Shown: one piece after another, positions 1 to 64,000 of the stretch
Position numbering within the stretch: the first letter of the stretch is position 1
Layout of the letters: each line of letters opens with the position of its first letter
NCBI GenBank assembly: GCA_963921825.1
Contig: OY997588.1
Span: 81,039,043-81,103,042 of the forward strand
Direction: 5' to 3'
DNA from: Erodium maritimum
Lineage: Eukaryota > Streptophyta > Magnoliopsida > Geraniales > Geraniaceae
DNA: 64,000 nt
Translations under genes and position numbers: made by a program
Notes under the pieces: generated by a model
Seen by the model: the letters and a program-made list of their open reading frames with translations, nothing else
Databases searched by the model: none
What the model was told of the DNA's origin: nothing

Positions 1-1203
1 TAACCAATTCACTAATTTAATTTTTCCCGTTTCGTTTGAACTCCGATTGGCTTCAAACTTGCGCCATTAGTTTTTTTTTAAGGGCTTTCAATCAAGATCA
101 GTCATGAATATATTTTGAAGCACGAAAAAAAAAATTCGGGGTTGATTTTTTTTTAAAAAAAATCTGGGTAATTTTTATCAACACTTTGCTCTGGTTTTAT
201 CAACACTTTTACACTGGTTTTATCGCCTCATTTTCCAAAACTGATCATGATTTTATCACCTCATTGCGTACTTTTTATGAACACTAGTTTTATCAACACT
301 AAACACTAGGTTTATCATTCAATTACATGTGTTTTATCACCCCCATCACATGCTTTTTTTTGAAGCACGAAAAATAAAATATTTCGGGGCTGGTTTTTAA
401 AGAAATTATATCTGGGTAGTTTTCATCAACACTTTGCTATGGGTTTATCAACACTTTACACTGGTTTTATCACCTCATTTTCCAAAACTTTATCATGATT
501 TTATCACCTCATCGCGTGCTTTTTATGAACACTAGTTTTATCAACAATAAACACTAGGTTTATCATTCAAATTACGTGTGTTTTATCACCTCCATCACAT
601 GTTTTTTTGAAGTACGAATTTTTTTATATTTCGGGGCTGGTTTTTAAAGAAATTATATCTAGGTAATTTTTATCAACACTTTGCTCTGGGTTGATCAACA
701 CTTTACCCTGGTTTTATCAACACTTTACATTGGTTTTATCACTCCATTCTCCAAAACTGATCATGAATATTATCATCTCATCACGTGCTTTTTATGAACA
801 CTAGTTTTATCAACACTAAACACTAGATTTATCATTGAATTACGTGTGTTTTATCACCCCATCACAACTTTTTTTATCAACGTTAAACTCTAGTGTATCA
901 CACTTATTATCAAAATTGAACACGGCTTTTATCACCTCATTATTTGTTGCTTATCAGCTCATTACATGTTTCTTATCAACATTTAACACTAGTTTGGTAC
1001 TCCGATATAAAACATTTTTAGTGAAGATTTATCAACACTAAACATTATTTTTATCACCTTGATTTATATTTTTATTTTCGTGCTTCAAAATCTATTCATG
1101 ACTGGTCTTGATTTAAAGCTCTTGAAAAAATAAAAATATTGGTGCAAGTTTGAAGTTAATCGGAGTTCAAACGAATCGGGAAATATTAAATTAGTGAATT
1201 GGT
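1..1203. mobile_element. Long-TIR foldback element with internal tandem repeats
   Basis: The first ~125 bases and the last ~125 bases (about 1080-1203) are inverted copies of each other: the left arm starts ACCAATTCACTAATTTAA and the right arm ends with its complement. Between the arms lies AT-rich tandem-repeat DNA with no coding content. Long inverted arms and a non-coding repeat filling fit a non-autonomous Mutator-like or Foldback element. The left end sits at the window edge, so no target duplication can be tested and the true end may lie outside. Confidence 0.6.
115..860. repeat. Three tandem copies of a ~245-bp AT-rich unit
   Basis: The marker TGAAGCACGAAAA recurs at about 115, 361 and 608, followed each time by the same run of TTTATCAACAC and TTTATCACCTCA phrases, so the period is about 245 bp. 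Each unit is itself built of short TTTATCA(A/C)C phrases. A weaker continuation runs to about 1050. No reading frame of note. Confidence 0.8.
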
Positions 1204-1252
1204 GAAGAAAAAAATGGACACTTGTCCACATGACACCATGCTATTACAATTA

Positions 1253-3579
1253 GAGCATGTACAACAGAACGGCCCTGGGTGACGCCCTGGCCCTGAGGCC
1301 CTTGTGCTGACTGGACAAAAGTCAGGGAGTGGAAGTGCAGAAAAGTGGGTGTTCTACAACAGAAAGGACCTCTGAGGCCTTGGGAGTGCAGAACAGTGCT
1401 GACTGGATTATTATTTGATATTTTCCTGTTTTATATAATTCGTTATCAGAAACCGTTTAATTTAGTCATAATTTAAACAATTTTGGAAATAAATAATTGA
1501 TGAAAATCAATAATTAATAAATTCAACACAAATATAAATGAACTTCTAATTTTATTCAACCCCTTTTAATACAACCCAAAACAAAATACAAGTTCAAGAA
1601 TCATCCTCTGTTGGGTCGACATCTGGTGGTGGGGGTTGGCTTCGAAGATCATCAATTTGGGCTTCAAGGCTAGATATGAGTCTTCGCAGTTGGGACTTGC
1701 AAAACTTATGGTCTGCCAAAGCCTCTTCGTCGTAGGAAGATGTATCCGTCCCCACCAGGGCCTTGTAGTTGGCGAGGTTTGCTTCCCACTGTTGGGTTAA
1801 TGCCTGTATCATGCGATACTTTTCTGCATGTTGTTCGCCACGTGAACGTTGAGCCTCAAACCGTGCACGTTCAGCGTCGATTCGTGCACGTTCCAGTTCG
1901 GCGAAGGCAGACATTTGGGCCGTGAGGAAGACCCCCTTCTTTGCGGCCTTCGCTGCCTTCTTCCCTTGCGGTCGGCGAGGGGGACTTGGGGCGGCCTCAG
2001 GGGATGGCGGTGTGTCGCTGAGAGGGACTTGAGTCCCCTCGTAGTTCTCGCTTCCTCCCCATTCTGGTTGTTGGGACTCACCACTGATATGTGTGCCCTC
2101 CTCCCCTGTGCTTGTGGGTGGGGTTGAGCTGTAAGCCCCAGCCTCATCCAACCGTTGTCGTTGTTGGCGTTCTTGACGGCGGACATTTCCCATTGTGCCC
2201 TCGTGGGCAGTGAACTTCGAGACGCCCTCGAGCCTCTCCACCCAATGATCCAGGTCGAACTTTAGTGGGTGGTCTCTCAACACTTTCCCTGCATCCTCCC
2301 ATAGTTGCTTCGCACGTTTCATGTGCTCTGCCTGGTTGGCGCCGCTCGGTTTCTCCTCCTTGGACCTCTTGAAATAGCCGAGGAACCTCTTTGTCTGAGA
2401 GGAACCTCTGCCCCAACGTTTCTTGATAGCTTCCCAGCGTCGATGTGGAATACCTTCCTTGGAGTTGTATTTCTTCGTTACTGCGCACCAGAATGTGGTG
2501 CCGGTTTGAGAGTTTCCTTTGATGGCGTCCTTCGTAGTACTCAACCAGCAAGTTATGAGCCAATGGTCCTCCTGCTTGCTGAATGTCCGGCCCTCCGGGT
2601 CTGGTTCTTGGGGTTGCCCTCGGGGTTGGGCAGGGGCTCGGGCTCGTCGTTGGGAAGGTCCGGTAGAGGATGGTTGGGGGGTGTGTACGTCGGGTAGTGG
2701 GTGCCCCTCGTAGTTGTAGAATTGGGTGGGCATCGAGAACCCTTGCGGGGGCCTCCCAAACGGTGGCGTCTAGTACCCTTGTGGGTACATACCAAACTGT
2801 GATGGCACCTGAAATCCTGGCGCCATTTGATATTGTTGGGGACGGTATTGGCCTATTACAAAAAATTAATACAATAAATTAATTAACAATGCATTAATAA
2901 TATAATAAATTACTAAAAAATTGAATAGAATGCATAAATATAATACATTACTAAAAAATGAATAGAATGCATTAATACAATAAATTAATTAACAAAATTA
3001 CGTTACATAAATAATAAGTTAGCCCTTACCTGAACTCGACCCCGGTTGCGAGTTTGGGGAGTAGTCGCGATTGCCCGTTAGAATGTCTCCGAAACCTCGT
3101 GCCAGTTCGTCCTCGGTGAATCCTACTTCGTCACCAGCTGAATGTACACGAGACCCAGCGTCGCCCGACATTTTTCATGCGAATAATTGAAACGAGAGAG
3201 GAGAATTTGGGAAGATGAGAGTGAAGTTGGAGAGTGAAAGTATAGAGTGGTGTGGAAAAAATGAGAGTGAAGATGGGTATTTATAGGGTTTGATTTTGGT
3301 GATTTTTGAATTAAAAAAAATATATAGCCGTTAGTTGCCGACCGTTGCCAACGGTCGGGCCACGTGGCGCAGCCACAGGCTGCCAGCGCAGCGACGGCGC
3401 GCAGGTAGCGGGAGCGTCCAGCGGCCAGCGAACGGGGCACGCAGAACGCTGAGCGGGGGGCGGGAGCGCGATTTTGGGGAGCGGGCGCGCGTTTTTCGGC
3501 CTCCACAGCGGGACGGCCCGCGTGCCGCGGTCCTCACGCGCGCGGAGTGGGGCGCGGGTCCGACCCGTTGTACATGCTC
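1253..3579 (-). mobile_element. PIF/Harbinger element with only the Myb-like ORF
   Basis: The ends are inverted repeats: GAGCATGTACAAC on the left and GTTGTACATGCTC on the right. They are flanked by a 3-bp TTA target duplication at 1250-1252 and 3580-3582, the TWA duplication of the PIF/Harbinger superfamily. The element is 2,327 bp. It carries the accessory Myb/SANT ORF on the minus strand but no DDE transposase, so it would need transposase from another copy. GC-rich sequence fills 3330-3560 next to the right end. Confidence 0.9.
1594..3171 (-). pseudogene. PIF/Harbinger ORF1, Myb/SANT-like protein, one in-frame stop
   Basis: Two exons on the minus strand. Exon 1 is 3030-3171, starting MSGDAGSRVHSAGDE, with donor GTAAGG at 3029. 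Exon 2 starts at 2852 after TAATAG and runs to 1594; splicing keeps the frame (...SSSG then QYRPQQYQMAPG). A Q/P-rich stretch precedes a SANT/trihelix-like domain (FSKQEDHWLITCWLSTTKDA...GTTFWCAVTKKYN...RRWEAIKKRW) and an E/R-rich helix near the C-terminus. In known Harbinger elements this protein binds DNA and helps bring transposase to the nucleus. One TAG stop follows MYPQGY in exon 2, about 27 codons after the splice; downstream the frame is open for about 390 codons. A start at MPTQFYNYEG (2733) could still give most of the domain. Confidence 0.85.
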
Positions 3580-3582
3580 TTA

Positions 3583-4402
3583 TGCCCTTGTTTGTGTGAG
3601 AATGAATGAAAGTGGCGTGAGTTTGGGTAGAATTGGGATGATGATGTGATATCATGGTGAAAGTTGGATCTTAGATGTGTGTGGCTAGGATTGGTTCTCA
3701 TGGTTCCTATGTTAAAAGTGGTTCTCAATAGATTATCCCTCCCAAGTTGGATAGTGGGTTGATGTGGTTTCGGATGATATTAAGTCAGACACGACCTCTG
3801 TTACAAACATGTATAATGGGTTGGACTGGGCGCCAGTCCCTCTACCTGATCAGTCACCACCACTTCTTCAAGTTAACTTTGACGATGGCCTTCCTCATTA
3901 GGATCCGATGATCGATGGATGTATTGGGACGAAGATTAAACTCATTAAGAAGAAATTTGATGCACACTTAAGTGACTGCTACAAAGGTTCGACTGAGAAG
4001 GGTTTTTGAAAGCGGTTATGAGTCTTCACTACAGTAACGAAGTTCCTTGCACTATCAAGATCACATGATTGTTGTCTCTAGTTTTGCTGTCTTTTTTGCT
4101 TCTTGCCCTGTTCGTTTAGAGTTTAGATCTTGAATGATGTTTTGGATTCATCTCTAGTCCTCGATAAGAGGATCTCTGTTTTAGTGACATTTGAGTTGAT
4201 TTTGATCTACCTCTTCAAGGTCTATAACAAAGACTTGATATAATAAGAGTATCATAACATCAAGCTAGTTTTCTTCAAGGTCTATAATAAAGAGTTGATA
4301 TGATAAGAGTATGATAACATGAAGCTAGCTTTCTTGATAGAAACATAAGCTCATTATTCATTACTTGTGAATCATACCAACTCAATAAAGAAAAAACAAG
4401 AG
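3583..4402. other. Intergenic DNA, possible decayed coding remnant at 3735-4020
   Basis: No gene was recognised. Around 3735-4020 the plus strand reads in a codon-like way (for example NMYNGLDWAPVPLPDQ, then one stop, then KIKLIKKKFDAHLSD), which suggests an old gene or transposon fragment that I cannot name. A ~55-bp near-repeat (CTTGATATAATAAGAGTATCATAACAT... and CTTGATAGAAAC) lies at 4200-4340. The 3' UTR of the IF-1 gene should start just left of 4403. Confidence 0.3.
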
Positions 4403-5387
4403 TCAGTTCCTCCTGCCTCTGTTCTTCCCAGGCTTGGTCTTTGGAAGGTCTCTTCTCTCCGGGTCATCCTTGGTGGTTCTGTAAGTTATGCGACCCTTGG
4501 TGGAATCGTATTGACTCATTTCAATCCTAACTTTATCACCTGGCAATATCTGTATCGATCTTTGCCTGATCTTCCCGGAGACATAGCCTACAATCACATT
4601 CCCATTCTCCAGGGACACCAAATACATTCCATTGGATACTGATTCGGTAATTACACCCTCCAGCACAGATTTATCTGTCGTCACTCCAGATTGCTGATGG
4701 CAAATCAAATTACTACCTCCACCATTCCTTAGGACAACCTATGATAACAAATGCATCCATAAATAAGAGTTACAATCAAAGATTCACTTCTCAATTCAAT
4801 CTTAATATACAGATTATCACAGCTATACATGTTATGCGGGTAGCTCACTCAATTGGGTAATTAACTGTTGTTGCAAATTATAATTCCAAATGAGAGAAAA
4901 CAAATGCATCATAAGAGTTACAATCAAAGATTGAACTTTTCAATACAATCATAATATACAGATTCTCACAGCTATACTATACATGTTATGCAAGTAGCTC
5001 ACTCAATTGGGTAATTTACTGTTGCAAATTATAATTCCAAATGAGAGAAAACAAATGCATCATAATCAAAGATTTAACTTTTCAATACAATCATAATATA
5101 CAATCATATTATACATGTGATGCAAGTAGCTCACTCAATTGGGTAATTAATTGTTATTGCAGATTATAATTCCAAATGAGAGAAAAGCCAGTTAATTTTA
5201 TGAAAAGAAAAGAGGAAGGTACCTTGTTGGGGGATGGAAAGAAACAAGAGTTGGGAGAGGGATTAAAGAGGAGAGGAGAGTGATGGGGGCTTGAACAACT
5301 AGTAGAAGAAGAGAGCAAGGAGAAAGCTGAGCTTATCAGAATCCTTGCCATGTTGCTGTTGTCTGTTGGAGTAAACCCTACACCCAT
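4403..5387 (-). CDS. infA: Translation initiation factor IF-1, plastid, nuclear-encoded
   Basis: Two exons, complement(4403-4738, 5223-5387). Exon 1 ends ...FFPSPNK at donor GTACCT; exon 2 starts [10 protein letters not shown] after a CATAG acceptor, phase 0. The full reading is about 166 aa. The N-terminal ~65 residues are rich in Ser and lack acids ([15 protein letters not shown]), as expected of a plastid transit peptide. The rest is the S1/OB-fold of IF-1: [19 protein letters not shown], then [29 protein letters not shown] and KGRITYR, which match the family motif order. IF-1 sits in the A site of the plastid 30S subunit during initiation. In most angiosperms the plastid infA is lost and the gene is nuclear, as here. 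An inner ATG at 5351 (MARILISS) has the better context (AACATGG) and looks like a more usual transit peptide start; then the protein is 154 aa. The intron holds tandem repeats. Confidence 0.9.
4747..5184. repeat. Three ~145-bp tandem repeats filling the IF-1 intron
   Basis: Units start with ACAAATGCATC at about 4747, 4900 and 5051 and end with ATTCCAAATGAGAGAAA at about 4899, 5050 and 5184. Each holds the shared phrase TAGCTCACTCAATTGGGTAA. The third copy abuts the donor side of the intron. Copies differ by small indels, so the array is not brand new. It makes up nearly the whole intron. Confidence 0.9.
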
Positions 5388-6283
5388 TCCTCAAGTCTGA
5401 AGATGGAGATGATGATGAACAAGGAGATAGAGATGTGTGGCTGTGAGTGTGACAACGTCACTACTACTACCTGCCTGCCCATTGGGCCTATACATCACCA
5501 TTTACTTTATCATCATTATAATCTTCTCTTCGAAAATCATAATAATAATAATAAAAAAGTTTTAGGATACTTACTTTTTGTAACTTATCAACCATTATTT
5601 GTATAACAGTTAGAATTTTATTGTACTTTCTACAACTTTGTTTCAAAACAACGAGTTATCATTAAATATTTAAATTTAAATAAAATAATAATAATTAAAA
5701 AAATCCAAAAATTTACATTCTTGATTTTCTTCTTCCGAAAACAGAGAGAATAATGAATTGTCATTTTTCCTATTTCAAATGCATTCAGTCCATAGATCAA
5801 AACACAATTTGTTCAGATATGATTCTACCAAATTGAAGACAATAAAAATATTAAAAACATATTGATTGTATGAAAACATATGCATTAATAATTTGACTTA
5901 TTACACAATGGTTAAGTCAACAAATTAACAAGTAAAACCAAAAGAGGGTCGAGACCAAGAAGATGTATACCAAATAGTTAATTCCTACAGAGTCCAGTTG
6001 CCATTGTCTGGACACAAACTTACAGTCACTAATCTCAACTTGATCTGTACCAACTTGTCTCAGCCAACCGAATAGTTTCTTCTTCTGAATTGTGATTATA
6101 AGTTATAACCGTATTGTTTCGCACATCCAAAACTCCATTATCAGAAACTTGTGGTAAAGTACAAAGATCACTCATTGTGGTGATGTAGTAATTCTCTTCA
6201 TCTGTAAAATTTTATTTTACAGTTTATTTGTTTCTTTTGCCAATTTCTATGTTGCTGCAAGATAAACCAATTGATTCTTATGA
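5388..6283. other. Intergenic: IF-1 promoter side and CNNM-like gene 3' side
   Basis: Both neighbours are on the minus strand, so the right end of this gap holds the 3' UTR of the CNNM-like gene and the left end the 5' UTR and promoter of IF-1. The sequence is AT-rich (5600-5900 most so) with a short GAT/GAA-rich stretch at 5400. I see no further gene, RNA gene or clear transposon end here. Confidence 0.5.
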
Positions 6284-9200
6284 CTAATGTTCTCTTTTAA
6301 CATCGTAATGGTTTTCCTGTTCAGTAGCGTCGAATAGATCGTCATCATCACCACCACCGGGTCTCTTCTGATGCTCGTCACCATCATCGTCTGAGTCATT
6401 AGTCCACGTCCTCTTCATGATCTTGGGGATCATACGACCCACCTCTTTCACATCTGATGTTGCTACACCATTGCTTATCCGTTCAAACCGAACAGCACTC
6501 ACCTTTCTTGCATTTCCTGCTAATATCTGCACATATCACACCATTTTTTACACAGCTATACATAACTATTTCAACAACAATTTACTCACAATCCTTGAGC
6601 TTACTTATAGGAACATGAAAAATAAATTCATAGAGCAAACACATGCTCGTTTGACAACACAAATAGCTCACCTCTAATTTATAAACTTGATGTTTTTCTT
6701 CTTTAGCTTCTTTTCGGTCAGAATCAGATTCCCTGTCTTGATCATTTTCATCTTGATCTGCCTTTTCCAGAACCACTTTGACGCTCTCACCAGTCCTTGG
6801 GATATACCCAAATGCCTCGCATATGAAACCCGATACCGTCTCATATTGATGGCCCTGTCACAAACAGAGTAATGAGAGTGAACACAAGTTAGTTTATACA
6901 TACAGTAGATTTAAGTAAGATCAACTTCATCTACATTTTCTATTATACTTAAACAGGAGAATGTTCCAACCAGTCCTAAAGATATGTTTATTCTCAAAAC
7001 ACTCGGATGCATTTGAATAATTATTTTCTGCTTGGGAATGGAGACGTGATTGATATTCTCATTTTTGAAGTTTGATCAAAATGAACTCAATTCAGATTCT
7101 TTTCCTCTTTTTCTCTTTCCCATTTCATTGAAACTTTGATACCATATCCATGCTCCTCTTGAAAAACTACATGAGATCGACTGCAAAATCATCCTAAATG
7201 GAGATCCGATGACAAAGTTACAAACTTTTTCTTTATGTTTGTCTAATTTTAGCGAAAACGTGATGAACGGGAATACCTCTGGCATCTTGATATCGAGATC
7301 TTCAGAGAGTTGATCAATAGATGTATTAGCATCAACATCATATATTCCCTCAGCTCGCATTACAACATACCCAGTTTTCTTCTGGATTTCCTCCTTCACA
7401 GAAAACAAAACAAATATTTGAAGCCTACATTTTAATTGAAAACGTAGACATAAGGGTATTATCAAGAAAAGGAAATGCAACAAAAAATTATTTTCCTCGT
7501 TAACAGATGCAAGTGGCAATAACTGATACATGTTTGGTGTATCAATTTAGTATAATTAATACCCTACAAGGATCTTTCAAGAATTTAGAGCTTTATTAAG
7601 GCTGGATAAAGAACAGTTGTGCAGCACACAATCAGTTGGTACTTTTGATTTTATAAGATAATATATCCAAATCTTGTAAACTATATTATATTTTGCAATG
7701 CACAAACTATTAATGAATCTTACTTTTGAATCGTTTTCATCAAAGATTTCACCAACAATTTCCTCCACCACATCTTCCAGGGTTACTATCTGCCTCATCC
7801 AGAAAGATACAGAAAAAAAAAGAATTAGGGGCACAGATTAGAAATTAAATAAAAAGATGAAATGCAAAATGAGAGACTAAGGTTGTTAGCGGATCCTACA
7901 TACCCTTTTTTACTATTGAAGTTATACAAGTGTGCCACAAGGAATCAATAATCATGCAATTGATAGAGTCTCACATTTCAAAAGTGGAGAAACAAAGACA
8001 AATAAACTGGCAATATCCTTTTAAAATCATGAAAGTTGCTATAGTTGTCATTCAGTTATTCAAAAGGTTGGCAGGAGGTGTGGGGGTTAGGTTACGAGGG
8101 GTTTGAATAAGATTTACTGCTTCATTGTTGATAAAAAAGGGGGTTAGTTGCCAAAAGTTACCCTTACGCATTGTCCACTTGCAAAAACTACAGTATGTAT
8201 TGTCCACGCTTTTAAACTACACTATCTTTTGACCACACCATTAAACTACCCTTATGTATTGTCCACTTGCGAAACTACTACCCTTATGTATTGGCCACAT
8301 CCCTGATTTTAACGGAATATTCCAAATTTTGTCAGTAAACAACCGTGGTCAAAAGATAGTGTAGTTTAAAAGTGCGGACAATACATAATGTAGTTTTTTG
8401 CAAGTGGGCAATACATGAGTAACTTTTGGCAATTAACCCTAAAAAATAGGGGTAACTGCATAAACTTGCAGTAAACTGCGCTCATTTTGCAAATACTACT
8501 GGTGAACTATTTTTTTTGCAAAATACACCCCCCTATAAAAATCCGTCTACAAATCCACTAACGGGTTAATTCTTTTTTTTTACAAAAAGTCGAAAGTAAC
8601 TATGCAGAAGTGTTTATATCCGGGTTCCAAATTGTGAAATGCATATACATGAGGGTTACAAAATGCAATTCATGTATAATGTAAAAGGAAAAACCGTCAG
8701 TTCCAAAAAATTGAAGTCACATGACTTATTTCTGTTAAAGATTACGGATTTGTAGGAAAATAGTTCGGGATGTTTTTTGCAAAAAAAAATCGCCAATAGT
8801 ACTTGCAGAACTTGCGTTAGAAAAACGTAACAGGGAGAAACTGTGATGAATGTTCAGAATGAATGATCTGGGCAGTTCTTCGTGGATTCAATAGATTTGT
8901 GGGCAGTACATAATGCATTCTAAAGTTGTGTGGGCAATTCATAATGCATTCTATAGTTGTGTGGGAAATACTTCAGGGTAGTTTTTGACAATTAACCTGT
9001 TACATTTTTCTAACGGAAGTCGGTGGACAAAACTTTAGGTATGTTTTCGTTTGTGGACAATACTTTAGGGTAGTTTTTGACAATTAACCCTTTTAGCAAT
9101 TAACCCTTGTTTTTTTATCCAATAAAAGGCCTATGATGAGCATTCATTGAACTGTAGCTGCTACTTCCAACTTTCCAAGAGGTTCCTATTACCTTTACAT

Positions 9201-12200
9201 CAGACTTTGAATTCATGGCTAAAGGAACCTAAAAATTGTTTAACATAGAGTACACATGATCTTTGAACTGGCAATTAACTCAGAATGAAGATATAAATTG
9301 GAATAAAGTTGTTTTATCGGGTACAAGAAAAAAGAAGCAGAGTTCTGGATGTACGTACTCCTATAGTTCCACCATATTCGTTCAGAACAACCGCCATGTG
9401 AACCTTCCTTATGCGAAATTCCCTGAGAAGGTTCCAGACTGACATTGAATCTGCAAAATCAATAACATGGTTGTTCATCCTGACTTATGGGACAAAGCAG
9501 ATAAATAGTGATTCAACACATTATCAAATCTACAAAAGAACTGAACTTCAGGTCATCTGGTAGTATAATAATTTGAAGTTCGGTGATTTTTTGACATAAC
9601 TACTAACTGATGAATAAGAAACATTCTTTGCCTCAGACCACATATTGAATAAGCTGGTCTTTAGCTAAAAGCCTAAAACTATCAGTAACATTAGTTTCTT
9701 AATTAGCCGTCCAACAGATGCACGCTATCAAAATTTGGACCACTGATGGCAAGAAACAGGGTAGCAAACGTTTGATAAGCACATATCTTCAAAGTCTAAG
9801 CATTCAAAATAGTAGAATAAAAGACCATGAAACTGCAATGCATATCAAGTTCATAGCAAACCATCAAAAATCTTAAACTGACACCGAAGTTAGGCATTAC
9901 CAGGCACAAAATACGCAGGTTTATGAGCCATATCTCCCACACTGGTGCTTTCTAGCAACTCGCCCTTCAAAATCAAACATATATTACACTTTGAGTCTGT
10001 TGCACACAATTTCCGAACATAACAGATATAGATTTGTAGCAAGAGGATTGCAATTGATCTGACCTTTGGAACATAATCCAAGAGATCCATTGCATATGCA
10101 ATACCCACTATATTGTCAACGCGCTGCTCAAATACGGGCACCCTATAAACATTCCAACAAATCACTGCATTGCATGTCAGAATAACAACCAGATTGACAA
10201 CAGTATAGGACTTAAAACTAACCTAGAATACTGATGAGTAACCCAAAGATCGTGGAAATCAACAAGGGTTGCACTGGCATCAATTGCGACTACGTCAACA
10301 AGAGGTGTCATCACTTCTCTTACATGTGTATCTTTTATCTCTAAGACATTTTCGATCATATCCTGCATGGACAGTCACAGGAACAAACATTTTCGATCAT
10401 ATTCAGAAGCATAACCAAGAAACAAACTGTTGAAGCTTAATTCAACAAAATAATATAGTAGCAAATAAAAGAAACACAGCCTAGACACATAGATCAGAGA
10501 GAGGAAAAGATCAAGGGCATATCAAGTGGGGTAACACCACATACTGATAAATGCTATGGATGGATGGTTATAAGGTGACTTCAGCAGGAAAATCTCCGAT
10601 CTCTTATCTTAGAGTGCATATACACAGAGCTTAGTACTGCTACCTTTTTGCTCTGGTTAATGTGACTCAACCAACAAATCCCAAACATATCTAATGAGAG
10701 CTGTAGTGCTCTCGTACATGGTACATCAGGAGTTAACTTCAAAGCAGATACATAAATGCTCAAGCTTGTATCATAGCTCTAAATGGCTCTTCATCCCAAA
10801 ACTCTCCTTGTAAAATTTTATAGCTTTAATTGACATCCATTGGCTTTGTACTATATTTAGTAATCAGTTGTGGTAAGAATGTAACATCATTGATGATGCA
10901 ACAGTTCCGATCTCTAGCCCAATCAACCATTGATAAACAAGAAACAGATACATAAGGAGTTAGTTTCAAAAAAGATACATAAATGCCCATGTTTATATCA
11001 TAACTCTAAAGGGCTCTCCATCCAAAACTTCCCCTTGAGAAATTTTCTAGCTTTACATGACACTCAATAGCTTTGTAGGTCACTTAGTAATCACTTCTTA
11101 AAGAAAGTTGTTAACTTATTCATGAGGCAAAAGTTCTGATCTGCAGTTCAATCGACCATAGATAACAAAAAAATAGAAAAAGATTGCCTTCAGTGCAAAT
11201 CTTGAATACGCAATCACAACAAGAGATTGCCTTAAAGAGCCACCTAAATGCCATTGAAGTAGCCCCCATCATTCTCACCACCGTCTTAGCTAGGAGCATC
11301 AATTCATCAGCTTTGGAGCCCCTTTGATCCTATAGCCCTCTATATGCCTCCTTGAATGAACTTATTCTTACCTTGTTGATAGAAAGGCGCCCCGGGCACG
11401 AGGCTCCAACCTTTGTGGGGACCGGGGAGGGACTTCTTTAAGTTTACAACCTATCTCGTGCTTGCATAGAAGTTGTTTTAGGACTTGAAACCGTGGCTTC
11501 CAAGTCCAAAGAGCCTATATGTACCTTGTTGATAAAAGTTATATAGAAATTTAAAATAGTACATCATAAATTTCGTTTTTTCTTTGAAATTATCATTAGA
11601 TATTATTCTAATTTGAAATGGTGCACCATTTTGGTCCACTTTTTATTCTCAGCAAGAAAAACAAAATGCTTACATAAACGGTACCAACTGTGCTGCATCC
11701 TAGATGCCACTAATTTTAATACAATTATTAATGCTAATCAATCATGTATTCGTAACCTGAACAGCATAGATCATGTTTCTTGACAAATAATATTCAGAAA
11801 TTGCACCATGTGGCCTATATATATCCAACGTCAACAAATGAATAAAAAAAGATGGCAATAAAAGGAAAATATTGCTTTACCTGTTCTTCCTCCTCTATTG
11901 CTCCACTGAGTTCTGCCCCTCGTAACATTAGCTTCAACTCATCTTCAGTAACATAGGGCTCGCTACATATAAAAGATTTATAAAGTCAATAGAAACATTT
12001 AAAAGCATTTTCACGCATAGGCAAGAAGCACAACATTAACTTCTAGTTGAATGTTTTAGCAAACTTATGTTTATGCAATAATAAATTGTCACATAAAGTG
12101 ATTCCATCATATTATCTATGAAGAATTAGATCTTTGTTGCTTGCCATGAGCGGTATTCTAAAAATTGGTCCAGACGGCATCCAGGCAGGGATTTTTACAA

Positions 12201-15200
12201 CATTGATTCAATTTTATGATTTACCTTAAATATTTATTAACATATATCTTAAGTATATGTAGATGATAAATATTTACATCTTAAATATTTGTGGATGTTA
12301 ATGTTGTTTACTTGTATACTGACACTTTTTTTATCTTTTAAGATATTGATGTTGGTTGTATTGTTGTTTGTTGACACTTAACACTTTTATTTTTATCTTT
12401 TAAGGATACTATCATTTAATTTTTAATAGTTTATTGGCACCTTTTATTTCTTATTTTTTTATAAGGATATTAATATTGTTTATTTGATTTTTTTTGTCTT
12501 TTGAGGATATGAATGTAACAAGTATATATTTTTTGTATTCTAAATGTTTGCTACTGTTTTTTATAATACAATTCATATTTCGTTCATATATATAATAACA
12601 AATTTGTTAAGAAATTTAAAAACATAGACGAATACAAATCTGATTAATCCCCGAAGGCCCTAACCACCAGACTAGCGCCTAGCTTTTTATAGAACCCTGG
12701 CCACGAACAGATGCATTGGCATCCAGAACGAGTTCATTCATTGTTCTCTTTTTTTAGCATCATGTTTATCAATGTCACTTCGCAAATAGAAACACTACCG
12801 GAAAATACTTCTTCCTCTGAAGGACTAAAAATCCTTCAAAAAACCACTTTAACCACATAGTTCCTTAGTCCATATATGTAATGAAACTATGATTTGCATC
12901 ATCCGGAGAAAGAGGATGACCTACAAAGATACATGGAAAGTAACTGCATTCATATCAGTACTGACATAATATATTATTAAGGACACTATCTAGATGAAGC
13001 TCATTCAAAACGAATATTATAACGGCACAATCTAGCACGCTTAAGTGGCTTAACAGAACCTTGAAAGAAGCAAGGATAACAAAAATAACATGACAGAGAA
13101 TTATGATTAGCCCTACCTTATCCCTTTCAAGCCAAGCATTTTTAGCATTCCCATCGATAAATATGTAGCAACTCTTCCCACAGGATATAATATCAGGGAA
13201 AGCCATGCCACCGGCCTGACCTAGAAGCATTACACGCAATACTTGTCAAATAAAGTTCAACTGTAATAAACACATCAGCTACAAATTAAAAAAGGTTATA
13301 AGCTGATTGAGCCATAGGCATGACTTCGAAAAGAAAACAGTTACAATTATGATAACCTTCTAACGAGCCCGTATCCTATCCCATAACGCGATCGATCACG
13401 CAGGATCATAACATGTTATGGGCCTTACGGACCGTAACGGAGTGGGATAAGCACCCCACAAGGGTGTGGCCGGCTAGCTTGGAAGGTGCGGCCGGCTAGG
13501 GCTTTGGTGGTTTATATTTCCTTTTTTAATTAATGTCCTAGTTTGAGAGTATTTCCTATTAATGAGTTGTATTAGGTTTTGGTAAGTTAAATTGTAGTAG
13601 GACTTGGTGAACAAGTAACTCCTTGGCTATATATACCAAGAGAGTATTATGAATAAAGCAGACTAAGAAATTAAAGAAATATTTTGGTCTCTCCTACGAG
13701 GTCTTCGAGTTCCCTCTATAATCATGAGCTTGTATCAAAAGGTCTTCGGGTTCCCTTCTAATGAGCCCGTATCCTATCCCATAACGCGATCGATCACACA
13801 GGGTCATAACAAATTGGTATCAGAGCCGAGCGTTATGGAGCCAAAATCTATGGAGCAGAAGCTGGATGACTTGATAGCTGCGTTCACTGCAGCTCAGGCC
13901 CAAACTGCGGCACGGTATGAAGCTGAGCAACGACTACTGAACATATTGGAGTTGCAGGTTCGTGTGCTGCAGGTTCGTGCGTGGTCCGCACCTCCGCAGG
14001 AGGCGAGCTCAGCCCCGGCTGGCCGACAGCTACCGCCACCAGCTCCGGCAGCATCGGCTGACCGGCAGCAACCACCACCAGCTGGCCGGCAGCAACCTCT
14101 ACCGGCTCTGGCAGCCCAAATGATTTTGCATCAGGATTCTGCTGCTAAAACCATGATTTTCCATCATGTGCAGCCAACAATGCTTCTTGTTGGAACACAT
14201 AGTGGTAACATTGCACTTTGGGAGGTAATAAGCAGAGAGCGGTTTATATTAACAAAAATTCTGAACTTGATTGAGGACGAGTATGTAGCTGCCAGCATAA
14301 ATACGAAGGACATCGATCCATCTAATGCGCTTGAGGACAAGCGCCATCTGCGAGGGGGGAGTGATGTTATGGGCCTTACGGACCGTAACGGAGTGGGATA
14401 AGCACCCCACAAGGGTGTGGCCGGCTAGCTTGGAAGGTGTGGCAGGCTAGGGATTTGGTGGTTTATATTTCCTTTTTTAATTAATGTCCTAGTTTGAGAG
14501 TATTTCCTATTAATGAGTTGTATTAGGTTTTGGTAAGTTGAGTAGGTTTTGGTAAGTTAAATTGTAGTAGGACTTGGTGAACAAGTAACTCCTTGGCTAT
14601 ATATACCAAGAGAGTATTATGAATAAAGCAGACTAAGAAATTAAAGAAATATTTTGGTCTCTCCTACGAGGTCTTCGAGTTCCCTCTATAATCATGAGTT
14701 TGTATCAAAAGGTCTTCGGGTTCCCTTCTAACGAGCCCGTATCCTATCCCATAACGCGATCGATCACGCAGGGTCATAACACATTTTTAGCATTCCCATC
14801 GATAAATACGTAGCAACTCTTCCCACAGGATATAATATCAGGGAAAGCCATGCCACCGGCCTGACCTAGAAGCATTACACGCAATACTTGTCAAATAAAG
14901 TTCAACTGTAATAAACACATCAGCTACAAATTAAAAAAGGTTATAAGCTGATTGAGCCATAGGCATGACTTCGAAAAGAAAACAGTTACAATTATGATAA
15001 CCTTCCAAGCAATGTTACAGTTGCATTAAAACATGAAAATAACCTTAAAACTTACCACAAACCTAGCAACTTCTGTCGCATTGTGAACAGCTATACTTTT
15101 TGGAGTGATTTCAGTGAGGAGCAATATAGCAACCTAGTACGGGGAAACATAATATTAACTTCAAGAAGTAAAACAAACAAAGGGCCATTTTGCTCATGTA

Positions 15201-17432
15201 TGTATCTGCACTTGCCACCAAAAGAGATCCTATCTATCTTTTGAAGAACCAAAACAAAACTCAACATATGAAATTAAAGAAGCCTGTTTTATGAACTGTT
15301 ACTAATGAGCTATTGACAGAAAACCAACAAGCTTGCCTAGAGCATAGTTCTTTCTTTAAAGTATGAGTATAGGTTTTATTAATGTAGGGACTCTATCTAT
15401 TATAAACCAAGCTTAAAATGAAAACTTAGATCTCATTTGGGCAATTAGATCAAGTGGATCCAACGACCCATGCTTTTTAGGGGAGGGGTTTGAATAATAA
15501 AAATAAATTCAAAGTTCTGCATATTTACAATTCATGCCATCAATGATTTTTTTTAATCTCAACTATGCATTCCACTTGATCTAATGACCTAGATGAGTTC
15601 TTAGTTTTCATTTTAAGGTTGGTTTACATCTGATTTTGTGCCTATTAACGTATATGTACAAGAGAAATACCTCTTCATGTACGGTATTGATCCACACTAG
15701 AAATAAGAAATAAACTAGAAATAGGAAAGACTATTGTGAAGCTGACCCAGATCCAAAGAATGTGGATTAAATGTCCTCTTGAAATATTAGTTAGTGCTTG
15801 TTTGGTATTGAGCATGTGACCAAGAAGGACATAGCAACCAATGGCAACAAACATCTAGAAATATAATGGTAGCCATTCACCCTCACAAACAGTTGGTTAC
15901 CATCCAATGTGAGTGCAAGAGTGATGGTTACCAAGATGAGAATAACAATCACAATCATTCCGGTCATATATTCATAGATTCATTACTTATTTGCTATACA
16001 GTAAAACCCATACACGGACAAGCTTTTATATACTTCTGCAAGTGCATGCAATAGAGGTTCACACATATCCATTATGGATGCCCATACCAATAGCATAAGA
16101 ATAACAATGATACAGAATTGCAAGACTAAGTATTGACAAGCACAAAAGAACTCAACAGAAGTTTCTGCATTCACAATCTAACATTCTATGGCGTTGGGAC
16201 ATTCAACCTAATTTTGAGCTCCAGTTTTTTCACTATTTCAATCAGTTTCTCAACTGATGACAAAGGAAATGTATACATACCGTCATTACTCCGGTCGCTG
16301 CACTAATACCAGCTTCACCAAATACTGCTGTTGCGGCCTCTGTGACTAATGCAGTAGCTGCAATGTTCACCACACTAGCCACATAAACAGAATCTAAAAT
16401 AAGAAATAGCTTTCCTATTCAAGACAGAAATAAATGCATTCACTTAAGATGACAGTAAGGAAAAGGCAGTACGTTGTGCCTATAAGAATTGTTGTCAAGA
16501 ACCGAGTAACATCCTTCCGCAGCAATTTGAAAACACCATTTTCAGACTCTTTATCAGCCAACTCACGTATCTGATAGAAATAAATAGCAAACTTATTTGT
16601 CATAATCCCCCTTCTTGTATCCAGTAGGATTTACAAATGATCATCTAATGATGTTGCATATTTGTACATAAAAATGAGTGCTACTAACCAATAAGGCACA
16701 CCTACAAATGCAGTTTTACGAGCTACAAATTCAATTTATAAGCTATCCAAGAACGGAGTCCGGGAAAATACCCTTGGTTCCTTGTTATGGATCACTGCAA
16801 TCTCATTTTACAGTACATTGAATACAAGAGCACCAAAATTAGTAGCAACAAATGTATACCTTCCATGGCCAAAGTGTGGTGATTGAAGTTTCAGCCATTG
16901 AGAAAAAAGCTGAAAGACCCAAAAGGGCTGCCAATATCAAACCCTGCTCCCTAAACACTCGAAAAAGCTCCAAAAACTTAGGCCAAGAATTCCTCAACAA
17001 CAATGCTCTCTGCCCAATATCCCCATAGGCTTCATTGGCCACACCTTCGACAGCAAAAGCTTTAACACATCCAAATACCAAAACCCCACAAACCATAGCT
17101 CCCAAAACCATCCCACTCTTCAATAAAACTCTAACAAGGTCCACATTTGAACCTGTAGTAGCATTACCCTCAGCACTCATTTCCCCACCATCACTAGCTA
17201 CAGCCCGAGCTCTAACATCGTAAACATTCCATTTCTTCTCCAACCCACAGTTCATAAACGCCCCAATTTGGAAGGGCCCAACGCAATTCGCCAAAACCCA
17301 ACAAGCAGACCGATTACTTCCAAAACAACCCTTCGTCGGGAACTTCGCCAGCCGGTTGTGGCACGCAAAAGACGAAGACTTCACGCCGGATACGAGTGCT
17401 GGGCGACCCAAAATCGAATACTCAAGCGCCAT
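6284..17432 (-). CDS. Plastid DUF21/CNNM membrane protein with CBS pair and CorC_HlyC domain
   Basis: Fourteen exons with matching phase, complement of 16860-17432, 16473-16570, 16281-16374, 15056-15133, 13117-13220, 11881-11962, 10223-10362, 10064-10142, 9901-9964, 9359-9450, 7724-7789, 7277-7393, 6672-6854, 6284-6526; 670 aa, no internal stop. Residues 1-80 look like a plastid transit peptide (MALEYSILGRPALVSG). A hydrophobic segment lies near 105-130. DUF21 runs about 165-345 (LSAFFSMAETSITTLWPWK, TTVVNIAATALVTEAA, LLLTEITPKS), then CBS 1 (VMTPLVDVVAIDA..., about 360-412), CBS 2 (KVHMAVVLNEYGG to VVEEIVGEIFDEND, about 424-490) and a CorC_HlyC domain with an acidic tail. It matches Arabidopsis At1g55930/At3g13070 (CBSDUFCH). 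The bacterial relatives CorB/CorC and animal CNNM act in Mg2+ transport; in plastids the role is inferred. Exon 5 is partly duplicated beside an LTR element (13137-15005), but one full copy with acceptor and donor remains. Introns also hold MITEs and a SINE. Confidence 0.93.
8141..8439. mobile_element. Foldback MITE in CNNM-like intron 11, Mutator-type
   Basis: About 100-bp inverted arms: left GGGTTAGTTGCCAAAAGTTA, right its near-complement ending TTTTGGCAATTAACCC. Flanks TAAAAAAGG and TAAAAAATA match 7 of 9, consistent with a worn 9-bp Mutator-type duplication. The arms carry the phrase (A)TTGTCCAC seen in several other MITEs of this window. Non-coding. Confidence 0.75.
8451..9095. mobile_element. 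Two degenerate MITE arms or nested MITEs
   Basis: GGGGTAACTGCATAAACTTGC near 8451 and the complement-like TACTTGCAGAACTTGCGTTA near 8800 form a worn inverted pair with an ACTATTTTTTTTGCAAAA counterpart. From 8870 to 9095 the phrase TTTAGGGTAGTTTTTGACAATTAACC occurs twice, the end type of the MITE at 8141. Ends and target sites are too worn to fix. Confidence 0.5.
10613..11170. repeat. Diverged tandem duplication in CNNM-like intron 6
   Basis: Phrases around 10728-10860 (GAGTTAACTTCAAAGCAGATACATAAATG ... GGCTTTGTA, quoted in part) return at 10958-11080, and the following TTCCGATCTCTAGCCCAATC at about 10905 returns as TTCTGATCTGCAGTTCAATC at 11131. The period is about 230 bp. The copies differ at perhaps one base in seven, so the duplication is old. 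Confidence 0.65.
11382..11521 (-). mobile_element. Au-like SINE, antisense orientation to the plus strand
   Basis: A perfect 13-bp direct repeat TACCTTGTTGATA (11369-11381 and 11522-11534) flanks ~140 bp containing CGCCCCGGGCACGAGGCTCC and GTGGGGACCGGGGAGGGAC, phrases typical of the plant Au SINE family. Read on the minus strand, GGTTTCAAGTCC resembles a tRNA-type box B. It lies within intron 5 of the CNNM-like gene (between exons at 11881 and 13117 boundary region, on the exon 7 side). SINEs need a LINE for mobility. Confidence 0.75.
12134..12720. mobile_element. Worn AT-rich MITE-like block
   Basis: TATTCTAAAAATTGGTCCAGACGGC near 12154 (quoted as family phrase) and, inverted, GACTAGCGCCTAGCTTTTTATAGAACC near 12670 resemble the two ends of a common plant CTAGGCGC-type MITE. 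The centre is a TTTTTATCTTTTAAGGATAT series. No target duplication could be fixed; the call rests on the paired ends alone. Confidence 0.4.
13137..13413. repeat. Left copy of the 224-bp host duplication plus LTR tail
   Basis: 13137-13360 equals 14782-15005 except for about one base. It spans the first 84 of the 104 bases of exon 5, its acceptor and part of intron 4. This left copy runs on into the rest of exon 5 and a normal donor, so it is the usable exon. 13361-13413 is the last ~52 bases of the adjoining LTR element's LTR, ending CATAACA and joined directly to the next LTR start TGTTATG. The junction to host DNA shares CCTTC between both partners. Confidence 0.85.
13414..14781 (+). mobile_element. 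Small non-autonomous LTR element with TOPLESS-like insert
   Basis: Fossil of a TRIM-sized LTR retroelement. LTRs are 13414-13811 (398 bp) and 14365-14781 (417 bp, longer by one ~19-bp tandem duplication); both start TGTTATG and end CATAACA. A tRNA-Met-type primer site TGGTATCAGAGC is at 13815-13826 and a purine tract at 14352-14364. The ~550-bp interior holds one frame from 13835 with a Gag-like N-terminus (KLDDLIAAFTAAQAQTAARY) and a Pro/Gln-rich middle. It then shows MILHQDSAAKTMIFHHVQ and MLLVGTHSGNIALWEV, which resemble a WD40 repeat of TOPLESS-family corepressors. No protease, reverse transcriptase or integrase. The LTRs differ at roughly six sites apart from the indel, so the copy is young, well under a million years by usual rates. 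It lies in CNNM-like intron 4/exon 5, opposite strand. Confidence 0.88.
14782..15005. repeat. Right copy of the 224-bp host duplication
   Basis: Same 224 bases as 13137-13360, in the same orientation. In gene direction (minus) this copy comes first: it has the exon 5 acceptor and 84 exon bases but then runs straight into the LTR element, so it lacks the exon end and donor. If its acceptor were used the transcript would read into the element. About one mismatch between the copies marks a recent event. Confidence 0.88.
15404..15625. mobile_element. Small foldback MITE in CNNM-like intron 3
   Basis: Arms of about 55 bases: AACCAAGCTTAAAATGAAAA on the left and TTTTCATTTTAAGGTTGGTTT on the right, with TTAGATCAAGTGGA matched by TCCACTTGATCTAA further in. 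The loop is AT-rich and non-coding. Family not assigned; target duplication not clear. Confidence 0.7.
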
Positions 17433-17909
17433 TCCTATGAATTAAAAAAAGTAAGCAAATTTAGCACCAAAACAGCAAATGAAGATCAAAGAAAACATGG
17501 GCAAGAGATTGTACCTCGACCCACTGAAACTTTAATCGGAAATTGAATGTGTACAAGGTTTGTAAAGCTAGTTTTGTGTATTTCTGGAGAAGTGAAGAAA
17601 GCAGAGAAGCAAGGAAATTGGTGGGAATTTAGGGTTTTGAGAGGGAGAGAGAATATTGTGGGCTATAGAAGAAGAAGAAGGAGAGAAAGGAATAAAATTT
17701 GGGAAGGGGCGTGGTGGGACGGAGAGAACGAATGAAGTAGCGCCATTGGCATCATCAACTGGAGCTGACTGTTGACGGCTTGAACTTCAGCTTGCGTTTG
17801 TGTTGGAGAGCAACCAGTCCATTGAGCAAGTGGCTGTGCCACTCCAACACTCAATTTGACTTTTTTTTTCTTTTCATTTGACTGATTTTCTTCAAATCTT
17901 GCCTGATTT
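17433..17909 (-). promoter_or_regulatory. 5' region of the CNNM-like gene
   Basis: Upstream of the start codon (minus strand) is purine/pyrimidine-rich DNA with a CTTCTTCTTCTTC tract at about 17670-17690, typical of plant 5' UTRs, then mixed DNA to 17909. No clear TATA box could be assigned. The region ends at the target duplication of the retroposon at 17922, so the promoter may have been shortened or parted from upstream elements by that insertion. Confidence 0.45.
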
Positions 17910-17921
17910 AGATTAATCCAG

Positions 17922-19171
17922 TATTTACGATTCGTATGGATAGTGCCGCCTCTCTTTTTGCTCTCTCTGCAAAAACTAGGGTTCGGTTTTTTGGGAGACG
18001 ATGGCGACTTCGGCAGCTCGGCTCCCTAGTGTCTCCGGCGATCCATCCTTATGGCATGATGAACCTGAGGAGGTCGTGGGGGATGAGGTCGACGGTGGTG
18101 TCGGCGTGGGCGTCGTGGACGCGGTGGAGATGACGGTGAAGGAGGCCTTCGGTCTGCAGGAAGAAGACGGCAACATGGTGGCCGAGAGGGGGGCGGCGCT
18201 GGGTGATGTGCCTGGGATGTTCCCGAAGGCACTGGAGGTTGAGACGGGGGAGACGGAGGCGGTCGGTTCGGAGCCGTAGCCGATGATGTCGCGGGACAGC
18301 AGGTCCCCTCCCGTGTGTTTCTCGGCCATGAGGAGCGACAGATCTCCGTTGTTGGGGGGAGGTGGGTCGCATACGGCGGCGGATCGGATTCGTCGGACGC
18401 CGGCGCGCGGTCCCCGTCCTCGCGCAAGGGGCGTGGGATCGGGTCCGGCAAGGGTGGTCGAGGATGCCCCGAATGGCTTGCTGGGAGTGGTGTCGGGGAC
18501 GGCGGTACGGGCATTGGTGGTGGAGGTCTCCTCGGATACGGAGGCGACGGCGATAGCTTGGCGAAGAAGTAAGGGCAAAGGTCTGTTGCAAGAGAACCCT
18601 ACTGAGTACCCTACTGGGCCTTGGAGATGGGTTGGGCTGCACGACTGGGTTCATGCAGGATGCGCGTGGTGGTTCACATGTAACAGCGGCGGGGGGCCAC
18701 AAGCACCCCCGCCTCCAGGAATGAGTCCGAGGTGGCCCAGGAAGGGGGTGGTCGAATGTGACCCCTTCCTGGCGAGCAGATGGCGAGGGTACCATCGACA
18801 GTCGTTCTCTGTCTCCCCTACCAGTCCGGTGTCAGCATTCCCGCGTTCAGGAGCCCTAACATTATCAGTCAAGGAAGGACGACGCACGCTGACTCACCGG
18901 GGGAGATGACAGTCCACCAGTATTCCCCTCTCACTCGGCTGGCTCGGCCAGTGTCATATGGTAGAAGCATGTTGTATCGGTTTCCAGGGTTCCGCTGGAA
19001 GCTACCGCAGATATCCCCCTTCAACCGCCCTTAAGCATCGAGTAACTTTTACTTTTTGTTATTGCTTCCCGTTATTTAGTTGGATTTTATCCTGTAAGAG
19101 GGGTACAATTATGTACTAGTCACACTATCTTTATTTTCAGTAATAATATTACATGTTCTTCTAAAGAAAAT
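17922..19171 (+). mobile_element. GC-rich LINE-like retroposon, non-autonomous
   Basis: Flanked by near-identical 12-bp repeats AGATTAATCCAG (17910-17921) and AGATTAATTCAG (19172-19183), one mismatch. It starts with TAGTGCCGCCTCTC and ends with a short A-rich tail (CTAAAGAAAAT). The 5' two-thirds are GC-rich with open frames on both strands (for example MATSAARLPSVSGDPSLWHD at 18001), the 3' part is AT-rich like a LINE 3' UTR. No endonuclease or reverse transcriptase is present. Target duplication and tail support retroposition; the family is a guess. Confidence 0.55.
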
Positions 19172-19339
19172 AGATTAATTCAGTCCGTCAAGTTGAATCT
19201 CTCCGGGTTTGGCCTCTAATGCGTGGATGAGTGTTAGTAATTGTATTAGAGCATCCACATCAAGGGGGCGTGCGCGCGAGGTAGGGGCGGGAGCAGCAGC
19301 AGAGAGAGTCTGGGGTTCGGGGTTCGCTTGGTGTGGGGA

Positions 19340-22038
19340 TGTCACGCCCCAAATCCGGCATTGACCGGACCCGAGACGTGACTTAGTGAAATTTAAATAA
19401 TAACAGTTTAAAACGAGTAATATCTGAATAAGATAAATAAAATAACTCAACAGAAGTTCGAAACCTACGCTCAGTCAAAAACATAAGTCCAAAAACAATA
19501 CAGTACGTCTCTACTAACATACAATAAACATCGGGTCCTCGCTAGCCCCATGCTCCGCGAAGTCCTCTACTCCAAGTCAAAGCTACTACCTGTAGAAAAC
19601 ACAGTAAGGGGTGAGCTTGACGCTCAGTAGGAAAAACCATGAAAATCACCTCTTTACGGATTTACAAAGAACACAGTTCCAAGGTTTAAAGTTTAAGGTT
19701 TAAAACAAGGGTTAATAAAAATCGATGCGACCCTTTATCCATTTTTAAAACAATACTCAGTTTACCCGGTCACTCACCAGACCAACAATCTCCAACCTTA
19801 ACTCAACGCTATACCCAGGCACACACCGAGGGGAACAATCCAAGTAAGACACCCATAACCACAAACACAGTAGCACTCACAAGCACAGACACAATCATTC
19901 AAAATGTAAGGCATTCTCAACACAACAAATCACACAATCGCACGGTCTAGGGAGCAACACGCTCGGCCCGGCGTAGCCGTACCCAACTTTCCCCAACACA
20001 AAGTCGGGAGAGGCGGTCGACCTCATCGCGGAACACGGGCCCAGCCCCTTCGCGGCACAACCTCATCGCGGAACACAACGTTTTACCGATACACGGAAGG
20101 CAGGGAAATCGCCTCTTCGTGGAACAACCTCATCGCGGAACACAGGCCCAGCCTCTTCGTGGTACAACCTCATCGCGGAACACAGCGTTTTACCGAGTGC
20201 TAGTCGGAAGGTAGGGAAACCACCTCTTCGCGGGACACAGCGTTTTACCGACTCACGGTCGGAAGGTAGGGAAACCACCTTTATCATGTAACCAGTCACA
20301 ACCACAATCACAATCACAAACACACTCACAGGTAACCACAGTACCACAACCACAATCACGATCACACTCGCAAGTACCCACAGTACCACAACCATAATCA
20401 CGATCACACTCACACATGGCACACTTGCCCAAAACATAGCCACACATGCTTCACCGAATATCACATATCATGCTTCTCAATTTACCCTCGTAACCATTAC
20501 ACACTTACCATCACTTACCGACACCACACTCAGCGTGGTAAACCCCCACCGGTTTAACCGGTATCCATTCCCCAACATCCCCAATTCAACAGATCATATA
20601 AAACAGGAACGTAGTCACTCAATCACTAATATGCATTACTAAGTTCAACTCTACTCGTTTTCATGTTCGTTACTTAATAACCGTTCAAACAGCATAGAGT
20701 ACACAATCCACACAATCCGCAAACAATCCTACAAGCACGACATGGCCTGATTCTACCAGCACAGCATACCCACATCTACTCTAGTTAATACCGTTCTATA
20801 TGCATTATAGTTATTTAACCGGTTATTAGGTTTCCCTATATGCATTATAGCACATCCGTAATAAAGCGGGTTTCGAGGTAATCCCTACCTCAGTCTCTAT
20901 CTGGGTCGCCAAGCTGCTGACGTCCTGGCCAACTCCGGTCTTCTCCGTGCTCGGGGTAAAAGCCTGGTTTTAAACACAAAAGGGACGGTCATCAGTCTCG
21001 GTCCAGTCCGTAACGGTTCTCAAATTGTCAATTTAGTCCACTAGTTTGTCCAAACGTCCTTTAAAATGTCCGATAAGTTCTGGCGTTTATCTGATTTTAA
21101 GTCCGATTATTTAATTAATATTTCAATTTAATGTCTTGCCCGGATCCGACCCGAGTCCAAAACCCGGACCCGAATCCGACCCGGGTCCGACCCGTCTAGA
21201 CTTAGACCTGGACTTGACCCGAGCCTGACCCAAACCCGGATCCAAACCCGAGTCCAGTCCCTGTCCAGGCCGTGGCCCAGATTTAGCCAAGGCCCAAGTA
21301 TCGGACTCGTCCTGGCCCAAGGCCCGTCAAAGACGAGGCTAGGGTTAGGGTTTCCTTCCGGCTTCACTCCAACGACGACGGCGGTGACGGCAGGGCTCGA
21401 GGCGGGTTTCTTTAAGGTGGTGGTGGCGTCAGGGCACGGAGATGAGCGAGGGAAGGGCGTCAAGACGAGGTTCGAGCCCCTCCGTCCAGGTCCGGCGGCG
21501 AGGAGGTTTCGTCGGCGTTGGAGTTCAGATCTGAAACTCGAGACTCCGGTCATGCCTCTCCGGCCAATCTCGGACCAAAACGAGCTCAATCTCGCTCAAA
21601 AACCAGAGAAGGAGGGACGAGGGAGGTGAGACGGGGTCGGGAAAAGGCTCAATGCTGGTTTTGTCTGTTGAAGGTCCGGTGGCGATTTTTGGCTCCGGCG
21701 AAGTTCGATTGAAAGAGGAAGTGAAGGGCGAGATCGAGAGGGATGAGAAGCGGTGGATATCGGGATTTGTGCAAGCTCAACGAAGAAGAAGGAGGGGGAA
21801 AAGAGCGAGTAATAGGGTTTCAGCGGTGTGGGCTTGGGCCCGGACTGATGCACGCGTGGGCTTGGGCCCAAACCAGTCTGGCCCAGCCTAATCCCAATCT
21901 CCTCTTCTTCTTTTTTGATTTCTTTCTTTTTTTTCCTTTTTCCTTTTTTTTTGAATTTGATTCTAAAAATAAAACCCGCTCTTCAACCCTCGACGGTCCA
22001 ACAATAATTTAATTCTATTAAATTACCCGGTCTTTACA
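19340..22038 (-). mobile_element. Solo LTR (~2.7 kb), probably Ty3/gypsy-type fossil
   Basis: Starts TGTCACGCCCCAAATCCGG and ends CCGGTCTTTACA, flanked by a perfect 5-bp duplication GGGGA (19335-19339, 22039-22043), nested in the PIF/Harbinger element. No primer site, polypurine tract or coding domains were seen, so it is best read as a solo LTR. Judged by the related copy at 41151, the element's own direction is minus. Inside are tandem phrases around CAACCTCATCGCGGAACAC (20036-20280) and CCACAATCACAATCAC runs (20290-20420), and a GC-rich block at 21120-21900. The large size suggests a big Ty3 lineage; the lineage is inference. Confidence 0.75.
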
Positions 22039-22376
22039 GGGGAGGGGGACGTGTGGGGCGTGCGGGGAGGGGGGAGGGGGGAAGGAGGAGGGTTCGGGGG
22101 GCAGAGGCGCGGGGCGTAAATCAGCCCCGTTGCCCCCTTGCTCCTCTGCCTCTCTGCTGCCTATTGGCAGCGCGACACCTGTCCAGCCAAAAAAAATGAC
22201 CGTTGCTGGTAGCAACGGTCTGAAACGTCTATTTTTTTTAATACAAAAACAAATTATTTCCCCCCAACTATAAATACCACTCACCCATTTCATCAAATCC
22301 ACAACACCATTTCTACATTTTCTCTCTACATTTCATCTCCAATTCTCTACATTTCATTTTCAATTCTCGAAAAAAA

Positions 22377-23744
22377 ATGTCTGACGACGAACATCAAACA
22401 AAGGAGGAGCTCGCAGCCGAACGCTGCGAGGTCGAAGCCGAACTTCGTGCTTGGGAGCGAGGACTCCGGCGTAGAACCGAGAGACAAATACAGAGAGCAA
22501 TGCCAGAATTCGAAAGAATGAGGCGACGGATCGAAGCAAGAGAAGGTTCCCGGACAGAGATTAACAGAAGGCGTGAGAAAGGCCACGACGACCTGATGAG
22601 GGATTATTTTGTCGAGAGCCCGATTTATGGCCCCGAATTGTTTAAGCGACGTTTTCGTATGTCCAAGCCATTATTTTTACGGGTTATGGAAGCGGTTAAG
22701 TCTCACGACAGGTACGTTGTTCAGGGTCATGACGCTGCACGACGGTTGGGGTTATCAACGCACCGGAAATGCACCGCCGCGATACGAATGCTAGCGTATG
22801 GGTGTTATGCCGATTCATTGGACGACACGCTACGTATGGGGGAAAGTACTATACTCAAATGTGTTAGACGTTTCTGTAAAGCCTTAATTGCGGTTTTCTA
22901 CGAGGAATACATGCAAAAGTCGAATGTGGCAGACATGGCGCGATTACTTGAGTCGGGAAATAGCCGAGGCTTCCCCAGTATGATTGGCAGTCTTGACTGC
23001 ATGCATTGGGAGTGGAAGAATTGACCAGTCGCATTGCAAGGATCGCATGAACGTGGAGATCACGGGAATCCAACAATTATGCTGGAAGCGGTTGCGTCTC
23101 GTGATGCATGGATTTGGCATGCGTTTTTTGGTATGGGTGGCACGAACAACGACATTAACGTCCTCAACACCGGCCACCTATTCGACGAAGCTTTCCGTGG
23201 TCGTGACATGGCCGTGGATTTCGAGATCAACGAGCATCGCTACAACAAGCCGTATTATTTAGTTGACGACATTTACCCTCAATGGGGTCGGTTCGTCAAG
23301 TCGATTCGTCATCCCTATACCCGCAAACAGAAGTTGTTTTCCAAATGCCAAGAAAGTGCCCGTAAAGATATTGAACGGGCCTTTGGAGTCCTCCATGCAC
23401 GGTGGCACATAATGTCAAGGCCGGCTCGGATCTGGGATAAAACGACTTTGTCTGATATGATGCATTGTTATATCATTCTACATAATATGATCGTGGAGGA
23501 CGAACGTGATCGCTATGAAGCAGGGTATAACAATTTGTTTTTTGAGGCCCCTCCGGAATTACCTCAGGGTTTCGCACCACCTCAAGCATGGAACCGATCC
23601 ATGCCCTTGTTGTACCACCAGGAACTTCAAGCGCGAGTTAGTGTCATCAATGATGCGACTCATCGGCAACTTCAAGAAGACCTTATGGAGCACATATGGA
23701 ATCGGTCGGACGGGACTTACAACTCCGACGATTCGGACGACTGA
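22377..23744 (+). pseudogene. PIF/Harbinger DDE transposase, one in-frame stop
   Basis: One frame of about 455 codons from MSDDEHQTKEEL to YNSDDSDD, interrupted by a single TGA at 23022-23024 directly after GSLDCMHWEWKN, where the family has Cys (CMHWEWKNC-PVA). The rest is open. The N-terminal part is charged and helical, then the HTH-like region (PLFLRVMEAVKSHD). The DDE triad is visible: D in MIGSLDCMHW, D in YYLVDDIYPQW, and E in RKDIERAFGVLHARW. The enzyme would cut and paste elements with GAGCAT-type ends at TWA sites. With one stop it is broken or at best makes an N-terminal fragment or a read-through product. A TATA-like CTATAAATACC at 22270 precedes the frame by about 100 bases. Confidence 0.92.
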
Positions 23745-24064
23745 TAATTCCTTGGTTTTTAGTTGTGTATTTTTTTTACTTATGTATTTTTTTTAAGTTA
23801 TGTATTTTTTTAATTTTGCATTTTATTAATGAACTTTTATTTCTATTTTATTTAGTAGTTGTCGATTTAAAAATAACGTTAACAATTCAGTTAAAAGCTT
23901 AATTAATTACACAATCAACATTTCTGAAAACTACGCCCCCATACATACCCCTCTGATGTGCATCACACTTTTTTAGAGGGGCAGGGAGTTGAACCCTGCC
24001 CAGTCAGTAGAGGGTTCTGCCTCAAGGTTTAGGGTTATGCCCCCCATTGATGTGGATGCTCTTA

Positions 24065-25410
24065 GAAGTACAGTTTTAATACAGCAAGAAATTTGTTCCC
24101 AAGGTATTCTGGATATTCAAGTTAAAGATTTAGGTAACAGGGTGATGATCAATTGTGCATATGAAGTTTGTAATGTTAAAATGATCGAAGATGATTGGGC
24201 TTGGCTTTCTTCTTGGGTCACCATGGCTCATGGTAAGGAAAATCTTCTGTTAAAAGGTAAAGTCTATAAATGACTTTGCATCCAAGGGATGCCAATTCAA
24301 GGTTGGAGTGTGGATAACTTCGAAAAAATTGTAAGCAGATTTGGAAGTTCTCTCCTTGTACACCCTGAAACAAGTTCAGATATGTGCTTTCACATGGGTC
24401 TTGTATTGATCTATTGTAGTTCTGCAAAACAATCATGGAGGATATCTCCTTTACATTGAAAGAGGATTTTTTAGAATTTTCATCTCTGAATTGGACTATT
24501 TGTTAGTCCCTCTAATTATCGGCTCAAAGGAGAGCTTGTCTGTCTCTTTGACTGCTCGTTCTGATGACCACTTTGACCATGTGGGCAGTCAAGGAGCAAA
24601 GTCATCTCACTACTCTCCTCAAGTTAATGCCACTGATTTCAAAGAGTCTCTTTAAGACAAATTTGAGTCTCCAAGAAACTCTGAGAAGTTAGCTTTGACA
24701 GGAGAAAAGAATGCAACTATCGAGCATGTATTTAAGGAGCATGTATCGGGAAATGACAGTCAGGTTGCAGATTCTGAAAAAACAATATATGATAATCCTA
24801 GATTTCCAAAAAAGAAGAAAAAAGGAGGGAAGAAAAATTTGAAAAGATCTCAGCTTTCTCATATTGAAATTAATTCTGCCTCGGATGATTTGATAGCCCG
24901 CCGAAGTTATGGTAATGATGTTTTTGTTGGGGCTATCAAATTCGTTAAGAAGGTGGGGTTCAATACTAAAGGAAAAGACGATCTACTGAGAGAACGTTTG
25001 AATTCTCTAAGGGAGGTCAATGAGAATTGGCATGCTTTCATTGAGGATATGAGTGGAGAGTCTGATCAAGGTGATCCTAATTCTGTTCTTTCATGAGGTG
25101 TGTGTTGCTCGAATTCCATCATCCTGGTGCCAGGTGGCCTTGTTGATCTTAGTAGTTTCTCTCTTGTTGCATCTATTTTTGGTGCTGTAGTATTGTTTGT
25201 TTTTTCAGTTGGTATTTTCATAGGGCTGTTAGTATCTCAGAGTAGTTTCTTGGTATTTGTTTTTTCCATTGTATTTTGTTTTCATTGGTTTCATGCTCTT
25301 CGTCTTTAAAGATGATTATGTATTTCGACTGCAATTTTACAGCTTCCCTTTTTTCTTTCTTTGGAAACTATGGATTTATAATATCCTCGCTGATAAAAAA
25401 AAAAAGTATA
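24065..25410 (+). mobile_element. LINE ORF1 remnant with 3' UTR and poly(A)
   Basis: Plus-strand fragments of a LINE ORF1: LIQQEICSQGILDIQVKDLG with MIEDDWAWLSSWVTMAHGKE at 24070-24273 (DUF4283-like, compare the LINE at 61432), and a C-terminal piece at 24695-25096 with a Lys-rich run (PKKKKKGGKKNLKR) and ENWHAFIEDMSGES before the stop. The 3' tail runs to GCTGATAAAAAAAAAA at 25391-25405. The frame is broken several times between pieces. The PIF/Harbinger element at 19249 inserted into its 5' part. No ORF2. Confidence 0.7.
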
Positions 25411-25435
25411 GTTCCTATGCTTATTTTTTAAACAG

Positions 25436-26215
25436 ACAATGAAGAAATGCATTACTGTCCTTCAAAAGTTACATAATAGAATCAAAAGTTTTAGGCTCCA
25501 GAGTAATGTGCGAGTTCTCCGTGGATGACCCAGTTGTTGTTGACATGTAGAATTAGTCTATTTTTGATCGTAGACACAAACTAAGGAAATCTCTTACCAC
25601 ACTTTTAACTAAACAAAACACATTACAAAGAAACCAATTAAAAAAACAAAAACTACAGTTCAGAACGGAAACAAAATAGAAATAACAATATAAACTAACA
25701 AGCGCCAAGTTAAAAAGAAATAAACAACAAAAAGAGGTCTCACGAGAAATCTTTTTTTCCGGGTCAGACTGGGATGCTTTGCACGAAAAGACTTGATCAA
25801 CATGTCGTCTTGAAACTTCGGGATAACCCGACAAGGGGTGTCGTAGATCGGTACACCATCTTACAGTCCCACCCCCGGATCACAAACTCATTGTAGCCTT
25901 CTGGTAAGTGCCACATAAAAGACGACGACGAATGGGAAACAGAGAGCTCGTACCTTTAAGACGATGACGAACGGGAAACAAAGAACTCGTACCTTTCGTG
26001 CATCGCCGTAGGCGTTCGATGAGCCGAGGTCGGGTGGAGTTGTGGTGAGCGGTGCTGATGCTATAACAAAGGGTGGAGGTGAAGCATAAGAGGGGCTGAT
26101 GGTGGTCAACATGACCACAACAACGGTAGCGAGATGAAGAAGAAGGGGCGGCGGCTAAGGGTAAAGAGGCAACACCTTAATCTCTTTGTTAAAGAGAGTC
26201 TCTTCCGGAGGGATT
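25436..26215 (-). mobile_element. Short LINE-derived copy, minus strand
   Basis: Its minus-strand 3' end GTAATGCATTTCTTCATTG and the next ~150 bases match the 3' end of the LINE at 31729-33830 (shared GATGACCCAGTT / GGTGACCCAGCT, TAGTCTA and ACAAACT phrases). The other end, near 26215, has a Pro/Arg-rich coding look (SYASPPPFVIASAP on minus). About 780 bp in total, so most of the LINE is absent. No clear target duplication. Confidence 0.55.
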
Positions 26216-26837
26216 GATTTTAAATTCTAGGTCCTGTGATTAATACTACTAGGATGGAACACGTGCTACTAGAAAACATTTAAAAGATTCTGGTATGTAT
26301 TTTGAAAACGTGCTTACATATTTCACATGTTAGCCTAATCTTCTTACAACAATTCCATGCTTCTAACCAATATATGTACTTAATAATACAATGATGAAGT
26401 CAATTTTCTGTTCCATCACCTACCAACTATTAGAATACAAACAAAATAATAAGATGGAAGTCAATTTATCAGCTTCAACTACTGTATAGATCACATGACA
26501 GTGCTCAATGATCATCAAAATACTCGAATTGATTCACATGTATAATGTATAATTGTTTCTTGTGACCTCGGAACCTGTTGGGCTCTCTTTCATGGTACAC
26601 AAAAGTCAACTTTGCAGATGCACCAATTGCTGAAGACTCAAATGATGACAGAGTGTAAGATGGGAGGACTAATAATGCAGAGTTCATATCGTCTAAACAA
26701 GTCAAGAATGGCAGCTTGGATATATATGTATCCACTGAACAAACGCTAAGAAAAGCTTAGGAAGTTTCTCCATAGATTTATATATGCATACCCTTTGAAA
26801 TGATGAATGTGCATAAAAAAATTCCTCTCTTTTTCCA
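26216..26837. other. Intergenic, upstream of the LRR gene
   Basis: AT-rich DNA. The 26740-26837 stretch holds TATATATGCATACCC and a pyrimidine-rich leader (TTCCTCTCTTTTTCC) just before the LRR start and is the likely core promoter and 5' UTR. A short minus-strand frame at 26505-26735 has no recognised domain and is not called as a gene. Confidence 0.45.
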
Positions 26838-29800
26838 ATGCTGAATTCTATGAAGCTCAACGGTCTTGGTCTGATCATCGTTCTACTCCTTTCAGCAAGA
26901 ACTTCTCTTGCTCACCAGTGCTCCGATGAGCAGCAATCACTCCTCTTGCAGTTCAAGCATGACTCTTTCCCAGCTTCAAAGTTAGCAACTTGGAAGGCAG
27001 ATACAGATTGTTGTTCATGGAAAGGCGTTGATTGTGACCGCGCCACTGGTCATGTCATTAGCCTCAACCTCACCACAAGTGGACTCTCCTATGGTCAGAT
27101 TGATTCCAACACCACTCTATTCAGACTTGGCTCCCTCCTCAAGCTTGACCTCTCTGGAGTTTCATTTGCCTCTTCCACCGGTCAGCTTGATGCTACTTAC
27201 TCCGGTGGTAACGTTTCTGTTGAAACTACTGAGGATGGTGGTTCTTCCAGCTCTCCCCAAATCCTCGTCATCCCTTCGGGGTTTTCCAGGTTAGCGAATC
27301 TCACACATCTCAATCTTGCTAACTCAGGCTTCTCTGGTCAAGTCCCACAAGAAATGTCACTCATGACTAAACTTGTATCTCTCCATCTCTCCTACAATGA
27401 ATTGGAGCTCCAAAACCCGAACTTGAGGATGATCATCCAAAACATGTCCAGCTTGAGAGAACTCCGTCTTGATGGAATTGATATGTCAAGTCAAAACAAT
27501 GATTGGTGTGAGACTATATCCTCTTCACTTCCTAATCTTCATGTTTTGAGCCTGTCAGTCTGTTCTCTTCCTGGTCCTATCTGTTCCGGTCTCTCCAATC
27601 TTCACCGGCTTAGAGAAATCAATCTTGGGAGTAACAATCTATCGTCACGAGTACCTGAATCTTTAGCCAACTTGCCTTCTTTGAAGTCCATTGATCTCGG
27701 TTACTGTGGATTGCAAGGCGAGTTTCCGAGAGGCATCCTCAAGTTAGGTAGCCTACAGAAAGTGGAGTTATCATTCAATCCAGACCTCGTTGGTTTATTT
27801 CCGGATTTCCCTCAGGAAAGTGCTCTTCAGGAGTTGTCACTCTCATTCACAAAGTTCTATGGGAAGGTACCAGACTCAATTGGCAATCTTAGGCACTTGA
27901 CTACTTTGTTTCTTGAAAACTGCAATTTCTCAGGAAAAATTCCTACCTCCATTAGCAAGCTTACCAAACTTACCTTTTTTAGTCTTTCCTCAAACAAATT
28001 CAATGGTTCAATACCGTCTCTAGTATCCCCAAACCATACCTTTGGGCTTGTCAGTCTCAAGTACCTCAGTTTTCAGAACAACTCACTCGATGGTGAAATC
28101 GACAGTTCCTTGTTTAGACTTCCATTATTGCAATGGTCTGCCCAAAGAGGTTGGAAATAAGCCTTCCCCATTTTTGTCTCAGCTGGATTTGAGGGGCAAT
28201 CTTCTGCAAGGGCTTGCACCTAAGTTCTTGTCTGCATTGAGGAGCCTAGAACAAATCTTTCTTTCTTCCAACAACATGAGTGGGACGGTGAATCTTAAAA
28301 TGTTCTCCGACTTGAAGAATCTTAGTTTTCTTGATCTATCAGACAACCCTGGACGGTAACTTCCACTACGAACTTAACCTTTGACAAGCTCGAGAAACTG
28401 GAAATGAGGTCATGCAGAATACAAGAATTCCCGGGTTTTCTAAGAAACATTCCACATTTAGATTTTCTTGACCTTTCCAGAAACCAAATCAAAGGCCAAG
28501 TACCTAACTGGATTTGGAAAAGCAGTTTGAGCTACTTAAATCTTTCTCTCAACTTACTTACTGGTTTAGCGCAACCGCTCCCTGTTGCTTCCTCGCTCAG
28601 CTTGATCTCTTTGGACCTTCATTCAAATAAACTAGAAGGCTCGATTCCATTCGTGTCACAGAATCCGACATTTTTGGATTATTCTGATAACAAATTCACA
28701 TCCATCATCCCAGCTGATATTGATAGCTATGTGCTTAATGCCACTTTCTTTTCGGCTTCTGGAAATAAGCTAGTGGGAGAGATTCCTCAATCATTATGCA
28801 GAGGTACTAGACTTGAGGTTCTTGATCTGTCAAATAACAGCTTCCATGGCACAATCCCGAGCTGCTTAGGTGACTTCAGTGCCTCTCTATCAGTTCTCAA
28901 TCTAGGTGGTAATAACCTGCAAGGAGCCATGCCTCGGATTTATGCAAGCAGTCTAAGAACATTGGTCTTCAATGGAAATCGGCTACAAGGAACAGTCCCA
29001 AGGTCTCTATCTTCCTGTAAGCTGCTTGAGGTACTGGATCTTGGAAACAACCAGATAGACGATACCTTCCCATTCTGGTTGGAGAACTTGCCAAGCTTGA
29101 GAGTTCTTGTGCTGCGCTCCAACAAGTTCCATGGATCAATTGGCCTAACAAGAACCAAGAATCCATTCTCAATGCTCCATGTCCTTGACATATCTTCAAA
29201 CGGCTTCACGGGTCATCTCCCATCACAAAGCTTCCACAAATGGAAAGCAATGATGAATCCTGACCGCGAGAAGTCCCAGAGCAAGTATCTAGGAAGCAAG
29301 TACTACCATGACTCGGTGACAGTGACCATGAAAGGGCGTGACATGCTGCTGGTAAGGATATTAACCATTTTTTCATCCCTGGATCTGTCAAACAACGATT
29401 TCAAAGGAGCGATTCCTGAGTCAATAGGAGAGCTCAAGGCGCTGCACGTGCTCAACATGTCCCGTAACAATCTTGATGGCCACATACCAACATCGATCCA
29501 GCAACTCCACCAGCTTGAATCGCTAGACCTATCAGAAAACAAACTGGTTGGGGAGATTCCTGGACAGCTCACAAGTTTGACATTTCTTGCAGTCCTCAAC
29601 CTTGCATGGAATGAACTCAGAGGACAGATACCCCGAGGCAGACAGTTCGACACGTTCAGTGCACTGGCCTACGAGGGGAATCCAGAGTTATGCGGGTTTC
29701 CCCTGCCAAGACAATGTCAAGGTAGCTCGAAGCCATTGCAGCCTCTTCATTGGGACTCAGAGGGTACTTTTGAGTGGAAGTTTGTGGTGATGGGATATGG

Positions 29801-29921
29801 ATGTGGGCTTGTAGCTGGGATAAGCATTGGATACATGTTGGTTTGGAGAGATGATGGATGGTTTTCAACACTCATAGCAAAGTGTCAACAGAGAAACAGA
29901 AGAAGAAACAAGATACACTGA
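26838..29921 (+). pseudogene. LRR receptor-like protein (RLP), two frameshifts
   Basis: Single-exon plan of the RLP class (Cf/Ve/EIX-like): signal peptide (LGLIIVLLLSARTSLAH), LRR N-terminal cap with paired Cys (DTDCCSWKGVDCD), more than twenty extracellular LRRs (LxxLxLSxNxLxGxIP type), C-terminal cap (GNPELCGFPLPRQC), an acidic spacer, one membrane helix (FVVMGYGCGLVAGISIGYML) and a short basic tail (KCQQRNRRRNKIH). Such proteins sense microbial or developmental ligands at the plasma membrane with SOBIR1-type kinases. The first frame is open to 28160. Around 28115-28140 (after SSLFRLPLLQ) the LRR pattern moves to the +1 frame and several residues seem missing. Near 28345 (after LDLSDN) it returns to the first frame, open from about 28350 to 29921. 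No GT-AG intron explains this. It is either a recent pseudogene or carries two sequence errors. An alternative start is the second Met, 15 bases on. Confidence 0.88.
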
Positions 29922-30960
29922 TAAATTGTCACAGAAAATGTTGCTTTGTACTAAATTGTCCTTCTTGAATAACAATGGTGAATTGCTTTCCCATTTGACC
30001 AACAACAAGTTTTATTTTAGACAGAAGAATGTCAAGTGTCATGAAAAGGTTGAGCAAACAAATGAATATCAAGTTATGGCTCTCACGGGAATTTAAACAA
30101 ACACCTTGTGGGCACATGAAATGATTTTTTTATTTTCACCTGACTGTCATGTAAATTAAAGTAGACTTTCAGTAAGTTGTGTCTCACCTACCCTTGCACG
30201 AGCTTATTCTGGAAATTTGATTCTCAGCCCAGAAAGCTTTGATCTTCATCCTCTGACACTGCTGCCTTGGAACTCCGTTGTTTCAGATTTGAGTACTGGG
30301 TTATGTTAGAAGCTAATGCTTGAAGGTAAGATAATTTTACAAGTTATAAAATAATTAATATACACTTTCAACTCCTAGCTTGTTAGGATTAATGCTTTTT
30401 TTTATAAAAGCATTAAACACGGAAACAGAACACCTCCATAGCTATGGCTATGGCAATTGGCGGTGGCTCTAGAACAAAAATGTCTTCGGAATCGACGGCT
30501 CTGTCTCCGCGTGGACGCGACGGAAGGGGCCTCTGGGGCGGAGAGATCGGGAATGGTGTGTTTGGATCGCAGGAAGATCCGATCCGTAATGTTCTCGCCT
30601 CTTTCTCGGTGATCAATTGTGAGGGTAGAGAGAGAAACAGAGAGGTGGGGACAAGTGACTATTCATTTGTTGATCAGAGGTTGAGAGGCGGGATCGACTG
30701 CGATCGGGTTTAGGGGAAGATCTGTGGGTCCGTCGGGTATCTAGTTTTTCTTTTTTGATCTGCGGTGGACTGGTCAGCTCCGGTGCAGTGAGGTGCACTG
30801 GAAGAACTGGTGAGTCTGTTTCTCCTTGGCCAACGTGCGTGTGTGTCCTCTGTTGTGGCGAGCTTTTTCGCTGTTCTCGGGAGTGGGACGGATGGGATTT
30901 AGTCAACGGCTCGTTTGGGCTGCATAATATCCACGACCGAAATAGCTAAATCCACTTTTT
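29922..30960. other. 3' flank of the LRR gene and an unassigned GC-rich block
   Basis: 29922-30410 is AT-rich 3' flank with no gene. 30421-30950 changes to GC-richer DNA with an open frame starting MAMAIGGGSRTKMSSEST at 30444 (about 89 codons) and no recognised domain. Such a block, beginning after an A/T tract and ending in mixed DNA, could be the 5' part of a LINE-type retroposon or an old first exon. I see no poly(A) or target duplication to settle it. Confidence 0.35.
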
Positions 30961-31728
30961 GCATCAATGTAACCAAAATATCCCTATTTTATATCTCCTC
31001 CCTTAATTTTGTTGCTATTTTTTTCTAACAAACAAAAGTTCCACAAGAAAGTAAGAACAAAATAGGAGAACGATCTTCAAACAGGACATTTTCCCTCCGA
31101 CCATAATCGCTACAAGTAGCAAAACAAAATAACAAGATAAACTTATACAAGGAAGCAACACGATCAAACAATCGTCCTCCCTGTCTGCGTTCTATCTGAA
31201 ATCAAGCAACAAAACCGATTAGAAACCGAAATAGGGATTGCATATTTTCCTATATGCGGTTCAGAGCTATCTTCGTCCTCGATATCCTCAATGTCCTCGT
31301 CAAGACGCTGCGGGACGACCAAAGAATTGGGCTGTAAGCGCGCTAGAGATACAAGGTCAACAGTCTTTTTCCCGATTTTCTTGCAATAGCTCCAGTCCCC
31401 CGAGCTATCCTTCGTAGAAATATCAACCACAAAACTACCCGGTTTACCTCCTTTATCAACAAAAGTTAAGGCTCTTGTATGATAAACAACGGTTGCATGA
31501 ACAACCCTCTTGAACTGTCACTTCTATGGTCGGCCACGACGTTTTGGTTGAACATTGGTTTGAATCGGAGATTTAAGGAGAACCTCCTTCCACTGACTAC
31601 CATGTGGATCCCCAACAGCATCGACCATCTGTTGGGAAGCTGAGACCGCTTGATTTTGTTGCTATCGATTACGAACACTAAACTATTAATAATTTTAAAG
31701 TGTTTTCTTTTAAACGAGTAATATGAAG
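30961..31728 (-). other. Unassigned, retroelement-like minus-strand coding traces
   Basis: The minus strand reads codon-like in pieces: VDAVGDPHGSQWKEVLLKSP near 31620 and DISTKDSSGDWSYCKKIGKK near 31420, with an acidic run (DEDIEDIEDEDSSEPH) near 31290. This looks like the C-terminal part of a LINE ORF1 or another retroelement protein, with stops between pieces. It may belong to the LINE to its right or be a separate older copy. Confidence 0.35.
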
Positions 31729-33830
31729 AAATGCATTATTGTCGATCAACTATTACAAAGTAGGGCCAAAGGCCCTAGGCTGTAGAATACTGTCTGATCC
31801 CTCCGTAGGTGACCCAGCTCTCTTGGACCTGTAGAAATAGTCTACTTTTTATCATGGTACAAACTGAGGACATCCTCTCACTACAATTTCAAAGAAATGA
31901 AAACTATAACGGACGTCCAACTAGAAAAACAGAAACTACAATCCAAAATAAATTACATAATAGAAATAGTCATATAAAAGGTAAATAGATTGCGATGCTC
32001 TCCTTGCTTTCCCGAAATATCTCAGTATCAACCGTCTCGGGTCTCGGAGGATAGGCTCCCTTCGGACCTTCCCCCGACCCTTAGTCCTATCATTTCTCAT
32101 AGCGAGGCTGCTCATGAGCCCTCGCCTGTTGATCATCTGTATCATCCTCATCTATCAGCAAACGGGTAGGAGTAAAGGTTCCCGAAAGCTCTGGCGCCTT
32201 CTTCACCTAGTTGGTCCGAGCATAGCACTGTCCCGATTTTCCTTTGCTTTTGGCCTTCAGTGCTTTCGTTCGTATGGGACCAAGACCTCATGTCTGACAC
32301 TGAGGCTCCTTCTGCCTCCCCATTCTGGTTGGTCTCCCACCTGCAGAAAAATCAGATAAAATGGGCTCATCATCTGCGGGGACGTTACCAAATTGCTGGG
32401 CTTTGTAATTCCCAAGACCCCGGTTAACGATCTGGGATGCGCCCCCAACATTTTTGGAATTACCCACTTAGGGCCTTTCTTAGCCCAGTCGTCGGACTCC
32501 GATCGATCCTCCTCCTCTACCTCAAGGGTCGGGAAGCCCGATGGAGGTAGCATGGGGATCTTCCTGGTTCCTGTTCCACTTCCTCCACAAAGTCCTTAAT
32601 TGAGTCTAAGGACAATGAGGTGAGGAGATCATCCACCAAGGGCACCCATGTTGATATGGGTGCTCTCCATTCCATCTTGAGGAGACGGTCGCCATCATAT
32701 CTCATTGGGACTCGAATGGAGTCATCATAACGGATTTCCTCTTGCCTTATTCCTAGTGGATGGATCCTACATGCCTCGATGATGTGGTTGAGTCTGCCAC
32801 AACGAACACAAAAGTAGAGGAGTCTGTCATACTACAGACCCACCATGGAAGGATTCAAGTGCCCATGGAAACGGAGCTGAATATGTCTTTGCAGTGGCAT
32901 ATCCACATCAATGCTAACACGCAACCACAAGAAATCATTTGGTCGATGAGGTTGTAGGATAGGAACGAAAGTTACCCCAGTGCCCAAGGCATTTGCAAGG
33001 AGAGCTTTAACCGGTGTATTTCGTGCGTCACTAGGGACGTTTGTGGCTCGTACCCTGACCTATATGAATCGGAATGGTATGGTGTTTGGTTGCATTCACG
33101 GTTTAAGGGGTACCAGTAGTAACGGGTATCCACTGAAACCCCACAGGCCCCCGTGGTGGATTGACTCCATTGTTGCACTTGATGGGAAATAGAACGCTAC
33201 CACGTCCTTATTGAGGCATTCCACCTTGAGTCCATGCACTTTCCAATTACGGATAATAACCCCACATAGGGCGTTGATACTGCAACCTCCTAGTCTCGCT
33301 ATTTTTCCGGGTAAAGAGTACAGGTATCGCCCATCGGTCGCAGCAGGAACTACCTCAACCGAGACCTCTAAGATCTCGTCCTCATCTTTCCATTCAAGAA
33401 AAGGACTATGTGACCCCGACAGTAGAGATCTGGTTGAAGCCCGGGGCTCCGACGCTGTAATCGTGGGAGCAATGTGGATATGATCGTTATAGGTGTAGAA
33501 ATGGACCATCCGGAGTCTCTGGGTTTGGAAATGAGATATAAGGGTGGTGATGCATCGTAGCCCCTCCCGGAGATGCATGCATCGATTGGGGAGGATCAAG
33601 AGAAAGCGTTCCCGGAGAAGGTGTGGCTTGGATCGGTGGAGAAGAGGTCTTCATGGACATAGAGGCTTTGGCGGGTCATCCAAAGGGGGAGAGGATGAGA
33701 CTAGGCCCATGTCCATCGCTTAAGTGGCGTATGGAGGCGGCGGTGATGTAGGTTTATCCATAATGGGTGGCGACAAAGAGGTTCGCCAGAGGACGGGGTG
33801 AAAGGATGTAGAGAATTTTTTTGACCTAGT
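31729..33830 (-). mobile_element. LINE ORF1 copy with zinc knuckle, minus strand, broken
   Basis: From right to left: a Pro/Ser-rich N-terminus, DUF4283-type sequence (DVVAFYFPSSATMESIHHGG, then GYPLLLVPLKP, 33096-33230), VPSDARNTPVKALLANALG near 33010, and a CX2CX4HX4C knuckle (FCVRCGRLNHIIEACRIHP) near 32790, followed by acidic and Arg-rich sequence to about 32250. These are the parts of plant L1-type ORF1, an RNA-binding chaperone. The frame is broken by stops and frameshifts. The 3' end (minus) is ...AATGCATTTCTTCATATTA at 31729, shared with the copy at 25436. No endonuclease or reverse transcriptase. Confidence 0.75.
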
Positions 33831-34216
33831 CTCTGAGACTCATTTAAATATTTTTATTTAAAAGTGTTAATTCAGATGTCTTAAATTTTGGTCATAATTC
33901 ATTAACATGTCTTTTATGAATTAATGAAAAATTATTTACATATTTTATGAATTTGTCACATGTTATTTACATGTCTCTTTAAATTAAAAAAACAGAAAAA
34001 ATTGACTTTTATGATTGATAATGACTAATATTTCAAAATAATTAAATACGAGTTCTTACATTTAATCATATGAATAAGATGACGAGTTTCACCATATACA
34101 ATCAAATCAAGAATATATTGTTCATAGAAAAACAAATGTCTATCCTATTAAGATTGAGAAATGAAGTTCGTTAGTAAGGGTAGTTTAGTCTTAAAGGTAG
34201 GGATGGAAGGTGGAAC
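33831..34216. other. AT-rich intergenic DNA
   Basis: The stretch is AT-rich. It has phrases ACATGTCTTTTATGAATTAATG and TTACATGTCTCTTTAAATT reminiscent of the end motifs of the MITE at 38869, so it may be an old MITE arm. No gene is seen. Confidence 0.3.
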
Positions 34217-34338
34217 TAAGAGCGTGTACAGTGAGGGGATCACGTATGAGTAATCATGATTTGAGGATCATGTAGTTACTAGACTGAATTGTGAGGTGTG
34301 CCCCTTAAACTGAGTTGTATTACACAGTGTGAGACTCA

Positions 34339-34777
34339 TAGCATGTACAATGGAAAGACCCTTAGTGAGTCCCGAGTCCTGAGTCCCGTATGCTGACTAC
34401 ACAAAATAGTGGGACTTGGGACTCAGAATAGTGGGTGTTTTACAATGGGGATTTAGTGTGAGGCTCACTAGTGAGGCTCGTATTGTGAGTGGAACAATCA
34501 TATTGAGTTCAATCTGATTTTTCGTATTTTAAAAAAAATAGGACGCGTGGCAGCACGGGAGTGGCTGGCCGAGGACACAGGACTCGGTACGCAGCTCGGC
34601 CCGCGGTTGCGGGACGAGGGACGCGGGTTGCGGCCCGGCTCGCGTTTTTGCGGGACGCATGCTGCGGCCCAGCCCGCGTTTTTGCGGGACGCGGGCTGCA
34701 GCCCGGCCCACGTTTTTGCGGGCCGCGGCCCGCAAAAACGCGAGCTGAGCCTCAGGGCCAGCCCGTTGTTCCTGCTC
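34339..34777. mobile_element. Tourist-type MITE (PIF/Harbinger derivative), nested
   Basis: 439 bp, ends TAGCATGTACAATGG and CCGTTGTTCCTGCTC, with TCA at 34336-34338 and 34778-34780. The right half is GC-rich with repeated phrases (TTTTTGCGGGAC three times, 34647-34695) and TTTGCGGGCCGCGGCCCGCAAAAA as a local palindrome at 34711-34738. Non-coding. Confidence 0.7.
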
Positions 34778-35016
34778 TCATATATGGGAATCATGATTTG
34801 CAAGGATGTTGAGTGGATGTTGAGTGGATGCTGATTGAACAATTAATTGATGTTTTTATGAACTTATTAAATTTCAATTTAAATAGTAAATAAAAATAAA
34901 ATTGACAAAATTTATTAATAGAAAATTAAATTAACTAAAATGCAAATTAAACTTGAACTTGTAATTAAATACATAATTTGTTGGAGCTTCGCAATATGAT
35001 TCTGGATCTTCTCACA

Positions 35017-36373
35017 TTATGCCATCAATAAAGACATCATTTTAACGTGATTGACCAGTTGCTCCTCGTTGAAATCTAACACGTTCTTCTCCTGCAATTT
35101 ATTGTATTTGGTGTAGTACTTCTCGAATTTGTCGCGTAGTGTGAGAATGATCTTTTCCTTCTCACACTTTTCTTTGTCCATGATGGTAATGGCTTCTAAT
35201 TGGGTTGAAATGTCCTTCCCCTTCCTCTTCGCAACCTTCTGGCCCATCAACCATCCCTCTACCTACCGGGAGGGGGGGGGAGCACTTCAGGGTACTACCT
35301 CCCTCGATCAGATCGAAGGATCCACCATCGGGTTGGGACTCACCACCGAGAGATGTAACATGTTCGTTATCGGTAAGAAGTGAAGTGGGTGGGGTTGAGG
35401 TGTAATTATTGGCCTCATCCAATAGTTGTCGTCAACCTCGACCGTGCCTTCCTCCGCCCGTAACTTGTCTTCGTGTTCAAACGACCTGATCCAATGATCG
35501 ATGTTGAAATGCTTCAGCTCGTTGGGCTTCACCGCCTTTCGATAAATGTCTCTAACCTCATGTTTGTATATTTCTTCTGTCCATCTGATACGATCATCGT
35601 TCTTTGAGTTGTTCAAGATGGTGATGTACCTCCGTACTTGAGGCGCCTATAAAAAAAATGGTCAAATCTCCCCTCTTTCCAGAATTGTTTGACAACTGTG
35701 TCCCAAAATGAACTTCCATCTTGGGAGTTGCCCTTAATGGGGTATTTTCTTGTGCGTAACCAGATATGGATTATGAACATGTCCACCTCAGGGATCCATT
35801 TCGTTCTTTCAATCTGATGTCGGCTTCTTTCGTTGTGTTGGGACGATAAAGGACGACGAAGACGACATCCGGGTGTCGTTGCTGCCACCGACGTGTTGTT
35901 GGTGGTTTTGAATGGCCTTGGAGTAACCGAAATAATTGATAACGGGGTTGTAAGGCAGGAGGTTGAAAGATCGTGATCAGAATGCAGCATGGTTGGACGG
36001 TTGTTGGAATAGACATGGGTTGGATTGTGGTTGGAATCTACCTGGGTTGGAATGCATTTAACATCACCAATAAATAAATAAAATGAATTGATGGAATGCA
36101 TTTGACAACATAATTTAATAATAGAAAAATTAATTAATGAAATTAAAGACGATGTTGTTGGAATGTACCTGGGTTCCAATGTCATTGCATGAATGCGGTG
36201 AAAGCGGTAGGGTCCCAAGCACCGGTAGTTGGGTTGTAAAACGGGGGTGAAATTGTGGTCAACATCTCTTGAAAGCCTCTTGTTATAGATGTGTTGACCT
36301 GATCATCTGGTTCGCCCGGCGTATAGTCTTGTTCCTCCAATGAGGACAACGATTGAGTCCAATCGTCGGACAT
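35017..36373 (-). pseudogene. PIF/Harbinger ORF1 (Myb/SANT-like), several breaks
   Basis: The minus strand starts MSDDWTQSLSSLEEQDYTPG at 36373 (exon 1). Farther on come ERTKWIPEVDMFIIHIWLRT with GNSQDGSSFWDTVVKQFW (SANT-like, 35650-35820), LKHFNIDHWIRSFEHEDKLR (35450-35520), and a Lys/Glu-rich C-terminal helix (KVAKRKGKDISTQLEAI, EKEKIILTLRDKFEKYY) ending at 35017. The same order as the ORF at 1594-3171. At least three frame changes or stops separate the pieces. Confidence 0.8.
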
Positions 36374-36899
36374 TTTTTATCGGTTTTTTTAGAGAGAGTG
36401 GGTAATTTGAGAGTGAAAGTTGAGATAAAATTGATAAAAGTGTTGATGGTTTGATGAATGGGGGAAAGGTATTTATAGGTGGAGTAAAAAATAGTTTTTT
36501 TTCTTTTGTATTTAATTTAATTAGAAAAAAATAATCTTTGAAATCGAATTGTTGCCAATGGTCAAAATATTTTTCTTCTCCCCCTGCCACGTGTCGCGTG
36601 ATGATTGGCCCGACCACGAACCGCGGTTTGATGTGCGAATCGCGATATAATGGCTTGCGAGTCGCGAATCACGCACGCCACAACGTGCGATTCGCTAACC
36701 ACTATGTCATGATTTGAAAATCGAGACGTGGTTTACACGTTGTAAGTGCTCTAATAACACCCTTAAGGCCGCTAGGGAAAAGGGAAAATCAGTAAATATG
36801 TTTAGCTGTGAACTTTTCTTTTTGTTGTTGTACTTTAGGGGGGAGTGAGCTTGGATTTGTGTCTGAAACGTTAATGGTCGTAGTAATCCGTACAAGGTT

Positions 36900-37315
36900 A
36901 GAGCATATATAGTGGAAAGACTCGTATAAGGGAAACGTATAAGGGGCGCGTATGGTGACTGTACAAACTAGTGAGTCTGATTCCTTGAATTTAGTCCACA
37001 GTGGAAAGCTCAGGTTGAGGCTCAGATTCTGAAAGATGTTAACTAAATGCTGACCGGATGTTGAATTGATATTTTATTAAATTTATTTAATTCTTTATTA
37101 AAATAGTAATCATTATAGAGATTTAAAGTAAACTAGAGTAAAATAATTCAACATTACATTAAAATAAAATAAAGCTTTGTAAATTAGAATCAAATAAAAT
37201 GAAGTTTCTAATTTTATTTATCCCCGATTAATACTATCCAATACACATTTGACAATACAATTGTTCAAAAAAAAAAGATTTGTCACTCGTCATCGGAATG
37301 ATAATGAGCTCCAAA
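36900..37315 (-). mobile_element. PIF/Harbinger fragment, end plus transposase tail
   Basis: GGTTAGAGCATATATAGTGG at 36899 gives a TTA-flanked GAGCAT end. Near 37290 the minus strand reads GAHYHSDDE then a stop, the usual acidic C-terminus of Harbinger transposases. To the right the frame is lost at about 37315, so only the 3' end of the element is kept. Confidence 0.55.
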
Positions 37316-38859
37316 CCAACCCAAATGTGCTCAATAGGATCATTTTGCAGTTGCTAGTGTGTCAAATCATTTGTCACACTGAGTCGAGCAGACAAGCGAT
37401 CTCGGTAGGCCAACGGCCCTCCCTGGTGCCATGTGAAGAGTCTTAGGCGACTATGGTTGCTCGTCTCGAGACTACTCCTAGTTTGTCTCATCTTTTCCCA
37501 CCATGCCTCCGACACCCACCCAGAGGTTATAAAACCGGAGCATTTTCGGAGGAAAAAACAAACTCTGACCCCTCCGAACCCGACCTACCCCGGGCCATCC
37601 AGAAGAGTTTCGCCCTTCGTCTTGGCTGCACCCCACTGGAAGTCTTGATCCTTCAACCGCCGTCACCACTACCACAAGAGGAAGTAACCGGACCCCGATC
37701 GGCCTTCCCAAACCCAGGTCTGCAGCGGCCACCTTTTAGGCCTACCATCTTCCTTGGCTAGGGAGGCTTGCTTTGCTTGTCGTACCGTACCTGGCTGGCT
37801 CATGTTAGGGATCGAAGGAGTGTCTGAACCACCCCCACCCTAGAGGTCTAAACCCTTATCTTCCCTGAGTGGGGAGCCCTGCGACATGAGGAAGTCGCCA
37901 CTAACATGTCGCTGTTTAGGAGGATGACACACTGCCTTTATCAGAAGGATTTGAACATCACGGGCGAGCCCCGACCACCTACCGTCCTTGATATACCACC
38001 AAACATGGGTTCAAGAAATGAAGCTATCGAGGTGGGAGCAGCCCCAACAGCCACCGTCGGGACTACAACCTATCAATAGGGAATTCTCATGGCCGAGCTT
38101 CTTTCGTATCGTGGTTTGCTTGCTGGCCCCTCCTCAATCCATCACCGGTCCATCATATCTTGACTAAAACAACGTCACCAGTAGTGGACGAGGTGTGTTG
38201 TGTACTCCTTCCAACTTGTCCTACGATAGGGGACATACACTAGGACCAGAAGAGGCAAAAGTGATACATGACCTCTTGCCCAACTCGGGACGCCTCAGAT
38301 TGGCAAAAGACCCTTGCATGCTTCCAACTCCAATGCCCTCTAGGGAGATCTAACGGTTGACCAGCCTAGAGGAATGGGAACATGTACACCCACTCCGACT
38401 ACGATAACGAGAAGACCCATCAAGCGGTCTCGTTAGGGCCCATCAGTGACCCCACCAACATCAGGGTTTGTTAGCAAGCACACCTCGCATTGCCATGGTT
38501 GGATTACAATCGACCCCATATTTCCCCCACCTCATGGGTTACTCTCAAAATACCCAGTATCTCCTTAAACGCCCCGAATCCTTTACGGTAAGTATCTTGA
38601 GGTCGAGATAGATACGAACTTCGCAATGTCTACCCATCCACTCGAGGCATTAGTCTCCTCACTCTTATCCCTGGTTTAGCCAGACAATTTGTTATAGAGG
38701 TAACGCTCGATGTCTACAGATTAGAACCTAGTATAACTCTTTGATTTGATTTTCATTTATGTTGTATGTTACGTTTTCCCATCTAACAAAATCCTCTTAT
38801 ATGCTAACAAACCTATATTATTCAAGGATTTTTAAATAACTAATCATCAAATTAAAGAA
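37316..38859. other. Unclassified GC-balanced block
   Basis: Base composition changes from AT-rich flanks to about even GC. On the plus strand a frame at 37453-37761 (start MVARLETTPSLSHLFPPCL) is Pro-rich with no recognised domain. Other short frames (EEWEHVHPLRL near 38365) are separated by stops. The look is of a decayed retroelement or gene fragment; I cannot assign a family. 38720-38859 is ordinary AT-rich DNA. Confidence 0.35.
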
Positions 38860-38868
38860 TTTAATTTA

Positions 38869-39171
38869 GGGTTAAATGCAAAAACCTACCTAAAAGCATT
38901 GGTCACGAACAATAAACTACCCCGAAGTTTACAATGTCAAACTAGGTACCCTAAGTTTTGGTCGCATGCCATTTACTTACCTTTATAAAATGGTCACATA
39001 TCATTTACATGCCTTATGAATTGATCGTTGATCATTTATACGCCTTTGTGAATTGAAAAATGTAAAAACAAATTGGCCTAAATTTTGTCCAATACGTGAC
39101 TAATATTTTAGGGTAGCTTGTTTTTCGTGAGTCGTGGCCTATTCTTTAGGGTAGATTTTTACATTTAACCG
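38869..39171. mobile_element. Mutator-type MITE with perfect 9-bp target duplication
   Basis: Ends GGGTTAAATGCAAAAACCTAC and its complement GTAGATTTTTACATTTAACCG; flanked by TTTAATTTA at 38860-38868 and 39172-39180. The 9-bp duplication points to the Mutator superfamily. 303 bp, non-coding, with the arm phrase CTTTAGGGTAG shared with other MITEs here. A further half-end (AAGGGTAGATTTATG) lies at 39402. Confidence 0.85.
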
Positions 39172-39554
39172 TTTAATTTAGTTTTAATGAAAATTAAAAT
39201 ATTAAATAATTATTAATAATTAATGTGGGTATAATGATCTTTTAACTCATGTGTCAAAGCTTAATTCAAAGTGAAAGGTATATTGTTCATTTTATGTCAT
39301 TCTGATAGTTTTTACTAGCAATGGTTTATTACCAAAAGTCTAGGTATCTTATTTATCATTTTTAAACAATAATAAGTAGTTTAATGTGTGACCAAAACTT
39401 AAGGGTAGATTTATGTATTTAGCCCAAAATTTAAACGATATGAAAAGTTGATTTTTTGTTCTCTAATTATTTTTAAATTTTCGAACATAAAATTGTTATT
39501 TTATAATAAATGCATACAAAGTGGAGTAGAAAGACAACTTCATGATAGTTTTTT

Positions 39555-40329
39555 GGGAAATTTTCATTTTAATACCCTGCCAAACTTTTATTTGCAGTTT
39601 AATACCCTAGCTTGTATTTTTTTTTGCATTTTAATACCCTGACAAACTATTATTTTCAGTTTCATACCCAACCATTAACTTTCCATCCAAAATGGATGGA
39701 AATGGTCATTTGCTTTGCACATGACCTTTTTTTAAAATAAAAAAAATACCAAAAACACCCTTCAACCTTTGAAAAAGATTAGGGCATTTTTATGAAATTT
39801 CAAGAATATATTAAATAAAAAATAAAAAATAAGAATAATAATTTAAAAAATTATTGATTTTTTCTTCATCTATAAATATGTAAAATAATTATGTATAAGT
39901 ATATAAAATATTAATTATAAAAAAATCTTATTTTTGTTCAAATGTATAAATTTGATTTTTTGAATTATATAAAAATTTAATTTTTAAAATATATAAAAAA
40001 CAGATTTTTTGAATTATATAAAAATATGATTTTTGAAATATATAAAATTGTTTTTTAAAATATATAAAAACTGATTTTTTTTAATATGTTTTGAAATAAA
40101 ATCTAATTTTTTGAAATATATATATATATAATATGATTTTGTGGTAGGTTTTGAAAATTTGATTGGTTTTAGAGGGTATTTTAGACTTTTCATCAATTTT
40201 AGATGGAAAGTTAACGGTTGGGTATGAAACTAAAAATAATAGTTTTGCTAGGGTATTAAAATGCAAAAAAAAGTTAAGGTATTAAACTGCAAATAAAAAT
40301 TTGTCAGGGTATCAAAATGAAATTTTCCC
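39555..40329. mobile_element. Mutator-type foldback MITE with 9-bp target duplication
   Basis: 775 bp with arms of about 145 bases (GGGAAATTTTCATTTTAATA on the left, complement on the right), flanked by TAGTTTTTT at 39546-39554 and 40330-40338. The arms carry TTTAATACCCTG phrases three times each. The centre is very AT-rich with repeated ATTTTTTGAATTATATAAAA. Non-coding. Confidence 0.88.
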
Positions 40330-40399
40330 TAGTTTTTTCGTAATTATCAAATAATAAGATTATTATAGGTTACGAAGAATATATTTCATGTACTTTTTG

Positions 40400-41150
40400 T
40401 AAGGGTTATTTACGATAAGGTACCCTAATGTTTCGTCCACGAACGATAAGGTACCCTAATGAATTTTTTGTCCGATAAGGTACCCTAATGATTCATCCAC
40501 GAACGATTTGGTTTAAAATTGGCATATTCCGTTAAAAACTAACGGAATATTCCTCTAACTTAGACATTTGCAGTTAAGTGGGGTGTGAAATGACGATTTT
40601 ACCCTTTCTTATTTTAAGCTTATAAATTTGATAGACAAAATTACCATTATACCCTTAATTATATAATACAATAAAAAAACTTAAATTTAAAAAATAAATT
40701 ATGTAAAATAGTATAATTAAAAAATTAAAAAATTTTAAAAAATACAAAAAATTAAAAAATCATTTTTATTTAAAAAAAAAATTAATTTTATTAAAAAAAA
40801 TCACAGAAGTTCGAGCTTCGTCCCCGGCCAGCTCCGGCGTCGTCTCCGGCCACCCCCTCCTCCGGCGTCTCGTCCCCGGCCACCCCTACCTCCGCCGCCT
40901 CCTCCTCCCTCTTCCACCTTCCACCTCCCACCGTCATCGCAGAGCTTCAGCTCGCGATTTGGTTCAGATCTGAACCAAATCGCAGAGCTGAAGCTCTGAC
41001 TTCAGCATCTGGTTTGTGATCGATTTGGGGTGCGGAGGAGTACGATGGAAGTCTCCTCCACGTTCGTCCGACGTGGCTGGGCACGGAGGCGGAGGAGACT
41101 GTGGATTCCTCTCAATGGAGCCGACCCCGATCCCGCCAATAAAGCAGGTA
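40400..41150. other. MITE arm, AT tract, then GC-rich leader with palindrome
   Basis: 40404-40560 holds GATAAGGTACCCTAATG three times and TTCCGTTAAAAACTAACGGAA, one arm and loop of a MITE whose partner arm is missing. 40620-40800 is A/T-rich. From 40801 composition jumps to GC-rich (TCCCCGGCCAGCTCCGGC, Pro-codon-like), with a near-perfect palindrome at 40940-40998 around AGATCT. A frame opens at 41045 (MEVSSTFVRRGWARRR) and is still open when the solo LTR begins at 41151. Nature unknown. Confidence 0.4.
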
Positions 41151-43928
41151 TGTAAGAACCGCCCCCGGTTGTTCCCGGTCGAACCGGAGGTTTCCGGCGA
41201 AAGTTGACTGTTTGCCAAAAAAGTCAACTGATGACTCCAGGAGTCATTCGGGACCTTTCCGGGCCCAAAATGACTAGCCGTCGTTATGGTTAGCTTAATT
41301 GGGCCGTTTCCTTTCAATTGATTGTAATTGTGAAAAAGTCAAGTCAATGTTCGGGTCAAACATCGGTTAATTAAGGACTAAGACTACTTAATTAAATGTG
41401 CTGAGATTTAATTTGGATTTAAGTGGTCCCTACATGGACATGTGTCCATTGTGGCTTGGATGAGAAGAAACAAGAGTTAATGACCCTTTTACCCTTAAAA
41501 GAATGAGCATGAGAGACTTTGGAGCATGCAGGTATTTTGGGAACTTCTCCTTTAGGGTATATGACTCATTGTTGGAGCATTTCAGCCATTATTTTATTGG
41601 TGGCCGAATTTGGGAGAGAGACAAAGAAGAAAAGGGGTTTTGGTAGCTTGAAGAAGAAGAAAGGAGGGAAAAGAGGGTCTTGAGCCCATTTCCTACCCAA
41701 ATCCCTCCATTTTCACTTGCTTCTTCATCTATTCTCCATCCTCAAGGTAAATCCCCAACCCTTTTTCGTTTTGGTTGAGTTTAATTCTTGGGTTTTGAGG
41801 AAAAATGAAGAACAATGGTTGGGTTTTGATTTGGGTGTTGGATGTTGGGTTTTTGGAGAAAAAGGAGTGTTGGATGGTTGGTTTTACTTTGATTTGAGCA
41901 GTTTTGATGAAATCCCTTTGTGGGTATTGTTTGACTGAAGCTTTGGGGTCTGTTTTGGAGTTTTGAGGTTTCATCAATGGAGGTTTTGAAGAGATTTTCG
42001 CAGAAAACGAAGTGGAAGAAGGAGGAAGAAGGGTTGTCTGGACCAGCACGGAGCGCCACACAGAACAGGCTTGGTTCCGGCACGGAACGTCGCCCGGAAC
42101 GTGCCAGGTTCCGGCACGGAGTGCCGCACAGACCGGGCCAAGATCCGGCACGGGGTGCAGCACGGACCGTGCCTGGTTCCGGGCCGGCGTGCCGCACGGG
42201 CCGCGTCTGGTTCCGGGCCGGTCTGTGGCACGGGCCGGGTCGGTCTGTGGCACGGGACGGGTCGGGTTCCGGGCCTTTGGGCCATCCGGTTTGGGCCTTA
42301 TTCCGGCCTATTTCCCCTTCTAGCCCATGTTTAAACCCTCGGGCTTATTTTTTTTTTGGTGTTTTCTCGTTAATTCAATTCCGAAATTGTTTTGATTCGG
42401 GATTTGTTTTGTGATCCAAGACTTTGGACCCGGGCGTGACGGGGGAGGAAACACTTGGATCTCGTGAGGTGGAGGAGGAAGTGTTTTCTCGTTAATTCAA
42501 TTCCGAAATTGTTTTGATTCGGGATTTGTTTTGTGATCCAAGACTTTGGACCCAGGCGTGACGGGGGAGTAAACACTTGGATCTCGTGAGGTGGAGGAGG
42601 AAGCTAACCAGGTCGTCCGCAACTAGGATTGGATCACTTTTGAGGTAGGGAACGTAGCGAATACTGATCTAATTGTGGAAAGTTACTAGTATGCATATAG
42701 GTTGCAATTACTTGTTTAAATGATTAGAATTGCATGATCAGGATGTGAGGAACGAGTGGAATGAGGGATAGCTTACGTGCCATGTCGAGCCGTAAGTTTG
42801 GGAAATTGTCGTGCTGGTAGAATGGCCATGTCGAGCCTTAGGGTTGCATGTTGATTTGTGATGCCATGATTATTTGATTAAGATGCGTGATGTGTGACTT
42901 AGCCGTTGATAGATTGAGAAGCATGATATGTTATATTCGGTGAAGCATGTGTTGCTATGTTTGGGCAAGGGTGTCATGCGTGATGTGATGTGAACCATCG
43001 GTTGTGATATGATCGGGTGAGTGATAGACCGATGTGTTGTGTTATGTGAATTGGCTCGGTTGGCAAACCGTGGTCGAACTATTGGCTTTGTGATGCGTGT
43101 TATTCCCTTGATGTATATTCCAAGTGTAGGTGTGTTCGGTATGATACCTACACTGAGAGAGTATGTCGGTGTAGGGTATCGGGGCCAAGGATGGCGTGAT
43201 CATTACCCCGATGCTGTGTGGTCCGGGAAGGCGTACGACCGAGGCATGTGCCGGTCCGGTATGCATGAGGCCCCGAGTCTGTGTGACGGGAAGACATCCG
43301 ACTGAATGGATTTCCTGTCTGGGATGTTACCCCGAGTTTACGTGACTGGAAGATGTCGGGACCGATGTTGTGTGTTCCGGTACGATATAAGTGGGACAGG
43401 CTGTGATAGCCGGTGATGTTGGGAACTGTTGTGTAGATTATGTGTTTGTTCTGTTGTGTGTTGTATGCCTGTTGTTGACTGTGTGTGATGCTTTAAGTGT
43501 GATTATGGTCTTGGGTGAGTGGTTAGTGGTTGGTGACTTCCCGTGGACGTTGTTGGTAGTTATGTTTTGCTAGTATGCCCTAATTGGACGGTTACTCGTG
43601 GTGGTGAACTGATGTTCATAACCTTAACTACTTTTCCTACTGAGCGAAAGCTCACCCCTTTTCCCTTGTTGTTTTACAGGTGTTGAGCGGGATCTGTGCT
43701 AGAGGGATTCTCGGCGCTTGGGAGCTGGCGAGGGTCTTGTCTAGTGTCTAGAGACGTACTGTTTTTGTTTTGAACTAAACTTTTCAGTAGTGGATTTATG
43801 AGTTGTTGACTCACTTTTATCGGTTTAATATCATGGTTGGAACTTATTTCTTCTAAATTGTCTTTTGTTATTTTTTTACTTTAAGTTCGCGTCTCGAGTC
43901 CGGTCATAACCGGATTTGGGGCGTGACA
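41151..43928 (+). mobile_element. Solo LTR (~2.8 kb), relative of the one at 19340
   Basis: Starts TGTAAGAACCGCCCCCGG and ends GGATTTGGGGCGTGACA, flanked by a perfect AGGTA duplication (41146-41150, 43929-43933). The right-end sequence and the inner CCTACTGAGCG...GCTCACCCCTT region match the copy at 19340-22038 in inverse orientation. No primer site, polypurine tract or coding domain, hence a solo LTR fossil. An AT-poor 41400-41750 section has a leader-like look (CATCCTCAAGGTAAAT). Moderately young judging by clean ends and target repeat. Confidence 0.78.
42030..42602. repeat. Two tandem arrays inside the solo LTR
   Basis: 42030-42270: about five copies of a ~45-bp GC-rich unit around GGTTCCGGCACGG / GGTTCCGGGCCGG, giving spurious open frames on both strands. 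42361-42602: two copies of a ~122-bp unit that starts GTTTTCTCGTTAATTCAATT, differing at only a few bases, so this duplication is recent. Confidence 0.85.
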
Positions 43929-44450
43929 AGGTAGCCCAGCCCGGACATCGGTGTCGACCCGATATCCTCAGAGGCATCTCACGACATACCAGCGAGGACT
44001 GCTGCGATTCAATGCGGCACGAGTACCTCGCCCCCGCACCAGACGCCCGCCTGGGGTGTCGCCATACTCGTTTGGGGGAGATGCAGATGGAGTAGGTTGG
44101 GAGAAAGAGGCAATGAGCCCAACCCTAGTGATAATGGACCCGATACCTAAGGCTCGGTCATCTTGAGGGATGAGGACCGGGGTAACAATGGACCCCGGAC
44201 CCCCGAGCCTTCACCTGGGATGCCGGGCAAGTGCCTAGGATGAGCCCTCTAGGTGGTCTTATGCGAGAGCCCCGACTTTTGTACACGGGAACATCTGGCA
44301 GGCGGTTGGTGGAGATCATCCCTTCTGTTCGTTCATACTACCTTTTCATGGTCGAGGAACATGTTACTCGAGGCATTTCGATGTAATCGTTCTTAAATAG
44401 TAATAAAATTGCACAATCGTTCAAAAAATACTCTCTGTCTGCAACTCAGT
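43929..44450 (+). other. Unclassified GC-rich unit with poly(A)-like end
   Basis: To the right of the solo LTR GC-rich coding-like DNA continues: RHLTTYQRGLLRFNAARVPR, then PYSFGGDADGVGWEKEAM, stop at 44164. It is followed by a 3'-UTR-like stretch ending AATAAAATTGCACAATCG and a short A run at 44427. Composition on the left of the LTR (from 40801) is alike, so one older GC-rich transcription unit may have been split by the LTR. I do not recognise it. Confidence 0.4.
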
Positions 44451-44677
44451 GTGTTTTGATCTTTCTCTTTCCCGATGAGCACAACATAAATTGCAGATCA
44501 AAGGGGGGAAAAGAGAGAATAAGGAGAGGGTCATTCCTTTGAGGCCCTAAGTAGAGGGTCATTTAATTTATTTGCTCATGGCTTCCAACCTTGGACTTGC
44601 AATGTGGCGGTGCTGTGTTGTTCGTGTCTCGGCTTCTGTCGATAGCCGAAACGAGTGCGATAGAGGCGCCTTGTAGG

Positions 44678-45488
44678 CAGTGGCGGATTTAGGTTTCTCG
44701 ACGAGGGGGGCACTAAATTCTTTTTATAATAACAAATAACGTCAAAATAATATAAGACACGATAATATTAAAAAATTATTATCGCGTAAAATTAATAGAT
44801 GACTAGTTACTAGAAGACGTGATGTCGAGATTGTATATTTTGAACAATTTATTATCAATACAATCAAAAATTTATTTATGTTGTATGAGATCATTACTAT
44901 CATATATTTATTGGTCTCACATTCGTTTTTCAATCGAGTCTAAATGTTATTCGTAATTGAACATACTCTCTCTCTCTCCTGTCACGATCATACCATAGTA
45001 ATTATGTAAAGAATTACTTCAAAACTCAAAACCTAAATGATAATAATAATAGATTTTGTAATAAACTAGTTTAAAATAAGATATTTAAATAATTAAACAA
45101 TAAAAAAGTTGAAATATGATGAACATAATTGAAATAAATTTCCATGACCGTAGTAATTTTTAGAGGGAATCAAACTTTTTTTTAGGAATAGAGAGAATCA
45201 ATCTAAAGTTGTGTAATCTCCAACTTTAAATAACATATTAAATAAGAATAATTGTTTTTACATTAATTAAAAATGAGAAATTACAAAAATGAAAATGGTA
45301 AAGAATTAAGAAATATAATAAAATATACAAAAACAACACACACAGATAATTCATTTGGATTAGTTGTCGTTGGGAAATAAAAAAGAAAATGAGGAGGGGC
45401 ACAATTGAAAATAGAAACAAATATGGGTAATAAAACTAGTTCTCGAAAAGTTGAGGGGGGCACGTGCCCCCCCTTAAATCCGTCACTG
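44678..45488. mobile_element. hAT-type MITE with perfect 8-bp target duplication
   Basis: Ends CAGTGGCGGATTTAGG and CCTTAAATCCGTCACTG, flanked by CTTGTAGG at 44670-44677 and 45489-45496. CAGTGGCGGAT-type ends plus an 8-bp duplication are classic for hAT non-autonomous elements. 811 bp; the AT-rich interior has no transposase. GGGGGGCAC sits just inside each arm. Confidence 0.92.
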
Positions 45489-45496
45489 CTTGTAGG

Positions 45497-45682
45497 AGAG
45501 GTTGAGGATTTGAGTTCTTCACTCGAGTTTGAGGAGCTTGAAGAAGACGAAGCAGTAGGGATTGTCTCTGATGAGGTCGCCAACCTCCATGGATCAAGCC
45601 CATGAGAAGAATAAGAAAATAGACACAGAGCTCTCTGGTCCGATCTGTTGGGCCCAAAACTCTTAAGGCCCATTATGGCTTG
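45497..45682 (-). other. Possible first exon of a divergent gene, disrupted
   Basis: On the minus strand, DPWRLATSSETIPTASSSSS runs into SSEELKSSTSPT and is then cut by the hAT MITE target site; host-like sequence resumes left of it at 44460-44669. The Ser-rich start and its position back-to-back with the neuroguidin promoter suggest a broken divergent exon, but no family is recognised. From 45658 the sequence is shared with 53338, so the duplication border lies here. Confidence 0.35.
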
Positions 45683-45685
45683 TAA

Positions 45686-46520
45686 GAGCATCCACATCAG
45701 TGGGAGGGGGGATCACGAACCCTGGGGATGAACCCTATGCTGACTGGGCAGGGTTTAGCCCCCTGCCCCCCTAAAATTTATATGTGATGCACATCAGAGG
45801 GGCTTGTATGAGGGACTTGATTTTCAGAAATGATGACTGTGTAATTAATTAAGCTTTTACCTGAATCTGCTAACGTTATTTTTAAATCAACAACTACTAA
45901 ATAAAATAGAAATAAATTCATAAATACAAATAAAAGTTCATTAATAAAATACAAAATTTAAAAATGACATAAAAAATAAAAAAAATACATAATTCAAATT
46001 GACAATTCATTTGGTCGATATAAGCTTCTGCAATGATGAATTCTTTGATAACCGTTACTAATACCATATATATATTTTTTTTGAAATACTGACAGTTACT
46101 ATTCTTGATAATAACATTTGGGCATCGTCGTTGGACATTTTTTATCGCAACAGAAAAATTATTTTTAAAATAAAAACTAATTTTTAAATTTTAAAACCGA
46201 TTATTAAATTTAAAAATTGAGTTTTAAAATTAGAAACTGATTTTTAAAATTTAAAACTAAATTTTTTACCTATAAAAACCTAATTAATAACCTTACCATA
46301 TATTAACCTAACTAATTACTATATATTAACCTAATTACTAACTTACCATAATATTATTCTAACCTAATTAATGCCCAGGTTACTGTGCTTCTTCTCCATT
46401 TACTGTTGTGTCTGCGTTTGTTTTTTTTGCAGGCCACGCGTAGGCAATGGAATGTACGGCGGCGAAAACAGCGAGGCAGCGGGGCTTGTTCTTGCCCCGC
46501 GCCCCGGACTCGCGAGGCCG

Positions 46521-46557
<37 letters not shown>

Positions 46558-46668
46558 ACCACGCACCGCGCCCCGCACCCCACATCGACCCAACCTCGGA
46601 CCCTCCCCCTGCTGGCACCTGACTCGCGCACCGGCCTCGCTCGCACGCCCCGCTTGATGTGGGTGCTC
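45686..46668 (-). mobile_element. PIF/Harbinger deletion derivative in the neuroguidin promoter region
   Basis: Ends GAGCATCCACATCAGTGGG and GCTTGATGTGGGTGCTC, TAA at 45683-45685 and 46669-46671. Interior phrases match the element at 19249 in reverse (the AGCTTTTACCTGAAT...AACGTTATTTTTAAATC stretch). The start codon region of the transposase is seen on the minus strand near 46125 (ACATTTTTTATCG complement), the rest of the gene is gone. A run of 35 C bases lies at 46523-46557. The paralogous stretch near 53360 is an empty site (TTGTAACCC), which confirms the target duplication. It ends ~95 bp before the neuroguidin start codon. Confidence 0.9.
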
Positions 46669-46762
46669 TAACCCTAACTAAACCCAGCTCTCGGGTCGAG
46701 TCAGTCCTCTGTGATGTGCCTTCTTTGCTCAGCTTCTGCTTTCTCCCTTCTCCATATCTTTC

Positions 46763-49700
46763 ATGGAGGAAATTGCTAAGACCAACAGTTTCGAAGATGA
46801 AAGGATAAACAAGTTGAGTTTCTTCATATATTTTGTGCTTCTACTAATATTGGTTCAGCTGAATATGTAGTGGTGTTTTTTTTGTTGTATATTTATTATT
46901 CGTGAAATGGGTTTTGTAGAGAAGCTCCTCAGCTGGTTTCACTGCTGAAAGAGATAAAGGAAGGGCTAGACTTAGTGAGGGCCAAGGTCCAGGCTTTGAC
47001 AGCAAAGGTGAGAATGAGTATTTATTTTCCGAGTGCTTAAATTGTTCAAATAAATGGGTATTTTGTGAAATTTGAAAATGTGGAATATAATGAGAAAAAC
47101 AAGGTCATGTCATGAATATGCACGAGTGTGAGGGATGCAATATTGAAAGACAAGGAACTGATCACTTGATTGATTGAATTGAAAAGATTACAAGATTGGA
47201 ATTACACAGGAAGGTCAGTCAAGCTTGCTACAAGCTTACTGTCCAAACCTTGCTACAAGGTCTCTGTTCTTCGATACCTACTACAACCACACCTACAGAT
47301 TCAAATACTACCCTACATACCAAAATGGGTTACTGCAACCCTTCATTTCCATCTTCTACAATCCACCTACACCAGCGTCACCTCCCCTTTGTCTTCTTCA
47401 CTGAGAGGCTGACCCGGTTGACCACGAACAAGGACATATCGATAGCTTGGCTTGGGGAGCACGGCTGGGCTTGGGCCTTCTCCTTCTGTTGGGCCAATAT
47501 ATTTGAACCCCACTCTCTTCTTCATGGACCCATTAACCTTAGCGATCCTGACAATGCCCTCCATTTCATTCGGACTTGACCTCAAGTCCGGTATTGGGAA
47601 CTCGGGAAACTTGTCCCTGAAGGAACGTGCCTCCTCCCACCTTGCGTCTTCAATGCAATCCGGATCCCATTGGACGAGGTACTCCGCCACTACTTGCTGG
47701 TTTCTCTGGATTAACCGAAGCTTGAGAATCTTGTACGGCTCGGCTAGGAGCTGTCTGTCCTTGCCGGTTTCGGGTAGTTGGGCCACAAATGTGTGACGTT
47801 TACCCAGTTGTTTCTTTAGGAGAGAGACGTGGAATACATTGTGAACTTTTGCAGTGGCAGGGATCTTAAGCTTATATGCAACCTTCCCCACTTTTGACTT
47901 GACTTCAAATGGACCATAGTACCTTGCCGATAACTTCATGTTCTTCCTTGGGACAATGGATGCTTGACGGTAAGGTTGGAGTCGAAGGCACACCCAATAT
48001 CCAGCTTGGAATTCCCTCTCCGACCGATGCTTGTCAGCGTGGAATTTCATCCTCTCTTGGGCTAATTCCAGGTTCCTTTTGAGCATCTGAGCAATGGAAG
48101 CTCGGTTCCTCACGAACTCTTCCACGGCAGCCACGGCAACCTCTAATTCTGAGGCATTCAAGGACCTGGGTGTGTATCCGTATACCACTTCAAACGGGGT
48201 CATGCCCAACGTTGTATGGAAGCTGGTATTATACCAGTACTCAACCAGCCCCACCCATTTGCTCCATATCTTCGGTTTCTGATGAACCATGGCGCGAAGA
48301 TAGTTCTCTAGACATTGGTTTAGCCTCTCCGTCTGACCATCCGCCTGGGGTGATAAGCTGATGATAACTTCAATTTGGTGCCCACGGCTTGGAACAATTC
48401 CCCTCAAAATGAGCTTGTGAATATCTTATCCCTGTCCGTGACAATGGAGTCGGGCAACCCATGAAGCTTGTAAACATTGTTGATAAACAATTCAGCCACC
48501 ACCGAAGCCGAGAAGGGATGCTTTAGAAGGATAAAATGCCCATACTTGAAATATCTATCAATGATTACCATGATACACTCATACCCTGATTACTTGGGCA
48601 GCCCCTCTATGAAATCCATGGCTATCTCCTTCCATGGTTTTGTGGGGATCGGAAGAGGTTGTAAGAGCTCTGGGTATGGAATGTTCTCGCTCTTGCATCT
48701 CTGACAAGTCTCACAAGACCTGACAAATTCCTTGATCTCCTTGGTCATATTCGGCCACCAGAACTATAACTGGACCCGTTTGAGAGTTGCCCTTACTCCG
48801 GAGTGGCCCCCGAGGGCTGAGGTATGAAGTGCTTGAAGTATCTTCTCTTTTGCTCCCGATTCCTTGCCTACATACACCTTTCCCCCAATGTATATCACCC
48901 CGTTATTGAGCTGGTGGTTTGGAAGTTGGGATGGAGTGATTGCCAATTGTAGCAACAGGCCTTCGGCTTCTAGGTCCTCAACGTAACTGCTTGCTACTTC
49001 TTCCATCCATGCCGGAATCATAACCGATACAGCCCCACACTCGTGACTGTCCTGGCGTGATAGTGCGTTTGCTGCCTTGTTGCTTGTCCCCTTCTTGTAT
49101 TCAATGGTATAGTTTAACCCCAAGAGCTTGGCCAACCACCTTTGTTGGAATGATGTGGTCAGTTTTTGCTCTAGGAGAAACTTGAGAGGTTGATGGTCGA
49201 TTTTGATTGTGAAGCTCGTTCCCAAGAGGTAGTGCCTCCATTGCTTGGTCGCTATCACTACTGCGAGCAGCTCTTTCTCACAGGTTGACAACATACTGTT
49301 TTTGGGACCTAACACCTTGCACAAGTAGGCTATGGGTTGTTTGTTCTTCATAAGGACTGCCCCGACTCCGGTGTCACATGCGTCCGTCTCTATGGTAAAG
49401 GGCAGTTGGAAATTCGGAAGCTAGAGGACAGGGGCTGTGGTCATCGCCTCCTTTTGTTGCTCGAAACTGTTTTGTGCCTCTTCTCCCCAATGGAAGACAT
49501 CTTTTTTCAGCAAGTTGGTTAAGGGCTTTGCTATGATCCCATATCCCTTGATGGATTTCCAGTACCTTTAAGTTCTTGTGTACCGGCCACACCCTCATTG
49601 CCTCGATCTTCTTTTGGTCGCTAGCGAACCCTTCCCCCTATATGATATGCCCAGATATTCAACCGAACCTCTCCCGAATTCGCATTTGGATTTCTTAGCA

Positions 49701-52700
49701 AATAGGGACTCAGCCTTCAACTTCTGTAATACTAATTCGAGATGCTGTGTATGCTCTTCCCAGTTCTTACTATAAACCAAAATGTCATCAAAAATAATGA
49801 GAACAAATTTTCTTAAGAAGCTTTTGAATACCTCATCCATTACTTCTTGGAAGGTTGTCGGTGCATTTGTGAGGCCCAAAGGCATGACCTTCCATTCGTA
49901 GTGGCCATGGTGGGTTCTAAAGGTCGTCTCCTCCTCCTCCCCTTCCTTGAGGCATATCTGGTGGTAGCTCGATCTCAGGTCGATCTTGGAAAATATGGTA
50001 CTACCGCACAAATCATCCAACGCCTCGTCGATCGCAGGAATAGAGAATTTATCCTTGATCGTGAGGTCGTTGAGTTTGCGATAATCAACACAGAACCTCC
50101 AATTTCCATCCTTCTTCTTCACCAAGATGACGCGAAACGAAAATGGGCTTGTGCTATCTCTGATGATCCCTAAAGCTAACATCTCTTCCACCATTTGTTC
50201 CACCACCCCTTTCTGCTCATGGCTGAGCTTATAGGGTCTGATCGACGGTGGGTTTTCCCCCTGTATTAGTAGAATTGTGTGATCCAATCGCCTTCTGGGT
50301 GGTAGAGATTTTGGCTCTTGGAATACCTCTGTGTACTTGTCAAGAATCCCCAACAATTCTGGTCTTGTTTGCCCCTCCTCGATAGCTACACTACCCCCCA
50401 CTTCATCAATCCTACAGAATTTCCCCAAGAGAAGATCATCTCCTTCCCTCATTTCACGCTGGAGGATGGTGAAATTGATCAGTTGAGGTCCTTGTCGTGT
50501 GCCTGTCTCCTTAATGACCACCAATTGACCCTCAATTTGAATCGTAACGGAGCGCTGGATGTGATCGAAGGTGACTGGGTTGACACAGGTGAGCCAATCT
50601 GCCCCTAAAATTAAGTTGCAGTCGCCCAACGGCATGATAAGAAACGAACCCTCAAAGGTGAAGCCGACAATTTCGCATATAACCCCGCAATCCGACCCAC
50701 AGAAGAAAACTTTACCATTTGTGAATTTGACTTTCCGGCGTCGGGTGGGTTCGAACCGCAATTGCAACCCCTTGGCTGTTCGCTCGTCGATGAAGGATGA
50801 CGTCGCTCCGGTGTCCACCAGGATAGACATGGGTTTCACCCCAATCAACCCTTGAATCCTCATCGTCTTCGTCCCGATTGGTGGACCCATGAGGTCGCCG
50901 ATAGCACAAACCCTCTCTTCGACAGCCTCATCCTCCTCTTCCTCAATTTCGACGGGATCCACCTCGATTTAGGGGCCCTGGTCCATGGTGACCTCCTCTT
51001 CATCTTCGTCGTCGGACTGGCTTAGCCGATAGAGCTGATTCTGGTTGGGACAGACAAGGCGATGCTCGTCCGTGTATCGTGTTGGGCAATTGAAACAGAG
51101 CCCTCGTCGTCGTCTCTCCCGAAGATATGCTGGGTTAGCCTTGGGCCATGCTCCTTCCCGTTGGGCTCTTGGACCTCCCCGATTTAACCCCATGTGACGT
51201 GGGCCTGGGTTGGGGGTTAAGTTGGTTTGGAACTCTTGGGCGGCCCACATACGGAACTAAGGCCCGGGACTGAGAGATGGTAGGCCCAGAACTGCCTTCT
51301 TGCTTCTGTTCTTCCAGACGCGTGAGTCACATGGCTTGGTGTATCGATGTCGGCGACAACATCTTCACGCCGACCCTGAGTCTCGGTTTCAGGCCGCTGA
51401 CGAAACAGGAGATAAAGTACCCCTCAGAGAAGTAAGGAAACTCAGTGAGAACCATGGCTCTGAGCTCATCGAACCGATCTTCATACTCTGCTACGGTGCC
51501 CACCTGCATCAAGTGCTTAAACTCTCCGATTGGGTTGTCGAATCCCAATGCTTCGAACTTCCATGCCATATCCCGACAAAGGTCCTCTCATAGCAGATGT
51601 TGCCTACCCAGGTGATACATAGTAAACCAAGTTTCGGCTTTCCCGGAAAAATGAAGGGAGGCCAGTTGTATCTTGAAGTCGTCGGGGATGCGGTAGAAAG
51701 TAAAATACCCAACTGCTTTTTGGATCCAAGAGCGGAGGTTTGAGCCATCAAAGGTTGGGAAGGTGAGGTGTGGTATATGGGGTTGTGGGTGGTGAGGTTG
51801 TTGTTGTTGTTGGGTAGCTTCGTTACTGTCTCTGTTTTGGGGGAGATCAGTTTGTGGGGGCTGGGTTGGGCAGTCGCGGATGGGAAACGCTGCTTGCCAG
51901 TGGGGTATCGACGTCGGAGGGAACGAGGAACCGATGATGTGTGGTGGGTCATGAAGTGGCTGTTTGTTGCGATCGCGGCTGTCCCCCGGGTGGCTCGCCA
52001 ACGCCTCTCGTGGTGGTGCGTGACCACGCAGCTCTGCCAAGACGGCGTCGACGGAAGCCTTGAGGCTGGCTTGGCTCTGATGAAGCTCGTCAATGCGTGC
52101 GTTCATGCCTTGGAGGTTGGATTTGAGCTGGGCTTCGGGGACGGAAGCGTTGCTGTGCTCGGAGGAGTCTTCAGAAGAGGTCATGGCTGGGTCATACGGC
52201 TCTGATACCAATGTGAGGGATACAATATTTAAAGACAAGGAACTGATCACTTGATTGATTGAATTGAAAAGCTTACAAGATTGGAATTACAGAGGAAGGT
52301 CAGTCAAGCTTGCTACAAGCTTACTGTCCAAACCTTGCTACAAAGTCTCTGCTCTTCGATACCTACTACAACCACACCTACAGATTCAAATACTACCTTA
52401 CATACCAAAATGGGTTACTACAACCCTTCCTTTCCATCTTCGGCAATCCCCCTACACCAGCGTCACCTCCCTTTTGTGTTCTTCACTGAGACGCTGATCC
52501 AGTTGACCACAGACAAGAACATCTCGATAGCTTGGCTTGGGGAGCACGACTGTGCTTAGGCCTTCTCCTTCTGCTGGGCCAATATATTTGAACCCCACTC
52601 TCTTCTTCATGGACCCATCAACCTTAGCGATCCTGACAACGAGGAGTGCTATTAGGAAAATTCTTATCTGCAAGCAATAATTGTTGCCTTTTTGATCCAA

Positions 52701-54290
52701 ATTTGGCTATTGTTGGTTGGTACTGTAACATAATGCTCTAGTGAGTTGCTACTTTGTTAGTTAAACACCAAGGGTAGAATTACTAAGCGTTTGCTAGGTT
52801 GTTTTTAATGGCTAAATCATCGTTGAACACTTGGTGCTTTTACAGTAAAAGCACCTAAGGTTTTTTTTCGACGTTTTTGTTATTTTGAACGTCAAGATAA
52901 CTAGTTTTATGTAAATATTGATCATAAATAATATTTTTAGGCTATTATCAATGTCCCGAGCCTGAAAATTTGAATTATTTTGACCCCGAACTGAAAATAA
53001 AAATTTTAGTTTTTTTTATGTCAACTACTATAGGTTTAATTGCTTCTACTACGGCATATCATGGTGTCACACAAGAAATAAAACATCTGCTACATCATAA
53101 CTATGGCGTAGCAGATGTATTTAACCCTATATTAAAATTTCATTTTACTTCTGAAGTCTGAACCTTCACGTGCGTTTCTCTCTTCTTCTGCGCGGTTCCT
53201 TCGTCTCCAGCATCTGTCCAACCTCCGTCCAGCATCAACTCTTCTGTCCGGCCTCAACTCCTCCCCTCGGCGGCTGCGGCGGCACTGTAAGAGCAACGTA
53301 GTCTTGAAATAATAGATATTTTCTGGTTTGTAACCCTAACTCTTAAGGGCCCATTCTGGTTTGTAACCCTAACTAAATCAGTCCTCTGTGCTGTGCCTTC
53401 CTTGCTCAGCTTCTGCTTTCTCCCTTCTCCATATCGTTCATGGAGGAAATTGCTAAGACCAACGGTATCGAAGATGAAAGGATAAACAAGTTGAGTTTCT
53501 TCATATATTTTCTGCTTCTACTAATACTGGTTCAGCTGAATATATAGTGTTTTTTTTTCTTGTATATTTATTATTCGTGAAATGGGGTTTGTAGAGAAGC
53601 TCCTCAGCTGGTTTCACTGCTGAAAGAGATGAAGGAAGGGCCAAGGTCCAGGCTTTGACAGCAAAGGTGAGAATGAGTATTTATTTTCTGAATGCTTAAA
53701 TTGTTCAAATAAATGGGTATTTTGTGAAATTTGAAATTGTGGAATAGAATGAGAACAACAAGGCCATGTCATGAATATGCACGAGGAGTGCTATTAGGAA
53801 AATTCTTATCTGCAAGCAATAATTGTTGCCTTTTTAATCCAAATTTGGCTATTGTTGGTTGGTACTGAAACATAATGCTCTAGTGAGTTGCTACTTTGCT
53901 AGTTAGACGCCAAGGTTAGATTGCTAAGCGCTTGCTGGGTTGTTTGTTAATGGCTAAATCATTGTTGAACATTTAGTGTTTTTAGTCCTGCTTCCTGCCC
54001 ATCTTCAGTCCTACACTTTTAGCTGCAAAACCAACTATTACCCGTCTCCTAGACCAAAACTATCAGCCCCCCATTCATGCACATGCTTGCTTATATGCTC
54101 GGCACCTTTTTTTTTGCTATTTAGTGGAGAGAACCAAGTACCTTTTTTTTCTGTCCTTGACAGTGAAACAAAGTAAAGAGCCTTGTGTTGATGTAATTTT
54201 TGTGTTTATATATATATATATATATACCTTTTTTTTTCTGTCCTTGACAGTGAAAGAAAGTAAAGAGCCTTGTGTTGATGTAATTTTTGT

Positions 54291-54335
<45 letters not shown>

Positions 54336-57300
54336 AAGAAATCCCATGGTGTGCATGAAATGACAGTTTGGCATGTGAGGTTGTACTTTCAACATTGCCC
54401 CTGTATTTGTACATTAGGTGAAGGCAAATCAATTTCCAACTGCTGATGAGATGAACTATCTCGAAGCTAAGCATCTGTTGCTTCTAAACTATTGCCAATC
54501 GATTGTGTACTATTTGCTCCGCAAGGCTAAAGGTTACTCAATAGAAGGACATCCAGTTGTTCGGAGCCTCGTGGAAATAAAATTATTTTTGGAGAAGGTC
54601 AGAATCCTTTCCTCCTTGGTATTCTACTATCCACTCGATCAACCAGTCTTATACCTTTTGTCATATTTATGATGACAGATTCGGCCAATAGACAAAAAAC
54701 TCCAATACCAAATCCAGAAGGTTACAAGGGTTAGTGCAGGCACAACAGGTGCAGCAGGTCCTAGTGAAAACGAAGCAAATGCACCCCAGAAAACAGAAGA
54801 TTCGCTGAGTTATCGCCCAAATCCTGACCTGTTAGCTGGCAAAAATGATATGACTAATGAGGTAAGTCAAAATGTAAAGATATGGACAACTTTTCTAATA
54901 TATCTCCTGCAGTATGGGCATCCTTCTTTTTTTTTCCTGTCTACTATACTTCAAGAAACGATTATACTGTCTTGTTTTAAAGCTTGTATCTATATCCAGC
55001 AGGATGGTAATGGTCTGTATCGACCTCCCAAATTTGCCCCCACAACTATGGAGGAAGATAAGATGTCAAAACAGGAAAAGAATGAGAAGAGAAAGGAGAA
55101 GGAATGGTTACGCCAATCTAATCAGAGTAGTTATTTGAGAGGGCTGATGGACGATATGGAGGGAAGACCTGAAGAGGTTTGTTGTGGACTGCTGTTATGT
55201 TGATATTTGATTAGGCGGTCTTCAAGTGTATCTTCTGCTTAACCTTTCATATTTTGTGGGTGAAACTCAGGTCAGGGAAGTTAATGGAGCTGAAAGTAGA
55301 GAGCTTACTAGATATAAAGAAAAATGGGAAGAACGTGCACAGCGAGAAGAGGAGCTTTTCACTCGTGCTCCTTTTACAAAGATGGAGAAAAAGAGAGAAA
55401 AATACTTGAAGACGCCAAGAAATGGGTATGTTGCAATTCAAAGTCTAAACTCTACATTTCTTTTGGAGTTATCGCTTATCATTATTGTCGGCATATGCTT
55501 GACTGTTTATTTGTTTGTATCAGGTTGAATGATATGACTGAAAATTTCTTTGATGAAATAAAAACCTTACCAATTGGAGATGATCTAGACGAACAATCAA
55601 AAGGCTTCAGCAACAGCAAGAAGGGAAAGTTTAAGAAACACAAGGTATAATACTCTCTTGTAGTCATGAATCTGATTACTATACATCAACCTGTGGTTTA
55701 TGCTTAGTATTATGTTTTGTTCATGCCAAGGCTCCAGATAGACTTATGTGATATATATATATATATATATAGGGGCACTTTCACATGTTACCCATGCTTA
55801 AGTTGTTACTTGTTATCCAAATCTAAACCATTGAATTTTTAAATCCAATGGCTATAGATTTTCAGCCTCAATTATCTATTAATAAAATAGAAAAATCAAC
55901 AAAAGGGCATTTTGGTAACTTTATCCCCTTTAAATTTTTACTGCAGAATTTTATTTTTACTGTCAAATTTTTTTGATATTTCATTTTTTTAAAATTAAAA
56001 TTCTGATTTTTTTTTCAAGATTTCGTAATTTATGTTATAGATTATTATATATAATATTACAGAAATTTATGCCGGATATTATAGAAGTTGTTACCAAATG
56101 TTCCAAATTCTATGAGATGTTCTGAATTTTAAACGGTGAGGTTTCACAAACTTTATAAAAGTGTTACAAAAAACTACACTGAAAGATACAAAACTTTATA
56201 ACTTGCAAAAAAACTACACCATATTTGAGTTACATAATCCAAACCCTATTGTTTCCGAATGTTGTACGAAAAGTTACACAAAAATACACTGTCAGCTACA
56301 AAACTTTGTAAATTTACAAGAACCTACACCAACACTACATTACATAATCCAAACCCTGAAGTTACAAAAAATACACTTTCAGAGTATTGTACGGAAAGTT
56401 ACACAAAAATGCAATGTCAGTTACAAAACTTTGTAACTTTATAAAAACTTATACCAACACTATGGTTACATAATCCAAACCCTAAAGTTACACAAAAATA
56501 CACTGTAAGTTACTTAACTTTGTAACTTATAAAAAAATACACGAGTTATATAATCCAAGCCTTGTTCTTACAAAATATTACACGAAAAGTTACAGATTTT
56601 TATTGTAAGAGATAAACACAATTCGTTATACAAACATATGCTAGTTAACAGTTACAAAAACATGCCCTAAGCATTACAGAAACATTATACAAATGTTACA
56701 TAAAAATACACTAAACATTATAGAAAAATTGTAACAACGTTACACAGAGCTACCCTGAAATTTGCAGGAGAAACAATATTGCAAAACTTTATTTCCGCTA
56801 TGCTCATTCTCAATACCTCTATGCCCGAGCCAATAAAATTCAAGAGTTAATTTCGACCAGCTCTCCCGAACATGAAACATGAAATCAAGCAATAAAATAT
56901 TAAATTATCAAACAATGAACCTGAAATAATAGAAAATCAGAACTAAACCTATATCAGAAATCACATATTTTTATATATAAAGATATAAAATAGAAAAAAT
57001 ATTAATAGCCCCCAAAAAACAACCTTCTATGGCAAGGCTCATTGTGGTGCGGTACTATTCGTCAAACCTGCCCCATATTCTCGAGCATGAATTTGAGCTC
57101 GAGAACGCGGTGGCCTGAGCAGCGGTTTGGGACAGTGACAGAGGCGAGAAGCTGGGCTTTGGGTGGATTCCGATTGTCTCAGATCGGAGGTGGCACGGGA
57201 GCACGACGCAGACCGGGGCGGCGGGGGCGAGGAGGTTGGGCTGGTCTCGCCAGAAGGATCTCCTTTCTCGGCGGCGGCCACTCGGGCGAGGGTATGCCCC

Positions 57301-58486
57301 ATGGTCACGCTCGACCAGATCTGAGCGAGCTGAGCATGGCGGCGCGATTCGAGCTCCATCCGGCGACGACGGGAGGCGAGGTGGCTGGGTTGGTTTCACA
57401 GTGGCTGTGGCGACGAACCCGGACGGAGAACGCCAACGCGTGATGAAGAGAGGACGAGAGAGGATGGGTGGCGTGTAAAATTTGTGAATGTGTAGTTTTG
57501 TTGTTAGGGTTAAGGTAAATAGCTAACTATAAAGTCTATTTTGCCCTTATGCGTGTAAAATATCAAATAACCAGTCAAACTTTAACAAAATTACATGTTC
57601 ATGCCACTCTCATTATCAGCCTTTGGATGTAACCGATCCAATTGTCCATAATAAGGTAATAAGTAACAATTTAAGAGAAGGTAACACCTGAAAGTGGTTC
57701 TACATATATATATATGCCATTTCATTTGTTTTGAGTATACATGATCGAATGATTGTGTTAAACTTGGGGAAGCAAATAACCCTGGCTAGACCTAAGTTGA
57801 TGTGGAAAGTAGTAGGAAAAACATGAGAGCTCTTGGATATATGGAGGGTGGTAAAAATATGAACGGAAGAATTTAAGGAGTTCTGATAAAGGGTTCATGT
57901 AACCCTCAAACTATGTTTGGGAAGATGGCTTCGTTTCTATTTTATTCATTAGTTTCACCATTTGTATTTCTAGATTGCCATGGAGTTCTTGCATTGACAG
58001 ACATACGGTCATGCAACTGCACCTTTAGCTGGGAATGTATTTACTCTAACAAAGTAGCACTATATGATTTGTACATCCGGTGGTGAAAAATTTGTTTGAC
58101 CACACATGTTAAGTAGTTTTATTCAATTAGAGTTTTCCAAGTAGAAATTGGTTTTCTTTTTAGTCAAATATGTTAAAGATTGCTGAGATATTTTATGCAG
58201 TATAGCCACCACTAATGAGTATAGGAAAGAATTGGGAACGTAAACAGCTTTCTGCTCAGACTTTCATTGAATTTGAAATCATATTGACTAGGTTTCTATC
58301 TTTTAACACTTACCTTGCCCATCAAATACATTTGATCTTCTTGTATTGTATCCATGTTACCTTTATAATTAATTGGTGCTCATTAAATATCTGTACACAG
58401 CGGAATTGATGGTTACCATAAATAACGCTTTCTGCATAAATTGATGGTTACCTTTGTTTTTTGTCTGTCCACAGAGGAAACATTGA
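46763..58486 (+). CDS. NGDN: Neuroguidin/LCP5-like Sas10/Utp3/C1D protein, SSU processome
   Basis: Eight exons with fitting phase: 46763-46812, 46920-47007, 54418-54597, 54679-54861, 55003-55176, 55271-55425, 55524-55644, 58475-58486; about 320 aa. The N-terminal Sas10/Utp3/C1D domain covers roughly residues 17-105 ([60 protein letters not shown]). The middle is acidic/charged with [15 protein letters not shown], a family hallmark, and the C-terminus is basic (KKGKFKKHK then RKH). LCP5/neuroguidin works in the nucleolar small-subunit processome in 18S rRNA processing. The last coding exon is only 12 bases (AGG AAA CAT TGA) and is the least certain; without splicing the protein would end KHKV at 55650, and CGGAATTGA after an AG at 58399 is another option. 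Intron 2 is 7.4 kb and holds a Ty3 fossil and a dead copy of exons 1-2. Intron 7 holds a 1.9-kb foldback element. Confidence 0.88.
47127..47553 (-). repeat. LTR of the Ty3 fossil (3' LTR in element direction)
   Basis: 427 bp. Plus-strand ends TGTGAGGGATGC and CGATCCTGACA. Same length as the partner at 52212-52638. It contains a TATA-like stretch CCAATATATTTGAACC near its inner end. Confidence 0.92.
52212..52638 (-). repeat. LTR of the Ty3 fossil (5' LTR in element direction)
   Basis: 427 bp, TGTGAGGGATAC to CGATCCTGACA on the plus strand, next to the primer-binding site at its inner side. No length change relative to the other LTR, only substitutions. Confidence 0.92.
52850..53337. other. 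Spacer between the two duplicated blocks
   Basis: Begins at a small palindrome GGTGCTTTTACAGTAAAAGCACC (52832-52854) where the first duplicate ends. 53165-53285 is a pyrimidine- and GC-rich leader-like stretch (GTGCGTTTCTCTCTTCTTCTGCG ... CTCGGCGGCTGCGGCGGC in part). TAAGAGCAACGTAGTC at 53288 looks like a worn PIF/Harbinger end. It could be the promoter region of the duplicate or an inserted element; not resolved. Confidence 0.35.
53338..53978 (+). pseudogene. Dead duplicate of neuroguidin exons 1-2 with flanks
   Basis: Copy of the block at 45658-52846 without its insertions. It holds exon 1 at 53440-53489 ([16 protein letters not shown]) and exon 2 at 53595-53666. Exon 2 lacks 16 bases relative to the first copy (GCTAGACTTAGTGAGG missing after KEMKEG), which shifts the frame to a stop within seven codons. 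Splice sites still look good. The intact exons 1-2 are those at 46763-47007, farther from exon 3. If the transcript includes the dead pair it loses the frame. Confidence 0.9.
54141..54331. repeat. 86-bp tandem duplication with TA microsatellites
   Basis: 54141-54226 and 54227-54314 share CCTTGACAGTGAAA, AGTAAAGAGCCTTGTG and TGATGTAATTTTTGTG. Each unit ends in a (TA)n tract; the second runs to about 54331 with ~18 TA pairs. It lies about 90 bp before exon 3 of the neuroguidin gene. Confidence 0.9.
55771..57702. mobile_element. Foldback element with GC-rich cargo in neuroguidin intron 7
   Basis: Left arm AGGGGCACTTTCACATGTTACC and, inverted on the right, GGTAACACCTGAAAGTGGTTC; weaker pairing extends ~110 bases (CCAATGGCTATAG versus CAGCCTTTGGATG). 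(TA)n tracts flank both sides, so the target repeat cannot be fixed. 56160-56600 is a ~112-bp tandem array (TTACATAATCCAAACCC recurring). 57030-57480 is a sharply GC-rich island with open frames on both strands and no recognised domain, the look of a captured host fragment as in Pack-MULEs. Type (Mutator-like) is inferred. Confidence 0.6.
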
Positions 58487-58648
58487 GTTAAAGAGTAACT
58501 TGCTGAGTGTGAGGCTCGTGTTATAAGAATATGTTTGTAGTAGAGAGAGAAACTTGAAAGTTACATTTGGAACAGTTTTGTTAACCATTTAAGCCTTTTC
58601 TTATGTTTGATCTTTTCAGATGATGCGCACCACTATATGTTAATTTAA

Positions 58649-59012
58649 GGGATAATTGTCAAAACATGCACTAAAGCTTCGTCCACAAATGAAATAGTGC
58701 ACAATGTTTCGGCCACGTTGTGTGGCTACCCTAAAGTTTCGTCCACGAACATTTGTTAGTAAAATTACTTAAAATTACTTATGAAACCTAAATCAACAAA
58801 TTACTTTAGAGTAGACACACAACGTGGACGAAAGGTTGTGCACTATTTCATTTGTGGACGAAACTTTAGGGTAGCCACACAACGTGGACGAAACGTTGTG
58901 CACTATTTCATTTTGTGGACGAAACTTTAGGGTAGCCACACAACGTGGACGAAACGTGGTGCACTATTTCATTTGTGGACGAAACTTTAGTGCATGTTTT
59001 GACAATTATCCT
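58649..59012. mobile_element. Mutator-type MITE with internal 61-bp repeats
   Basis: Ends GGGATAATTGTCAAAACATG and CATGTTTTGACAATTATCCT; flanks TTAATTTAA and ATAATTTAA match 8 of 9. Inside, GTGCACTATTTCATTTGTGG recurs at about 58840, 58901 and 58962, a ~61-bp tandem unit with GTCCACGTTGTGTGGCTACC-type phrases. 160 bp downstream of the neuroguidin stop. Confidence 0.82.
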
Positions 59013-59021
59013 ATAATTTAA

Positions 59022-59800
59022 TTCCTGTCAGACTCATGTTATGAAGATTGATTTCCTTTGAGTCATAGGAAAAGATAAGACATTTTAATTTCAGTCAGAT
59101 TTGGTAATTTCATTTTTTTATGATTGTTTAGATAGCAATGATTCTGGATCTAGTTGTCTCAGATTTGGTAAGCACACAATGCACATGCTCAATTTACATG
59201 ATTCACCTAAAATCAGAATTGTATCGAAACAAATACGATCTAAACTGAACTTCTCGTAAAAGTAATGAATCATACATAACTTTGTTTACTGTGCTATCAT
59301 CCCATATACACCTGTGACCTTAAGAAATAAAGAAAAGGTAAAATCATGCGACAACTCCTCACTATCAACCAAGAGGAAACATTTATAATTGATGCATCGT
59401 ATATTTTATTTGAGAGAATGGTAATGGGAAATTCATATATCTATTTCTATAGTCACTACAATTATTTTGATCAAATTTGTTTTAAAGAAAAAATAGCAAT
59501 AATAACCATGGTATTTTATTTTTAATTCTAACCTCTGATATTCATGTAAATGTTACCCTGTCCATCTGTCTCTTTCAAATCTCAATATATTTTGATTTAT
59601 GAAAAAATTGGTTGTTTAGTTGTGTTAGGAATTGGATGAATGTATACAAAAATTTCACTCATTTTACTGTGGTTTGACGAATAGAAGTCTAAATTTCTCA
59701 AATTTTCCGAAAATTTTCCTAATCTGCTAATGAATTGAAGCATTAGGTTAGGTATGTGCGGTACCATGAAATAAACTCAAGGTTTTTAGTAATTTACCTA
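59022..59800. other. AT-rich intergenic DNA
   Basis: No gene, RNA gene or clear element end was seen. The 3' UTR of the neuroguidin gene should end before the MITE at 58649. Confidence 0.5.
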
Positions 59801-59810
59801 TATATCTAGA

Positions 59811-60777
59811 GGGAAATTTGGAAATATATGCTTCATAACATAGCATATTTTTCTAGTATGCCACTATGATTCAATATTTGTAAATCTATGTTTTTGAAAT
59901 ATTTTAGGACAATAATACCCTCATTACTATTAGTTTAAATTCTAAAATAAATTGTATATGAGAGGATTTGAACCACGGTTCTTCAAGAAAAAATATTTGG
60001 ACTTAACCAATTGTGCTAAATTACTTATATGTATTGTAGCATTTTATTATTATTTTTTACTATACTTTATTATATACTAAGTTCTCGTACTACACCTAAA
60101 TTTAAAATAAAAATATGAATAATTGAAAAATACTTATGGTGAACTCTGCACGTTTTGCAAATACTTACGATGTATTGTTTTTGTTACAAATACTTATAGT
60201 GTATTATTTTTCATGCGTTAAAAGTGTGAAAACTAACGGAAAATTGGGATTTTAGAGGGTGTGCAACTTTAAAATTTTCAAGATAAATAAATATGTATAT
60301 ATATATATATAAATATATTTTTAAATAGTATTTATTTATTTATTTTGGAAATGTCAAAGTTTTACATGCTCTAAAATCCGAATTTTCCGTTAGTTTTCAC
60401 ACATGAAAAATAATATATAGTAAGTATTTTCAACAAAAAACAGTACACCGTAAGTATTTACAAAACGTGCAGAGTTCACTATAAGTAGTTTTCAAATATC
60501 CTTATTTTTATTCTAAATTTTGGTGTAGTACGAGAACTTAGTATATAGTAAAATAAATAATAAAAGGCTATAATACATATAAGTTATTTAGTACAAGTGG
60601 TTAAGTTCAAATATTTTTTCTTGAACAACCATGGTTCAAATCCTCTCATATACAATTAAGATTTAAACTAATAATAATAAGGGTATTTTTGTCCTAAAAT
60701 ATTTCAAAAACATAGATTTACAAATATTGAATTATAGTGGCATACTAAAAAAAATATGATACATTTCCAAATTTCCC
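59811..60777. mobile_element. 967-bp foldback element with 8-bp target duplication and nested core
   Basis: Ends GGGAAATTTGGAAATATATG and CATTTCCAAATTTCCC, flanked by TATCTAGA at 59803-59810 and 60778-60785. The arms pair over about 330 bases (for example CTAAGTTCTCGTACTACACC and GGTGTAGTACGAGAACTTAG). The core, about 60125-60500, is itself a palindrome (GTGAACTCTGCACGTTTTGC and GCAAAACGTGCAGAGTTCAC), either a second MITE nested in the first or its loop. Non-coding. Confidence 0.85.
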
Positions 60778-60785
60778 TATCTAGA

Positions 60786-61130
60786 TCAGTGAGGTTCAAA
60801 TTCACTGCCTAAATATATAATCTTACTCTGTCCAATCCATGGTGTGAGCCTTAAATTATAGACGGAACTAGCTCGCTTAACCATATATCCTTAAACCACC
60901 TTTTACAAACAAACACAAATACTGCCACGCGGTACTCTTTTGTCAAAGTCCAGAAAAAAGAAATTTAGAAAACATGCCCTTTTTTGAGTCTTCGTCTTCT
61001 TTTTCGATTTTTCTTTGAGAATGATCTTTGCTTTTCAAATGGAAATGCGGCACTTCTCTTAGGAAAGCAAGCGATGGAAAGCAGTAAGTACCGTGCCAGT
61101 AAGCAAGTAAACAGGCCGGAGGGGACACTT
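60786..61130. other. Intergenic DNA, no gene recognised
   Basis: Mixed-composition DNA. A minus-strand frame at 60943-61128 (CLLAYWHGTYCFPSLAFLRE) has no recognised domain. It ends at the T-run that marks the minus-strand LINE tail at 61131. Confidence 0.4.
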
Positions 61131-61431
61131 TTTTTTTGATCAGCTAATTATTATTGATAAAATCACATCTACGAATTGTAGATGGGATTAAGAGTAAAAT
61201 TACTCTCCAACACAAATATACAGACACCAACAAATGGGAGTGACCCAAGCTTCACTGAAATGTATATCAGCAAACCCAAAAGTTAAAGACCCCAACTCAG
61301 CACTTGTTAGTTACAAAAAAAATAATGAGACAAAACATAACAGTACACTTATAGGATCAGAAACACCTGTACATTCAGAACCAAACCAAAGACTCCCTCT
61401 CCCAAATCAGTACCCAATTCTAAGAGGCCCT

Positions 61432-63896
61432 ACTAGTAATAACTGATTGTGGGTGAACGCGCCCCACGCGCGCACGCCTAGGGTTTTTCTGCGCGTTTCG
61501 TGCGTCGTCGGCCAGTGTGCTTCTTCTCCGGGGCAGTTACAAGCGTGGGGGGTGAGTTGCGTGAGCTTTATATCTCCGGTCGAGACTGCGTTTGGACGCC
61601 GGTCGTGGCAGAGGCGGGGGCGACTTGCCAGGAGTAAGATCTGTTCTGAGGTGTCGTGACAGAGGTGGAGAAGTGATCGACTTCCTCGCCGGCGTGTCTC
61701 CAGGTCTCGGGCGGACAGTGGGGTTGTTCCTCGCCGGCGTGTCCCGGACGGAGTGGAACTCAGGGCTGGGTTGTAGGTGTGTGGGGTTGTTTCAATCCCC
61801 GACTGTTTTCCTTCGGCTCGTCACGGTGACATTACACATCGGACTGGACTTACTGATCAAAGAGGAGCTACCCATTCTAGCTTATGTTGCTCTCGGAGTC
61901 AAGTCTGTGGATCCACAATTCGGCGCGCAAAGAATTTCAGGCGGAATCCAAAACTTCGGAGATGGAGCAATCCCCAGTTTACCACGAGAAATTAATTGAA
62001 GGTAAATTGTTCAGAGTTCCTAAACTGTCGTCGGTGATCTACAGGTTGGAGAATTCTACACAGGTGCCGATCAGAAGCTAGGTTATTCGAGATGAAGAAA
62101 TTATTCCCACTCCGGTTGTCGAGCACTCTTCGAGTCCGATCAAAAGTGGGGAAAGTGCTAGAACAGATTCGCTCAGTCCTCATGCTTCAAAGGAGTTGTG
62201 CAAGCTCTTCATCTGTAATCTTCCTCCTGAGACGAATAGGTTGAAATTGAGATCCTGGTTGGAACAATTCACTCCTGTGTTCAGAGTTTTTGTTTGCAAA
62301 AGAGAAAATGCAGGTGGTCGTTTCTTCGGTTTTGCGTCGGTTCGATCAATAGAGCATGCAAATTTGTTAGTGAAGGCCTGCAATGGTATGGTCTGGGAGC
62401 AACACAAGGTCTTTTTGACCATAGCTTGGCCGGAGGGACTGAATAAAAGGTTGGGGAGAAAGGAGGTGGATCAGGTGTGGAGACCAAAAGCTCGGAGCAA
62501 TTTTGAACAAGTTAAACCTGTGGCTGGCCCTACCCTCTATCCAGAAGTTAAAGGCACTTTATCGAGCTATTTATCGCCTTGGTCGGAAGCGAGTTTGCTG
62601 GGAGTTGCAAGGGATGATTTATCTATAGCAGAATTACGGGAGCATATCAACAATGAAGCACCCTTGGACCTGAAATTCAGATACCTGGGCAACAGAATTT
62701 TCCTGCTTCTTTCATCTGATCAGGAAGTTCTCCCTAGTATTCTGAATTCAAAGTGGAAGTGGTGTTCCTCTGCCTTCATCATGTTCGACTGGGCTAAGGA
62801 GTGGTTGAAAGCAGAGGGTAGCTTTTCTTGGGTTAGAGTTTCTGGCATCCCGATCTCGGGGTGGTGTTTGGCGACTTTCAGAGAACTAGGAAATTCACTT
62901 GGGACCTTTGTTCTATCCCTGCGTGATGAGACCTCGACTTTGTTGGATTTTAACTATCTCCTGTTAAAATTGAATTCACACGCCCAATCCTTCTCTCGAG
63001 ACTTGATTTTGGAAGGGAAGCGTTATCCCATTGACGCTAAGAGAATTAACGTTTTATCAGTCAATGTGCCAGAATTTGAGGTGAAGCATCAATCCGTGAC
63101 CTACAAAGAGGCCCTCGGTTTGACTGACACGTTGGGACTTCCGCCTCCGGAAAGATTGTTGAAGGATAAAGGCGTGTTGTGTGCATCTCCCTCGGCGAGC
63201 AAAGTGTCAGATTCGCAAAGTCAAAGTCAGAATTAGAACAGTCCGAGCCCATCCAATCTCTAGCGTGAACCTCAAGTTTCTCGGGCCGAGGGATCAGTTA
63301 ACCGAAACCTGTTGAGTTCAGGTAATAATCCTAACTATGTGTATCGGTCATATGCAGCTAGGAGGTGTTCTTTGAGCAAAGAGAATGCAGATCGTGATAA
63401 AAAGTGGAAATTATTCAAAGCTAGTCAGAAAGCTATTGCGGTTGATCCTGAAGCCGCAGACCGGATAGAAGCTTTGGACTTTGAATTGGGAGATTCTGTT
63501 GACCCTGAACTTCAGGAGGACTCTGATGATTTTTGCATTGATGACGAGTTAGATGAGGGGGTATCTCTACCCTCTTCTTTGCCTCTCTAATCAGAGTCGC
63601 TTGGTAGTTTGGTGTGGTTGAATTTTTGTTGTATCACCTGCTGGCTTTTTGGTTACAAAGAAACAGTGTGGTTTCAGGAGTAAGTTTCTCTGGCAGGTGA
63701 CTTAGTGCGTCTTACGAGCAAGTTCAATCGCCGAAGACTACTGGATGGAGGGTAACTTTGAGTTATATTTCATTATTTTTGGGTTATAGTTTGAGTTTCT
63801 TTTGTTTCGTTTCTGGTGTAGCCTTTCGAGGTGTTCGTTTTCAGGGTTCCATCTTGGAATCATGCAGCAATAAAATAATCGCCTATCCAAAAAAAA
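61432..63896 (+). mobile_element. ORF1-only LINE with target duplication and poly(A)
   Basis: A 15-16-bp direct repeat AATTCTAAGAGGCCCT (61416-61431 and 63897-63912) flanks a 2.47-kb element. The 5' part (61440-61960) is a GC-rich leader. One long ORF1 frame follows, then a short 3' UTR with AATAAAATAATCG and a terminal A run. There is no endonuclease, reverse transcriptase or space for one, yet both ends look complete. So this is an ORF1-only, non-autonomous LINE that moved with another LINE's enzyme. Confidence 0.88.
61962..63590 (+). pseudogene. LINE ORF1 protein (RRM plus DUF4283-like), three TAG stops
   Basis: The frame starts MEQSPVYHEKLIEGK and ends DELDEGVSLPSSLPL, about 540 codons. 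It is broken by TAG at 62079-62081, at 63234-63236 and near 63270, all in the same frame, with no frameshift. An RRM lies near 62200-62420 (KLFICNLPPETNRLKLRSWL, RNP1-like GGRFFGFASV). A DUF4283-like part follows (LREHINNEAPLDLKFRYLGN, KWKWCSSAFIMFDWAKEWLK). A Ser/Gln-rich stretch and an acidic tail (PELQEDSDDFCIDDELDEG) come last. Plant L1 ORF1 proteins bind element RNA. The stops are all of a kind a CAG to TAG change would give. Confidence 0.85.
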
Positions 63897-64000
63897 AATT
63901 CTAAGAGGCCCTCTTGAGCTTTTATGCAGTAGGAAACAACAACTAGCCTCCTCTTAAGTAAAATTTAATACCAACACACCCCAAAGAGAGAACCATCACA

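Follow-up and report, generated by a model that had tools for sequence, protein, structure and literature searches.

Neuroguidin and Lcp5 are Sas10/Utp3/C1D family proteins of the small-subunit processome. The gene described here, on contig C1 of Erodium maritimum, resembles them closely: its predicted product carries the PF04000 domain (64.4 bits, cut-off 30; match from residue 26) and among solved structures its best relative is human neuroguidin (7mq8 chain NC, 118.5 bits, E 3.4e-33), against 50 bits for the human SAS10 chain. Having both a Sas10/Utp3/C1D domain and a better match to neuroguidin than to SAS10, the product is classed here as a neuroguidin. Unlike known neuroguidin and Lcp5 genes, the C1 gene has a doubled and damaged 5′ end; it is described here from its DNA. 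With tandem exon duplications, as set out in the available part of the literature on them, the locus shares a directly repeated exon, preserved splice borders and the possibility of in-frame inclusion; it differs from those descriptions in that the repeat takes in the promoter and first exon and that the predicted inclusion is open only through a deletion. A general comparison is offered by recent gene duplicates of which one member decays. The likeness lies in an intact sister gene on contig C8 and, on C1, a frame-breaking deletion and transposon inserts; the difference is that the two half-damaged 5′ ends on C1 would partly complement each other, such that the C1 copy is not formally dead. 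A literature search for the combination of a partial tandem duplication, a premature stop and a transposon in a duplicate gene returned no match.

The analysed stretch, referred to as the window, spans 64,000 nucleotides (C1:81039043-81103042) of a 763-Mb genome in 40 contigs. Within it, exons 1 to 8 of the neuroguidin gene occupy 46763-58486. The block holding the gene's promoter, exon 1, exon 2 and a portion of intron 2 occurs as two copies in the same orientation; we call the distal copy A and the copy next to exon 3 B. The features of the locus are as follows.

45649-45672, + strand: site II motifs (TGGGCC/GGCCCA) of the A promoter, from a motif scan; one more lies at 45597
45686-46668, no strand given: PIF/Harbinger-type insert of 983 bp that splits the A promoter; target duplication TAA
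46670-46677, + strand: telo box AACCCTAA of A, from a motif scan
46763-46812, + strand: exon 1A (coding part), intact
46920-47007, + strand: exon 2A, 88 nt, intact
47127-52638, − strand: fossil of a Ty3-type LTR retrotransposon in A intron 2, antisense to the gene, 5,512 bp
52847-53337, no strand given: spacer between the A and B blocks
53332-53372, + strand: B promoter, with telo boxes at 53332 and 53365 around a site II motif at 53348
53408-53409, + strand: acceptor-like AG 5′ of exon 1B; 12 of the 15 upstream bases are pyrimidines
53440-53489, + strand: exon 1B (coding part), identical to that of the C8 gene
53595-53666, + strand: exon 2B, 72 nt; 16 bp are deleted between 5-bp repeats, and the frame is open if exon 2A precedes it
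54418-54597, + strand: exon 3
54679-54861, 55003-55176, 55271-55425 and 55524-55644, + strand: exons 4-7, open
58475-58486, + strand: exon 8 with the stop codon

The doubling had been proposed in an earlier note on this DNA and is borne out, with exons 1-2 at 46763-47007 in A and 53440-53666 in B. Repeat families D3, D4, D5, D7 and D9 pair the two blocks at 88-97% identity. With the two inserts of A excluded and 48 gap columns dropped, 645 columns can be compared between A and B, of which 34 differ (K2P 0.055). The B leader also shows a 19-column gap in the alignment, which the earlier note lacked. Copy A has kept its splice borders; exon 2B has the same donor as exon 2A, and its acceptor tract departs from that of exon 2A at a single base. 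The retrotransposon fossil, which the note had put at about 5.5 kb and placed between copy A and exon 3, is there: it has paired LTRs of 427 nt (26 of 427 sites differ, K2P 0.064), the target duplication ACGAG at 47122-47126 and 52639-52643, and two minus-strand stretches that match reverse transcriptase, protease and a Tf2-type SH3 domain. Paired LTRs, a 5-bp target duplication and reverse transcriptase mark it as an LTR retrotransposon; its assignment to Ty3 comes from the earlier note and the Tf2-type SH3 match, made without a family tree. The 983-bp insert had gone unmentioned, as had the C8 gene and the frame that runs open through exon 2B when it follows exon 2A. The sites of both inserts are empty in copy B and in the C8 gene.

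The two promoters have fared differently. In B, telo boxes and site II motif lie together 75-108 nt 5′ of the ATG; in the C8 gene the same motifs lie at 94-130 nt, with an additional site II at 215. The insert has left A with its site II motifs about 1.1 kb from the start codon and its telo box still at 93 nt. Both motif names are taken from a report that describes how telo boxes and site II motifs go together in the promoters of genes for ribosomal proteins and rRNA processing (PMC3022908).

A protein search of the same genome, with 17 candidates scored, found neuroguidin exons on C1 and C8 and no third neuroguidin beside them; weaker matches on C2 and C3 (42-45% identity) are, judging by their reading frames, presumably SAS10-type genes. 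The C8 gene (C8:6927096-6924080) has eight single-copy exons with the splice borders of C1, encodes 322 amino acids and contains no stop, providing the intact sister in the same genome that a pseudogene of a pair implies. It lies in a segment collinear, in reverse order, with the window and with sequence past the window's right end. The earlier note had held that an intact paralogue elsewhere, with the C1 locus silent, would speak against its reading; the paralogue exists, and silence of the C1 locus is the other half. Identity between C1 and C8, with 20-nt flanks included, is 97-99% for exons 2A and 3-6 and 92-95% for exons 1A, 7 and 8. The two products score about equally against human neuroguidin (C8 119.8 bits, C1 118.5); C8 scores higher against the Chaetomium chain (53.6 versus 43.6 bits) and C1 slightly higher against the human SAS10 chain (50 versus 46.9). 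Human neuroguidin and the Chaetomium Lcp5-like protein have a common residue at positions 57 and 101, and in both places C8 shares it and C1 does not. Exons 3-8 of the C1 gene are open and differ from C8 by 12 replacement and 7 silent changes (dN 0.0185, dS 0.0435), a ratio of 0.43 that is not clearly below 1 (p = 0.08 against neutrality).

Divergence between C1 and C8 varies along the segment. In aligned pieces of at least 100 columns it is lowest in introns 3-7, at 0.030 (35/1181). The eight pieces at 30-39 kb show 0.06-0.18, the stretch at 44.4 kb shows 0.099 and that at 59.0-59.8 kb 0.092; six pieces at 77-84 kb, to the right of the window, show 0.044-0.067. The C2/C3 pair was considered as a clock for the C1-C8 split and set aside as older (K2P 0.16-0.25 in three aligned pieces). 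The duplicated block differs from C8 at 29 of 523 sites, the gene body at 39 of 1340 (p = 0.009). Three sequences (A, B and C8) allow no root, and the block is more divergent from C8 than the body is; the duplication may therefore predate the C1-C8 split. Conversion of the gene body would fit the higher divergence of the block as well. We abandoned an ordering of A, B and C8 in time, the distances being too close (A-B 0.055, A-C8 0.066, B-C8 0.046 and LTR pair 0.064).

Which copy served the gene can be approached through the distribution of changes. Along the path from B to C8, none of 122 coding sites differs, against 29 of 523 noncoding sites (Fisher p = 0.003). The path from A to C8 leans towards constraint on A too (coding 3/122, noncoding 38/523, p = 0.06). 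On single branches the corresponding counts are 3/122 and 19/523 for A (p = 0.78), 0/122 and 10/523 for B (p = 0.22), and 0/122 and 17/523 for C8 (p = 0.05). All three coding changes on the A branch are replacements; a fourth coding difference between A and C8, within the stretch lost from B, is silent. Changes on the A and B branches stand at 22:10 (p = 0.05), or 19:10 if only noncoding sites are counted (p = 0.14). Small as these numbers are, they favor B over A as the copy that selection had maintained before the deletion. B equals C8 at every shared coding site, A has replacements and the A promoter is split; together this speaks for B as the 5′ end in use until a recent deletion and for A as the copy that drifted.

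The deletion changes what each 5′ end could yield. Compared with C8, exon 2B has lost 16 bp between two 5-bp repeats (six equivalent placements) and, as the earlier note had it, is non-coding from its own ATG: the B1-B2-3 form reaches a stop at codon 38, 8 nt 5′ of the exon 2B/3 junction, with further junctions downstream. Copy A is intact and distant from exon 3, again as described before, with an A1-A2-3 intron of 7,410 nt. Joined to exons 3-8, A1-A2-3 is open for 320 amino acids. Since the deletion takes exon 2 from 88 to 72 nt and exon 2A closes with a complete codon, exon 2B is also open behind exon 2A and leaves exon 3 in its native frame, and A1-A2-B2-3 is open through exon 8 for 344 amino acids, with a 24-residue insert at the exon 2/3 border. 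Both predicted A-started forms offer the open spliced frame from start codon to stop that a working coding gene needs alongside expression. An 88-nt second exon 2 behind exon 2A breaks the frame (exon 2A was used twice as a stand-in). We infer that before the deletion B-started transcripts would have been productive and A-started transcripts with exon 2B not, and that the deletion would have reversed this. We rejected selection for an in-frame exon 2B: every one of the 55 distinct sequences that a 16-nt deletion can leave of exon 2 is open, as are 738 of 2055 left by deletions of 1-40 nt. About a third of deletions thus leave exon 2B in frame, and its openness is a matter of arithmetic with no sign of selection.

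The note had argued that the gene works only if splicing skips two exons. This proves too strict, as exon 2B could stay in the open 344-residue form and only exon 1B would have to be skipped for a productive A-started transcript. The reason is that, of the seven AGs from the block start through exon 1B that might turn this exon into an internal one, six bring an early stop whether exon 2B is included or not. The most acceptor-like of the seven, at 53408, whose 12 pyrimidines in 15 bases compare with 6 to 12 at the gene's eight acceptors, would take up exon 1B with a stop at codon 94 if exon 2B follows and at codon 74 if it does not. Inclusion of exon 2B in A-started transcripts would be likely, given that the donor of exon 2A is kept, the acceptor tract has one base changed and the following intron of 751 nt is near the 644 nt of C8.

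These considerations lead us to a model in which the C1 gene is the damaged member of a neuroguidin pair whose intact member lies on C8. B would have acted as the working 5′ end through most of the period after the C1 and C8 genes parted, with A drifting; the 16-bp deletion would then have ended B output, such that only A-started transcripts that skip exon 1B stayed productive. B keeps the compact telo box and site II promoter and the A promoter is split, so most RNA of the C1 locus would now be unproductive and subject to nonsense decay, and C8 would supply most neuroguidin. The competing transcript from the B promoter that the earlier note had envisaged would be unproductive. On balance we think it probable that B was the working 5′ end until recently and that the C1 locus is now breaking down while C8 stands in for it; the likeliest account of C1 is that of a duplicate in recent decay, its function covered by the intact sister. 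Counting against decay, the open exons 3-8 and their ratio of 0.43 (p = 0.08) mean that the gene body does not look long dead. The splice borders kept in A and the slightly higher score of C1 against the human SAS10 chain count on the same side.

A living 344-residue isoform made through A1-A2-B2-3 is possible, if unlikely. Its frame is open through all exons, the splice signals and intron length around exon 2B would suit inclusion, the insert finishes with ten residues that copy those at which exon 2 natively ends, and the PF04000 score loses little, going from 64.4 to 62.0 bits. Set against this are the one-in-three luck of the open frame, the split A promoter, the position of the insert within the conserved domain and the potential uptake of exon 1B through the AG at 53408. 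Equally, the 320-residue form preferred in the earlier note, with exons 1B and 2B skipped over 7.4 kb, has an intact frame, yet exon 2B with both splice borders kept would have to be bypassed within the long intron and an open frame does not require this; we regard it as the working mRNA with considerable skepticism. Doubtful, too, is the idea that the deletion moved the productive promoter from the near to the far copy and added 24 residues, with transcripts starting 7.7 kb 5′ of exon 3 and running through the Ty3 fossil. Translation of B-started transcripts from the in-frame ATG in exon 3 (54451, residue 58) would give a protein without its first 57 residues; with the exon 1B frame stopping at codon 38 ahead of further junctions, which favors decay, and a PF04000 match from residue 26 that would be cut, this seems very improbable. 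We give similarly little credence to an assembly or haplotype artefact, in which A and B would be alleles or misjoined contigs: both inserts are bounded by clean target duplications and their sites are unoccupied in B and C8, the left flank of A and the right flank of B are both collinear with C8, the spacer that joins the blocks was not found whole elsewhere among the matches listed, and the genome search gave no third neuroguidin beside C1 and C8.

If RNA is made, the C1 locus would be a clean natural test of promoter and splice choice: in RNA from A, the 72-nt exon 2B keeps the frame whether in or out and uptake of exon 1B breaks it, and in RNA from B the B1-B2-3 mRNA is broken. As a case of decay, it would show function being lost from a duplicate step by step, for which the intact C8 gene and the unoccupied site of each insert serve as controls.

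ARAGORN found no tRNA in the whole window, and a scan of 44000-60000 gave no Rfam match at the gathering score, hence no intronic snoRNA of the Rfam families searched. The first ~180 bp of the spacer are part of a dispersed, tandemly arrayed repeat, among the matches listed. The 983-bp insert likewise belongs to a repeat family, for which 40 of 1459 candidate genome places were scored. A TWA target duplication is a mark of the PIF/Harbinger superfamily. Seven of eight fetched copies were inspected, the window copy included and a partial match (L041) left out; all seven have TAA or TTA on both sides, and 13 of the first 14 bases agree between the two ends. The insert thus combines a TWA target duplication with terminal inverted repeats, as a PIF/Harbinger-type element does.

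Comparison of the window's neuroguidin gene with its intact sister on contig C8 revealed that the two loci are not equally diverged along their length. Introns 3 to 7 differ from the sister gene by 0.030, and in the aligned pieces the flanks are more diverged from C8 than is the gene body, which spans 54418-58648. The duplicated block, which carries the promoter, exons 1 and 2 and part of intron 2, likewise differs at 29 of 523 positions versus 39 of 1340 in the gene body (p = 0.009). Gene conversion between the two loci is one possible cause of the low divergence of the gene body.

Intron 7 holds a stretch of about 1.95 kb (55752-57707) whose inverted ends are alike. The C8 gene lacks this stretch, its aligned pieces joining at 6924850-6924858, and we therefore take it, from the sequence, to be one more insert in the neuroguidin locus. 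Upstream of exon 3, an 84-nt unit of intron 2 is present as two tandem copies (54143-54313); the C8 gene has one copy only.

The left third of the spacer between the duplicated copies (52847-53028) matches a repeat that, among the matches listed, is arrayed in tandem rows on several contigs (at least 175 matches; 40 of 73 candidates scored). The 983-bp insert in the far copy's promoter contains a run of 35 C (46523-46557), which is likely a weak spot for sequencing and assembly.

Other open stretches lie elsewhere in the window:
22242-23744, two consecutive open stretches in the same frame with one stop between them, putatively resembling a PIF/Harbinger-type nuclease
26817-29921, two long open stretches that we take to resemble a leucine-rich-repeat receptor-like protein split in two pieces
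62082-63236, an open stretch of 384 aa, putatively resembling an RRM-type or LINE-type protein
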